Below, piece after piece: positions 1 to 64,000 of a stretch of 64,000 nucleotides of DNA; positions within the stretch are counted from its first letter, which is position 1; the number at the start of each line of letters is the position of its first letter. Source of the stretch: Membranipora membranacea (lineage: Eukaryota > Bryozoa > Gymnolaemata > Cheilostomatida > Membraniporidae); contig OU612065.1 of NCBI GenBank assembly GCA_914767715.1, forward strand, positions 34,350,001-34,414,000. The letters run 5' to 3'. The translations under genes and the position numbers were made by a program. Below the pieces are notes generated by a model. The model saw nothing but the letters and a program-made list of their open reading frames with translations, did not search any database and was not told the origin of the DNA.

Positions 1-596
1 AATCCAAAACCGAAGGCACTATGATTATCATTAAAGTTTCCCCTCTGTATCCTTACTCTGTGGACATATCTTTGGCCAAGTAAGCTGACACAATCACTTT
101 TGTGGGTTAAGGTTATGATACCAGCGTTGACCGATTCAGACATTTTATATACCGTTGGAAAGCTGCTGAGCTACTGATCGCTAATAGCTCATCAAAAATG
201 TGATTGGATGATGTTGCGTCATTTTATCGGAGAAATGAGGCCGAAAAGGCTGTTTTTAGCAAAGTGGATGGCTGCGCTACATTGATTGCTACAAATTTCT
301 AAACAGGTTACATTCATTCTTAGAGACATAGTTCATCCAAATTTTAGGTGGAAAATAATATTTGATGAGCCCAAAATGGCTTTTTAAGTCACGTCATAAT
401 GCGTGTTGTTTTTTAACTTTGATGATATAATGCTAAATTTTAAGCTACGATTTGAGACAGTTCGAATAAAATAGGGCCATATTTTTTGCTTTTTTTCCAC
501 TATATTGCTGTTTAAATGACACACACCACAAATTTCAGCAGTATATCAAATGTATCAATATCAGCATAGACCATCAAAGGTAGATACGTTTTGCGC

Positions 597-987
597 CATT
601 TATCAATAACGTCAAACATGCTGTCAAAAGGTCCAGCACTAAAGACAGACAAATTTATTTTGAAAATTCTCACATACGAAGCCGCTTTGATTAAGCATGG
701 TACAAACAGGAAATGCCAACAGAATACGGCACTATGCATTTGTCTTCCTCGAATTATACCACACAGAATACCCAAAACAGCCAATTTAAGGGGCTTTTCA
801 AGGTGTTTTTCGGCATTCTGTGTGGTATAATTCGAGGAAGACTAAAACATAGTGCCATAATCTGTTGGCATTTCCTGTTTTTACTATGCTTAATCAAAGC
901 GGCTTCGTATGTGAGAAGTTTCAAAATAGATTTGTCTGGCCTGAGTGCTGGACCTTTTGACAGCATGTTTGACGTTATTGATAAATG
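597..987. mobile_element. Foldback element with about 177-bp arms (copy A)
   Basis: The sequence 597 to about 773 is repeated in inverted orientation at about 810-987, with a loop of roughly 36 bp. Because of the symmetry both strands read almost the same open frame of 70-90 codons. I cannot assign that frame to a family. A transcript through it would fold into a long hairpin. The same element is at 51126-51516. Confidence 0.8.
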
Positions 988-1144
988 ACTTAGTGGGTTA
1001 AAATTGCAAGTGTTGTCTCTGTCCGAGGACTGAGGAATATCAGTGCCTTAAGGGCGCGGCCGCCGTATTTGTCGGCAAGTTGCTCTCAGTTTGCAGGCAG
1101 GCCGGAGCATACCTGGGGCGTCATGTGTCATGAGCCCAGTAGTC

Positions 1145-1235
1145 AGTAGACCGCAGCGGGATTCGAAGCTGGGACCTCCAACGCTTGTGCGTCAGAGGGC
1201 AGGCGCTCTAAACAACTGAGCTACCTCCTACTCCT
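1145..1235 (-). mobile_element. tRNA-derived SINE head
   Basis: On the minus strand there is an A-box-like TAGCTCAGTTG followed by a B-box-like GCTTCGAATCCC at tRNA-like spacing. The sequence does not fold as a complete standard tRNA in my reading, and it is duplicated at 51668-51762 within the large duplication, so I call it a SINE head and not a tRNA gene. Confidence 0.55.
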
Positions 1236-1286
1236 TGTCTAGTAGTAACAGTAAAGTAAAACTGATAAAGTAGAAAAGAAACTGTA

Positions 1287-1616
1287 GTCTGGAAGCTGTC
1301 ACGTAAAATATTGAGAGATGACGGCATCTCAACTACCACGTTCCATCCTATTACCTAAGCTTAGCCAGTTGTTTTCATCAATCAGTCACCAGCCTGCATA
1401 TTGCTATATTACTGTATTTTTCTGTATAATATATTTTGTGTGTGTCAGGATGTAAAGCAAAGCAGTTAATTGGATGCATATGAGAAGTTTGGAACAGCTG
1501 TTGGATATCACATACTGCTATAAACATTATTTACATCAAAACATTAGATCATTTTTCAATAAATAATACTAATACTGAGTGCAAAGTTACCTCGCGTACC
1601 ATTCTAACTAATAGTA
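1287..1616. repeat. 330-bp interspersed repeat, copy 1
   Basis: It starts at GTAGTCTGGAAGCTGTCACG and ends at CATTCTAACTAATAGT. It recurs at 5393-5714, outside the large duplication, and at 51811-52135. No open reading frame is kept among copies. It may be the body of a SINE whose tRNA-like head is at 1145-1235, but the 5393 copy lacks that head. Confidence 0.75.
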
Positions 1617-1665
1617 AAAAACTATTAAAGGACCAAAGCAATATATAGTGTAGCTAGTGCTGCAG

Positions 1666-1770
1666 TAGCCTGTCTTGACAAGCTTTGTTCGGTGGGGGGT
1701 GGGGGAAAATGCAAGAGTTGACAAACTTTGTTCTCCACCCCAACCGAACAAAGCTTGTCAAGACAGGCTA
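1666..1770. repeat. Hairpin repeat
   Basis: Inverted arms of about 35 bp (TAGCCTGTCTTGACAAGC and its complement) flank a G-rich then C-rich loop. It is conserved in the duplicate at 52186-52291. A decayed relative is visible near 27165-27215. Confidence 0.7.
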
Positions 1771-3599
1771 GTCCTGCAGTAGCCATGCAACAGTTTTACA
1801 CTGAAAGATTCATAGCACTTCTGGGTAACAATCATGTAAAGTGGTAGAAATCGTCATCCTGCTGACCTAATGAATATATGCCATGTACTGTACAAGTATA
1901 ATAGACTAGCACTTTAGAGCTTCCTATTTTCCTTCCACACTGGAACCACTCACACCAGTGGATAAAAAAACTCTTATGATGAGGGTTGCCATAACAAACT
2001 CCATATAAATCCCTCTAGTTGCTAGTATATACACCAACACCAGTTAACTGCAGTTCTCTAATTGTGTACTACTGTGTAATTGTTAGCACTCTGTGTCTGT
2101 GTGTATGGACTATCGAATCCACCTGAGCAATCAACTTCATTATGTGTCTTGCAAAGGTTGTGTCTAAGATTTTGTTTTGAGCCGTGAAAAAGTGGTTGGC
2201 ATACTTTCAAATTATTACGACTGTCTACTATTCGATATGAAGTAGGTGAAATATGATAAGGATTCGGATGAAATCCAAAATATAACACAACAAAATTGTT
2301 TCAACTGGTTTTCCTCTGCCTAAACTCATCCAGAAAATTTCAACATAAAAAGGAGGGGATAACATTTATCACTTTCTATTAGAATCAATATTAACTTGGT
2401 CCACTGCAGCAATTCAAATAGCAGTCCTGCCATAAACAAAGAAGCTAAGATCTTACATACCTTTCCCTTGAACCGGAACATAAAAATAATTATCCCGACA
2501 AATCATACAATAGTATCTACAATAGATTCAATATAGCTTCGATTATCTTTATTATATGTCAATTATTTAAAAACTCCACTACTAAATTAAATGTATAAAT
2601 AGTTGCAATTTTATATCAGACATATCAGCCTATTTGTAAGTCCGCTGACACAATGAGTTTTGTCGCCACTTATATAGTGAAAAAAAACTTTTAATATTCT
2701 CACTGAAACTTGTGTTGTTCAATCATTGTTCCAATTTTTTATTAGCTGTATAATAGAACTTCACTCTAATTATCAGAACCTAGTCACTAAGTTAACCTGG
2801 TCCTGGTATTAGCTGTTTGATGTTATAAGTTCCTCTAAAGTATGTATCCAATTATTTGAGTCACTGAAGTACTGTATGGCATACATTAATCGTGCTCAAC
2901 TAGCTCTTCTTGGTTAAATTTATTGTTTCCGTTTCTGCAATATTCAATTTTTCGGAATCTGGAATATTATCATAAAATTGATTATCTTCAAACTTAAGTT
3001 GACCCTATAATTTTCTATTTTCGTTAAAAGCACAGAATGAAAGAATGTGAATTCCCATTAATCTGTTTAAAGCAGAAGTTAAATAATAGCATACTTTCAG
3101 GAGAACTGCAAAACGTAGACACTGTCTTTGATTTATCATAGAGATAAATAACATCCGCTATCGAAGAATTTCAGATGAGAAAGCTTTTATCACATTACAG
3201 AGAATAACAGATATTTTGCTCCATTATAGACATTATACTCATATCTTCATAAACCAAATTTATTTAAAATTATTGTCTGCTGTGCTGTTGGTCAGAGTTT
3301 TGGGTATTACAATACCCGAGAAGTAGAATTTACAATACAAGTATATAATTTATTGTAAAATTATCAATACAGAATCACTGCCCAAGTATCTATAATCAAT
3401 CTGAGGTGCTCATAGTCTCAAAACCTTACATGCAGGGTTAGGGTTTCAGCTAATTCAGGCTGGATCAACAGACTAACTGGTTTAGAGTGACGTTATCAGG
3501 GGATTATCAACTGATTTACTGACTATCCCTATCAAAAATACTACATAAAAAGAACATTACCGAATCTTATCACATCACAATCTGTGTTCTCTATTGTAG

Positions 3600-3740
3600 T
3601 CTAGGAACGCTGACCAGCCTGGAAGATCTGAGGTTAGATTATAATAAAACACTGACAGAATTACCAGATGAGATTGGAGGATTGAAGTGTCTGCTGACGT
3701 TAAATGTACTAGGGTGTGGCCTCACCAGTCTGCCAAGCAG
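3600..3740 (+). CDS. LRR exon, type B (two leucine-rich repeats)
   Basis: This 141-nt exon, phase 2 in and phase 2 out, encodes 47 residues forming two Shoc2/Roco-like LRRs with LxxLxxLxLxxNxxLxxLP spacing (for example LTELPDEIGGLK and GLTSLPSR). Near-identical exons occur at 44519, 46329 and 49252 in the downstream LRR gene. The acceptor is GTAG at 3596-3599 and the donor is GTAAAT at 3741. It joins exon 7031 in frame (AG plus C gives Ser). Confidence 0.85.
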
Positions 3741-6700
3741 GTAAATATATATAATATATTTATATACATTCATTACATATTGAGTTTGAGTCGCTTTAAG
3801 AACATATTGATGTACACTGAATGAATTTATGTATATATAAATATAGATATATATGAATTCATTGCATGTTGAGTTTAATAACTCTAAGAACTTATTGATG
3901 TGTGCTGAATATCATGCTCTAAGCTGAAAATATTGCATTATGAGACTGGTGTGTAGAATGCAATTACCAACAAGGTGACCCTCGATTGCAATTTTTTAAC
4001 AAATTATCATAAACACTGTAGGACGTAAATATTAACTGCATGATATTGTCATAAACCAAATTTATGGCAGGATATTAAGGATTTGTCTAAAGTGCTGTTG
4101 GTGAGACTTTTGGGTATACCAAGTTGCCAGATCTGCGAATGATAGAATTTACAATACAAGTATGGAATTTATGGAATCCTGCCGATATGCAAATTATGTC
4201 TGGAATCGTCAATATGATATAAGTATTTAGATTAATTCCTTTTTAGGGCAGTTGTGCGCAATATAAACATATAGGAATGGAAAGTGATATACCTACACAA
4301 GAATATTATGAAGATCATCTTTAGGATCATATCCCCTTGTAAAAATCACTGATCCATCTTTGTTGCCAGTATTATAGGAAGTGCTTGCACCGATGTGTTT
4401 GTATACGCTGTTTGTCAGGTTTTTGGCTGAGCCAACCGCAAGGAATATTGATAATAGAAAAGGCAATTGAAAATATAGTAGCCTATTGATCGTTGGTGTG
4501 CGGTCTTTGTATTAAACCTGTAGAAAAGCTGCAAACGATATTCCGCTAATAAATAAAACTTGCAGATACTATAAATGGCAAAAAGATTTTCCCATATAAA
4601 TTGTAAAACTAATAATTCATACATTACTATCAATCTATTTATAAGCAGTCATACTCTCCAAATATTACCAGACACCATAATAGATTGTTATACTGCAAGA
4701 TGGATTACAAAGTCTCCAGGGGATGGTTTCAATAAGAGACTCAAACATCTCTTATAGCTTCAAAATTCAGCAATAAATAGATAGACAGACATAATGTTAC
4801 CCATCATTCTGTAAGTGTTTGCATTGCTGTTTGTCCGGTCTTTTTATATCAGCAAGCTTTGAAAAATAGAAATTAGAGAAGAAATTTGAGAAAATCAAAT
4901 TTTATTTTACATCAAAAATATATTTTCCCCTTTGTTAGAGCTTACCTGTCTCAAAGTTGTAGGCTGGGCATGTTACAGAGACCAGGTTATCTTTTTGATA
5001 AGCCAATGCAGAATCACAACCCATGGCCTGCAGGTCAGATTCACTTTCTCCCATCTCTATCCAGGTTAATTGATCACCCAATAGTGATTCCGTACATGTG
5101 CTCCATTTTGGCACCAAACATCTCATAAAAGTTTGTTTACATTGATAAGGAAGAATTTGATATCAGGTGTGGGACTCTCATAAACAATGCCCTATACTAT
5201 CAAACAATAATTACTGATAAATAAATTTACTTGTTTTTCTCAGTAAATAGTAATTATTTTTTGAAAAACATTATAGCTGCACATTGTGGAGATCATTTTG
5301 ATGGTCTCATTTGCCTTGTAGCTTAAGTATATAAGCATTTAATCAGGACTGAAACTGCAAACAGAATTATAGCTTGAAGTCTATGCACCTGTAGTCTGGA
5401 AGCTGTCACGTAAAATATTTAGAGATGATGGCATCTCAACTACCACGTTCCATCCTATTACCTAAGCTTAGCCAGTTGTATTAAGCAATCAGTCACCAGC
5501 CTGCATATTGCTATTACTGTATTTTTCTGTATAATATATTTTTTGTGTGTCAGGATGTAAAGCAAAGCAGTTAATTGAATACATATGAGAAGTTTGGAAC
5601 AGCTGTTGGATATCACATACTGCTATAAACATTATTTACTTCAAAACATTAGATCATTTTTTGATAAATAATACTGAGTGCAAAGTTACCTCACGTACCA
5701 TTCTAACTAATAGTCTACCTGATCACTTGCCCATTGCTGGGTGCCAAAATTGTGTGGCAAACACAGCTCATCAATAATGGTCACAAAACTACACAGTGAC
5801 TTAATATCCAACAAAATAAATGAGCCAGGAAATTGGAGTGTAATTTATGAAATCGGCAACCCAGGGGAGACCTCCATGAGCGATGCTTTATAGAAGCAAA
5901 TTATCACTATCACATCTCTCAAAATCATCACTCACTTGGCTGTTCAATTAGACAAATTCGCTCACTCAGAATTTATATAGTTCCATCAAAGACTGAGCCA
6001 TTTCTGAGCGAGACCATAGAGTGCGCGATCAGATTGCGATTTTGGCTGTTTTTAATTGAAAGATCCCCCTAAAACCCTTCGCTCTCCTTTAAAATACGAT
6101 GCTAAAGCTAATAGCACAGTTGTTATAATCCAAGCAGATGAACCAGGTCAGAAATTTCACTTTTAAGCCACCCTGTATGACGAAAAAGTTACACAATTTA
6201 ATCAAGAAGCATGATGGGATCCTTGAAAAATACTCATGGTCAATCATGGCTCAATACTAAAAAACTTGATAAAAAGTATTAAAAACCATAAGAGAGTTTC
6301 AAAATTGCAGAGTGTGGATCTTATCAGGAAACATCTGAAACAACATGTTTTGAACCTAACAAATAATGGGGGTTTGTCAACATAGTTTTGAACAGAAAAG
6401 TTTGTCATGATGATACAAATGGGTGTTTGAAATTTGACGACATAAAAATGACAGAAAAACATGAAACAACTGCGAACAGGGCACAATGTTTTGTTGAAAA
6501 ATCATTTGAACTCCATCTGAATTGGTAAACAAGGTATATAAGTCATCTTTGTCTACTTTCTGACAAACTTTATAATGAATCTGCTTCCTACAGTAGGAAG
6601 CAGATTCATTATAAATTTTGGCTATATATTATAAAAATGGCCATATAGAACATTAGTCTCAGAACACATGATTCTTTTGATAGACAATTTCTCACAGGAC

Positions 6701-9700
6701 TGGTCACGAATTCACCAAATTACAGACACTAATTATGCTTTTGAAACATTCATCGAAAGCTACTCTACCATCATTGAAAATTCAAGCAAGAAGACTAGTG
6801 CTAAAACCCAAATGCGACATTTTAAAAAGCCACCGATGACCACAGGATCATTGGAACTTAGAGAAAAGTGTAAAAATTGCACATTAAATCTAAACAAGAA
6901 CAGGAGTTTCCAATACAGAAGCCAGCTAACCAATAAATTGCCTTCCAATTAGTCCTTTTTATGATATTTAGGAATTGTTAACAATTTCAGGTATTTCAAG
7001 GCGTCAGCTATTTTATTTTTCTTTTTACAGCATGTCAAACTTAGAAAATTTAAGGCAACTGAATATCAATAAGAATATAGCTCTACTCTCAATTCCCGCT
7101 GGAGTATGTCGACTCGATACACTCAAGTCAATAGAGTGTGAAGACTGTGCATCTCTGACAAGTCCTCCTTATGCTGTCTGTAGTCAGGGGCTGCCAGCAA
7201 TGAGAAAATACTTTGCCGATCTGGAAGAAAATGTTGAGCAAAACATAAAGTTTGTTCCAATAACTGCTATTGGTCAAACTATGGCTGGTAAAACCAGCCT
7301 TGTTCGGTCAATGAAAGAAAATAAACGGGCTTTGACCACTCGATGTAACAATAGCAAGCTAGATGAGGCCACCAAAGTGATCAAGGTGTGTGAGGTAGAC
7401 GTTGATGAAAAATTCAAACTCGTATTTCATGACTTTGGTGGGCAGGCAATATATCAGTTTGCCTACCAATTGTCACATAGATCACAGTATGTTCCCATGC
7501 TTGTCATAGACATTGCTGAATTTGCCCGACTTGTAGCTGAACACGGAGAAGAAAATGCCTGTGAGACAGTCTGTTTTACATGGCTCTCCCACCTTTATTT
7601 GTCCTGTCCAAAAGCAGGCCAGCCTTTCGTGGTGCTCACCCACTGTGATCTTATTGATAATGAAACCTGCAAAGCGAGAGTGAGTCAGTTGATAGAAGTG
7701 ACTGAACGTCTACGCCTTAGGTTAATAGAGGAGGAGAAAGCCATAGAACCAATGAACAGTCCAATCTTCATGATGGAGAGTTTTCGTGATACATCTCAGC
7801 CTCTTCTCTCAAAACACACACCCCTTCTCATATATAAAGGTTCTGGAACACAGGTAATCCTCGATCTAAAAACCTTCCTTGTGTCTATTGGATTGCCTCT
7901 ACTCACAAATATTCCAGGTAGCTGGTATGTTCTGATGAATTTGTGTGCAAACAGCACACAGCCATATCTTACGCTGGGTGAGCTAGACAAGCTCTTCTCT
8001 AATGACAAAGATCGCTTCATTCTTCAGTACCTTCAGGAAATCGGGCGAGTGATGTGGTACAGAAATCGAGTCAAACTAGCAAACATTGTGTTTCATCGCA
8101 TTGAGCTGCTCACACACCTAGTTGAGTTGCTCTATGATCACTGCAGAGAGGAAGCGTGGAATGAGCGTAGTTTTCTGGCATTTCAGCATGATAACATGGG
8201 AATCAACCAACGGCAATACGATCATATGGTCCAATCATACCTTACTACTGGAGTGATAAGGGACATTTTGCTGGTCAACCTTATCAAAAAAGAGTCAAAA
8301 TTGCAACCTGAGCTGGCAATCGAAGTACTGAAGGTCTTCCATCTGGTTTGTGGCCCAGTCAAGAAGGACAGTGAAAGTCATTATATCATCCCATACTTCA
8401 GTCCTAGAGAACTCACAATCGAGGAATCTGGAATGTACATTCTTTTGAAAGTTGACATATGTTTTAATGGACTGGCTATTCCTAGCTACGTATACCATTT
8501 GCTCGCTGCAAATTATGTTGACCTCCATATTACCTCATACAATACTATTAAGGCTGGCTGCAATGGTGTTTGCGTGAGGGAAAACAATGGCACAATCAAG
8601 TACTTACTTCATAACCATATTGAGAGAACCTTTTCGCTCCTGATCCTGACCCCAACAAAACATATCGCTAAATCCTGGGACAGCCTGCTGCACACCTTGC
8701 AACATTTAAGATCCCAACTGGAACAAGAATGGAAGGGCGCTCACTATGAGATAGTATTCTACTGTTCGCACTGCCTGCTCACTAAGAAGGAGAACCCAAC
8801 CACTCAAGTCAATCCTGCATGGCTCAACAATCAACATCAACCTTATACTGGCGATGAAACTTGTGACTGTATTCAACTTCAATCTTCAACCAAAAGCCCG
8901 ACTACTATTCCATATCCACTGTTCTATCCATGTGAGTACAGTTTCACCAACTTATGTATGATTGATATGGCAATGCAAATTCTGGTCTGCTCTTTCTGCC
9001 TTCCTCTATAGATGCCTTAATTCAAATTGTATTTCTGATGCTTGCTATATTATGACATACTACTTGCTACTATATGCTTGATAGGTAGCACCATCACAAA
9101 AGAAGGGGTTCAGACTTTAGATGAGTACTTGTCAGGCTTCGAAGTGGCTTCTCATGAATCACAAATAGAGGATATTGTGAAGGAAGTAAATTCTGAGAAA
9201 GTTCTTATTTACGATTCAGATTCATATCCAGTCACGGCTGACCCAATGAGTAGTACACAGAAACATAAGGTAGGAAGATGTTGTTGATTTTCACCTTTTA
9301 TATGTAATATTTTCAAGATGAACCCAACTGTTTTCACTCATAACCTGCATACAATAAGATGGTAGTAAATTTACTGGATTTAGTGTGCCTACACACGCAT
9401 TAGTCAGAGTCTTATTTTTTTGCAGAAGGTGTACAAAATGTCTGAGACTCGCGGAAGAGCGCTGATTATATCGAACACCTGCAATAACACAAGGAAAGGT
9501 TCAGAGCATGACTATCGGAATATTAAAGGAATGCTAGAGAAGTTTGGATTTATAACTGTAGGAGGTCACAAAAATTACACTGCAGAGGTAATGGCAATGT
9601 TTTTGCTCCGCCATTGTTTAAGCGCTCAAACGGTGACGGGATGCTGGTAGAGGCATTTCATTATCAAGAGAAAGTGGTTGATAATGAAATGCCTCTACCA

Positions 9701-12033
9701 GCATCCCGCCAACGTTTGAGCGCTTAAACTAGCTCCGCCACAATGAAATAAACGCATTGTCACTATAGGAAAATTATTAATATTTGATCTAAAATTATAA
9801 TAGTTAGAGGTGACTGTAACTCAGTTTGTAAGGTAGTATAGATATTTCATATGAGAGAGCCAGTGATCAATTCCCAGCAAATGCAGATGTATAAGAAGAA
9901 GCGACCAACCAAAGCAGCAGCATCTTGTTATCAACTTGATGCTATTTCTTCTTCAAAATCTTTTTTTTTGCTGAAAATTAGTATCAACTTTTCAGGATAA
10001 GCTGCTAAATCTACTTTAATTCTCAAAATCCGATCAAAATTAATCAAGTTATCAAAGAAAAACCTGGATTTTTGACAGTAAAGCAATAATCGCATCATTG
10101 CTTCTACAACTTACGATGACGTTACGTCGCCCCACAATTAAGTGCCTCACTTCAGCTGTATATGGTGTCCTGTCTAGGTTTGTTATTAAGTCTATGGTGA
10201 GATCCTATTTTTTGGCTTCAGGCTATATACGTATACTCGAATCACTTATTTGTTGTTTGAATAGATGATCGTTACGGCTATCCATTCAGAGACACAGCTA
10301 GTAGACTGGGAGACAGGAGAATCAGTACACAAACATCTCAACTCATTTGTGTTGGTCATCACAAGTCATGGTCATGAAGGGTCTCTGTCTGGTTCCAACG
10401 GTAAACATCTCGTAATCACAGAGCTTATGGATCTGCTCTCATCTGAGAATTTCCCAGCTATGAGAGGGAAGCCAAAGCTTGTCATCATACAGGCTTGTGC
10501 TGGCAGTAAGTTTATAAACTTGATCAATTATGGACAGTCAAATATTGTTCTAAGGGAGTAACTTACTAAAAGTTCAACGATTATTTTTTAATTTCCATGT
10601 CCTTGTCATTTACGTCTGCATTCTCAGGCAGCGATTTACCGATGGTATGACATACACTCAGTAGAAAATTTGGGCATAAAAAATACTCTAAGTATTTGCT
10701 CTTATACTCATAAGACAAATTAGTTCTCGGTGAAAGTCAAGATTGTCTCTCTACTTGTAGGTAGGAAAGAAACACTTCCAGGAGACTTGCCCCCTTCTCA
10801 AGCACCACCCAATCAGAATCAGCTAGAAGTAGATCAGCCTCAACACAGCAATGGAGCCACAAATGAATCCCCTTCTACAGATCCTCATGATAACCCTATA
10901 TCAGACTTCATCATTATGCAGTCCAGCTTTGATTGTAAGTTGTGAGAGACAATATTCCCTACTTTCTAATTGTGATGGTAGATGTGTTTGTATTGAAATG
11001 AACATAATTGTACTTTATATCACTGACAACCAGTTTGAAGGTTGTCTTGGTTTGTTGATGATTGAGTTATTTTAAATTATGAACAGTAGGACACCCAACT
11101 CAATCTGACGGGCACAGCTGAGCTGAGGCATATCCATCTTCTTTGTTTGAGTGATGTCATCGATCAGGTATTTTAACAGGATATCCCAGCCTTTGGCATG
11201 CACAACTCATTTGAACACTTACAGAGTATGATAACTAGCCACTTGGTCATACTAGGCAATAGTAGGAAATGCAAAAACAATTTTTTGTCTTCCTTTGCAG
11301 CATTCAAATCACATCGAAGTCCTAAAGTTGGCTCGCTGTTCATCCGCTGCCTGGTATCTACATTCTATAGATATGCTCACAGAGATCATCTCGAAGAACT
11401 GGCAGCAATTGTAAGTGATAGATCTTACTGCAGTTTTAGTCAATGTATGATGCTTGTAAACAATTTTTACACAATCAATCGAGTTTTTTGCAGTACAGTT
11501 ATTAATTGTCTCAACAAATTGTTGGTTAATGCTTGAGAGTTTAGTAAGACTTGATGTAAGCATGTGTATTTTTACAGCATAATCTCAAGCTGAATCAATC
11601 AAGCACAAATACAACACATGTTTTTTTAGGGTGGGGGGTAAATGGACTGAATAATACATAGCATGTTAGTCACAGCTAAGTAAATGATTCCACCCGCACC
11701 TTTGTGACGGCCATTGGCTTATTTTACAGGTCAGAGAGACTGTAGTAAAGGCTGGAGCACAGAGAACAGAATATCTGCAAAGAATCGGAAAGCAGCGGTA
11801 TCCCTCTATGCCTCAGAGTAGATGTACATTTCCAGGTAATAAGTTCTATCTGCAGCCTGGAATCAATATGAGAACAGAGGACCACCCAGAATCACTCAGA
11901 AATCCTGTGTTACGCAAACCTACAGCTACAAGGATTCACACAGAACCTGGTATGTATGATGTTATGTATGATATAGAAGAAATGAAAATCATAAAAACTT
12001 TTTAGTCGTTTCAATGCCGTTGCGCCACTTACG

Positions 12034-12105
<72 letters not shown>

Positions 12106-12702
12106 ACAGTTTCCTGTCTAGGTTGAGGAAGTTTTATTTTTACCTGATTCTGACACTGCCTCAGTTTTTTCTCCTACACACCCGCTGATATGTCTGTAAC
12201 TTGTGAATTAACCAAAATATAAGGTACACATATATTTTTTGAGTAATGAAAAAGCATTGTGCAATAATACATATCATGCAATATTTATTAGTGCTAGAGA
12301 TGCGTTAGACAAAGAGTGGCCCAATGGTTAAGGGTGCGAACTTGCAAACTTTGAAGACCGAGTTTAATTTTCAGCCTGGCAAATGATAATGTTGAAAATA
12401 AGATGCAATTAACATGTTATGCTTTCTACCTGATGCTGCCACAAATTATTTTCTTGCCCACCCACTGATATGTTGTCATGAGGGAACAACTTGAAAATTC
12501 ACCAAAAATAACATGAGTGAAATATGATTGGCCTATGGTATGGAGAAGACATTGTGATATCTTACCATAATCTACAATATTAATTGGATTTTTCTCTTCT
12601 GCAGACCTGATACATACATATAGAACCGGAGAGACAGGGCCGATGAAGACTTATTATCAGTGGTCAGTAAAGAGAAACTCAGTAAAGAGCAACTCACCAT
12701 GA
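3600..12702 (+). CDS. LRR-Roc-COR-caspase fusion protein (Roco-caspase), 5' partial
   Basis: Nine exons join in phase: 3600-3740, 7031-8931, 9085-9269, 9426-9587, 10265-10505, 10761-10934, 11301-11410, 11730-11949 and 12605-12702, with TGA at 12700-12702. They encode 1076 residues; the N terminus lies upstream of the window. Domain order is LRRs (about 1-105), Roc GTPase (about 115-300), COR (about 310-650), a linker (682-745), caspase p20 (about 750-880), a Pro/Gln/Asp-rich linker, caspase p10 (about 920-1015) and a 60-residue tail. Roc proteins are GTPase switches that dimerise through COR, and caspases cut after Asp once brought together. I infer a receptor or scaffold whose LRRs control a built-in protease. 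Every exon has GT and AG borders and there is no internal stop. The long first intron holds repeats. A kinase or death domain, usual in animal Roco proteins, is not seen. The fusion rests on splice phase and not on a transcript. Confidence 0.85.
5393..5714. repeat. 330-bp interspersed repeat, copy 2
   Basis: This is the same sequence as 1287-1616, in the same orientation, with a handful of substitutions. It is outside the large duplication, so it is a dispersed element in its own right. Confidence 0.75.
5863..6069 (-). mobile_element. MITE of the GGGGGGTCTTTCAATTA family, partial
   Basis: In reverse orientation it matches the complete copy at 16063-16306, including the internal GATGGAACTATATA core and the GAGCGATT motifs. 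The outer ends have decayed. Confidence 0.7.
6569..6615. repeat. Perfect 47-bp palindrome
   Basis: Two 23-bp arms around a single central base are exact complements. The arm begins TTTATAATGAATCTGCTTCC. It is intronic. No family is recognised. Confidence 0.9.
6668..6948 (+). pseudogene. Non-LTR retrotransposon remnant (endonuclease-RT spacer)
   Basis: The frame contains a stretch like the region between endonuclease and reverse transcriptase in CR1/Jockey-type elements: a Phe/Tyr-rich helix, then a Lys-Pro-Pro-Met-Thr-Thr box (usually KPWIT) and a basic, Asn-rich helix ending NKL. No endonuclease or RT core is attached, so it is a fragment. A related remnant is at 40309-40860. Confidence 0.5.
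7031..8931 (+). CDS. Roc-COR exon of the Roco-caspase gene
   Basis: One 1901-nt exon (phase 2 in, phase 1 out) encodes the end of the LRR domain, Roc and COR. The LRR cap ends in a SPPYAVCSQGLPAMRKYF segment; the Pro-Pro, Cys-x-Gln-Gly and Tyr-Phe pattern is what joins LRRs to Roc in other Roco proteins. Roc shows G1 GQTMAGKTS at 7272-7298, G3 HDFGGQ (DFGGQ at 7431-7445) and G4 THCD at 7638-7649. The DxGGQ and THxD forms are the Roc versions of the Ras motifs. The following 350 residues fit COR in length and position. The acceptor is CTTTTTACAG at 7030 and the donor is GTGAGT at 8932. An upstream Met at 6975 is intronic and I reject it as a start. Confidence 0.9.
9085..9269 (+). CDS. Linker exon between COR and caspase
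   Basis: This exon (phase 1 in, phase 0 out) gives 62 residues that are acidic and polar, with no recognised domain. It contains the Asp-rich stretch YDSDSYPVTADP just before the caspase. I see no CARD, death domain or death-effector domain, so recruitment would have to come from Roc-COR or the LRRs. Asp residues here could be processing sites, which is inference. Confidence 0.75.
9426..10505 (+). CDS. Caspase p20 (large subunit) exons
   Basis: Exons 9426-9587 and 10265-10505 encode the large subunit. The first holds the opening strand RGRALIISN and an Arg in NTRKGSEHD that aligns with the S1-pocket Arg of caspase-3 (TSRSGTDVD region). The second has the catalytic His in TSHGHEG (codon 10367-10369) and the catalytic Cys in IIQACAG (codon 10496-10498). 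The usual box is QACRG; here Arg is Ala, but that Arg is not the catalytic or S1 residue. GKPKLVIIQAC is very close to animal caspases and unlike the DSC or DMC boxes of meta- and paracaspases. The intron between the two carries a small MITE. Confidence 0.9.
9605..9740. mobile_element. Foldback MITE with 9-bp target duplication
   Basis: Inverted arms 9616-9666 and 9678-9729 enclose an 11-bp loop. The 9-bp sequence GCTCCGCCA occurs directly on both sides, at 9605-9613 and 9732-9740. A 9-bp duplication is typical of Mutator-like elements. It lies in an intron of the caspase part and does not touch splice sites. Confidence 0.8.
10761..11949 (+). CDS. Caspase interdomain linker and p10 (small subunit) exons
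   Basis: Exon 10761-10934 encodes a Pro/Gln/Ser/Asp-rich linker of about 58 residues that includes LEVD (10823-10834), a plausible cleavage site, and ends in SDFIIMQSSFD. This ending matches the ADFLYAYSTAPG stretch that precedes the p10 S1 loop. Exon 11301-11410 encodes SHRSPKVGSLFIRCL, matching the SWRNSKDGSWFIQSL loop with its S1 Arg kept (residue 940) and Trp replaced by His. Exon 11730-11949 continues the p10 helix and gives the final strand pattern (PQSRCTFPGNKFYL), then a tail with no recognised domain. The phases are 1-1, 1-0 and 0-1. Confidence 0.85.
12035..12104 (+). repeat. Uninterrupted (TGC)23 / CTG triplet repeat
   Basis: Seventy bases of pure TGC/CTG lie in the last intron of the Roco-caspase gene (11950-12604). 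It is followed by TTACAG, which could act as a cryptic acceptor. The purity suggests recent expansion. Confidence 0.95.
12305..12400 (+). mobile_element. Decayed tRNA-derived SINE head
   Basis: An A-box-like AGTGGCCCAATGG is followed about 40 bp later by a weak B-box GAGTTTAATTTTC. It is intronic and too decayed to be a tRNA gene. Confidence 0.35.
12605..12702 (+). CDS. Terminal exon of the Roco-caspase gene
   Basis: The exon (phase 1 in) encodes the last 31 residues, a basic, Tyr-containing tail with no recognised domain, and ends with TGA at 12700-12702. The acceptor is TTCTGCAG after a T-rich tract. It joins in frame to GAACCTG at 11949. Confidence 0.75.
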
Positions 12703-13056
12703 CCATGACCGGCAGTTCTTCACCAGACTGATGACGCTGAAGATCATTTGCAACTCAATCTTACTAAGTCACAAACTGGTGGTTAGACAAAGAATATAAG
12801 TTATCATCTATATCTAAGTGCTGCTATTTGAGTTACCTAGTGTACATTCAAATATTCTTCTCAATTATTAAAAAAACTTTATATGTGTAGCATTGATTGC
12901 CTTTCACATTTGATTCATTTTAATCACATAAATATGTTTCTTATCCACAATGAATATTTCATTTATTATCCCCAATTTATACAATCTTCATTCACAAAGT
13001 TTATATTTATTATCTATAATGTATATATTTTATTAAAGCAAGGTATATATTTTTCT

Positions 13057-13062
13057 AATAAA
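13057..13062 (+). promoter_or_regulatory. Candidate poly(A) signal of the Roco-caspase gene
   Basis: AATAAA lies 355 bp after the stop codon in an AT-rich tail. It is the first exact match downstream of 12702 that I see. Confidence 0.45.
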
Positions 13063-14990
13063 TCTGGGAAAATTTAATTTAGGTCTACTTAGAAGTTTTG
13101 TCACACTGCATTAGAATGGAATATTCATCCTAAGTATCTAAAAGCTACATTGAATCGAATTGAAGTTTTTATGGCAGCAAAATGACATTGGCAATCGGAT
13201 ACCTTGGAGAGGTTTTACCCCAAAAGATTGCTGACTCCATTGCATAAAATTACGTTTAACTCTTGCAGCAACAAGCGCAGATAGTGTAGAAGAATCGATG
13301 ACAAAACCTTTAGTCACCCTACATTTCATTTGTGACCTACCAACAGTATAATGTCCCATGATGCTCATAATACCTTGATTAAATTTGGTGCGCATAATTT
13401 TCAGAAGTGAGCTCTTAGACAAGAATTTCTTCCTAAATTAAGATGAGAAAATAAGTTCACACAAAGTCAAACTTGATTGCAGATCAGAGAAATGCCAGTA
13501 AGCAGTGACAGCTTTGTACACAAAAAGCGTGTTATAGCTAGTATGTCTACTCAGGCCTGCTCCAAAGTGGAGTTTATTTTAAAAATTCTCTTGCTTTCAT
13601 CACTTATGCCATCCTAGGTTGGTGATAGGTATATGGCTAGTAAGTGCATGGAAGACACTTTTGTTAGTAAACAGTCGGTGATGAATAAGGTGTTGGCAGC
13701 AAAACAATGTTTGCTATCCAAAGCCGTTGAAACTGTGATATTACCACAAATCGACCTATCATGTTGAGTCATGCTACAGATGGATCAATATACCTCACAA
13801 AAGCCTGTGTTCACTAGTTTTGTATCGACAAGAAGTACTCTTTGGTATTGAGGACAACAGCAAAGCTTTTCAGGACAAGCTGAAATTGAAAGAAGTTTCT
13901 ACATTATTCCTTCATCACCAACGAGAACACAATTTCTCCAGGCATAAATGGCGTAATTGAACTATATAGCTCACTTTGATCAGGCAGTTTGAAATAAACG
14001 TCCCAAGCTCCCTGTTTTGATGACAACGGGTAAATATATTATTGTAGGTACAAATGAAAACGTTCAGTTCTATATGTGCAGTAGTCATATTCATAAAAGA
14101 ATCATAGTAGAGGGATTCTTGGCGCAGACAATTTTGCTTGCTAAGACATATTTTAGGTACTTAGTCTAAATCAACACTCCGGTGTTCTAAGACATGTGGC
14201 AGATGCTGTATGTGATATGTCTTACAGCACGCATGTGGCCCCTACAGTACCACAACAATGCTTTATAGTTCTTGAGTGCTGTAAGATATGTCACAGTCAG
14301 CACTTGCCACATTTCTTACAATAATTGTTGTCAATGACGGTTTTTAGTACCCATTCAGAACATCATAATTTTTGTAATGTGAGTTGTCTGCTCATGGCAA
14401 ATGGAAGGACAACTTATAATATACACAGACATCTGTAAATGAAATATTTTACTCAGTCTATTTTCTTATGCAAAGTCAATATAATAAAACTGTAAGATGT
14501 TAAGATGATTTAGTAAGGTGGGCATTTTGTGATATTCTCCCATGAACCAACATCTGACACGGAACCTTGGTTAAAGTTTATTTGGGTCAAATTTATCTAG
14601 CCAGTCATCTTCCAAGAATTTCAACCTATTTCACATCTCAATATTTTGTGCGCACCATAATAAGCTTTGAGAAGAAAGAAGAAGGTAGGAATCAGCATTT
14701 TCATTGAAGTTCGACTTTCGGATATTTCAGGTAGAAGAATACTTTGTAAAAAGCAAGTTTGACTTCTACAACCGTGGCTTTAGCCCATTTGTATCACTAC
14801 ATAAATGACTGTCATTTTCACTGCATCAATAGATGATAATTGAGTAGATCAATTCAATAAGTTATAGTGATAAATGAGAAGAAGTTTGTTGCAATGAATT
14901 TGAATTGAATCAATTGAATTGACAATTCAATCAATGCCAGTACAGTAGAGTAGAGTAGTAGAGTCGAGTTGACTACTGGCATTGAATTGG

Positions 14991-15371
14991 TAGAGTGGCA
15001 TTGAGTGGTAGATGAGTAGTAATGAGTAACAACACAACAGCCCGGTTGGATGACCAGTTTTGTTACTCCTTTCCTTGCTTGCTGTTTGATGATGTTTTGT
15101 AGCTGGCCCCAAAGGAAAGGGGGGCTAGCCAAACATTGCACGACAAGACCCGTCCCAATAATGTTTTGGACTTGGAGTCAATAGAGTGGCATTGAGTTGT
15201 AGATGATTAATAATGAGTAACAACACAACAGCCCGGTTGGATGACCAGTTTTGTTACTCTCCTTTCCTTGCTTGCTGTTTGATGATGTTTTGTAGCTGGC
15301 CCCAAAGGGGGGCTAGTCAAACATTGCACGACAAGACCCGTCCCAATAATGTTTTGGACTTGGAGTGAACC
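14991..15371. repeat. 191-bp tandem duplication
   Basis: Two adjacent copies start at TAGAGTGGCATTGAG (14991 and 15182). They share a GTAACAACACAACAGCCCGG block and a TTGCACGACAAGACCCGTCC block, with a small A/G-rich indel between them. Frames on the minus strand are shadows of the repeat. Confidence 0.85.
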
Positions 15372-16062
15372 TGGGTTGCAGTTTGTACTCAAACTCAAAC
15401 TGATAAAAATTAAAAATTTAAGCAAGTTAAGTCCGTCAAGATTGTTAGTCAGTGTTTCTCCTAGACCTTGATTGTTGTAAGCAAGGAGTACTGTTACTCC
15501 TTGATGTAAGTAAGCAATGATGGTGGGTGAGCAGCGAGCTCCCACTCTCAATCATTGACTTTGACTATAGACCTGCAATGTTGCTTTGGAATAAGTCGGC
15601 CAAGAGCAAACTGTGGGAAATATGGGATTACCTTACTTTATTTCTGCTACATGTTAGTTAGTAATTTTACCCAAACTAGTAGCTTGTTGTTACTTCTTAA
15701 ACTTTGGTCATTTTGCACATGTATACTGGTGCCTAGACAAATGGATCTCATTGCCTAGACTGGAAATAAGCAGAAAAACTGAGGGGGTTTTAGTTTCAGT
15801 TAGTAGCCAGTGTGATGTGTCGTCTAATCGTAAGCCAATACAGCCACAACCAGTTTCCCAAAAGGGATTGCTAAGCCATCTATTTTCCACTTACACCCAG
15901 GTCATCTCGATGAGTTGGAAACTGGCCAATAACCGGCCGTTGGTGGCAGATGCCTGCCATAATCCTCAACACAATCACACAGTAGTATTCTGTGAGCTCT
16001 GACCCAGTAAGACTGGTGTTTAACAATGTCTACTCGGGCACTCGAAGCGCAGGTGTGCCCCA

Positions 16063-16306
16063 GGGGGGTCTTTCAATTAGAAACAGCCACGATCACAATC
16101 TGATCGCTCACTCCCTGGGAGTGATACCTGCTACGTTCTCGCTTTCCGATCGCTCACTCACTTGATGGAACTATATACATTCTGAGTGAGCGATTTCGGA
16201 GCGATTTTGTCTAATTGAAAGACCAAGTGAGTGATAACTTTGGAGCGATGTGATAGTGATAACTTGCTTTAGTAAAGGATCTCTCTTTCTAATTGAAAGA
16301 CCCCCC
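16063..16306 (+). mobile_element. Complete MITE, GGGGGGTCTTTCAATTA family
   Basis: The 244-bp element has terminal inverted repeats GGGGGGTCTTTCAATTAG and its complement. Inside are several GAGCGAT/ATCGCTC motifs. A second complete copy is at 42018-42262, and partial inverted copies are at 5863-6069 and 25368-25612. I could not settle the target duplication, so the superfamily is open. Confidence 0.85.
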
Positions 16307-16966
16307 TGTTTGCCTATAAACTCGGTTTGCCGATAAATAACGGCTCATGTTTATCCTAGCTTACAAGAAGATCTGTTGTTCATTGAGTGTCATATTTTGG
16401 AAAACACATGATATTATAATTCATCGGATCTTTCGGGTTTGGCAAAAAAATAAACGGTATTGCAGTCCAGGAATTCATGAGTATTTCCACCTCAAGTTTT
16501 GATCATCAGACAAGCTAAATGTTAATTATTATGCATGATAATTTTCGCTGTGTTCATATAATCTCACTCACATTACGTTAGGCGCAGCGGTTTCGCGATC
16601 ACTGGAACTATCCGGTCGGCACTGATGTCATTTATAGACCCATACTCATACCTATTAACATAACAGCACTCCACTCCCCAAATAAAAGTATATTTATTTG
16701 CTGTGCTTGTAATTTTTATGTGATTCAGCAAGTTGTCGAGTAATTCCAGCATAGGGAACTTCTGGAGATGGATCAGTTCACAGTGTAAAAGAAGTATCTG
16801 GGAAAAGAACATCTAATCTTTCTATCAATCATAGAGAAAGTCCGCACCCAATATATTAGTTAGCCTCAGTTTGTGTTCCCAGAATGTTGAGTCATGCTCA
16901 ATCCTCGTACTTTCAGCTGAGCCTCGTACGCCAAACTGAATCTTCTGAGATAATACTGCAAACAAG

Positions 16967-19900
16967 ATGGATGCTGATCTGTACGATGAGTTTGGTAATT
17001 ACATCGGACCGGACTTAGATGACAGTGATGATGAGTTAGCGGATCAGGATAGTGATGGGTCAGCTGACCACGACGCTGTAGATGATGATCCCAACGATGC
17101 TGACGTATGTATTTTATAATCCTCCTCCATTCAAGTTTCTTCTTCGCAAAGTTTCTTTTTTTGCTTGACGTCGTTTCAACATCATCAAGCTGTATTTGGA
17201 GTAAAGCACTAAGTCTTGGAGTTTACTATGTGATTAGGAACTCAATTTGTACTTGGAAATACATCTTCATTACACTCAATGTGCATGTAGAAGACCAATT
17301 ACCCGACCTTGATAATCATTTTACTTTTTTGAACCAGAATGATGATATGGATGGAGATGATGGTGACGCTGATATGCAGGTTGTACTACACGAGGATAAG
17401 AAGTATTACCCTACAGCTAGTGAGACGTTTGGTCCTGATGTGGAGGTAAGTTGATAAGAGGATCTCCAATCCGCCTTCCTCTTGTGTTTATGACTATATA
17501 TCAATAAAATTAGGTCAAGATTTTATTCTCATCTTAGGATGTTTTTTTCACTGTAGTTATGCTGCCCAAAACATTTTTGGTTGGCTATGTACCAATAAGT
17601 AGGAGCTCAGATGAGCCCATCAGATTGAGAAGGCATGCAAGCTAAATTAAGCCTGGATGCTAAGTATTCAAGTATAGTTTTGAAATTGATCAACTTTGGG
17701 AGCTGAGTTCTTGACTTCAGCATCTCAGAGTCTTAACATGTGATTGTTTAGACATTTATACAAGAAGAAGACACCGAGCCGCTGACTGAGCCGATTATAG
17801 CACCTGTAAAACAGAGATAGTTTGCATATACAGAGCGAGAACTGCCTGTCACTACATATGACTATGAGTGAGTGAGGCTCATTATTCAGTCTATTCCTGA
17901 GAAAGACCAATCCTCCTGGCAAATTCCGATTTTCCCAGTCTATATCGTGAATATTGCAACAACTCGTTTTTTGTTAGCTGATTTGGCCTTTGATGATAAA
18001 TGAGTCATGAATTTTTGAGGCTGCAATTGGATGAATGTGGCATAATTTTTGTTCTCCGTTCCCGATATCTCATATTGCGCTGCTCTTATCATATTTCAGG
18101 TTTTTAGCTGATCTGATGGACAATGCTGACCTGATCAGAAATGTGTCACTGTGTGGCCATCTCCACCACGGAAAGGTAAGGAAAGCATTATCTCTCTGTT
18201 TCGTGATGTAAAGCAACACAATAGCGGCAATATACCAGGCTGGCAAGTCAGACTCACAGTGTAGTATCAATCATTGTTATCTGTATTACAGACCATGTTT
18301 GTGGATGCTTTGATGTAGCAGACTCATCCCCAGTTCCGTAGTATAGACATGCTGACAGCTGACCTACGCTACACTGACACCCTCTTCACAGAGCAGGAGC
18401 GCGGAGTCAGCATCAAGTCACAGCCTATCACTCTGGTACTCCCTGATGTGAAGGGCAAGTCCTTCCTGTGTAACATATTCGATACACCCGGACACGTGAA
18501 CTTCTCTGATGAGGTGACGGCAGCATTCAGAGTCAGCGACGGAGTTGTGATCTTTGTGGATGCTGCTGAAGGAGTAAGTTATAATGTTTGAATTGTCTAA
18601 TATTGCTCCACACGTTTTATCTCAACATATTTGTCACAGCCGATACAAGTTTGAGTTTTCAGCATTCTTTAACTTGTCTTGTCTTGTCTGCAATGGGGGA
18701 TAACACAACATACATTCTTTAACTTGATGTTCTTTTTTGAGTGAAACTCACCCACAAGCGCGCCTGGATAAAGTCCTCCACTGGGTGACTAAGCTGTTTT
18801 CTCAGCCAACTGGAAGATTCAGTTGAGAGCTGCTAATCGATCTCTCTATAAACAATCAACCAATACTGCCCCCTCCTTCCTCCACCACTATGGTTTGATT
18901 ACAGGTTATGATGAACACAGAGAGATTGATACAGCATGCCTTACATGAGAGACTGGCCATCACTATCTGTATTAATAAGATAGATCTTCTAATACTGGAG
19001 CTTAAACTTCCCCCTACTGATGCATACTACAAATTTAGACACATCATTGATGACGTACGTATCGAGATTAGACAATAAGCTCACTTTGCTTAGATAAATT
19101 AGTATATATCCGTTGGTAATGGAGGTCCATGGTACTTAGAGATGGCACATAACCTGTATATAAAGCATTACACATTTAGGGCAGTAAGGGCTATGCCTTT
19201 TTTTGCTGCAATCAACGACAAAAAGGAAAATATTATCCAGCTAGAGTTATGTTAATATTGATGGCAGCTCCTTATTTTCCTTATTCTTATTCTCTTTATG
19301 GAGAGAAAATGAAGAAGATTTAGATGATCTGACTCAATGTTCATTTGATCTAGTGGCACTATGTACACTTTGATAACAGAGTGCAGAAAAAAACTTCACC
19401 CAATTCAGATCCTTACACTTAGACATATCCCTGTATCTAGATCAAACTACAGCAACAGTTTTTTCAGTTCACTCAAGGAAATTATTATTGTTTCAGATAA
19501 ACGAGATAATAGCTAAGTACGGAGATGATGAGTCTCAGGGTATGGTCTCTCCTCTGCTCGGTAACGTCTGCTTCGCCAGCTCTTACTATAGGTTCTGCTT
19601 TACTCTGAGATCATTCGCTAACGTCTACTCTAAAACATACCAGGGTATCAACGATGTGGAGTTTGCTAGGAGACTGTGGGGAGATATGTACTTTAATAGC
19701 AAAACGTAGGTTTAATAATTCCTTTTTAATGTATTTTCTCCTGGAATTTTAACGTTCATTTTAAAAAGTAGGGTTGAAACATAAAAGTTCCAAATATTTT
19801 GACTGTTTACATTATGATGTAGGAGTCTGCTCATACCTGCTGCTCAGTGAAGAGTTAACCCTCAAAATTTGGCTGTTTGTTTAAGGTTTACTTTAGGATA

Positions 19901-22107
19901 TTGAAAAGATGTTTTGGCTTTTCCATACTGTAATTCATGTGTAAACTTTAAAATTTCAGCCGCAAATTCTCAAAGAAGGCACCACAGCCCGGAGCAGCGA
20001 GAAGCTTTGTGGGGTTTATACTTGAGCCTCTGTACAAGGTCTTTGCCCAGGTATACATGAAGTACTCCTTTGATCAAGTAGCGCTCTCCAGGATAAATTG
20101 TCTCCGCTTGATGTTAAAAACTTAACATCAGACTAAATTTATTTTCGCTGATGATAAGTTTCACTACTTAGTAACAGTTTTGACTATAGTAGCAACACAG
20201 TGAGAACTTCTGTGGAATGATTTTTTTGCCAATTTGAGTAGCTTTTCAAGAGTGTATCAACTTAGTCAGCCATTTATTTTATCCAACTTCAAGCAGCAAT
20301 CATAAAGGCACATGTATTGACTTGACTGCGTTTGCATTAACTATGTTATAAAACACAATAGTCTTTTGTGAGGCAATGGATACATGGACTCCTTTCTCCC
20401 TGCATTCTGGTGCAGAACCAACTCACCAGCTCGTCAGTTTTCTCTCATTTAGTAATTGGTCCATGCACTTGCCTAATGCCATTTAGTAAGAGACATCCTT
20501 CTGTGTAGCCACTGCTTTAGCCTATATTTCCTGTGTAGCCGCTGCTTTAGCTTACATTCCCTGTGTATACAGATAGTAGGAGATGTAGACGAATGCTTAC
20601 CCATGGTGTGTGAGGAGTTAGGTATACATCTAACTAAAGATGAGAAGAGAATGAATATCAGACCACTACTAAGATTAGTTCTCTCCAGATTCCTCGGTGA
20701 AATGAGCGGTATGTATGATACTAGGATATAGATAGTAACACCTCCTTGTGCCATGATTCTTATTTCGCCTGTGATACGAAAAGTTGGAGTTGTTTACTTC
20801 CATATATTGTGTGATCATGTGGGATAAATGTGCTGAAGTAGCAAACTTCAGGTAATAAATACCTCCTGGGCAGTCTGCGCCTTAAAATATGTGGAAACCT
20901 GACAGTTGACAGCGAATGAGCATGATTCTATACTTTGTACAGAATATTGTCAATCACTGGTCGAAAGGTAATCGAGATAAAAAAAACACCTGTTGTCCTA
21001 AATCAATGTTGGATCTTTTTTTATAAAACTATGCTCTTATCATAGGAATGTTGAGATGGTAGTTACTATGCTCTAACACTGTATGTACTATTACAGGTTT
21101 TGTTGAGATGGTAGTTACCATGCTCTAACACTGTATGTACTGTTACAGGTTTTGTTGAGATGGTAGTTACCATGCTCTAACACTGTATGTACTGTTACAG
21201 GTTTAGTTGAGATGGTAGTTACCATGCTCTAACACTGTATGTACTGTTACAGGTTTAGTTGAGATGGTAGTTACTATGCTCTAACACTGTATGTACTGTT
21301 ACAGGTTTAGTTGAGATGGTAGTTACCATGCTCTAACACTGTATGTACTGTTACAGGTTTAGTTGAGATGGTAGTTACCATGCTCTAACACTGTATGTAC
21401 TGTTACAGGTTTAGTTGAGATGGTAGTTACTATGCTCTAACACTGTATGTACTGTTACAGGTTTTGTTGAGATGGTAGTCACTATGATAAAGTCGCCCTA
21501 GAGATAACGGTAAGACTAAAGTAGAACACTTGTACACTGGACCTCAGGATACTGAAGTAGTGGAGGGTATGATAGAGTGTGACTCTGAGGTAAGTTATCT
21601 GGGGGAGGGGCGCCCGTATCTTAAAGCAAAGTCCTCACTATGGCCAGTTCAATTCTTTGGTCCAATTATTCAGAGTCTGGAGGGCCTCAGACTAACTTCA
21701 CTTGTGAATCAGTTCATTGTCATCTTCTGATCCTTGTTTTTACAGTACAGTATCAATTTGTGAGCTTTCTATATTGATATATTGAATTATATCAAGGAGC
21801 AACAGCCCTGTTACTCCTTGGTTTACATATAACTATATCGACTCATTCTGTCCCATTCTCTCCCTGTTCTGTCTTATATGTCATTCATATCTCGCATTTA
21901 CTGTTGATTTTAGTCATCTCTCATGGTCCACACCACCAAGCTTTACCCGACAGACGATGCTACATCATTCCATGTGTTCGGACGTATCATGTCAGGGACT
22001 CTGTATGCTGGGCAGGAAGTGAGAATTCTTGGAGAGAATTACTCGATGGCTGACGAGGAGGATTCAAGAATCGGACAAGTCGGAAGACTTTGGGTCTCTG
22101 AGGCCAG
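16967..22107 (+). pseudogene. EFTUD2: Truncated unprocessed EFTUD2 (U5 snRNP 116-kDa GTPase) pseudogene
   Basis: Eleven exon-like segments follow EFTUD2 in order: 16967-17104, 17338-17445, 17752-17867, 18100-18175, 18292-18573, 18905-19054, 19497-19705, 19960-20050, 20573-20708, 21461-21589 and 21914-22107. The start (MDADLYDEFGNYIGP), the G1 box GHLHHGK, G3 DTPGH and G4 NKID are recognisable, and intron phases all fit. But there are in-frame TAG codons at 17818-17820 and 18316-18318 and an extra base near 21497-21499 that gives a third TAG. The copy stops after about residue 530 of the usual 970; domains III-V are absent and the collagen gene follows. EFTUD2 is essential for splicing, so an intact copy should exist elsewhere. 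Sequencing error is unlikely to explain two substitutions plus loss of the 3' half. A locally active truncated transcript cannot be ruled out. Confidence 0.85.
21045..21512 (+). repeat. 52-bp tandem array carrying a 3' splice site
   Basis: The unit starts GTTT(A/T)GTTGAGATGGTAG and ends TGTACTGTTACAG. Exact 52-bp spacing gives unit starts at 21097, 21149, 21201, 21253, 21305, 21357, 21409 and 21461, with a degenerate unit before them. Each unit is the end of the intron plus the start of EFTUD2-like exon 10, so eight acceptor sites stand in a row. Only the last one leads into the remaining exon; the others meet a TAA after CTC. Confidence 0.95.
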
Positions 22108-22648
22108 GTATTAATTTGCAAACCCTAAAGGAGTAAAGACATTAATAGGAAGAAAAAATTTGCCATTGAAAGTAGACTTGAAATAGATGCTAGCTAACAT
22201 TGACACACCCTCTTTACTTTATATAAACTACCCTCTTGATAGCTAACATTAAATCCCCTAACCAGCTATATCAAACTCTTGATAATATTTACTCCTCTAG
22301 AGTATGTCCAAATTTCTTTATCTGCAGCAGCCCCTATTATTTAAAGAAAATGTTGGTTTGGTTCTCACTATTGCGTTGTGTGCCATTAAATTATTATTAT
22401 TATCATATTATTATATTATATGTAAATATTGTTTTTTTTTTCTTACTTTATTATTCCAATATTGTACTCCTATTTTCATCAGTAATTCACTATTCCGAAT
22501 TTTGTATGGATGCCAAATAATGCAATATGCAAAACAAGCTCCAATCATGTTGGACAGACTGCAGAACCATAATAGAATAATAGTGATTTTTCAATAAATG
22601 AAAACTATCGCTATAATATATTTGCGTATTTATTTTTCTTTTCAGAGT
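22108..22648. other. Spacer between pseudogene and collagen-like gene
   Basis: The sequence is AT-rich with T-runs and ATT repeats. I searched for the next EFTUD2 exon (the segment after VARY) and did not find it. The stretch ends in a strong pyrimidine tract and CAG at 22643-22645, just before the ATG at 22649. Confidence 0.6.
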
Positions 22649-24087
22649 ATGGCACGTAAGAACAAAGACCCACAAACAAAAGAGGTTACGACCTTTGGCT
22701 CAGCAACTGTAGCGTATGTCAATTTTGGTCTTCTTATCGGCGCCATCGGATTGGGGATTTATTTTACTGACAAAGAGAATCGTCAACAGAGTGCTTTGGA
22801 TCAGGTGAGTTGTATTATGAATCCTAAGTGCTATATTATGAAAACATTTATGCAAAAAAAACTTTAGTATTTTATACTGTTCAACTTGTCAGGCATATAT
22901 TGTTTTTTGAGGAATTCCACTCAGCAAACAGGCTCCAAAGATATTGAATATATGTTATGGTAGGTCACAGGCTGAATTGGGGTAATATACATTTAGAAGT
23001 TATTACAATCCAATGATCATGCATCTACCAAAATTGGAGGAAACAAAAGCCTAAAATTGATTTTAAGTTTTTCCTTATTACAGCATTACGTGAGAACTTA
23101 TGGTCACCTAACACATCTAGATAAATTAAGAGACGAGTTTAACACCTCCGAACTTTCAGCAGCAGGATATGAGCCTCTCTGGTCTGATGATGACAACTTT
23201 ATCAATGTATACAAGAGACAAGGTGAGAATTACCAAACTCTCACTTCATGACTTTTGACATCTGGGGAGCTCAGACTAGCTATAACCATCCTGTAGCTTG
23301 CAAAATTTCCGACCAAACAGTCTGTCAAAAATGGAACCCAGTAAACACTGTATCACCATAGATATAGTTGTCCATGAAGGCCAACATATATATGAAAACA
23401 AAGATTGAAATGGCAAGGAGATCTACAAAGCTCTAACTGAGCCTTGAGATCATCATCAGAAAAAATAATCCTAATTCAAGTCAGTTGATTTGCTCCGCAC
23501 ACTAGTAGTTTGAAAATCTGCGGCTTCAATGTTTACACCAAGGGCCACCAAGAGGTAACTTCCATAATTTTTCACCCCCTTTATTATTTATTGAATGTCA
23601 CAACAATTTCTTAAAGGAGCTGCCGGAGCTAGAGGTGCTCAAGGTACCCAGGGAGTGCCGGGGAGAAATGGTATAAATGGTACTCCAGGGAGCAACGGAC
23701 AACCAGGCACCCCAGGTTTGAATGGTGCACCAGGAACGATCGGAGCAGATGGTAGTACAGGCTCTCCCGGTGTGCAAGGTGTTGCTGGACCTAATGGAAC
23801 TCCAGGAGCGCCAGGAGCTCAAGGCACAATTGGAGTGTTTGGAACCAATGGAAGCCCAGGCTTGCCTGGTACGCCAGGTGTCAATGGAATTCAAGGACCG
23901 CCAGGAGAACCAGGGACTGCAGGAGTAGCCGGAGTGCAAGGGCCCGCAGGTGTGTCCGGACCATGGACTACCTGGAGCACCAGGTGTGGATGGAGAGGAT
24001 GGAGAGGATGGGACACCAGGTCCAAGAGGGCCAACTGGTGAGCCGGGCCGAGGTCCAATAGAGGCACTATTTGCCGAAATCGGTTGA
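22649..24087 (+). CDS. Type II membrane collagen-like protein, with one frameshift
   Basis: Exons 22649-22804, 23084-23222 and 23617-24087 join in phase (0-0, 0-1, 1). The 52-residue first exon has a polar N terminus and one hydrophobic segment (VAYVNFGLLIGAIGLGIYF) with no signal-peptide cleavage pattern, so the protein should be anchored with its C terminus outside. The second exon gives a 46-residue stalk. The third gives about 38 uninterrupted Gly-X-Y triplets, rich in Asn, Thr and Pro. At 23964 the frame breaks: one T sits where three bases are needed. A +2 frame then continues with about ten more triplets and ends at TGA 24085-24087. Read without the shift it would end at 24041 with non-collagen residues. 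The break could be a real mutation or an assembly error. Neighbours give no functional hint. Confidence 0.7.
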
Positions 24088-24180
24088 TCACATATTATGT
24101 TGACTGTCCGCAATCACACGACTGTATATCAATAGTATCATACATTATCAAACTATACATCAATACTATTGTTTGTAACA

Positions 24181-24186
24181 AATAAA
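24181..24186 (+). promoter_or_regulatory. Poly(A) signal of the collagen-like gene
   Basis: AATAAA lies 94 bp after the TGA at 24087 and is followed by a T/G-rich stretch. Confidence 0.6.
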
Positions 24187-26267
24187 AATTTGTGATTAAG
24201 AAATAATTTTGCTTCTCTGGGGGAATTGACTAATCGGTACTGTATGACTTGGCAAGCCCACGAGCAACAGATGAGAATCTCCTGCGAAAAATTGCCAAAA
24301 TTACTCTAATTTGCTAACTGTAGATTGAATAATATTTATATATATATTTATATGATGCTAATCTAACTGATTGATATCAGATGTAATCACACTATGATTA
24401 TCTTATACTGTCAAGTACTCTAAAGAGAATAATGTGGTAACACTTTTAGTCTGAAATGTATGATTTATGTATGACACCGCGATACCAAACATTTCAAAAA
24501 TCCCTCCTCCACCACAGAGGGTACAAACTTGTTCTAAGTTTTAGGTATGTGTTTATAAATCAAAATTTCCGACAATTGCAAGATGACACTACTGGCTATT
24601 ACATGTATATCTATATATTATATCTTCAAGTTTCAGACTTAGATTTCTAATTGATTACCTCTGAACCTCATAACTTGTAGGAATTTGCCAATTACACGTG
24701 CCAAGTGAACTTGTATAAGCCCTTCATAATCGACAATGACACCCCTGGACACCTGATAATTAATAAGGATAGGCATAAATGTTGTTGATGTATATTCATG
24801 ACAACTATATAAATTTTTGGGGTTTTCCAAAAGTGACTTGCTGAAAATGTTGTAGGGCTATGGCCCCCATACATTGCCTATGAATACCCCTCCTCCACCC
24901 CCCTTAAGGCTGAATTACAGCCTGCCCTAAAAAAGGTATGCTGTTTATTATAATCAGAGCTCTCACAACCACTCGTGTTTAGGCCAAGTTACTCAGGCGA
25001 TTTCAGAATATGAGTTTGAAACTCAGATTTTGTTTCATATTAATTAATAATGAACTCCGTCAGTGTGGATTAGACGACAATAATAAACAACCCTTTTGCG
25101 TTGTAATACGTGATGATACACTGACACACTAACCAACTGGCTGTTTACAGTTGGATTCTCAATGATGACCTGCTTATAAATCACAAACTGAACATTTCAC
25201 CATTGAAGCCAATGAAATTTATCTCCGGCTGTGCTGCAGACCTTGTTCGGGAGGCTTACAGTCGCTGAACCCCAAAACCCTCAGCTAATTATGCACAAAG
25301 CGCTTTGCACCTTTAAAATGCAACTACCAAACACAGTATAAGCAAAACTCAGAATTTGGATCCATCCAGGTGGTCTTTCAATTAGGATAAGCCATTGAAT
25401 TCCATACCGAATAGTACAATATTCGTTGGGATGAGCGCGTTATTATTATCGTTAACTTTGTGTTTCCTTCAACCAATTAGACACCAACTCACTCCCAAAT
25501 TGCTCTCTCAGAATGTATATAGTTCCATCAAAGAGTGAGCGATTTGTGAGTGAGACCCTAGCAGGACTCGCTCACAGATCAGATTGCGATTTTGGTTGGT
25601 TGAGACAGGGAGGGTGAGAGCACCCATTATAAGGTGCCGATATAATTTGTTAATATTTAGGAGTTGTCTGTACTTTGATAATGCACTCTGATAGGATGAT
25701 CTGTGTATACACTGATTAGGCCTTTTAAAATAGTTTTAACATAGCGCATGCAGGCATAGTTTGTAGAGGTTTGATGAATTGTCATTACAAACACCTGCCG
25801 TGTATGTAAGTGAACGAGGGAGAAAATGTAAATTCAGATGACTGAAAGGGTTATAATATGATCCTCCATGCCACTCACTATATTGCAAGGCTTTTCCTAC
25901 CACCAACTTACTAATAATAATGATCTTAATCCAAACCAGGGATCTGTGCCAAAGAACAGCGCATACATTCAGTTGAGTTAGCTCAGCATTAACATCACCA
26001 AGCTCTTTGCTGGAAGCCTCTTTTTTTGTTCACTCAGCACAGAAATGGAAAATACGATGAGAGAGCTGTATGGCCCAATAGTTCCTTTCGCTTTCATGGT
26101 TGCCGGCAAATTTGATTTCCTATCAATCATCAACATACCAAATAGATATGCAGTCATTTGTTGACTACAGTGCTATTAATGTGAGCAATGATAGTTTGTT
26201 GCTTATTTATTGTAATCTTTCTCCTCAGTCTAATCCTGTCCATCCTGATCTGACTTTACACTAGATT
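24187..26267. other. Spacer between collagen-like gene and SNAPC3
   Basis: No coding sequence is supported. It contains a reverse-oriented partial MITE (25368-25612). A pyrimidine tract ending in CAG at about 26229, some 40 bp before the SNAPC3 ATG, may be the acceptor of a 5' UTR intron. Confidence 0.5.
25368..25612 (-). mobile_element. MITE of the GGGGGGTCTTTCAATTA family, partial
   Basis: It keeps the GTCTTTCAATTAG end and the CAATTAGACA...ATATAGTTCCATCAA core in reverse orientation. The far terminus has decayed. Confidence 0.6.
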
Positions 26268-29200
26268 ATGGAAGAGGAGGAAGTACACAAGGATATAATT
26301 GATTCTATCTATGAGTCTGCAGAGAATACTCTCACAACTTCCGGTCTTATCCTGGTCAAAGATTTCATTAAGAAATGGAAATACGCTCTGGCATCTGACG
26401 AACTTCTGCTGCAGAAACATGCCCAAGTGCCACTGGAGTCGATAACTAACGAAGAGAACGCTATTCCAGAGGAACTGTTAGAGGAACTGTTTATTGTTAC
26501 AAGGTAGGTGGTCAGTTGACTTACAGATGAGCGCCAGTCTTTAATATCATACATGCTGAGTTTTACATATTACATCGTGAGCGTCTAGTGGGTAAAACAT
26601 TACAAGAGAGGTGTGTAAAAATTTTTGAACATTGTGTCACGCTTAGATTTCAATGTTCGTTGCGACACAAGTTTTACTGCTAGTGATTGCCATTCTTCAA
26701 GTGTATCACTCCCTGAAGTTAGTATGATCATATGATAGCAAGCATCTCAATCTTTTTTCTAGCCCAGCTGAAAGTTTGTATTTACCTGGAATGAAGCCGC
26801 TTCATGATGTCAAGTTAGAAGATGTACCAGAGGAAGCTAAACTCAAGACTTTCAAGTTAGTTTCGTGCTAATTCAACTTTTGATGATGTTTCAGACACAG
26901 CTTGATCGTAAGTAACTGCCTGACTATAACATGCATTGGTCTTTGGGTCTTTAAGCTCTGTTCATGGGTGGTGGTTCGGTAAGTGAATTTACTTAACTTT
27001 TGAGACTTTCCATCCCCAAAATTGTCTGAGCATTTCCATGTTCATATCTACATTTCCTCATGACAAGAAAATAAATATGTCAAAATATGGAGAGAACCCC
27101 AAGTAGACCGGGCCTCATTGAGGTGTCAGTTATTTTCTTGACATCCCCGATATGCAAGAGTTGATAAGCTTGGTCAACCTCCAAGCATCAACAAAGCTTT
27201 ATAAGACAGACCAGGTATTATGGGTGTGACACATAATGGCTTTGTATGTTGCACGCGGTTTCACACCATCATACAGTATGTATTAGGTTACCCTCAGCTC
27301 ACATACATCCCTCAAATACTAGCCTGGCCAGCCTGAGAGTCGTTTATAACATATTATTATTATTATTACTTTCTTTATTGTTGGTGTCATGACAATTTGA
27401 TACCTGTGTATGTAACCAGGTTGTTCTAGCTTATGACTCGGTGAGCTGATAGTTTTCCTTTGTTCATAATATATTGTTACATTAGTTAAACCAACAACAA
27501 AGTGCAGCATGCAATTACAGAGCTACCCAATGGTCCTGAAACGCCAAAATTATTCACTGAATGCTCTAAGAATCTTCTCTTATTTTGATTAGGCACACAC
27601 AGCAGGCGAGGAAACTAAAAACTGAAAGAAATGTACCAGATTATTCAATACGTAGCGTCATGGAATCTACCTTCAGAACTGATGAAAACCTGGTAAAAAT
27701 ATTATTTCTGATGTTCTAAGAGGGAAAAAATAAGGAAAAGTTGGGCCATGTATTTGTACTATATGGTCAGCAGGAGAGATTGTGTATGTTACTTGTCAAA
27801 GTTGATCATACGTTGCTTTGATCTGGCAATCACCTGTATAGTTTGCACATTGAAACAAGAGAAGCTGACTGTGATAATCCAAAGGCTGATGTGTTTAGTT
27901 AAATATAGCATAATCATGATTTTAAAAGTTTGACCGTTAAACTACACATTTATGTAAGCTGATTAAAAAGTCGAATATGCTCTGTGATAGTTTCAATGCA
28001 ACAAGTTTTTTACACACTGTAAATGTCTTTTTACAGCAGGCCCACAAGCATGCTAGAATCAGAGCCGAAAGAGACTTGTTGAAAACTACCAAAGAAGACG
28101 GGACGCTGATAAAAGGCACCAAAAAGGAAATAGATGTACCTGAGGCTATAGTAGAACTTGTGTATACCAAAGGGCAGGACAAATTCCCCGATAAAGCAAT
28201 ACAGGTTAGGTGATGCACTGAAAGGTTTGGTATTCAGCTAGATATATTAGTATTGAGATACCTCCTTGGCGAGTGGTACAGGGCTTGTTTGCATAGGTAC
28301 ATGCACTATCTCCACAGCACAGTACAAACTAGTCAATTAAGGCCAGCATATCCCTGCATTAAAGGCAGTTAGGAACCGCTCTTCAACAATTTGATAGCTT
28401 TGCCAAGGTAGCCTGTAGTGGTCATATTTAGAAATAAGAAGGTGTTTTATTCTTACATTACATGTGTGGGGACATAATTCCTATTCTGAACTATGAGCTA
28501 AAGTGAAAAAGTGAATAGCACAGTGTTGTTGCGTCATGAGGAATGCACTAAATTAGAGAAGACACTGAGCCTGTAACAAATTGCAAATGGTTTCCAGTTT
28601 AGAGTATTTATATGTTTATGATGCTTCCTCACTGCTTTTGATGCAGGGATTTGTTTCCTTAATTGACTAAGGTTCAAGACACTGATAGTAAAAAATGTGC
28701 AAACGCATAGAATAACTAACCCTGCAGGTGTGAAAGGGACAAGTGACTATTTTGGGTGCTTTAATTACAACTATTACCTTACCTCCTTTTGTAGAGAACA
28801 CGACAAACACATATTCACATGGTTACAGAGAATACACTGGCTAGTCTGAGAGATGTTATAGTCTGTGATAAGGAAAGTCAGATACCAGGAGACTTCAGTG
28901 AATCTCCTGACCAGGTACACAGCTCTAAGTCTGCCGCTGATATATTCTCCTCCGGCATGATGTTTATAGAAGATACTTTTTATCTGGACACTCGGAAACT
29001 TTCTTCTAAAGACTACAGCAGGTAGGCTCAGAATGTATTGACGGCGAATCCATGCGTACATCAGTATAACATATAAACCAGTACTTACCTCAGTCAAGCA
29101 AATATAAACCCGTACTTACCTCAGTCAAGCAAATATAAACCTGTACTTACCTCAGTCAAGCAAATATAAACCCGTACTTACCTTAGTATAGAATGTAAAC

Positions 29201-30692
29201 ACAGCTCACTAGCTACCAGTATAGGTGATGTACTGGATATATAGGTATTACCTGCCCTTCATTATGAAGGTACAATTTCAATTACAAAGTGTCTATCAGC
29301 CATATACACAAAGACAAGTGTCTGTAAGGGCTATTGATGAGTATGATGAGATTATATAAACTGTGAAATATTGAGCAGTCTACACACAGTTTTCTTCTGC
29401 AAAATTAGCGTGAAATTGCAGAGTTGGGCTTCAGGAACTGTCCTGTTCAGTGAGAACCAAGCTAGATGAAATTTGGCCTAGTGTCAAAGCACCACAATAT
29501 CTTCCTGTGAGACAAATATCCGAGATCCTGCAGGGAAGGCTTACCCCCATACATATGACATTTAACCTGATCAATGATGGTACGTATTCTATTTTTGTAG
29601 ACATATAGTCCAGTGGATGAGAAAAAAGGGCAGTACTAAAGATTACCCAATCAAGTCCATGCAATTTGTCAAGATTGCCGATATGAAGATTCGGCTTGGT
29701 GTGCCATATGTGTACATACATCAGGGAAACTGTGAGCATATGTTGCAGTTCATTGATATCAGGTAAATATATACTAGAACACTTTTCTGCTGGCATATTC
29801 CGTATCAATGCCGGACACTAAGATCAAAATTACCTATCTGCATGTCTGTTTTTCTGTACTTCATCGACCCCTCAACTTAAGCAAATAGGCTTTTCGTGTG
29901 ATTGTTAAAAATGGGATAACAAGTCATCAAATTTGGCAAAAAAGAGAGTTGTCTACCTAATGTCAGAGAGGGGACAACTGCAACAAAAAGAGTATAATAA
30001 TTTGATTTAGTTGTTGATCTTGTAATGAGTCTTGGATTGACACAGTGATTATTGTATCAAGTTGTATAGCTTAAATGATACATTTAATGTGCTTTAATAC
30101 ATCTACTAATACTAATACAATACTATCTACTCATCTCATAAGCTCACTATTTATGTCTGTCACTTTTGTCAAGTTCATGATAATTTCATGATTGACAAAA
30201 GATTATTCTGATTACTGATTACTGATTTGTGCATGTCTTCGTTAATGGCAGCGAATAACTGCAAGTGAGATTTTTTTAGCATTGTATCATCCAACTCTCC
30301 TATGAGCTGTGTAATGGTGTGTCACAAAATCTCACCTGCATTTGTTTTGCCGGTTGATTTGTGCGGTGCTTGGACCATCTTCATAACATTCTACTTCACA
30401 AATCTGCTTTGAAGTTCATTTCCATAGACATGACTATGTTTATTTCACTTTTTTTTGTAGGCTGGTAAACTCTGAGGACTGCCAGACTTTGGCTGCATAT
30501 CCTCTACAGATCACACAACATCAGCATCGATTCTACATCTGTAAATCATGTCAGATACGCAGCGTTAGATGGATGGTTGTAAACAGCGTCGTCTCCCCTG
30601 CCGATCCAGACCATTACTGCGACATCTGCTACAAGATGCTTCATTATAACAACAAGGGTGAAAAGACCTGTGATTTTAAGGCATACAGATAA
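26268..30692 (+). CDS. SNAPC3: snRNA-activating protein complex subunit 3
   Basis: Seven exons, 26268-26503, 26763-26855, 27593-27692, 28037-28204, 28795-29021, 29601-29762 and 30461-30692, join in phase to 405 codons plus TAA, close to the vertebrate length of 411. SNAPC3 (SNAP50) is the subunit of SNAPc that helps bind the proximal sequence element of snRNA promoters in the nucleus. The C-terminal half carries the family signature: a QTHIHMVTENTLASLRDVI block, DTFYLD, a conserved Cys/His zinc-binding segment (YIHQGNCEHMLQF), then CKSC and CDICYKMLHYNNKG. The N-terminal third is Glu/Lys-rich and poorly conserved, as in the family, so the first Met is less certain; ATG 26268 opens the frame after a possible acceptor. 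Exon 4 has a NAGNAG acceptor (CAGCAG at 28034-28039), so a form lacking one Gln is possible. No defect is seen. Confidence 0.93.
29072..29190. repeat. 31-bp minisatellite in SNAPC3 intron 5
   Basis: Units starting GTACTTACCTCAGTCAAGCA are spaced 31 bp apart at 29081, 29112, 29143 and 29174. Each contains a GT-rich TACTTACCT block that resembles a reverse-complement donor site. Confidence 0.9.
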
Positions 30693-33600
30693 AATGATAT
30701 GATGCATAGTACTCTGTCGCTAGCCTACTGAGATCAGTAACAGAGGGATGGCTGATTTTTACATCGGCAGACTTATAGCTCTCAGGATAAATTACTGAGC
30801 TGAGCAAGAACGGCTCTATGCTTAGCTTATGTTACATTTATTATTACTGTGACGGAACTGGTCGATTGCAGGTGATCAGCGTTATCTCGTTCTCTCAAAG
30901 GGATGCAGCACGGCTTAGACCTGATGGTATTTTGGAAGGCCATCGCGGTTTGTAAGGGCCTACCAGAACGCAGGACTACGGCGACAATCGCCTTCTGGAA
31001 AAGGACTGGCTGTGTAATAATGTAGGCCTATAGTTCAAGTTATAATCTAAACTAGCATTTCTTTATATTTTTGTGAATTTTGTTATTTCTTCTTCTTGTT
31101 GCAAGAGGTAGTGAGAGTAATGTTGAATGAAGTATTAAACTTGTATTATTCCGCTTCATTTTTGTTAAATAGATAACCTAGGCCTTTCCTCTACTATACT
31201 CATTGATGCAGTCTTTTTCATCTGTACATAGTAACTGGTAGATCACTGTCACTGACTGGAAGCGGAAGCACACAGAAGCAAATTTGCCTTATTTAACATA
31301 TAAAGTCTCAAACCTTATTGACCACTGAGGCGTCTCGATGAATTGACTTTGTACCTGATCATTTTGACATGAATATGTATGAACCATCACCTTCTTTCTC
31401 TAATACTCATCTTAATAGGCCCTCATATAGCTCAGGATCAAGGCCAGAAATGGCATAATAGTCAGTGGTAATGAATGCAACCAGCAAAAATTTCAATTTG
31501 GTGAGGAAGGGGGTGTCAATCTCTCCAGACAGGAGATGCTTTTTTATTTAAGCTCATTTTAGAATTCTTAATATTGGTAGTCTTAAAGGTTTTGATACAA
31601 ATCGCCCGGATTGCCTCCCTGTTTCCCTTTCACCATTACGCGTGACATCAGTCTGGTTCTCCTGCGATGGTGGACCATCATCCCGAAGTATTGAAATCCT
31701 TGCATGGGGTGCTACGTGTAGGGCTGAGAGAACCATGATACTCCATATGTGCGACAGCAGTAAACAGTAGCCAAACACATTGAGCCGTGTCCTCAGTGCA
31801 CCACAAGTCTTCCAAACTGTACTCTTGTCAACAAAAATGTAAAGTGTCCCTACTGTTTTAATACTACTATAAAACCTGTATGCCTTTTGTCGATCTATTA
31901 CATGGTGTAGGTAAGTTATGTAACTCGGCATGCAATGGTCCCTATAATCGGGGATCTCAGGGTCAAAATTCATGTTAAAAGTGTAAAAGCTGGTTTTCAT
32001 ACATCATGCGGTAGAAGTGTTATATTTTTGTATTCTGCCCTCAGAAGAGGAATCACAAGGGGGATTTTGAGGAATTTCACTCGTGTTAAACAGGGAAGAC
32101 AACTTTTCTCTCAAATCAACCTTACAGTACATATTTTTAACTTGTGGTTAAATTTGACAATGTTTAGAGCTAAAACTCAGGATATTATTTCCTGTTACCA
32201 TTAGCTTTTCATAAAAATTAGAAATCACTTACCCAGATTGTTGATGTGCTGCTAACAGCACAACGTCATGACATAATATAAATCTTTTGTGATTGTCATC
32301 TTAAAAGTGCTTTTTGCGATTATTCAGGTATCTCTGATTAGTTGGAAATTATAATCAATTCAATCCGAGTATGTCCCTCCATGAATGGATTGATTTGACG
32401 TAACGCTATACAATGTGATCAGTAGCTCAGCAGCTTTCCAACGGTGTTTAGAAAGTTGATATTTGCTGACCTGTCTGACTCGGATTCCGATATTATTATG
32501 TTCTCTGATATTTGTATTACTTAGGTTTGAGCTTGACAATGTAAGTAATTGGTTTGAGCAGAAGGCAATTTTTTCAAAGAAGAAACAAGTTTTTTTTGTG
32601 GCAGATCGAGTTGAGCTTACACATTTCGGTCCTAAACAAGAACTACTCAATCTTACGGTCACAAGCGCAGTAGTACATTACTCTCTTCACTACCACCTGA
32701 TAATTTTCCCGACTGATTTGAAAACCCGGGTACAATGGTTTGATACAGCCATAAACATATATGTTTATGGATACAGCTCAACAGTAATTTTATAAAGATA
32801 TGAAAGCTAACTATTCCCTTATCACCTACGCTGAGCATGATAACTTCTGAAATAAAATGGTATTCACATGCCATGACTGCTATGTTGAAGACCATTTGAA
32901 GATAACAAGGTTATATCAGCTTGCGTCCATCAATTGTGTGTGTTTGCTTATGCTTATGAAATACTGATAAGAAATCGGCGTGAGTTGAAGCAAGTATTTC
33001 AATACCCGGATTGTATTTATGAATCACTCAAAATTCAGTTCTATGTTGATTCAGTCTCTTAGATATGGTCAAGGGATTGATACTTCTGATGCTGTATAGT
33101 CTTGAATGAGGTACCTGGGGAAGACACAACAGGTAGATTCTACCAAACGTGAGCTTACTGAGCTGCTATTTTCCTATACTCATCCTTACATAGGCATTTT
33201 ACTAATAATATTGGGCTTTAGGAACAGGCGTATTTTTGACGGTTCACCAGACTTATGAATCTAAGTGTCATATCTTTTTACATCTTAAGCTGATACATCT
33301 TACCTCTAAACCAAAGGCCTTTTTATACAGTCAGGTCTAGATTCAGAGAGTCAAATTATGCAGGGTTGTTTTCAGGCAGTTCTCGTCTAATCCCAAAATT
33401 CTACTCTGTAATAATCTTTTTTGTTTCTCAACATGATAGTTATAAAGCTGAGCAGGTGTGTGTGTTATTTATACTTGAAACTAACAAAAATATGAATACC
33501 TGACATGTGGGGACAGCCTATCAAAGCATTTAGATTGTCTAGGACTCTAGATGGTGTTGTAGAACCAGACTAGTGTGTGTTCTCCTGGTGGATCTATGCC

Positions 33601-33965
33601 TAGGGGTAGAGAAATTACCCTCTATGATTAGAGAATTTGGCATCCCCTATCCTATTAATTGTCTTTTTACCCCTGATTTTTATGGCATTCCTAACCTTGG
33701 TCCTATACCTAATTTCATGTTTGCCCAAAGGCTGGAAAGTCGAAGTTCATTTCCAAGATGACAATCCTGTTTTTTATGTTTTTTCATCAATGTTCGTGGT
33801 TCCAAATACTGCAGCAGGGCAGCCGTATCTACGCTTGACTTTATCACATGATGCTAGGATCAAACATGGTATGAAATCTGCAAAACAAAAGACAATAGAT
33901 GAATTGAAAACTTTAGATTGGTAAAGCCTATTGGAGGAGAGTCTAAAGCTTGTTGTTGCTGTATC
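30693..33965. other. Spacer between SNAPC3 and the second LRR gene
   Basis: No gene is recognised. Frames of 148 codons (31554-32000, minus), 110 codons (32463-32795, plus) and 95 codons (33637-33924, plus, with a hydrophobic start) match nothing I know and have no clear splice context. An ATTAAA at 31134-31139 could serve SNAPC3. Confidence 0.5.
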
Positions 33966-36900
33966 ATGGAGCCTGCCGAGCCTCAATGTTCTGGTACTGT
34001 GGTGAGAGTAAGGTCTGAGACAACTGATGTCACAGAGAGCCAGGATAATGGTAAGTAGAAACTAAAACTTTCATGACTTTTCCACCCTACTTTTTTCAGC
34101 CGTATCTGTACTACAAAGCATCGAGTTATCCCTATTCAGCTGCAAAAAAAACTGTTGTTTTAATATAGCTGTGCTGGCTGCGTGCTAGCTTCTCTCCTGT
34201 AAAATTAGTTACTCAATTAGAAGAAGAGAACTCTCATAAAACATTGCCAATCTTTATCACAACTATTCTCTACATGAAGACATTGTTGCACAGTGTGGCG
34301 ATAGTGGAGTAGAATGCGCCATGGGGTGTGAAAACACAACTCTAGTAGTGAATAGCGAGAGTGCTAATTAGCACCATCAACCAATTCTTTTTGTGGATGG
34401 TGAGATGGCGCAATCGGTTAGCGCGCTTGCTATTCACTACCAGGCGATTGGTGCCGAATGAGTTGTGGGTCGAGTCACAGTAAGGGAGCTTTCAAGGTTG
34501 GTTGTTCCAGCCCCAGCACCCTCGGGTGTATACCTCTTCTATCACAGCTATTCTCTACATGTAGAACTTGTAGAGCCGTTAGCTACAGTCCCAGCTGATC
34601 TGACATCACAGGCACAAAGCATTACAGATGCTGACAAGGATGATATCCAGTCTGAGCTTAGTGATACCAACAACATTCAGCAAGCTGAGTCAACGTGTGA
34701 GTTTAGATTAGATGTAAATGTTGTTATATCATGTTGACCCTGATTGTGGCTTTGATTTAGAGTGATTATGGAGTCTTACTGTATAGCCAGTTTTCAAATT
34801 TGTTACTTTATATCACCAAATAGTTGAGCTTGTTTTAGTATATCGAGTTTGGTATAGAGATGACACTGAGCCAGAGATCGATGAGTTTCCTGGTCATAAA
34901 AACTACAGAGATGTCACACTGTCAGAATTACTAACAGATACACAAAATCTGACTGTCACACATATGTCTGTCAAAGGAGATATACCACCACTAGATCAGA
35001 TAGCTCCTAAACTAAAACATCTCATGTTACAGGGAATGAGCACAAATCAGATAAAGAAGTGAGTGAGATTTTTACAATGATTATATACATATACTTCTAT
35101 TGTCAATCAACATTCATCTTCTCAAATGTTTTTCATGCAGTGCCAGAACAAATAACTTAAAATAAGGAAAAGCGGAGAGACAAAGAAAAAAAATACACTA
35201 GTGATGAAATTAACAAGATTTAAAGTGTTTGATAGATGTTAAAAAGAGTAAAATGAAAATTTGTACTTGGCTTTACTTTGATGGTTATAGCAATCAATGT
35301 TATATGATATAGTATGGTGTTATGTGTTATATATGTCATATGATGTTATGGCCATGTATAATACCTCTGTATACTACCTGAACTGGGTATACCATCACTA
35401 CATCATAAGCCATGGTTTTAGTGTCATTTCATCCACCATTATTCTAGTTACACACCCTACTGACCTTATGTTTTCAAGTGGTTTAATAATTTGCGGTTAA
35501 TGACAGAAACAGAATACTTAAAGGGATAATATACTTCTGATCTCTGTTTGGCAGCCAATGGAGCACAGAAAAATGTATGTACATACATAAACTCCTTATT
35601 TGTAATTCAAAACCCCTTGTTCTGCTCAAATGTGCATTCTAAATTGTAGTTGTGCATCTCCAACAAGAAATAAGACAACTAACAGAATTGCTTGTGATCT
35701 GAAAAAAAGCTGATTTTGTGAGCAGTTGTGTGCTCCTACCTCTTGGTTGGTATTTCAATTGTACAGATACTCAGAGTGCGCATGTGCAATAATGATGACC
35801 TTTGGACTTTAGCTTGTTATTTTCTAACAGCCCAGCTTAACCGGATATGATAATAAAAGTGTAAAGCTGGGCTGTTAGAAAATAACAAGCTAAAGTCCAA
35901 AGGTCATCATTATTGCACATGCGCACTCTGAGTATCTGTACAATTGAAACACCAACCAAGAGATAGGAGCACACAACTGCTCACAAAATCAGCTTTTTTC
36001 AGATCACAAGCAATTCTGTTAGTTGTCTTATTTCTTGTTGGAGATGCACAACTCCAATTTAGAATGCACATTTGAGCAGAACAAGGGGTTTTGAATTTAA
36101 AAAAATAAGGAGTTTATGTATGTACATACATTTTTCTGTGCTCCATTGGCTACCAACAGAGATCAGAAGTGTATTATCCCTTTAATATGTTCGTGTATAT
36201 TCTACCATGACACCACAAAAAGATGTGTGCATCAGTAGTATGACTTTAGCTTGGCATGCAGAGGGTCCCAGGTTCTACTCCCGGTTGGGGAAGGGATTTT
36301 TGTAGTTGAGCTAAAAGCTTAAAATTTTCTCATCTTTATCAAACTTACCAGAAATTAGCGGGCCTTAAATCCGTGAATAATTAAGACTAGTGAAAAAGGT
36401 TGGAGTTGTGCCCTCCTCGAATTAGGAGCCCGCGAATTATTTTTTTGGTAAAGACTATTTTATATTATATTACAGCATGTGTACAATAGTTAACCTCACA
36501 GAGCTGAATGTATGTGGTAATGAGGACCTGCAGATATTACCAGAGTGGATCTGTAAGTTGGAGAACTTGACAAAGTTAGATGTGTCATACTGCGGTCTGG
36601 AGGAACTACCAGAGAGGTAAATAGCGCTGATCAATTAGCATGAATATTTGTTTGCGATGATTTATGTGTACTAAAATGCCAAGCATTGGACAGCTAATGA
36701 CCTTTGAGACAGTTCTCAAAGTTTTGAACAAGATAAAATGCAATATGAAGGTAACGTAAATAGTTGTGAAGTCATGACAATTTCAGATGATGTGAGGTGA
36801 ATTTCTGGTAACAAAATGAAACTATGAAGATTTACTGATCTTATATATTACAGCATGTGTACAATGGTTAACCTCACGGAGCTGAATGTGAGACATAACA

Positions 36901-39900
36901 GGAGCCTGAAGAGATTACCAGACTGGATCTGTAAGATGAAGAGCTTGACAAAGTTAGATGTGCCATACTGCGGTCTGGAGGAACTACCAGAGAGGTAAAT
37001 AGCGCTGATCAATTAGCATGAATATTTGTTTGCGATGATTTATATGCACTAAAGTGCCAAGCATTGGACAGCTAATGACCTCTGTGACAGTTCTCAAAGT
37101 TTTGAACAGGATAAAATGCAATATAAAAGTAACGTAAATAGTTGTGAAGTCATGACAATTTCAGATGATGTGAGGTGAATTTCTGGTAACAAAATGAACC
37201 TATGAAGATTTACTGATCTTATATATTACAGCATGTGTACATTGGTTAACCTCACGGAGCTGAATGTGAGAGGTAACACGAGCCTGAAGAGATTACCAGA
37301 CTGGATCTGTAAGATGAAGAGCTTGACAAAGTTAGCTGTGTCACACTGTAGTCTACAGGAACTGCCAGAGAGGTAAATCAGACGTGTTGATCCATGCCCA
37401 TTTCTCTCTGTTTTTGCTGTTATTTTCGCCTTGTCAGTTAGATGTGTCAATTTATTTAATATAATATCAAATTGAGGTTGATTTGTAAAATCCGAATGCA
37501 AGCTCTATAAAATTGATACTCAAGGCATGACAATTTCAGATGATGTGAGGTGAATTTCTGGGAACAAAATGAAACTATGAAGATTTACTGATCTTATATA
37601 TTACAGCATGTGTACAATGGTTAACCTCACAGAGCTGAATGTATGTGGTAATGAGGACCTGAAGAGATTACCAGACTGGATCTGTAAGATGAAGAGCTTG
37701 ACAAAGTTAGATGTGTCACACTGTAGTCTACAGGAACTGCCAGAGAGGTAAATCAGACGTGTTGATCCATGCCCATTTCTCTCTGTTTTTGCTGTTATTT
37801 TCGCCTTGTCAGTTAGATGTGTCAATTTATTTAATATAATATCAAATTGAGGTTGATTTGTAAAATCCGAATGCAAGCTCTATAGAATTGATCCTCAAGG
37901 CATGACAATTTCAGATGATGTGAGGTGAATTTCTGGGAACAAAATGAACCTATGAAGATTTACTGACCTTATATATTACAGCATGTGTACAATGTTTAAT
38001 CTCACGGAGCTAGATGTGAGAGGTAACAGGAGCCTGAAGAGATTACCAGACGGGATCTGTAAGATGAAGAGCTTGACAAAGTTAGATGTGTCATACTGTA
38101 GTCTACAGGAACTGCCAGAGAGGTAAATCAGACGTGTTGATCCATGCCCATTTCTCTCTGTTTTTGCTGTTATTTTCGCCTTGTCAGTTAGATGTGTCAA
38201 TTTATTTAATATAATATCAAATTGAGGTTGATTTGTAAAATCCGAATGCAAGCTCTATAAAATTGATCCTCAAGGCATGACAATTTCAGATGATGTGAGG
38301 TGAATTTCTGGGAACAAAATGAAACTATGAAGATTTACTGATCTTATATATTACAGCGTGTGTACAATGGTTAACCTCACGGAGCTGAATGTGAGTTGTC
38401 AATGGAGCCTGAAGAGATTACCAGACTGGATCTGTAAGTTGGAGAATTTGACAAAGTTAGATGTGTCAGACTGTAGGCTACAGGAACTGCCAGAGAGGTA
38501 AATCAGACGTGTTGATCCATGCCCATTTCTCTCTGTTTTTGCTGTTATTTTCGCCTTGTCAGTTAGATGTGTCAATTTATTTAATATAATATCAAATTGA
38601 GGTTGATTTGTAAAATCCGAATGCAAGCTCTATAGAATTGATCCTCAAGGCATGACAATTTCAGATGATGTGAGGTGAATTTCTGGGAACAAAATGAACC
38701 TATGAAGATTTACTGACCTTATATATTACAGCATGTGTACAATGTTTAATCTCACGGAGCTAGATGTGAGAGGTAACAGGAGCCTGAAGAGATTACCAGA
38801 CGGGATCTGTAAGATGAAGAGCTTGACAAAGTTAGATGTGTCATACTGTAGTCTACAGGAACTGCCAGAGAGGTAAATCAGACGTGTTGATCCATGCCCA
38901 TTTCTCTCTGTTTTTGCTGTTATTTTCGCCTTGTCAGTTAGATGTGTCAATTTATTTAATATAATATCAAATTGAGGTTGATTTGTAAAATCCGAATGCA
39001 AGCTCTATAAAATTGATCCTCAAGGCATGACAATTTCAGATGATGTGAGGTGAATTTCTGGGAACAAAATGAAACTATGAAGATTTACTGATCTTATATA
39101 TTACAGCATGTGTACAATGGTTAACCTCACTGAGCTGAATGTGAGAGGTAACTGGAGCCTGAAGAGATTACCAGACTGGATCTGTGAGATGAAGAGCTTG
39201 ACAAATAAAGATGTGTCAGAGTGCGAACTAGAGGAACTACCAGAGAGGTAAATAGCGCTGATCAATTAGCATGAATATTTGTTTGCGATGATTTATGCGC
39301 ACTAAAATGCGAAGCATTGGACAGCTAATGACCTTTGAGACAGTTCTCAAAGTTTTGAACAGGATAAATTGCAATAAATAAAGGTAACGTAAATAGGTGT
39401 GAAGTCATGACAATTTCAGATGATGTGAGGTGAATTTCTGGTAACAAAATGAACCTATGAAGATTTACTGATCTTATATATTACAGCATGTGTACAATGG
39501 TTAACCTCACGGAGCTGAATGTGAGAAGTAACTTGAGCCTGAAGAGATTACCAGACGGGATCTGTGAGATGAAGAGCTTGACAAAGTTAGATGTGTCACA
39601 CTGTAGTCTACAGGAACTGCCAGAGAGGTAAATCAGACGTGTTGATCCATGCCCATTTCTCTCTGTTTTTGCTGTTATTTTCGCCTTGTCAGTTAGATGT
39701 GTCAATTTATTTAATATAATATCAAATTGAGGTTGATTTGTAAAATCCGAATGCAAGCTCTATAAAATTGATCCTCAGCAGGCTAACCATAAATACTATC
39801 CTCTAGGGTTATGGTATTCTGCATGATAATAATAATAATAAAGTTTTTGGCCAAACTTGATAGCTGGTAGTTTTTGAGTTGTCGGCACCTAGTTCTTAAG

Positions 39901-42900
39901 AAAGGCGGAGCATTCTTATTTGTATGCATTTAGGGTAAGTCAATCTGCATGATATGTGAAAATCTTTGATGAAATTTCTTATCCACAGCAGAGATTGATG
40001 GTGGCCACGATTTCATTGGTCAACCAGTTTTCAAATTGGATTGTGGCTTTTGCCATTTTAGGGCTACTCTCATGATATATACAAAATTACCCTGTCTTTG
40101 TATTTTTTAATGTAGCCTAAGATCACTCAGTCTCCCATCAGGTACATCTTCCCTCTAAAAACAACTAAGTATGATAAACTTTGAGATAACCTTGAAGTTT
40201 CATCAAATATCAGGAGTCGGCACAAAGCTCCCTCTGTTTTCACTAAAACTTATTTAAGGTTTTGAATGAGTAGGTCCAAAATCAGGACTGGAGTAAAGCC
40301 ATAGATTCAAACAATAGTCAAAACTCCATAGAAAACTTCATAGCTACACTTCAAGCTATCAAAAAAGCACATGAATTCGATTTTAGACAGCCTTGGATGA
40401 CAACCGAATTGTACTCACTCACATAGGAACATACCCGACTTCATCGTAAGGTGAAAAAGATTCCTATAACCTAGTACTCAAGAAAAATTATCAGAAATTA
40501 CAAATTATGTTTTAAATTAAGAACGCTAAAAGAGATTATTTTGCACACAAATTTGAGTCATGTAAGAACAACAAAAATTGAAAAATGAAAATATATCAGA
40601 AAAATCATCACTAAGAGCGAGACAAAAGATAGTAATTTAATGATAAAAAAGGATGGTTCTGAGATCACTGATCCGTTAGGAACTGCTGAAAAGTTTAACC
40701 AATTTTTTGTGAGTATTGGGTCGTCACTAGCTAATGATTTACCAGAAACTTCATGTGATTATGAGGGCTCTTGAAAATTTGATGAAATTTGTTTTTAGAG
40801 ATTAAATCTGTAATTAGCAAGCAGGAGACAAAGGAAGCCAAAGGGTGCGATTTAATTAGCGCATGTACAATAAAAGAAAACTACCTGAGGTGCTCACACT
40901 CAAAACCTTTCATGCCTTTTAAGCTAGTTCAGGCTTGATCAACAGATTAACTGGTTCAGACTGACACTATCAGGGAAATATCAGCAGATTTACTGACAAC
41001 TTTAGTTAGCTTCAAACGATATTCCGCTAATATATAAAACTTTGAAACATAGAAATTCGAGAAGAAATTTGAGAATATCAAATTTTATTTTACATCCAAA
41101 ATATATAATCCCCTTTGATAGAACTTACCTGTCTCAAAGTTGTAGGCTGGGCATGTTACAGAGACCAGGTTATCTTTTAGTTAAGCCAATGCAGAATCAC
41201 AACCCAAAGCCTGTAGGTCAGATTCACTTTCTCCCATCTCTATCCAGGTTAATCAAGGATTTCAAGAAATTTCTTGAAATCCTTTGGTTAATAGACCACC
41301 CAATAGTGATTTCGTACATGTGCTCCATTTTGGCGCCAAACATCTCATAAAAGTTTGTTTACATTGATAAGGAAGAATTTGATGTCAGGAGTGGGACTCT
41401 CATAAACAATGCCCTATCCTATCAAACAATATTTACTGATAAATAAATTTACTAATTTTTCTCAGTAAATAGTAATTATTTTTGAAAATCAGCATAGCTG
41501 CACATTCCTCAGCTATATTTGACTCTGCGGATGGATTTTTGAAAGCTTATTTTCTATATTTAAGGTATAGTAACGATGACGGTGAATTTTCATTATACCT
41601 TTATGGTCAGATAGGTAATTTGAAACTATTGCGTATACAAATTTTTTGCAATATCTTCATCAGTTTATTTTTTATTGCCAACTACAGTATTTACTACAAT
41701 TACTACGAATATTATGAAACAGAGCGCGAGAAAATTATTTATGAATGAAACTATTCCCACTTTGCGCATGACGCAACGAGCTATACCAGCAGTGTGTGAA
41801 ATCAGCTATTAGCTGGAAATGGTGGCGTAATAGCAGTCTGATAACACAAACAACTGCTTTTGGCATGGCAATCAGAAGATAATGACATCATTGATCATGA
41901 AACAATAGGATATTTGAATATGACAGAACAGGCTTAAAAATGGGCAAAGTCATCTTTTCAATGTCAGGAGGAAGACAATTCACTCTGTCATTTTTACAGC
42001 TGATGTTGAAATATCCTGGGGGGTCTTTCAATTAAAAACAGCCAAAATCGCAATCTGATCGCTCACTCGGTGAGTGAGTGATATCTGCTAGGCTCTCGCT
42101 TTCAGATCACTCAGTCACTTGATGGAACTATATACATTCTGAGTGAGCGATTTGGGAGCGATTTTCTCTAATTGAATCACCAAGTGAGTGATAATTTTGA
42201 GCGATGTGATAGTGATAACTTGCTTTAGTAAAGGATCGCTCTTTTTAAATTGAAAGACCCCCTGCTGATTCCCACATTATTGGTCTTCAAATTAGGTCAA
42301 CCGGAAACATCTCTGTTTCATTCATAAAAAATTATTAACTGATTACCAAGTGGAGATTATGTTGTATTATTGGCGACAGATTTGGATAAACATGTCCAAA
42401 CTCGTCAAATACCATCATATAACAAAGTTGAAATCATAACTCACTCCTTCCAAGAGGAATATAATATGGAATTCACAGGGGATAAGTGACAAATTGTGAT
42501 TTAAGAGGTGAGTCACCCCCAGAGAACAAGTTTTCTTCCTGTGTTCTGTAAGTCAACTTTGAGAGGTGATACAGTTGTTGCTATGGTAGCTAAGTCAAAG
42601 AGCAACATCACCCGCTGTTATCAGTTGGTCTTACTAAAATAATTGATAATCAATCAATGCTGAGGCCTTCTATATTTTCAGAAAAATAACGGCATATCAT
42701 ACCATGTTTTGTCATTGAGAAAATAATCAAACATCCCCTACTGATAGAAATGAGAGCTTGTAAAGGGTTAATGATGGTTTATCAATTACGCATTGGTCAC
42801 GCAGTTGTCATGAAGAGCCAATGCATGCCACAGATACGATAAATCATGTCAGGTGCTCAAATTGTAATAGATAAATTACCAAATGCACAGATGAGCTGAG

Positions 42901-45900
42901 GAGCAAATAATACTTTTCTTTACAAGGTGGTGTCCACTCCCAAAGTCTTTGTAGGAGAATATTTTATCCATATATAATACATTTTGAAGTCTCTAGAATT
43001 GATAACAAGTGTTTTTTATGCTGTCAGAGTACAATTCAGATGTGATGAAAAGAGACCTCATGTCTGGCACATAATTATGCGGCGCTTCATTGCGCACAAA
43101 AAAGCACTCAGGAGCAAAATTGAAGGAATGTTATGATAAATAATTCAACCTCACCTTCTTTATGAACCGTTATTCAAAAATCAAGAAGAAAACTTTTTCC
43201 ATCTCTATGCTACAGCTGCCTGAGAGTTCCCTGTCCAGCAAAATATGTGATTTTCGTGCAGTCATGACGCGACGTCAAGAGACGTTACGTCCTCGATTCT
43301 CATAGAAATATACTCCTACCTAGATGGTCTTCCATATGTGCCAAAATCACCTAAATCGGACAACTTTTTTTTAGGCGTTACTATACCTTAAAAGAAAGTA
43401 AAATATGAAAAACTGTAGGAATACAATACATTTGACTACTCATTCTTTTCCCGAGTTCAGTTTTTAGTTATATTACAATGGCTAGGCTCGATGTGATTAC
43501 CATGCTGTCAAAGTTATTAGGATGTAAATTTGAGCATAGCACATTGGTAAAAGTAACTTGCCTTTTTTGTCCCTAATATTACCCCCCCCCCCCCACACAA
43601 GAAAACTGCTGCATGTGTAGTAACAAGTCTCTATAATGAAGGCTGGACCTGAACCGCAGGCCACCTTCAAATCTGAGGTGCTCATACTCTAAACCTTTCA
43701 CGCAGGGTTATAGGCTTAAACTTGTTTTTTTTTAACAAAATTTTCTACAAAATAAGCTGTCAAGAAAAAACTAAAAAAGGGAAAAAGATCAATCAAGATG
43801 GCGAAAAAAATAATCAGAACAGCAACATTTGAACAATTTATAATGGAGTATTGGAACATAAATTAAATGGTATATTGTTAAAAGTAGATGCTATCATATT
43901 AACTAAGAAGTTGTTTGAAGCTAGGTGTAGCTTGAACATGTCTCTCATATTAAAAATGCGCGAAAAATTAGAATTTTCTAACATAAATGGTGGACATATC
44001 TTGTTTATCAATTGATGTCCAGTTGTGAATATGCTGAGCACTGGTAGATGTAGGTGTAATGACCCTGATAATTCATTAGTTGGTACCAGGTGATTAGGAA
44101 TGATTTGTATATTACATATCAACCTGAAGGCTCTCTTCTGGAGTAAAAATATGTCCTTTAGTATGTAGTTTGGTGATAGGTTGTAGTAAATATGGATACC
44201 ACTTATGATGTGGCAAAAAATTAAATGATGGTAAAGTATAAAAGATGTTTTGTTGTCAAAAAACGCCTACAAAGTTGTTATAGTGTAATTGCTTTTGCTT
44301 CCTTTTAACGGACAAAGGAAACATGGTCATGCCATGTTAGCCTGTCATTCATGATGAAACCTAACAGTTTTCTTTCAGGCTTTATCAACAGACTTACTGG
44401 TTCAGACTGACATTATTAGGGGAATATCAACTGATTCTCTGACTATGTCCATAATAAATACTGTAAAAAAATACATTAACGAATCTTATCACATCACAAT
44501 CTGTGTTCTCTGTTATAGTCTAGGAACATTGACCAGCCTGGAAGAGCTGATGTTAGATGGTAATGAATCACTGACAGAGTTACCAGATGAGATCGGGGGA
44601 TTGAAGAGTCTACGGACATTAAATGTATCAAAGTGTGGCCTCACCAGTCTGCCAAGCAGGTAAATATATATATATTCATATACATTCATTACATATTGAG
44701 TTTGAGTCGCATCAAGAACATATTGATGTGCACTGAATGAATTTATATATATATATAATATATATAAATTCATTGCATGTTGAGTTTAGGAACTCTAAGA
44801 ACTTATTGATGTGTGCTGAATCTCAAGCTCTAAGCTGAAAATATTGCATTATGAGACTGGTGTGTAGAATGCAATTACCAACAAGGTGAGTCTCGATTGC
44901 AATTTTTTGTCAAATTTTTATAAACGCTGTAGGACGTAAATATTAACTGCATGATATTGTCATAAACCAATTTTATGGCAGGATGTTAAGGATTTGTCTA
45001 AAGTAACTTGCCTTTTTTGTCCCTAATATTACCCCCCACACAAGAAAACTGCTGCATGTGTAGTAACAAGTCTCTATAATGAATGCTGGACCTGAACCGC
45101 AGGCCACCTTCAAATCTGAGGTGCTCATACTCTAAACCTTTGACACGGGGTTATAGGCTTAAACTTGTTTTTTTAAATGTTTTACAAAATTAGCTGTCGA
45201 GAAAAAACTAAAAAAGGGAAAAAATCAATCAAGATGGCGAAAGAAATAATCAGAACATCAACATTTGAATAATTTATAATTGAGTATTGGAACCTAAATT
45301 AAATGGTATATTGTTAAATGTAGATGCTATCATATTAACTAAGAAGTTATTTGAAGTTAGGTGTAGCTTGAACATGTCTCTCATATTAAAAATGCGCGAA
45401 AAATTAGAATTTTCTAACATAAATGGTGGACATGTCTTGTTTACCAATTGATGTCCAGTTATGCTAGTAAAATATATCTTGAGCACTGGTAGATGTAGAA
45501 GGTGTAATGACCCTGATAATTCATTAGTTGGTACCAGGTGATAAGGAATGATTTGTATATTACATATCAACCTGAAGGCTCTCTTCTGGAGTAAAAATAT
45601 GTCCTTTAGTATATAGTTTGGTGATAGGTTGTATAGTAAGTATGGATACTACTTATGATGTGGCAAAAAATTAAATGATGGTAAAGTATATAAGATGTTT
45701 TGTTTTCAAAAAACGCCTACAAAGTTGTTATAGTGTAATTGCCTTTGCTTCCTTTTAACGGACTAAGGAAACATGGTCATGCCATGTTAGCCTGTCATTC
45801 ATGATGAAACCTAACCGTTTTCATTCAGGCTTTATCAACAGACTAACTGGTTCAGACTGACATTAGTAGGGGAATGTCAACTGATTTGCTGACTATTTTT

Positions 45901-48900
45901 ATAATAAATACTGTAAAAAAATACATTTACCTAATCTTATCATAACACTATATGTGTTCTCTGTTATAGTCTAGGATCTCTGACCAGCCTAAAGGTGCTG
46001 TTGTTAGCATAGCTGTTGGTGATAGGTGGTTTTGGTATGACAACACCTGAGAGTTAGAATCTAAAATACAAATATAGAATTCATTGTAAAGTCATAGATA
46101 CCGAAGCACAACCCAAGTATTTACATTAAATCTGAGGTGCTCATATTCTCAAAAGATTTCATGCAGGGTTGGGCTGAAGCTAGTTCAGGCTTGATCAACA
46201 GTCTAACTGGTTCAGACTGACGTTATCAGGGGATTATCAACTGATTTACTGACTATCCCTATAAAAAATACTACATATAAATACATTACCGAATCTTATC
46301 ACATCACAATCTGTGTTCTCTGTTATAGTCTAGGAACACTGACCAGCCTGGAAAAGCTGAGGTTAGATGATAATAAAACACTGACAGAGTTACCAGATGA
46401 GATTGGGGGATTGAAGAGTCTACAGACATTAAATGTATCAGAGTGTGGCCTCACCAGTCTGCCAAGCAGGTAAATATATATATTTATATACATTCATTAC
46501 ATATTGAGTTTGAGTCGCTTTAAGAACATATTGATGTGCACTGAAAGAACTTATGTATATATAAATAAATAAATATATAAATATATGTATATATATATAT
46601 AAATTCATTGCATGTTGAGATTAAGAACTCTAAGAAGTTATTGATGTGTGCTGAATCTCAAGCTCTAAGCTGAAAATATTGCATTATGAGACTGGTGTGT
46701 AGAATACAATTACCAACAAGGTGACCCTCGATTGCAATTTTTTGTCAAATTTTCATAGCACTGTAGGACGTAAATATTAACTGCATGATATTGTCATAAA
46801 CCAAATTTATGGCAGGATGTTAAGGATTTGTCTTAAGTGCTGTTGGTCAGAGTTTTGGGTATACCAATTCGCCAGATCTGCGAGAGATAGAATTTACAAT
46901 ACAAGTATGGAATTTATGGAATCCTACTGATATGCAAATTATGCCTGGAATCGTCAATATGATATAAGTATTAGATTTAATCCCCTTTTAGGGCAGTTGT
47001 GTGCAATATAAACATATAGGAGTGGAAAGTGATATACCTACTCAAGAATATTATGAAGATCATCTTTAGGGTCATATCCCCTTGTAAAAATCACTGACCC
47101 AGCTTTGTTGCCAGTATTATAGGAGTTGCTTGCACCGATGTGTTTGTATACGCTGTTTGTCAGGTTTTTGGATAAGCCAACCGCAAGGAATATTGATAAT
47201 AGAAAAGGCAATTGAAAATATTGTAGCCTATTGACCGTTGGTGTGCGGTCTTTGTATTAAACCTGTGGCCAAACATCTCTGGGCATCACTGCCAAGAAAA
47301 TTTATGTTGTATGGTAGGAATAAATGAGCTATTTTTTTAGTTAGCTGCAAACGATATTCCGCTAATATATAAAACTTGCAGATACTATAAATGGCAAAGA
47401 GATTTGCCCATATGAATTGTAAAACTAATAATTCATACATTACTATCAATCTATTTATAAGCAGTCATACTCTCCAAATATTACCAGACACCATGATAGG
47501 TTGATAGACTGCAAGATGGATTACAAAGTCTCCAGGGGATGGTTTCAATAAGAGACTCAAAACATCTCTTATAGCTTCAAAATTCAGCTATTAATAGATA
47601 GACAGACATAATGTTTCCCATCATTCAGTAAGTGTTTGCATTGCTGTTTGTCCGGTTTTTTTATATCAGCAAACTTTGAAAAATAGAAATTAGAGAAGAA
47701 ATTTGAGAAAATCAAATTTATTTTACATCCAAAATATATAATCCCCTTTGTTAGAACTTACCTGTCTCAAAGTTGTAGGCTGGGCATGTTACAGAGACCA
47801 GGTTATCTTTTTGTTAAGCTAATGCAGAATCACAACCCATGGCCTGCAGGTCAGATTCACTTTCTCCCATCTCTATCCAGGTTAATAGATCACCCAATAG
47901 TGATTCCGTACATGTGCTCCATTTTGGCGCCAAACATCTCATAAAAGTTTGTTAACATTGATAAGGAAGAATTTGATGTCAGGAGTGGGACTCTCATAAA
48001 CAATGCCCTATACTATCAAACAATAATTACTGATAAATAAATTTACTAATTTTTCTCAGTAAATAGTAATTATTTTTTGAAAATCATTATACCTGCGCAT
48101 TCCTCAGCTATATTTGACTCTGCGGATGGATTTTTGAAAGCTGATTATCTATATTTCAAAGAAAGTAAAATATGAAAAACTGTAGGAATACAATACATTT
48201 GACTACTCATTCTTTTCCCGAGTTCAGTTTTTAGTTATATTACAATGGCTAGGCTCGATGTGATTACCATGCTGTCAAAGTTATTAGGATGTAAATTTGA
48301 GCATAGCAAATTGGTAAAAGTAACTTGCATTTTTTGTCCCTAATATTACCTCCCACACAAGAAAACTGCTGCATGTGTAGTATCAAGTCTCTATACTGAA
48401 TGCTGGACCTGAACCTTCAAATCTGAGGTGCTCATACTCTAAACCTTTCACACTGGGTTATAGGCTTAAACTTGTTTTTTTTTAAATGTTTTACAAAATT
48501 AGCTGTCAAGAAAAAACTAAAAAAGGGAAAAAAATCAATCAAGATGGCGAAAAAAAAAATCAGAACATCAACATTTGAATAATTTATAACTGAGTATTGA
48601 ACATAAATTAAATGGTATATTGTTAAAAGTAGATGCTATCATATTAACTAAGAAGATATTTGAAGTTATGTGTAGCTTGAAAATGTCTCTGATATTAAAA
48701 ATGCGCGAAAATTTAGAATTTTCTAACATAAATGGTGGACATGTCTTGTTTATCAATTGATGTCCAGTTATGCTAATAAAATATATGTTGAGCACTGATA
48801 GATGTAGAAGGTGTAATGACCCTGATAATTCCTTAGTTGGTACCAGGTGATTAGGAATGATTTGTATATTACGTATCAACCTGAATGCTTTTTTCTGGAG

Positions 48901-49392
48901 TAAAAATAAGTCATCTCGTATATAGTAACTTTGGATACTACTTATGATGTGGCAAAAAATTAAATGATGGTAAAGTATAAAAGACGTTTTGTTGTCAAAA
49001 AAGGCCTACAAAGTTTTACTTGCCTTTGCTACCTTTTTACTGACACAGGAAACATGGTCATGCCATGTTAGCCTGTCATTCATGATGAAACCTAACAGTT
49101 TTCGTTCAGGCCTTATCAACAGACTAACTGGTTCAGACTGACATTATCAGGGGAATATCAACCGATTCTCTGACTATATCCATAATAATTACTGTAAAAA
49201 AATACATTTACCTAATCCTATCATAAAACTATTATGTGTTCTCTCTTATAGTCTAGGATCACTCACCAGCCTAGAGGAGCTGAGGTTAGGTGATAATGAA
49301 TCACTGACCGAGTTACCTAATGAGATCGGGGGATTGAAGTGTCTGCGGATGTTAAATGTATCAAGGTGTGGCCTCACCAGTCTGCCAAGCAG
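33966..49392 (+). CDS. Second LRR gene, 3' partial (likely Roco-caspase paralogue)
   Basis: Three N-terminal exons, 33966-34050, 34565-34696 and 34824-35058, lead in phase into nine type-A LRR exons (36476-39627) and three type-B LRR exons (44519-44659, 46329-46469, 49252-49392). Together they encode 714 residues. The first 75 residues are acidic and Ser/Thr-rich with no signal peptide, which suggests an intracellular protein. Exon 3 encodes about 78 residues with an LRR-like cap. Then come some 24 LRRs. Type-B exons match the LRR exon of the Roco-caspase gene, so I infer the same C-terminal domains downstream of the window. This is not seen. After 49392 the next exon copies are dead (63949) or lost (near 53870). 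Alternative: an LRR-only or decaying gene. Confidence 0.7.
34344..34484 (+). mobile_element. tRNA-like sequence in an inverted repeat
   Basis: GGTGAGATGGCGCAATCGGTTAGCGCG contains a perfect A box and resembles the 5' half of an Ile tRNA; a weak B-box-like GGGTCGAGTCA follows. The 5' half is repeated inverted at 34344-34380 (GTAGTGAATAGC...), so it can fold into a hairpin. I judge it a tRNA-derived element, because an acceptor stem cannot be formed. Confidence 0.5.
35521..36182. mobile_element. 662-bp foldback element with about 318-bp arms
   Basis: Ends AAGGGATAAT and ATTATCCCTT are flanked by TA on both sides (35519-35520, 36183-36184), which fits a Tc1/mariner-type insertion. The two arms are nearly identical over about 318 bp, with a loop of about 25 bp, so the element is young. 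It lies in the third intron of the second LRR gene, and the pre-mRNA would contain a very long duplex. Confidence 0.9.
36225..36300 (+). mobile_element. Possible tRNA-derived SINE fragment
   Basis: A B-box-like GGTTCTACTCCC sits in a tRNA-like context but I find only a poor A box. Low confidence. Confidence 0.3.
36476..39627 (+). CDS. Tandem array of nine type-A LRR exons
   Basis: Exons 36476-36616, 36854-36994, 37232-37372, 37607-37747, 37982-38122, 38357-38497, 38732-38872, 39107-39247 and 39487-39627 are each exactly 141 nt and phase 2-2. Each encodes two LRRs (VNLTELNVxxNxxLxxLPDWICK and SLTKLDVSxCxLxELPER). Spacing is 378, 378, then 375 bp. Introns fall in two families: one after exons 1, 2 and 8 (GTAAATAGCGCTGATC) and one after the other six (GTAAATCAGACGTGTTG), showing mosaic duplication. 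Differences cluster at the x positions after NV and after VS, which lie on the concave face of an LRR solenoid. Exon 8 has lost one consensus Leu (TNKDV). The minus-strand frames inside the introns are repeat shadows. Confidence 0.92.
40309..40860 (+). pseudogene. Non-LTR retrotransposon remnant
   Basis: Broken frames on the + strand read like the endonuclease-RT spacer: a FRQPWMTTEL box, basic helices, then KFNQFFVSIGSSLANDLP, a pattern typical just upstream of the RT core in Jockey/CR1 elements. It has several stops and frameshifts. Confidence 0.6.
40888..41562. repeat. Partial copy of the LRR-exon flanking unit
   Basis: It matches 3395-3530 and 4880-5290 (and 47680-48130, 54580-55030). 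The segment that would hold the LRR exon is missing. Confidence 0.75.
41247..41292. mobile_element. 30-bp palindromic insertion with 7-bp direct repeats
   Basis: GGTTAAT occurs at 41247-41253 and 41286-41292. Between them is a perfect 30-bp palindrome (41255-41284, AAGGATTTCAAGAAA and its complement). The three other copies of this unit (near 5065, 47880, 54785) have GGTTAAT once and no palindrome, so they are empty sites. Confidence 0.85.
41563..43388. mobile_element. 1.8-kb DNA transposon with TA duplication, non-autonomous
   Basis: Terminal inverted repeats AGGTATAGTAACG and CGTTACTATACCT are flanked by TA (41561-41562 and 43389-43390). The related copy at 55061 has a single TA at this place and is an exact empty site. 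The TA target suggests the Tc1/mariner group. No transposase frame is present. A MITE (42018-42262) is nested in it. Confidence 0.9.
42018..42262 (+). mobile_element. Complete MITE, GGGGGGTCTTTCAATTA family
   Basis: It aligns end to end with 16063-16306, including both termini. It sits inside the 1.8-kb DNA transposon, so it inserted after, or travelled with, that element. Confidence 0.85.
43838..44370 (-). pseudogene. Non-LTR RT C-terminal fragment, copy 1
   Basis: Read on the minus strand, broken frames give the order seen at the end of Jockey/CR1 RTs: LLGFIMNDRLTWHDHV, then LIFCHIISGIHIY, then LLQKRAFRLI. It lies directly upstream of the LRR exon at 44519. Parallel fragments are at 45274, 48568 and 63257. 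Confidence 0.7.
44519..44659 (+). CDS. LRR exon, type B
   Basis: 141 nt, phase 2-2, open. It encodes two LRRs ending CGLTSLPSR. The acceptor is TGTTATAG and the donor is GTAAAT. It differs from the 3600 exon at a few positions, mostly around LxLDxN. Confidence 0.85.
45274..45810 (-). pseudogene. Non-LTR RT C-terminal fragment, copy 2
   Basis: It aligns with 43838-44370 over its length, with the same LQKRAF-type block near 45590. It lies directly upstream of the dead LRR exon at 45970. Confidence 0.7.
45970..46012 (+). pseudogene. Truncated LRR pseudo-exon (type B)
   Basis: The acceptor and the first 13 codons match type-B exons (LGSLTSLKVLLLA), then TAG at 46010-46012 and a jump into intron-like sequence (GCTGTTGGTG). 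The rest of the exon was deleted. The same lesion is present at 63949-63991. Confidence 0.85.
46080..48130. repeat. Segmental duplication, copy C (contains an LRR exon)
   Basis: It matches 3360-5290 including the LRR exon and its downstream intron sequence. A related but exon-less stretch is at 53870-55030. Confidence 0.85.
46329..46469 (+). CDS. LRR exon, type B
   Basis: 141 nt, phase 2-2, open, and the closest relative of the Roco-caspase LRR exon at 3600. Both share the DxNKTLTELPDEIGGLK segment. The acceptor is TGTTATAG and the donor is GTAAAT. Confidence 0.85.
48568..49100 (-). pseudogene. Non-LTR RT C-terminal fragment, copy 3
   Basis: It aligns with 43838-44370 with small deletions near 48920. 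It is upstream of the LRR exon at 49252. Confidence 0.65.
49252..49392 (+). CDS. LRR exon, type B
   Basis: 141 nt, phase 2-2, open. It differs from the other type-B exons at LxLGDN, LPNE and LNVSR. The donor GTAAAT is followed by a TA run and then a foldback element. It is the last intact exon of the second LRR gene in the window. Confidence 0.83.
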
Positions 49393-49422
49393 GTAAATAT
49401 GATAAATATATATATATATATA

Positions 49423-50137
49423 GAGGGGAAACTGTGATTGTGTCAGCTAGCTTGGCCAAAGATATATCCACAGAGTAAGGATACAGAGGTGAAACTTTAA
49501 TGATAGTCATAGTGCCTTCGGTTTTGGATTCACTGTGGGAAAATCATCAATCTGAATATTTGCCAGTTTTACTAAATATATTAGTAATAATGGCAATTTG
49601 TGACGCAGACATGCCTACATATGATAGGTCATAATTCATTCTGTATGTAACCTAAAGACTGATTTCCAACTTTTTGAAATGTTCAATCTGCAAGCTATAC
49701 GCCATATTGTTGTCATTTCTTGCTAGGATACATAGGCTATGAGTTATCTGGGGTTTTAAAATGAGTTATATCATATAGATTTACATGCGGCTTGGGTCAG
49801 TACACGGACATTTCTTAATTTCGATGACCGGGCCGGCTATCAATTGTCACATGTAAATCATGATAAAACTCATTTTAAAAAACATGGAAAAATTTTGGAA
49901 ATCAGTTTTAGGTTAAATACATATGAATTATGACCTATCATAGGTAGGTTTGTCAGCATCACAAATTCCCATTGTAACTTATATAATCAGTAAGATTAGC
50001 AGGTATCCAAATTGATGATTTTCCCACAGGGAATCCAAAACTGAAGGCACTATGATTATCATTAAAGTTTCCCCTCTGTATCCTTACTCTGTGGACATAT
50101 CTTTGGCCAAGTAAGCTGACACAATCACTTTTGTGTG
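49423..50137. mobile_element. Large imperfect foldback element
   Basis: 49430-49790 is repeated inverted at about 49845-50131, with a roughly 100-bp extra block in the left arm. Shared blocks include GTGATTGTGTCAGCT and the block around TATGATAGGTCATAATTCAT. Window bases 1-100 are the end of the right arm of the equivalent element in copy A. Confidence 0.8.
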
Positions 50138-50207
50138 TTAAGGTTATGATACCAGCGTTGACCGATTTGGACATTATATATACCGTTGGAAAGCTGCTGA
50201 GCTACTG

Positions 50208-50711
50208 ATCGCTATGTGTATGTGTCTATTTCACAACCAAAATATCATTTTCCAGTGGAAGAAATGATAAAACTAGGTTGGTTATAGAAAAAAAGTATTT
50301 CATGCATTATAATGCCACATGAAAAACTGAAAAAAACTCTTTTTGCGCTTCTCAGTTCAACACTTCTCAGGATGGTATTTTGATATTACAGGTTTACGAG
50401 AGGATGTTTTAAAATTATTGAGCTTGATTCTATTAAAAAGAGGATGGCTCGGGTCCTCAGGAACTTTACTAAAATAGTGAGCACAGACGGAAAATAAAAA
50501 CTCGTCAGTCTTTGGAAGATTAAGCTGATCTAATCTAGAAAAATAATCATCAGCCTCGGTTAAAACAATTTTACTACTAGTTTTCTGTAACTTCTCTAGT
50601 TTTGTCTTGTCATGCTCCCTTAAAAATGTGTACCAAACAGGAGCAGCATATGATAAAACAGGTTTGACATATGTCTTATAAAAAGTTATAAGGCCATCAG
50701 AATTGTCATCA
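50208..50711 (-). pseudogene. CR1-like RT C-terminal fragment inserted in copy B
   Basis: The minus-strand frame 50752-50357 encodes the RT C-terminal region (FYKTYVKPVLSYAAPVW, then LEKLQKTSSKIVL, then DQLNLPKTDEF), ending with a stop. Copy A reads GATCGCTAATAGCTC across the site, so the extra sequence is an insertion in B or a deletion in A. Confidence 0.7.
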
Positions 50712-51125
50712 TAATAGCTCATCAAAAATGTGATTGGATGACGTTGCTTCATTTTATCGGAGAAATGAGGCCGAAAAAGCTGTTTTTAGCAGAGTGGATG
50801 GCTGCGCTACATTGATTGCTACAAATTTCTAAACAGGTTAAATTCATTCTTAGAGACATAGTTCATCCTAATTTTAGGTGGAAAATAATATTTGATGAGC
50901 CCAAAATGGCTTTTTAAGTCACGTCATAATGCGTGTTGTTTTTTAACTTTGATGATATAATGCTAAATTTTAAGCTATGATTTGAGACAGTTCGAATAAA
51001 AAAGGGCCAATTTTTTTGCTTTTTTCCACTATATTACTGTTTAAATGACACACACCACAAATTTCAGCAGTATATCAAATGTATCAATATCAGCATAGAC
51101 CATCAAAGGTAGATACGTTTTGCGC

Positions 51126-51516
51126 CATTTATCAACAACGTCAAACATGCTGTCAAAAGGTCCAGCACTAAGGACAGTCAAATTTATTTTGAAAATTCTC
51201 ACATACGAAGCCGCTTTGATTAAGCATGGTGCAAACAGGAAATGCCAACAGAATATGGCACTATGTATTTGTCTTCCTCGAATTATACCACACAGAATGC
51301 CCAAAACAGCCAATTTAAGGGGCTTTTCAAGGTGTTTTTCGGCATTCTGTGTGGTATAATTCGAGGAAGACTAAAACATAGTGCCATATTCTGTTGGCAT
51401 TTCCTGTTTTTACTATGCTTAATCAAAGCGGCTTCGTATGTGAGAATTATCAAAATAGATTTGTCTAGCCTAAGTGCTGGACCTTTTGACAGCATGTTTG
51501 ACGTTATTGATAAATG
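51126..51516. mobile_element. Foldback element, copy B
   Basis: Equivalent to 597-987, with both arms kept and symmetric frames on both strands. Confidence 0.8.
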
Positions 51517-51667
51517 GCTTTGTGGGTTAAAATTGCAAGTGATGTCTCTGTCCGAGGACTGAGAAATATCAGTGCCTTAAGGGCGTGGCCGCCGTATTCG
51601 GCGCCAAGTTTTCAGTTTGCAGGCAGGTCGGAGCACACCTGGGGCTTCATGTGTCATGAGCCCAGTA

Positions 51668-51762
51668 GTCAGTAGACCGCAGCGGGGTTCGAAGCCAGGA
51701 CCTCCAACGCTTGCGCGGCAGAGGGCAGGCGCTCTAACCAACTGAGCTACCTCCTACTCCTT
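51668..51762 (-). mobile_element. tRNA-derived SINE head, copy B
   Basis: Equivalent to 1145-1235. Here the A-box flank reads GTTGGTTAGAGCGCC on the minus strand, closer to a real tRNA than copy A. Confidence 0.5.
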
Positions 51763-51810
51763 GTCTAGTAGTAACAGTAAAGTAAAACTGATAAAGTAGA
51801 AAAGAAACTG

Positions 51811-52135
51811 TAGTCTGGAAGCTGTCACGTAAAATATTGAGAGATGGTGGCATCTCAGCTACCACGTTCCATCCTATTACCTAAGCTTAGCCAGTTGTAT
51901 TCAGCAATCAGTCACCAGCCTGCATATTGCTATATTAATGTATTTTTCTGTATAATATATTTTGTGTGTGTCAGGATGTAAAGCAAAGCAGTTAATTGAA
52001 TGCATATGAGAAGTTTGGAACAGCTGTTGGATATCACATACTGCTATAAACATTATTTACATCAAAACATTAGATCATTTTTTAATAAATAATACTGAGT
52101 GCAAAGTTACCTCGCGTACCATTCTAACTAATAGT
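51811..52135. repeat. 330-bp interspersed repeat, copy 3
   Basis: Equivalent to 1287-1616, followed by the hairpin repeat at 52186-52291. Confidence 0.75.
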
Positions 52136-55100
52136 TATAAACTATTAAAGGACCAAAGCAATATATAGTGTAGCTAGTGCTGCAGTAGCCTGTCTTGACA
52201 AGCTTTGTTCGGTGGGGGGTGGGGGAAAAATGCAAGAGTTGACAAACTTTGTTCCCCACCCCAACCGAACAAAGCTTGTTAAGACAGGCTAGTCCTGCAG
52301 TAGTCATGCAACAGTTTTACACTGAAAGATTCATAGCACTTCTTGGTAACAATCATGTAAAGTGGTAGAAATTGTCATCCTGCTGACCTAATGAATATAT
52401 GCCATGAACTTTACAAGTAAAATAAACTAGCACTTTAGAGCTTCCTATTTTCCTTCCAAACTGGAACCACTCACACCAGTGGATAAAAAAACTCTTATGA
52501 TGACGGTTGCCATAACAAACTCCATATAAATCCCTCTATTTGCTAGAATATACACCAACACCAGTTAACTGCGTTTCTCTAATTGTGTACTACTGTGTAA
52601 TTGTTAGCACTCTGTGTGTATCGATAATTGAATCCACCCGAGCAATCAACTTCATTATGTGTCTTGCAAAGGTTGTGTCTAAGATTTTGTTTTGAGCCGT
52701 GAAAAAGTGGTTGGCATACTTTCAACTATAACGACTGTCTACTATTCGATATAAAGTAGGTGAAACATTATAAGGATTCGGACGAAATCCAATCCATAAC
52801 ACAAAACAATTGTTTCAACTGGTTTTCCTCTGCCTTAACTCATCCAGAACATTTCAACATAAAAAGGAGGGGATAACATTTATCACTTTCTATTAGAATC
52901 AATATTAACTTGGTCCACTGCAGCAATTCAAATAGCAGTCCAGCCATAAACAAAGAAGCCAAGATCTTACATACCTTTCCCTTGAACTGGAGCATAAAAA
53001 TAATTATCCCGACAAATCATACAATAGAATCTACAATAGATTCAATGTAGCTTCGATAAGCTTTATTATATGTCAATTATTTAAAAACTCCACTACTAAA
53101 TTAAATGTATATATAGTTGCAATTTTATATTAGGCATATCAATATATTTGTAAGTCCGCTGACACAATGAGTTTTGTAGCCACTTATATAGTGAAAATAA
53201 CCTTTAATATTCTCACTGAATCTTGTGTTGTTCAATCATCGTTCCAATTTTTTATTAGCTGTATAATAAAACTTTACTCTAATTACCAGAACCTAGTCAC
53301 TAAGTTAACCTGGTCCTGGCATTAGCTGCTTGATGGTAAAAGTTCCTCTAAAGTATGTCTCCAATTATTTGAGTCACTGAAGTACTGTATGGCACAAATT
53401 AGTCGTGCTCAACTAGCTCTTCTTGGGTAAATTTATTGAATTTTCCGTTGATCCGTTGATCCGTTTCTTCAATATTCAATTTTCGGAATCTGGAATATTA
53501 TCATTAAATTGATTATCTTCAAACTAAAGATGACCCTACAATTTTCTATTTTCCTTAAAAGCACAGCGATGAAAGAATGTGATTTCCCATTAATCTGTTT
53601 AAAGCAGAAGTTAAATAATAGCATACTATTCACTTTCAGGAGAGCCGCAAAACGTAGACACTGTCTTTGATTTATCATAGAGAAAAAATAACATCCGCTA
53701 TCGAAGAATTTCAGATGAGAAACTTTTATCACATTACAGAGAATAACAGATATTTTGCTCCATTATAGACATTATAGATATATCGTCATAAACAAAACTT
53801 ATTTAAAATTATTGTCTGCTGTGCTGATGGTCAGAGTTTTGGGTATGACAATACCCGAGAGTTAGATATGCAAAATATGCCTGGAATCGTCAATATGTGA
53901 TATAAGTATTTAGATTAATTCCTTTTTAGGGCAGTTGTGTGCAATATAAACATATAGGAATGGAAAGTGATATGCCTACTCAAGAATATTATGAAGATCA
54001 TCTTTAGGGTCATATCCCCTTGTAAAAATCACTGACCCAGCTTTGTTGCCAGTATTATAGGAATTGCTTGCACCGATGTGTTTGTATACGCTGTTTGTCA
54101 GGTTATTGACTAAGCCAACCACAAGGAATATTGATAATTGAAAAGGCAATTGAAAATATCGTAGCCTATTGATCGTTGGTGTGCAGTCTTTGTATTAAAC
54201 CTGTGGCCAAACATCTCTGGGCATCACTGCCAAGAAAATTTATGTTGTAAAGTAGGAATTAATGAGCTATTTTTTTAGTTAGCTGCAAACGATATTCCGC
54301 TTATAATTAAAAGTTGCAGATACTATAAATGGCAAAAAGATTTTCCCATATAATTTGTAAGACTAATAATTCATACATTACTATCAATCTATTTATAAGC
54401 GGTCATACTCTCCAAATATTACCAGACACCAGACACAAGGGGATGGTTTCAATAAGAGACTCAAAAGATCTCTTATAGCTTCAAAATTCAGCAATAAATA
54501 GATAGACAGACATAATGTTTCCCATCATTCAGTAAGTGTTTGCATTGCTGTTTGTCCGGGTTTTTTATATCAGCAACTTTTGAAAAATAGAAATTGGAGA
54601 AGAAATTTGAGAAAATCAAATTTTATTTTACATCCAAAATATATAATCCCCTTTGTTAGAACTTACCTGTCCTAAAGTTGTAGGCTGGGGATATTACAGA
54701 GACCAGGTTATCTTTTTGTTAAGCCAATGCAGAATCACAACCCAAGGCCTGCAGGTCAGATTCACTTTCTCCCATCTCTATCCAGGTTAATAGATCACCC
54801 AATAGTGATTCCGTACATGTGCTCCATTTTGGCGCCAAACATCTCATAAAAGTTTGTCTATATTGATAAGGAAGAATTTGATGTCAGGAGTGGGACTCTC
54901 ATAAACAATGCCCTATACTATCAAACAATAATTACTAATAAATAAATTTACTAATTTTTCTCAGTAAATAGTGATTATTTTTTTAAAAACATTATAGCTG
55001 CACATTCCTCCGCTATATTTGACTCTGAGGATGGATTTTTGAAAGCTTATTTTCTTTATTTAAAAGAAAGTAAAATATGAAAAACTGTAGTAATACAATA

Positions 55101-55816
55101 CATTTGACTACTCATTCTTTTCCCGAGTTCAGTTTTTAGTTATATTACAATGGCTAGGCTCGATGTGATTACCATGATGTCGAAGTTATTAGGATGTAAA
55201 TTTGAGCATAGCAAATTGGTAAAAGTAACTTGCCTTTTTTGTCCCTAATATTACCCCCCACACAAGAAAACTGCTGCATGTGTAGTAACAAGTCTCTATA
55301 ATGAATGCTGGACCTGAACCGCAGGCCACCTTCAAATCAGAGGTGCTCATACTCTAAACCTTTGACACGGGGTTATATGTATGTATGTATGTCATTGTAT
55401 TCATCTCATTCACTGAGAAATAAAATGTTTGTGTAATGCGCTCTGGGCATTGAATTCCATATCTGGAATAGCATCATTAGCTTTCTTTTGCAAAACAAAG
55501 GGCTTGCAAAAATAGCCAGTCCCTAGTAGCAATCTAGAAATGCCCTAATCATCGACACTGTACCTGTAGGGGTATAATTACTGTTTGCAATTTTGTAAAC
55601 AAGACAATTTATCAGGCTAATTATTCATGCTACTAGGGACAGCCAATCAGATAACAGTCAGATGGGTCCCTGTGTTTAGTGTCCTAACCGTATAACGCTA
55701 TGATACTATTTCCATTCTAAGAGAAGAATCTAATTCAGTGGCTCTGGGTAAAAACTTATAAAATATTGCACCAAAAATAATAAAAAGATATAATAAAAGA
55801 CACACAATCTATTTAG

Positions 55817-57785
55817 TTATCTAGTAAAGAGTATACTATTCAAAAGTCTGACACTTTCCGCCCTGAAACATTTGGCACGGATTTGAACTCTGTGTCTTAT
55901 GGCAGTGTAACGACCTGATGGAAGTTGGTCAAATATCAGTACAGGCTCGCTGGAGGTGGCAACCATTCGAAGACTTTTAGTCTTGAATTTACTAATGTAA
56001 AGTTCTTCGAGGGGCGTAAAGCTTAGGTCACCTGAGAGATATTCAGCAGATTTTATGACAGACCTAACTTTTCTCTTTGAATCAGCTGACATGTGTTGGT
56101 ATAAGACCACAAGATGGTAGGTTAGGATGGATTCGATAAAAGACTTATAGCAGGTGTTAATCAGTTTCTCGTTAACTCCTAGATGATAGAGTTTCGATAT
56201 GATATAGTGTCTTTGTCGAGCCTTCTTGGTGGTTTTGACGGTATTAGCTGAGAAGTCAAGTTTTTTGGTGACTATGGTCCCGAGGTAGGTGAACTGATCC
56301 ACTTGTTCAATCTCGCTGTTGTTATTTACGAGTGCTGGCTGCGTAGGGTCATCTTGGTAGTTGCACATGATTAGCTCTTTAGTCTTTTTGGCGTTCAGGA
56401 TGAGGTCATTACCAGCACACCACTGGCTGACGGAGTCTGCAGCAGATTGAAGATCGGAGGTAGCATTAGCAGAGAGGAGCTCCATAATAACAGTATCATC
56501 AGCATACTTAACCAGTCTGATGTTTTCACTAGTTTTCGGCATGTCAACAACATACAGAGAGAAGAGGAGAGGACTGATCACGCAGCCTTGAGGGCTGCCA
56601 GTCGATGTACATATTGATGCTGAGGTATTTAGAGTCGTTTGAACACGCTGTTTACGGTTGGTTAGAAAATCGAATACCCAATTAGTGATGTTTGGATGAA
56701 TGTCATAGGTTTGGAGTTTTCTTATCATGGTAGCCGGGTTTATGGTGTTAAATGCGCTGGAGAAGTCTATAAAGAGTGCTCTCACACTATTCTTAGCATT
56801 TCTGTCTAGGTGTTCGGTAACAGTGTCTAATAGAGATATCAACGCATCTTCAGTGGATTTGTTAGGCTGATATGCGAACTGAGTGGGATCGTTAAGATTA
56901 GGGGCTAAGCGTTTCATTACTAGTTGCTCAAGACACTGCCCAACTACAGAAGTTAACGCTATTGGACGAAAGTCTTTTGGTTCAACGGCACCTGCACATT
57001 TTGGTATGGGTTTGATCGTCGCCGTCTTCCATATCTGAGGCATAGTACCCTGCTGGATTGATCTATTGAATATGGTGGTCAACGGCTCAGCTAGGACCGG
57101 TGCAGCCGACTTCAGCAGTCGACCAGTGATAGTATCAGGTCCCGGACTCTTGTTGACTTTCACACCACGCAGGGTTGCGTATACTTCTTCAAAAGAAAAC
57201 TCATCAAAAGGCATATCAAGTGGTGGCAAAACAGGCATATCATAGGATTTATCAAATCTATTGAAAAAAGAATTCATAGTATCAGCATTTAGAGGGCACC
57301 GAGGCACATTATTCTTAAGTTTTAATATAGATTTCAATTGACTCCAAGCTACTCTGCTATTACTCTGCATCTTACTCTCAATGTCAGAGGCATGTATGTG
57401 TTTAGCTTCTCTGATCGCCTTCTGGACTTGAGCTTTCAGTTTATGGTGTTCTGGTGAACCAGTGAGGTAGGCAGTGTGCTTATCGCCAATCATCCGGGTG
57501 ATTCTGGGAGTCATCCATGATTTGTTGTTGGCTGGGAGTCTTATTGTTCTGGATGGAATGCAGTTTTCTATGGAGAAGTTCAGGTATTCAACAAATACAT
57601 CAGTGGCAGTATTGACATCAGTGGATGAGAGCAGTTCTGACCAGTCGGTGTCATCAAGACAACTCAGTAGCTTGTTCATGTTCTCATCACTCCACACTTG
57701 CTTGGTAACAGTTGATGGCTTGCTGGTGAGTGCTCTGTGTTTGTACGTTGGTAATAGGAAGACACAGGCATGATCAGAATTCCCT
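55817..57785 (-). CDS. Non-LTR reverse transcriptase
   Basis: An uninterrupted frame; the first Met is at 57697 (626 codons from there) but the frame is open up to the LTR border. It carries the RT core: KSPGPD, FRPIALTSVVGQ, LFIDFSSAFNTI, STGSPQGCVISPLLF and KYADD (YADD at 56495-56506), then the C-terminal ITYHL/ARQRHY region and a LNSI ending. The sequence order fits CR1/Rex-type elements. The endonuclease SDH motif is at its start (57770-57778), which proves the frame once continued into the part now at 62208. The RT is open, but the full protein is interrupted by the LTR element. Confidence 0.9.
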
Positions 57786-58231
57786 ATGTCGGGAAATCCT
57801 ATCTTGTCAGGATAGCCAGCATGGGCTTGGCATAATTATTCCCGATCTCCAACTTGTTCTGATGAACGCGTAAGGCTTAACGGCAACCTGCCAGTCGAAA
57901 AGTCGGTTTAAAACAAGGCTACCAGCCAGGCACAAAAAATGTGTTGTTTATCAACTATACTATGATTTTATTGTGTACTAACTATCTAACTAAAACTAAC
58001 AGAGTTACAAAGATTTAATGTATAAATCAGTAAAGATAATCAGTGCGTTTAGTCTCGTCCGCTAGCAAACATGAAGTGTCAAGTTGTAAGAGGGAAGAGT
58101 GTAAGCTTGCTAAAAATAGTTACTGTCGTAGCATTAATAAAGGATTATTATAACAGACAAAACATGTGTATGAATAGAATGTGTCTTCAGTGCTTAATAT
58201 ATATAACAGTCAAAGACTGAAATTCCCCACA
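57786..58231 (-). repeat. 3' LTR
   Basis: On the minus strand it begins TGTGGGGAATTTC and ends GACA. It is 446 bp and matches 61737-62207. The short purine-rich tract just inside it (58232-58243, GTGGGAGAG on the minus strand) fits a polypurine tract. Confidence 0.9.
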
Positions 58232-58243
58232 CTCTCCCACTAG

Positions 58244-58752
58244 ATACAAATTAATTATGTTGGTAAATCGGAGCAAACGAATTAATTATTTATCTCAAAC
58301 TTTAAAAAAAGGGGAATTTTAAAAATCAGCTTAAACATAGAATGTCTGTCAGCTCGTCGGCAGTTGGGTCGAGAGTAGCGATGTATCGGTGAATTGCTTC
58401 ATCTGTGTTGGTAGGAGCCAGTGAGTTAGATGCAAGAGTTAGAGCTGCTGGTTTCACCTGACGGTAGATGTAGAAGTGTTGTGACGGCTTGAGGACTGAG
58501 ATAAGCGTATTCTGTGTATATTCAGTGATAGATATGCAATGGAATGCAGCATATCTGTGCATAAGTGCAGATTAATACAATAATATAATATTTTGTTTGT
58601 CTTTGACATGTGCCCACGCTTGAATAAGTGTTAGTTTACAACATGTCTTTTCTGGGTTTTCTTTTTTTATTAAAAATCACTACAGGTTAATAATTATCTA
58701 ATTATAGTATTGATGTGTAGCCTAATATATAATCGGCTAGATATTTTCACAA
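58244..58752. other. Internal 3' region of the LTR element
   Basis: This is where RT, RNase H and integrase would be expected. Only a 78-codon minus-strand frame (58326-58562) of unknown nature is present. The preceding protease frame ends with the Pro-Ile-Lys linker that normally leads into RT, so an internal deletion is likely. Confidence 0.6.
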
Positions 58753-59865
58753 TCACCCAATGCCTGTATCCAGTGCGGTGATTATGTTATTTGTTGTTTT
58801 GTCATCTCCTATTGAGACAGATTGGCCTGTCTCCACAGGCTTTCCTGTTATTTCTATGAGGTGTTTTATTGGTTTAGTGTCCAGTAAAGCTGGAATAGAA
58901 TGATTAACCGACTTTGTTGGACAGATAAGTGAATCACCTTGACAGAAAACATCGGAGTATTTTGTAAATAAATTTACTATTGCTCCTTTGTGGTCAGCTG
59001 ATTTCATCCCTTGAGTAGTTGTGCTACAAAGCTCTTTCATGTGGTTTGACACTATGCTGTCATAATGGTCACCCAGCTTTGAAGCTATACCCTTGCTTTG
59101 TTGTTCAATATTTTCATTTCGACTCAAAACATCTCCAATGTTTACTAAATTAAATGCCTCTCCCATTGTATTTAGTGGCTTCATGATGTTGCCTGTTTTG
59201 TTGTTTACAAGCTGATCATCTTTTGATAGTGATATTAAATCAGCGGAAAAAGTTCCGGCTCTGATTTCATCCTCTACTACAATTTTATTCAGCCCATCTG
59301 GCTCCCACAGCTTCAATGCCACCAAAACATTTTCTGGCATTTTATGATTCATTTTAGTTCCTGTTATACCACACATGCCTCTGGTATTATTACATAACTT
59401 TGTATGAATAGCCATCTCAGGTCTTACTGGGGTTATTGTATCACGCATAACTTGGATATTGCTTACAAGCAAATCCCCTAATCTGCCAACACATAACAGA
59501 TTTTTATTATTGATATACAGTGACGCTTTCTTGAAGCTTAGTGTACACCCGCTCGCTTTGAAAAACGACATTCCGAGTATAGCATCATGTGTAATTCTAC
59601 TCACAATGAATTCCTCAACAAATTTCTCTCCTCGCACTGAACATTGCAGCTTGATTTTCCCTATGAGGGGTAGTTTTGACCCATCTGCCATTACCCCAGA
59701 TTTTTCCAGAGGCTCAATTTCAGATCTGAGAGATTTTGGGAGTCTATCATACACATGCCTTGATAATACAGATTTAGAACACCCAGAGTCAAGTAAATAC
59801 TGTATACTCTTTCCACCAGCCTTGCCTGGCACATAATAACAGGAATCTGACTCGTAATGACACAA
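58753..59865 (-). CDS. Retrotransposon aspartic protease region
   Basis: The 370-codon frame has a retropepsin active site LLDSGCSKSVLS near its start and an ILGMSFF block 70 residues later, as in Gypsy proteases. Its C terminus has the HSIPALLDTKPIKH linker that normally precedes RT, then departs from the family. The frame is open upstream of the Met, in a different frame from gag, so frameshifting from gag would be needed. The 59866-60229 interval holds Ser/Asp-rich broken frames. Confidence 0.8.
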   Translation of the reverse strand: MCHYESDSCYYVPGKAGGKSIQYLLDSGCSKSVLSRHVYDRLPKSLRSEIEPLEKSGVMADGSKLPLIGKIKLQCSVRGEKFVEEFIVSRITHDAILGMSFFKASGCTLSFKKASLYINNKNLLCVGRLGDLLVSNIQVMRDTITPVRPEMAIHTKLCNNTRGMCGITGTKMNHKMPENVLVALKLWEPDGLNKIVVEDEIRAGTFSADLISLSKDDQLVNNKTGNIMKPLNTMGEAFNLVNIGDVLSRNENIEQQSKGIASKLGDHYDSIVSNHMKELCSTTTQGMKSADHKGAIVNLFTKYSDVFCQGDSLICPTKSVNHSIPALLDTKPIKHLIEITGKPVETGQSVSIGDDKTTNNIITALDTGIG

Positions 59866-60229
59866 TTCATTACAGCTGACAACCTTTTTGTCATTTTTCC
59901 CACTGTTATTTTCACAGAGTCTTTCCTCAAGTATTTTTGATTCTGCTATTCTATCTCTTTCTACTAGGCTGGTGATGCGATCCTCTGTCTACAGATTGAG
60001 CCAACCTCATCAGTTTGAGACACACTAGACTGGTCGGAAATTTTCCCAAGTTTACTGCTTGGATCAGCTTTCGAAGTCTGATCACATTCACTTTCCGCAG
60101 TGTTCAATGGGGTTTGATTTCCATGCTCAGCACTAGGATTTTTGTCCACTTTTTGATGGTTGCCCAACCTAGACATGTTTACACCAGCTTTTTCTTGTAA
60201 AAGGTTAGGTTCATCAGTAGCTGGTGAGT

Positions 60230-61153
60230 TTACTGAGAACCTGTGGAGTTTACCTGATTTTCATTAGGACATTCCCTTGCCATATGATTTTCTGAGCCAC
60301 ATGAGTAGCATGCTCGTTTTCTCTGCCTAGTGTTTTGGACACTGGCCAACTTTTCTACAGCTTTTGTATTCCTATCCAATATCTCCATTATTTTGATAAG
60401 AATTTCCGTTTGTTTAGCTATTTCACTACTGGTGCTCTCAGTGACTTTAGCTTTGGGTTTATTTTGATAATCACCACGTGTTGAGTGCATACCTACAGTA
60501 TTACAGTAAAAATCAACTTCATTTTCAAAGTCAGAATTTTCTGAATAGCTTACAACATTTATTTGCGGCCTTTGTCTGAGGTTGGAGCCAGCCTGAACAT
60601 AATCATCTGAAGCCCGACATATTTCCGCTACAGTGTTGAGTTCTATTGTCATTAGATGTCTCAATAACTGACGATTTTCTATGCACCTGCGCACATTTTC
60701 TACGGCGATATCTTCTTGATGAGCAGCGCCCATGTTTGGATACGCAATTCTTACTAATTTTAGAATTTCTACTCCGAGTGAGTGAAACTTTTGACCTGGT
60801 TCTTTTCTTACAGTGGACAATTTGTCCCGAGCTTGCCTCTGTGTTAGACCAAACCTGGCTCTCAGGTTAACAAATACCGCTTCTACATTATCTCCTCTTG
60901 CACATTCTTGTGCTTGTTTTTCGAGACACAGTCTGATGTTTAAATGGGCTGCCTTGGGATTCCAGTTGTTGGCTTGGGCCACATCAGTGAATTTTTGAAT
61001 GAAGAATTCGATATCTTCACTTCCATCATACTTTGGTGGTTTAAAGTGGTCTCTCCCACCATTCATTTGCCTGAAGGCATTTTGGAAGGCGTTTGCTAGA
61101 TGGTCTGCTTCATCAGCCGGCTGTTGCCTGGCAGCATTACCTCTGTTTGCCAT
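60230..61153 (-). CDS. Retrotransposon Gag
   Basis: The 307-codon frame has a capsid-like helical region with a KYDGSEDIEFFIQKF start (the PxFdG...wl..f type found in Gypsy gag) and one CCHC zinc knuckle, CYSCGSENHMARECP, near the C terminus. It is open throughout. The start ATG at 61153 follows the repeated leader at 61200-61660. Confidence 0.88.
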   Translation of the reverse strand: MANRGNAARQQPADEADHLANAFQNAFRQMNGGRDHFKPPKYDGSEDIEFFIQKFTDVAQANNWNPKAAHLNIRLCLEKQAQECARGDNVEAVFVNLRARFGLTQRQARDKLSTVRKEPGQKFHSLGVEILKLVRIAYPNMGAAHQEDIAVENVRRCIENRQLLRHLMTIELNTVAEICRASDDYVQAGSNLRQRPQINVVSYSENSDFENEVDFYCNTVGMHSTRGDYQNKPKAKVTESTSSEIAKQTEILIKIMEILDRNTKAVEKLASVQNTRQRKRACYSCGSENHMARECPNENQVNSTGSQ

Positions 61154-61199
61154 ATTTTTGTGCTAAATTATACTCTGAGTTTCATACAGCTAGTTCTCT

Positions 61200-61660
61200 G
61201 GTCTACTATTTTAGTAGCGCTGTCAGAGCTTGTATATTATTATTATTATTAACAACCTGAAATACTGATATACCTCTTTGCGGTCTACTATTTTAGTAGC
61301 GCTGTTAGAGTTTGTATATTATCAATAATTTGAAATGTTGAAATAGCTCTTTGCGGTCTACTATTTTAGTAGCGCTGTTAGAGTTCGTATAGTATTAATA
61401 GACTAAGGAAAAAGATATTTATGCCCAAAAGTTTCTTGAAATAATTATTTTCTCGGGTCTGGTCACTACAGAAGTTCTCTGGTCTACATTTTAGTAGAGC
61501 TGTGAGCGCAGCGACATTCTTTGACCAACAATAACGACAAAAAGCGTAAAGTATTTTGTTCACAAAAAAATATCTTGTAATAATTACTTGCTCTGGTCTG
61601 GTCACTACAGAAGTTCTTTGGTCTACATTTTAGAAGAGCTGTGAGCGTAATGACATTCTA
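61200..61660 (-). repeat. Five-copy hairpin repeat in the LTR element leader
   Basis: GGTCTACTATTTTAGTAGCG or a variant occurs at 61200, 61282, 61355, 61481 and 61620. The core CTACTATTTTAGTAG is self-complementary. The two outer copies have diverged (CTACATTTTAGTAG and CTACATTTTAGAAG). The array lies between the 5' LTR and gag. Confidence 0.85.
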
Positions 61661-61717
61661 AGACCGGCAAGGAAAAGACTTTTCAATAAATTTCCAGATT
61701 ACCTACCTTACGCGTCC

Positions 61718-61735
61718 ATCCTGCTTCTGCCACCA
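61718..61735 (-). promoter_or_regulatory. Primer-binding site of the LTR element
   Basis: One base inside the 5' LTR the minus strand reads TGGTGGCAGAAGCAGGAT, which is complementary to an 18-nt tRNA 3' end in CCA. I could not name the tRNA. Confidence 0.7.
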
Positions 61736-61736
61736 G

Positions 61737-62207
61737 TGTTGGGAAATTCTATCTTGTCAGGATAGCCAGCATGGGCTTGGCATAATTATTCCCGATCTCC
61801 AACTTGTTCTGATGAACGCGTAAGGCTTAACGGCAACCTGCCAGTCGAAAAGTCGGTTTAAAACAAGGCTACCAGCCAGGCATAAAAAATGTGTTGTTTA
61901 TCAACTATACTATGATTTTATTGTGTACTAACTATCTAACTAAAACTAACAGAGTTGCAAAGATTTAATGTATAAATCAGTAAAGATAATCAGTGCGTTT
62001 AGTCTCGTCCGCTAGCAAACATGAAGTGTCAAGTTGTAAGAGGGAAGAGTGTAAGCTTGCTAAAAATAGTTACTGTCGTAGCATTAATAAAGGATTATTA
62101 TAACAGACAAAACATGTGTAGGAATAGAATGTATGATTAGAATGTATGAATAGAATGCGTCTTCAGTGCTTAATATATATAACAGTCAAAGACTGAAATT
62201 CCCCACA
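61737..62207 (-). repeat. 5' LTR
   Basis: 471 bp, matching 57786-58231. The extra length is a local duplication of the GAATAGAATGTATGA block near 62120-62155. It ends at TGTGGGG (minus strand start) next to the CCTA duplication. Confidence 0.9.
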
Positions 62208-63050
62208 CCTAGTTCAGGTAGCTTTGTTGATTTATATGAGTTCTTGATGTTTATATAACACTTATCCAGGATCTTGTCACCTCTAGTAGTGCATGTCACT
62301 TGCTGTTGGAAATGAGGCAGTTGTACATATGAGCTGTTGAAATCACCAAGCACTACGATGGTAGCGTTGGGATTTCCCCTCTCTAGAGTTTCTATGACGT
62401 CATGGATCTTCCTAACATCTTCCTTGACAACCCCACTAGAGGGCGCCACAAACAATGTACAATATACTAGTACCACAATGATACAAGGGATTTCCCTTGG
62501 TAACCAGAATGGCCTTAGTCTGACTGTCATAATCTCTAATGTTCGTTCTGAGTGGGTCGACACAATTGAACCTTGATCGCACCACTTATCATTTATGTAA
62601 ATTAATAAACCACCACCTTGATTTTTATTGGTGGTGGTCTGACATCTGTCGCACCGAAGAGTCCAAAAGCCATCTAGAGCTACCTGAGAGTCTAAGAAAA
62701 TTGTCATGGAGCCATGTTTCTGTCAAAGCAATCAGACAGCAGTTTTGAAGTTGGTTAGTTTGGAATGCTGCCTCCAGCTGATCTACTTTGTTGTATAGTC
62801 TGTTGACATTAGACAGGAAGATGCTGGGTAAGGGAGTTCTGATCTTCCCATTACACTTACTGTCTCTTAGTTTTTGTCTTGCTCCTGATCTCTTCCCTCT
62901 TTTCTTACTCCTCAGAATTTCCGGAGATTGACACTTGACTACTTTTCTATATTTAGTGTCCCAGAGGTGCTTCTGTACAGTTTTTGTGGTTCTGCCAATA
63001 TGTAGGAGAGTTCTACGATCTATCTTGAGACAGTAGGCTGATGGTAGAGT
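62208..63050 (-). pseudogene. Non-LTR endonuclease region, frameshifted
   Basis: The minus strand encodes an apurinic-like endonuclease: a basic N-terminal part, NVNRLYNKVDQL, LIALTETWLHD, then after a one-base frameshift near 62695-62700, GGGLLIYINDKWC and VVLGDFNSS. The catalytic Asp-Asn box is therefore present, while the SDH motif is on the far side of the LTR insertion. The 173-codon open frame 62186-62707 runs 22 bp into the LTR. Confidence 0.8.
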
Positions 63051-63256
63051 GCCTTAACTGGTATAAAATAGCTAAAACTCAGATAATTTTCAGGAGCACT
63101 TTCAAAACAAGGCCGCCATTTTTCGGCGCCAAATTGAAAAAAAAACAAAAAAAAACTTAAACTTGTTTTTTTTAAATTTTTACAAAATTAGCCGTCAAGA
63201 AAAAACTAAAAAAGGGAAGAAAATCAATCAAGATGGCGAAAAAAATAATCAGAACA

Positions 63257-63800
63257 TCAACATTTGAACAATTTATAATTGAGTATTGAACATAAATTAA
63301 ATGGTATATTGTTAAAAGTAGATGCTATCATATTAACTAAGAAGTTATTTGAAGTTAAGTGTAGCTTGAACATATTAAAAATGCGCGAAAAATTAGAATT
63401 TACTAACATAAATGGTGGACATGTCTTGTTTACCAATTGATGTCCAGTTATGCTAGTAAAATATATCTTGAGCACTGGTAGATGTAGAAGGTGTAATGAC
63501 CCTGATAATTCATTAGTTGGTACCAGGTGATTAGGAATGATTTGTATATTACATTTCAACCTGAATGCTCTCTTTTGGAGTAAAAATATGTCCTTTAGTA
63601 TATAGTTTGGTGATAGGTTGTAGTAAATATGGATACTACTTATGATGTGGCAAAAAATTAAATGATGGTAAAGTATATAAGATGTTTTGTTGTCAAAAAA
63701 CTCCTACAAAGTTGTTATTGCCTTTGCTTCCTTTTAACGGACTAAGGAAACATGGTCATGCCATGTTAGCCTGTCATTCATGATGAAACCTAACCGTTTT
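63257..63800 (-). pseudogene. Non-LTR RT C-terminal fragment, copy 4
   Basis: It aligns with 45274-45810 (same deletions) and is upstream of the dead LRR exon at 63949. With 55200-55375 it forms the copy of the 45000-46030 unit that the nested elements split. Confidence 0.7.
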
Positions 63801-63948
63801 CATTCAGGCTTTATCAACAGACTAGCTGGTTCAGACTGACATTAGTAGGGGAATGTCAACTGATTTGCTGACTATGTTTATAATAAATACTGTAAAAAAA
63901 TACATTTACCTAATCTTATCATAACACTATATGTGTTCTCTGTTATAG

Positions 63949-64000
63949 TCTAGGATCTCTGACCAGCCTAAAGGAGCTGTTGTTAGCATAGCTGTTGGTG
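63949..64000 (+). pseudogene. Truncated LRR pseudo-exon (type B), cut by window end
   Basis: Acceptor TGTTATAG, 13 codons (LGSLTSLKELLLA), then TAG at 63989-63991. The same stop and the same GCTGTTGGTG junction occur at 45970, so both derive from one already dead exon. Confidence 0.85.

Follow-up and report, generated by a model that had tools for sequence, protein, structure and literature searches.

The window considered here, a 64,000-nt stretch of chromosome 1 of the bryozoan Membranipora membranacea (OU612065.1; window positions are offset by 34350000 on the chromosome), carries on its forward strand a gene predicted to encode LRRs, a Roc GTPase domain, a COR region, and a caspase in this order, and very probably these parts form a single protein chain. 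We consider it likely that the gene represents a large bryozoan family of probably cytosolic, one-chain LRR-Roc-COR-linker-caspase receptors with a caspase-9/CED-3-like protease that would be activated by proximity.

Gene Model and Genomic Surroundings

Re-derivation of the gene model from the sequence gave nine exons within 3600–12702 that are separated by GT..AG introns, have compatible phases throughout, and encode 1076 residues with a TGA stop codon ending at 12702, in agreement with the nine phase-matched exons and the LRR-Roc-COR-caspase order proposed in an earlier sequence-only reading. A gene start at 3600 has to be given up because exon 1 follows a splice acceptor and duplicated LRR exons extend upstream beyond the window start, leaving the 5′ end of the chain open. 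Exon 1 (3600..3740, + strand like all features below), assigned by its GT-AG boundaries and phase, is a type A LRR exon (141 bp, phase 2-2, two LRRs) and the final LRR-only exon ahead of Roc-COR. Exon 2 (7031..8931; 633 full codons) encodes the last LRRs, the Roc GTPase domain, and COR-A/COR-B on the evidence of Pfam, hhalign, AlphaFold/Foldseek, and genomic matches; within it, the Roc domain spans 7260..7649 (Pfam, motifs) and the COR region with COR-A and COR-B approximately 7656..8870 (Pfam, hhalign, Foldseek). Exon 3 (9085..9269; STITKEGVQTLDEYLS...) encodes the linker between COR and caspase and is similar in six of eight paralogs and weaker in L104 and L093. The caspase p20 subunit begins in exon 4 (9426..9587; KVYKMSETRGRALIISN...), which holds an S1-pocket Arg at 9492–9494, and its catalytic part follows in exon 5 (10265..10505; gene model, Pfam) with the catalytic His at 10367–10369 (TSHGHEG) and Cys at 10496–10498 (IIQACAG). 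According to the gene model, exon 6 (10761..10934) encodes the inter-subunit linker and the start of p10, exon 7 (11301..11410) p10 with another S1-pocket Arg at 11315–11317, exon 8 (11730..11949; also spliced alignment) the end of p10 and a C-terminal tail, and exon 9 (12605..12702) the rest of this tail and the stop codon. The nearest ATTAAA/AATAAA 3′ of exon 9 is at 12867.

Fifteen other stop-free type A LRR exons are found in chr1:34290001–34424000, and two truncated LRR exons upstream contain stop codons. Nine type B LRR exons of a neighboring paralog form a 375-bp tandem array (36476..39627, +). Three further type A exons (44519..49392, +; starting at 44519, 46329, and 49252) probably belong, judging from order and strand, to a paralog whose Roc-COR and caspase lie outside the window and whose exon 2 equivalent is at chr1:34427566. 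Overall pN/pS is 0.77 for 16 type A exons and 0.76 for 17 type B exons, which speaks against positive selection on the LRR exons as a whole, although changes cluster at certain codons. Retroelement-like frames also occur near the gene.

Roc-COR Part and Its Predicted Fold

The Roc boxes and caspase motifs quoted in the sequence-only reading were all located when placed by hand on the sequence: the G1, G3, and G4 boxes of Roc are GQTMAGKTS (7272–7298), DFGGQ (7431–7445), and THCD (7638–7649), with COR directly behind Roc, and TSHGHEG and IIQACAG lie in the caspase. The HMM check that had been suggested gave a mixed outcome, as the 1076-residue model significantly matched Peptidase_C14 (E = 1.3e-30, residues 751–1002), whereas Roc and COR-A stayed under their Pfam cut-offs; LRR_14 was matched as well (E = 2.5e-11). 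Roc fell just below its cut-off of 27 bits (25.6 bits in the 1076-residue model, 26.6 bits in the exon 2 protein), and COR-A scored 13.6 bits in the model versus a cut-off of 35.3. Among the six exon 2 proteins scanned, Roc exceeded the cut-off in all five from paralogs but not in that of the window, and COR-A did so in L093 only. We accept the weak Roc and COR calls because they are backed by relatives, that is, by the paralog scores and by an hhalign profile–profile comparison with four cyanobacterial Roco proteins that extends through COR (99.6%, E = 4.9e-24, 475 columns) at approximately 19% identity between the window family and bacterial Roco over the aligned profile columns. The structure predicted by AlphaFold for exon 2, at moderate confidence (pLDDT 74.4), has a Roco-like fold, with 6hlu, LRRK1 (8e05), and 3dpu as the best Foldseek matches at global TM-scores of only 0.44–0.54. 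A chance match to COR was considered and ruled out by the profile comparison, the fold, and the paralogs. Matches of ncbifam LRR models to type III effectors reflect LRR similarity only and are far under the cut-off. Pfam analysis of the 1076-residue model revealed no protein kinase domain of the LRRK/DAPK type (LRRK likewise has an LRR N-terminus), no NACHT or NB-ARC, the NTPase being Roc, and no CHAT, in place of which there is a C14 caspase.

Caspase Part

The window caspase contains the sequence features SHG, QACAG, TRKGS, and SHRSPK of the catalytic dyad and S1 pocket, the residues of which we take to be Arg/Gln/Arg, and its best matches among solved (PDB) caspases are caspase-9 and CED-3. 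Eight of nine models have the dyad of His and Cys together with the S1 Arg of p20, and all nine have that of p10; as predicted from the gene model, the catalytic residues of the window caspase are intact. L103 is a pseudo-caspase that has lost the His, the Cys, and the p20 S1 Arg, and it has an additional type-2 caspase domain. In the inter-subunit linker of exon 6, LEVD and PHD are candidate Asp cleavage sites. Between the window gene and L108, identity is 76% in the caspase half and 93% in Roc-COR, and dN/dS (Nei-Gojobori) is 0.37 for LRR+Roc, 0.28 for COR, 0.23 for p20, and 0.16 for p10. Neither CARD nor DED was detected by Pfam at E values up to 1 in the 1076 residues of the model, which is open 5′ of the LRR exons. 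No close relatives were found in viral contigs, and a search for prokaryotic relatives with a 130-residue p20 piece gave 56 pattern stretches, none of which was confirmed.

Genome-Wide Family of Roc-COR and Caspase Loci

The genome searched comprises 18 contigs with 339,339,785 bases, presumably leaving out some small scaffolds of the published assembly, which has 21 scaffolds and 339,374,674 bases (longest scaffold 41,072,641, N90 24,422,204; PMC10290214). Because only a fraction of the candidates was scored in the searches (70 of 269; 140 of 515), the counts are lower bounds and are skewed to the window's own subtype. At least 70 stop-free Roc-COR exons resembling exon 2, including exon 2 itself, were identified among the 269 candidates; none of these 70 contains a stop codon, although a few matches are shortened. 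A caspase exon is located 719–3000 bp downstream on the same strand in 58 of the 70, and no caspase match is located upstream or on the opposite strand within 10 kb of any of them. Random placing would give approximately 0.07 such same-strand associations, which speaks against a chance association of Roc-COR with caspase, even though tandem copies make up much of the set of 70 and the 58 are not independent. The copies on chromosome 1 at 33.6–34.4 Mb are 89–100% identical, and divergent ones are located on chromosomes 3, 5, and 10. The only one of the remaining 12 loci to be inspected has a linker-like exon and a type-2 caspase, and caspase exons were also seen at L093 and L104, two loci not counted among the 70, bringing the Roc-COR loci that are followed by a caspase to at least 61 (58 plus three more); no caspase was seen at 11 of the 70. 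The LRR-Roc-COR-caspase order is kept in eight paralogs with identities down to 27%. In pairwise comparisons, identity in the Roc-COR half correlates with identity in the caspase half (r = 0.96 without L103, 0.76 with L103), and in the comparison of L100 with L103 the two halves have diverged unequally (dS 0.12 vs. 1.48). The genome also contains two let-7-like loci (40.4 and 39.8 bits vs. a family cut-off of 53.5) in which the mature sequence is intact by eye and which indicate a bilaterian.

Activation Model and Alternative Explanations

In the proposed mechanism, the LRRs would detect a ligand or lost self, and this sensing would shift Roc-COR to another nucleotide and oligomeric state. The caspase zymogens linked to it would thereby be brought together, dimerize, and cut their own inter-subunit linker after Asp, starting cell death or inflammation-like signaling without a CARD/DED adaptor. 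We give this route from Roc-COR state to caspase dimerization about an even chance. Its large size, its clustering, its recombination, and the colonial life of the animal make the family a strong receptor-repertoire candidate. More tentatively, and with somewhat less than an even chance, the rapidly recombining repertoire of at least 61 one-chain LRR-Roco-caspase loci, with shuffled LRR exons, two swappable caspase types, and cFLIP-like members, could be a main intracellular system of bryozoans for the detection of self/non-self and pathogens; it would then parallel, in an animal, the LRR-Roco-protease immunity of bacteria and dispense with CARD/DED adaptors. If the gene is transcribed as predicted, it would unite the sensor, switch, and death protease of an inflammasome in one molecule, and would make it testable whether the Roc-COR state directly controls proximity activation of the caspase and whether animals kept or re-invented the bacterial LRR-Roco-protease design.

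It is very improbable that LRR-Roc-COR and caspase are two adjacent genes that were duplicated jointly, even though tandem duplication would copy such a pair as readily as a fusion and lead to the same count. This explanation could also draw on poly-A-like hexamers between COR and caspase in three of five paralogs examined (L101, L102, and L099; not L108 and L100), on a frame past COR that could end at 9011, and on Met residues close to the exon 3 end (DPMSST) and to the point where the caspase begins (KVYKMSETRG). However, exon 3 opens at an acceptor and has no in-frame Met from the upstream stop to its last residues, L099 begins its caspase with no Met (...ISLTRGRAL) but has one in its linker, and the VYxM segment, which presumably resembles caspase-8, looks like caspase body rather than a start. 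In the window, the interval from COR to caspase has no AATAAA/ATTAAA. Spliced alignment gives a CAT|GT donor at the end of the COR exon and a phase 1 start of the following exon in seven of nine models (window, L108, L099, and L100–L103), the splice phases of L093 and L104 being unreliable because their models hold implausible small introns; the linker resembles that of six of eight paralogs, and all 58 caspase matches share the strand and downstream position. Purifying selection on linker exon 3 is not visible in the comparison with L108 (ratio 1.9, from the small number of 10.5 non-synonymous and 1.5 synonymous differences); the ratio is 0.30 versus L099 and 0.25 versus L100, with dS near saturation. 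Conserved order, linker exon, and junction phase together give the one-chain reading strong genomic support, and we expect one mature transcript from the window gene. A decaying or non-expressed repeat family is more improbable still: the nearby retroelement-like frames and the unequal divergence of L100 and L103 signify turnover, and stops occur in the two truncated LRR exons, but the 70 scored Roc-COR exons are free of them and dN/dS is below 1 in the domains.

Alternatively, the caspase on a single chain could serve chiefly as a regulatory or decoy domain (cFLIP-like) or as a scaffold rather than a working protease. L103 with its lost residues and extra type-2 domain is in line with this, as is the lower similarity of the caspase half; catalytic His and Cys in eight of nine models and the dN/dS values of p20 and p10 argue against it, and we regard it as improbable. 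A larger, still minor, share of doubt concerns the switch and the role. Bacterial Roco dimers are favored in the nucleotide-free state, and dimerization need not follow GTP binding; it is possible, albeit rather unlikely, that the switch is a GTP-driven release of autoinhibition or relies on LRR-scaffolded oligomers, or that the role is mainly in development or colony allorecognition and not in pathogen defense; the observations fit these variants and the proposed mechanism alike. Bryozoans are colonial and are named among animals with allo-incompatibility in the accessible text of PMC8195603.

Comparison with Known Systems

The LRR-Roc-COR-caspase order was not found for animals in the literature searched, which covers bryozoan immunity barely and has most subscription papers outside its reach. 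The earlier statement that no animal protein with this order had been described is thus uncontradicted there, but the same order with a caspase is in print for bacteria: the accessible text of PMC8195603 lists at least 24 domains, including caspase, trypsin, and TIR, in LRR-Roc-COR (AP-GTPase) conflict proteins. Among nine long-tailed bacterial LRR-Roc-COR proteins scanned (loci including L021, L023, L025, L057, and L070), seven have a caspase-like CHAT and two a TIR. The effector takes the same C-terminal place after LRR-Roc-COR as in the window protein; unlike the latter, the scanned proteins have CHAT rather than a C14 caspase and no introns. Because bacterial proteins carry CHAT, TIR, or, as far as PMC8195603 is accessible, caspase at this place, the LRR-Roc-COR-effector design is not new.

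Animal Roco proteins described in the accessible parts of two papers include LRRK1/2, DAPK1, MFHAS1, and a Trichoplax Roco with CARD/TIR (PMC4104024) and a TIR-Roco of Aplysia (PMC9334734). They share with the window protein the Roc-COR core, an association with death or immune domains, and, in MFHAS1, an LRR N-terminus; unlike it, none in these parts includes a caspase protease in its chain, the Trichoplax protein having the adaptor domain CARD. Brown-algal LRR-ROCO genes, according to the main text of PMC11378527, likewise combine LRR-Roc-COR with duplicated and shuffled phase-2 LRR exons and are proposed immune receptors. Their LRR exons are 72 bp with one LRR, in contrast to 141 bp and two LRRs in type A exons of the window; three members carry another peptidase domain (IPR009003), and the word caspase is absent from that main text.

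Initiator caspases (caspase-9, caspase-8, and CED-3) share the p20-p10 organization, catalytic dyad, and S1 residues with the window caspase, and LRR-Roc-COR stands at the place of CARD/DED in the part of the chain seen. In its working, the protein may resemble NLR inflammasomes and the apoptosome in combining an LRR sensor, an NTP switch, and caspase activation. These have NACHT or NB-ARC where the window protein has a Roco GTPase, and with the caspase on the sensor's own predicted chain an adaptor would therefore be unnecessary.

Gene Model and Domain Identity

The nine exons proposed in the sequence-only reading were re-derived from the raw sequence of the window (C1:34350001-34414000, chromosome 1, in a genome of 18 contigs and 339,339,785 bases): the introns are all GT-AG, every junction is phase-compatible, and the joined reading frame comprises 1,076 residues with a TGA stop at 12702. 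The 5' end is open; position 3600 is not the start of the gene, because exon 1 is preceded by an acceptor. A tail of about 90 residues follows p10 (11730-12702; QxRCTFxxxKFYLxPG... and YxWSVKRN), is seen again in paralogs, and is without a match in the Pfam scan of the model. The last intron carries a perfect (TGC)23 microsatellite (12035-12104), and a MITE-like palindromic inverted repeat (9615-9735, by eye) begins about 30 bases past the exon-4 donor. Elsewhere in the window, translations examined by eye reveal, on the minus strand, a LINE-like frame for reverse transcriptase and frames resembling retroelement gag/protease (55817-57835 and 58753-61162), and a collagen-like Gly-X-Y open frame lies on the plus strand (23595-24041, by eye).

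Pfam matches the LRRs and clearly identifies the caspase (PF00656, 1.3e-30, residues 751-1002), whose nearest solved structures are caspase-9 and CED-3. In the same model Roc falls narrowly short of its cut-off (25.6 bits against 27), and COR-A matches weakly (13.6 against 35.3). When six exon-2 proteins were scanned, the Roc cut-off (27 bits) was passed by all five paralogs and missed by the window (26.6), and the COR-A cut-off was passed by L093 only; in L104, COR-B has an E value of 2.7e-4, under the cut-off. Exon 2 (7031-8931) was aligned with seven paralog exons, and when profiles were compared, four cyanobacterial Roco proteins matched with a probability of 99.6% (E=4.9e-24); the match spans 475 columns and extends through COR. 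The Roc-COR part alone matched bacterial and archaeal Roco chains weakly among solved structures (E 0.001-0.004). For exon 2, the structure predicted by AlphaFold (mean pLDDT 74.4, pTM 0.72) has as its best PDB matches LRR-Roc-COR of Chlorobium tepidum (6hlu, E 1.2e-16), LRRK1 (8e05, 1.6e-16), and 3dpu (4.7e-15); global TM-scores to these are just 0.44-0.54, and the model therefore does not fix how the domains are arranged.

Roc-COR and Caspase on One Predicted Chain

An exon-wise alignment of eight paralogous loci excised from the same genome shows Roc-COR followed by p20 and then p10 in all eight, and in seven of the nine models (window counted) a CAT|GT donor closes the COR exon and the next exon is in phase 1; the models of L093 and L104, whose exon 2 identities are 27% and 32%, were left out of the phase comparison because they contain small artefactual introns. 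The linker is one exon of 185 bp in the window versus two in L100-L103 (68 + 102-105 bp) and L099 (78 + 96 bp), and by eye an xEGVxxLDxYLS-like motif follows COR in L108, L099, and L100-L103; the resemblance is loose in L104 and weak in L093. Across pairs of models, identity in the Roc-COR half tracks identity in the caspase half (r=0.96 without L103, 0.76 with it). Two observations count against one chain: poly-A-like hexamers lie between COR and caspase in three of five paralogs (L101, L102, and L099; the window, L108, and L100 have none in this interval), and a comparison of linker exon 3 with that of L108 gives no sign of purifying selection (dN/dS 1.9, from few changes). Taken together, we consider it very likely that Roc-COR and caspase form one predicted chain.

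Searching the genome with the exon-2 protein yielded 70 scored matches out of 269 candidates, clustered on chromosomes 1, 3, 5, and 10; all 70 are stop-free, and a few fall short of the full length of 634 (e.g., 96-634 and 1-609). A caspase-family search found at least 145 exon matches. A same-strand caspase match lies 719-3000 bp downstream of 58 of the 70 Roc-COR exons, and none lies upstream or on the opposite strand within 10 kb; random placing would give about 0.07 pairs, but many of the loci are tandem copies and the 58 pairs are thus not independent events. One of the 12 unpaired exons (C3:25620379) is followed by a linker-like exon and, after it, a caspase of a second type that is divergent (Pfam C14 4.8e-11). 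The other 11 (C3 25.71-26.02, 18.96, and 19.35 Mb; C1 31.63, 31.77, and 32.04 Mb; C10 23.69 Mb) have no downstream caspase among the scored caspase matches. L093 (chromosome 4) and L104 (chromosome 10, 13.39 Mb), which are not among the 70, also have caspase exons, bringing the total to at least 61 Roc-COR loci with a caspase. Separately, 86 of the 145 caspase matches do not follow any of the 70 scored Roc-COR exons, and several are clustered (e.g., C9 near 2 Mb). The genome also holds two let-7-like loci, both under the family cut-off with the mature sequence intact by eye, which fit a bilaterian.

Active Sites, Selection, and Possible Module Exchange

All nine models have the G1, G3, and G4 boxes, although G3 is a variant in L104 (DVGGH) and L093 (DFGGD). 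The p10 S1 arginine occurs in nine of nine, and the catalytic His and Cys and p20 S1 arginine in eight. In L103, SHG is replaced by STG and QACAG by QSVEG; lacking the catalytic His and Cys, its type-1 caspase is by sequence a pseudo-caspase. This Roco paralog (L103:5400-6320 and 6484-8920; chromosome 10, ~22.189-22.193 Mb) encodes two caspase domains, one of type 2 (Pfam C14 3.4e-20) and the type-1 pseudo-caspase, the former sitting between linker and pseudo-caspase. Between L100 and L103, dS is 0.12 in the Roc-COR half (recent) versus 1.48 in the rest (old caspase half), indicating that the halves differ in history, as after module exchange or conversion. Between the window and L108, dN/dS is 0.37 in LRR+Roc, 0.28 in COR, 0.23 in p20, 0.61 in the inter-subunit linker, 0.16 in p10, and 0.34 in the tail.

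LRR Exons and Proposed Mechanism

The region chr1:34290001-34424000 holds 35 matches to LRR exons, which fall into two types. Stops occur in two type-A copies, both truncated; of the remaining 33, 32 measure 141 bp and are flanked by matching splice acceptors and donors, while L115:2265 is longer by one codon. Nine form a 375-bp tandem array (window 36476-39627), and three type-A exons lie at window 44519-49392. A neighboring paralog has Roc-COR-caspase from chr1:34427566 onward and probably draws on these 12 LRR exons in the window, its likely sensor part, and on three beyond it.

Going beyond the domain facts, the mechanism most likely runs from LRR binding through an altered Roc-COR state to caspase activation: Roc-COR dimers or oligomers would hold caspase zymogens side by side, which would then be proximity-activated as in initiator caspases, with inter-subunit linker Asp residues (LEVD, PHD) as candidate cut sites. 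Bacterial Roco dimers favor the nucleotide-free state, and it should therefore not be assumed that GTP brings dimers together.

Comparison with Known Roco Proteins

Animal Roco proteins with kinase, death, CARD, or TIR domains are described in passages of two papers, where caspase is not (PMC9334734, PMC4104024). The main caution on the novelty of an animal LRR-Roc-COR-caspase is that caspase could be among the as many as forty animal Roco domain combinations mentioned in a third (PMC11378527). Bacterial LRR-AP-GTPase(Roc)-COR proteins are described with at least 24 C-terminal domains, caspase, trypsin, and TIR included (PMC8195603). We ordered 82 frames from 80 bacterial loci by tail length and scanned nine of the 11 longest-tailed (L050 and L051 excluded); among these nine proteins, some of which end at contig edges, seven carry caspase-like CHAT (weak in L070, 33 bits) and two carry TIR after COR-B. 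Brown-algal LRR-ROCO genes show comparable shuffling of phase-2 LRR exons (PMC11378527).
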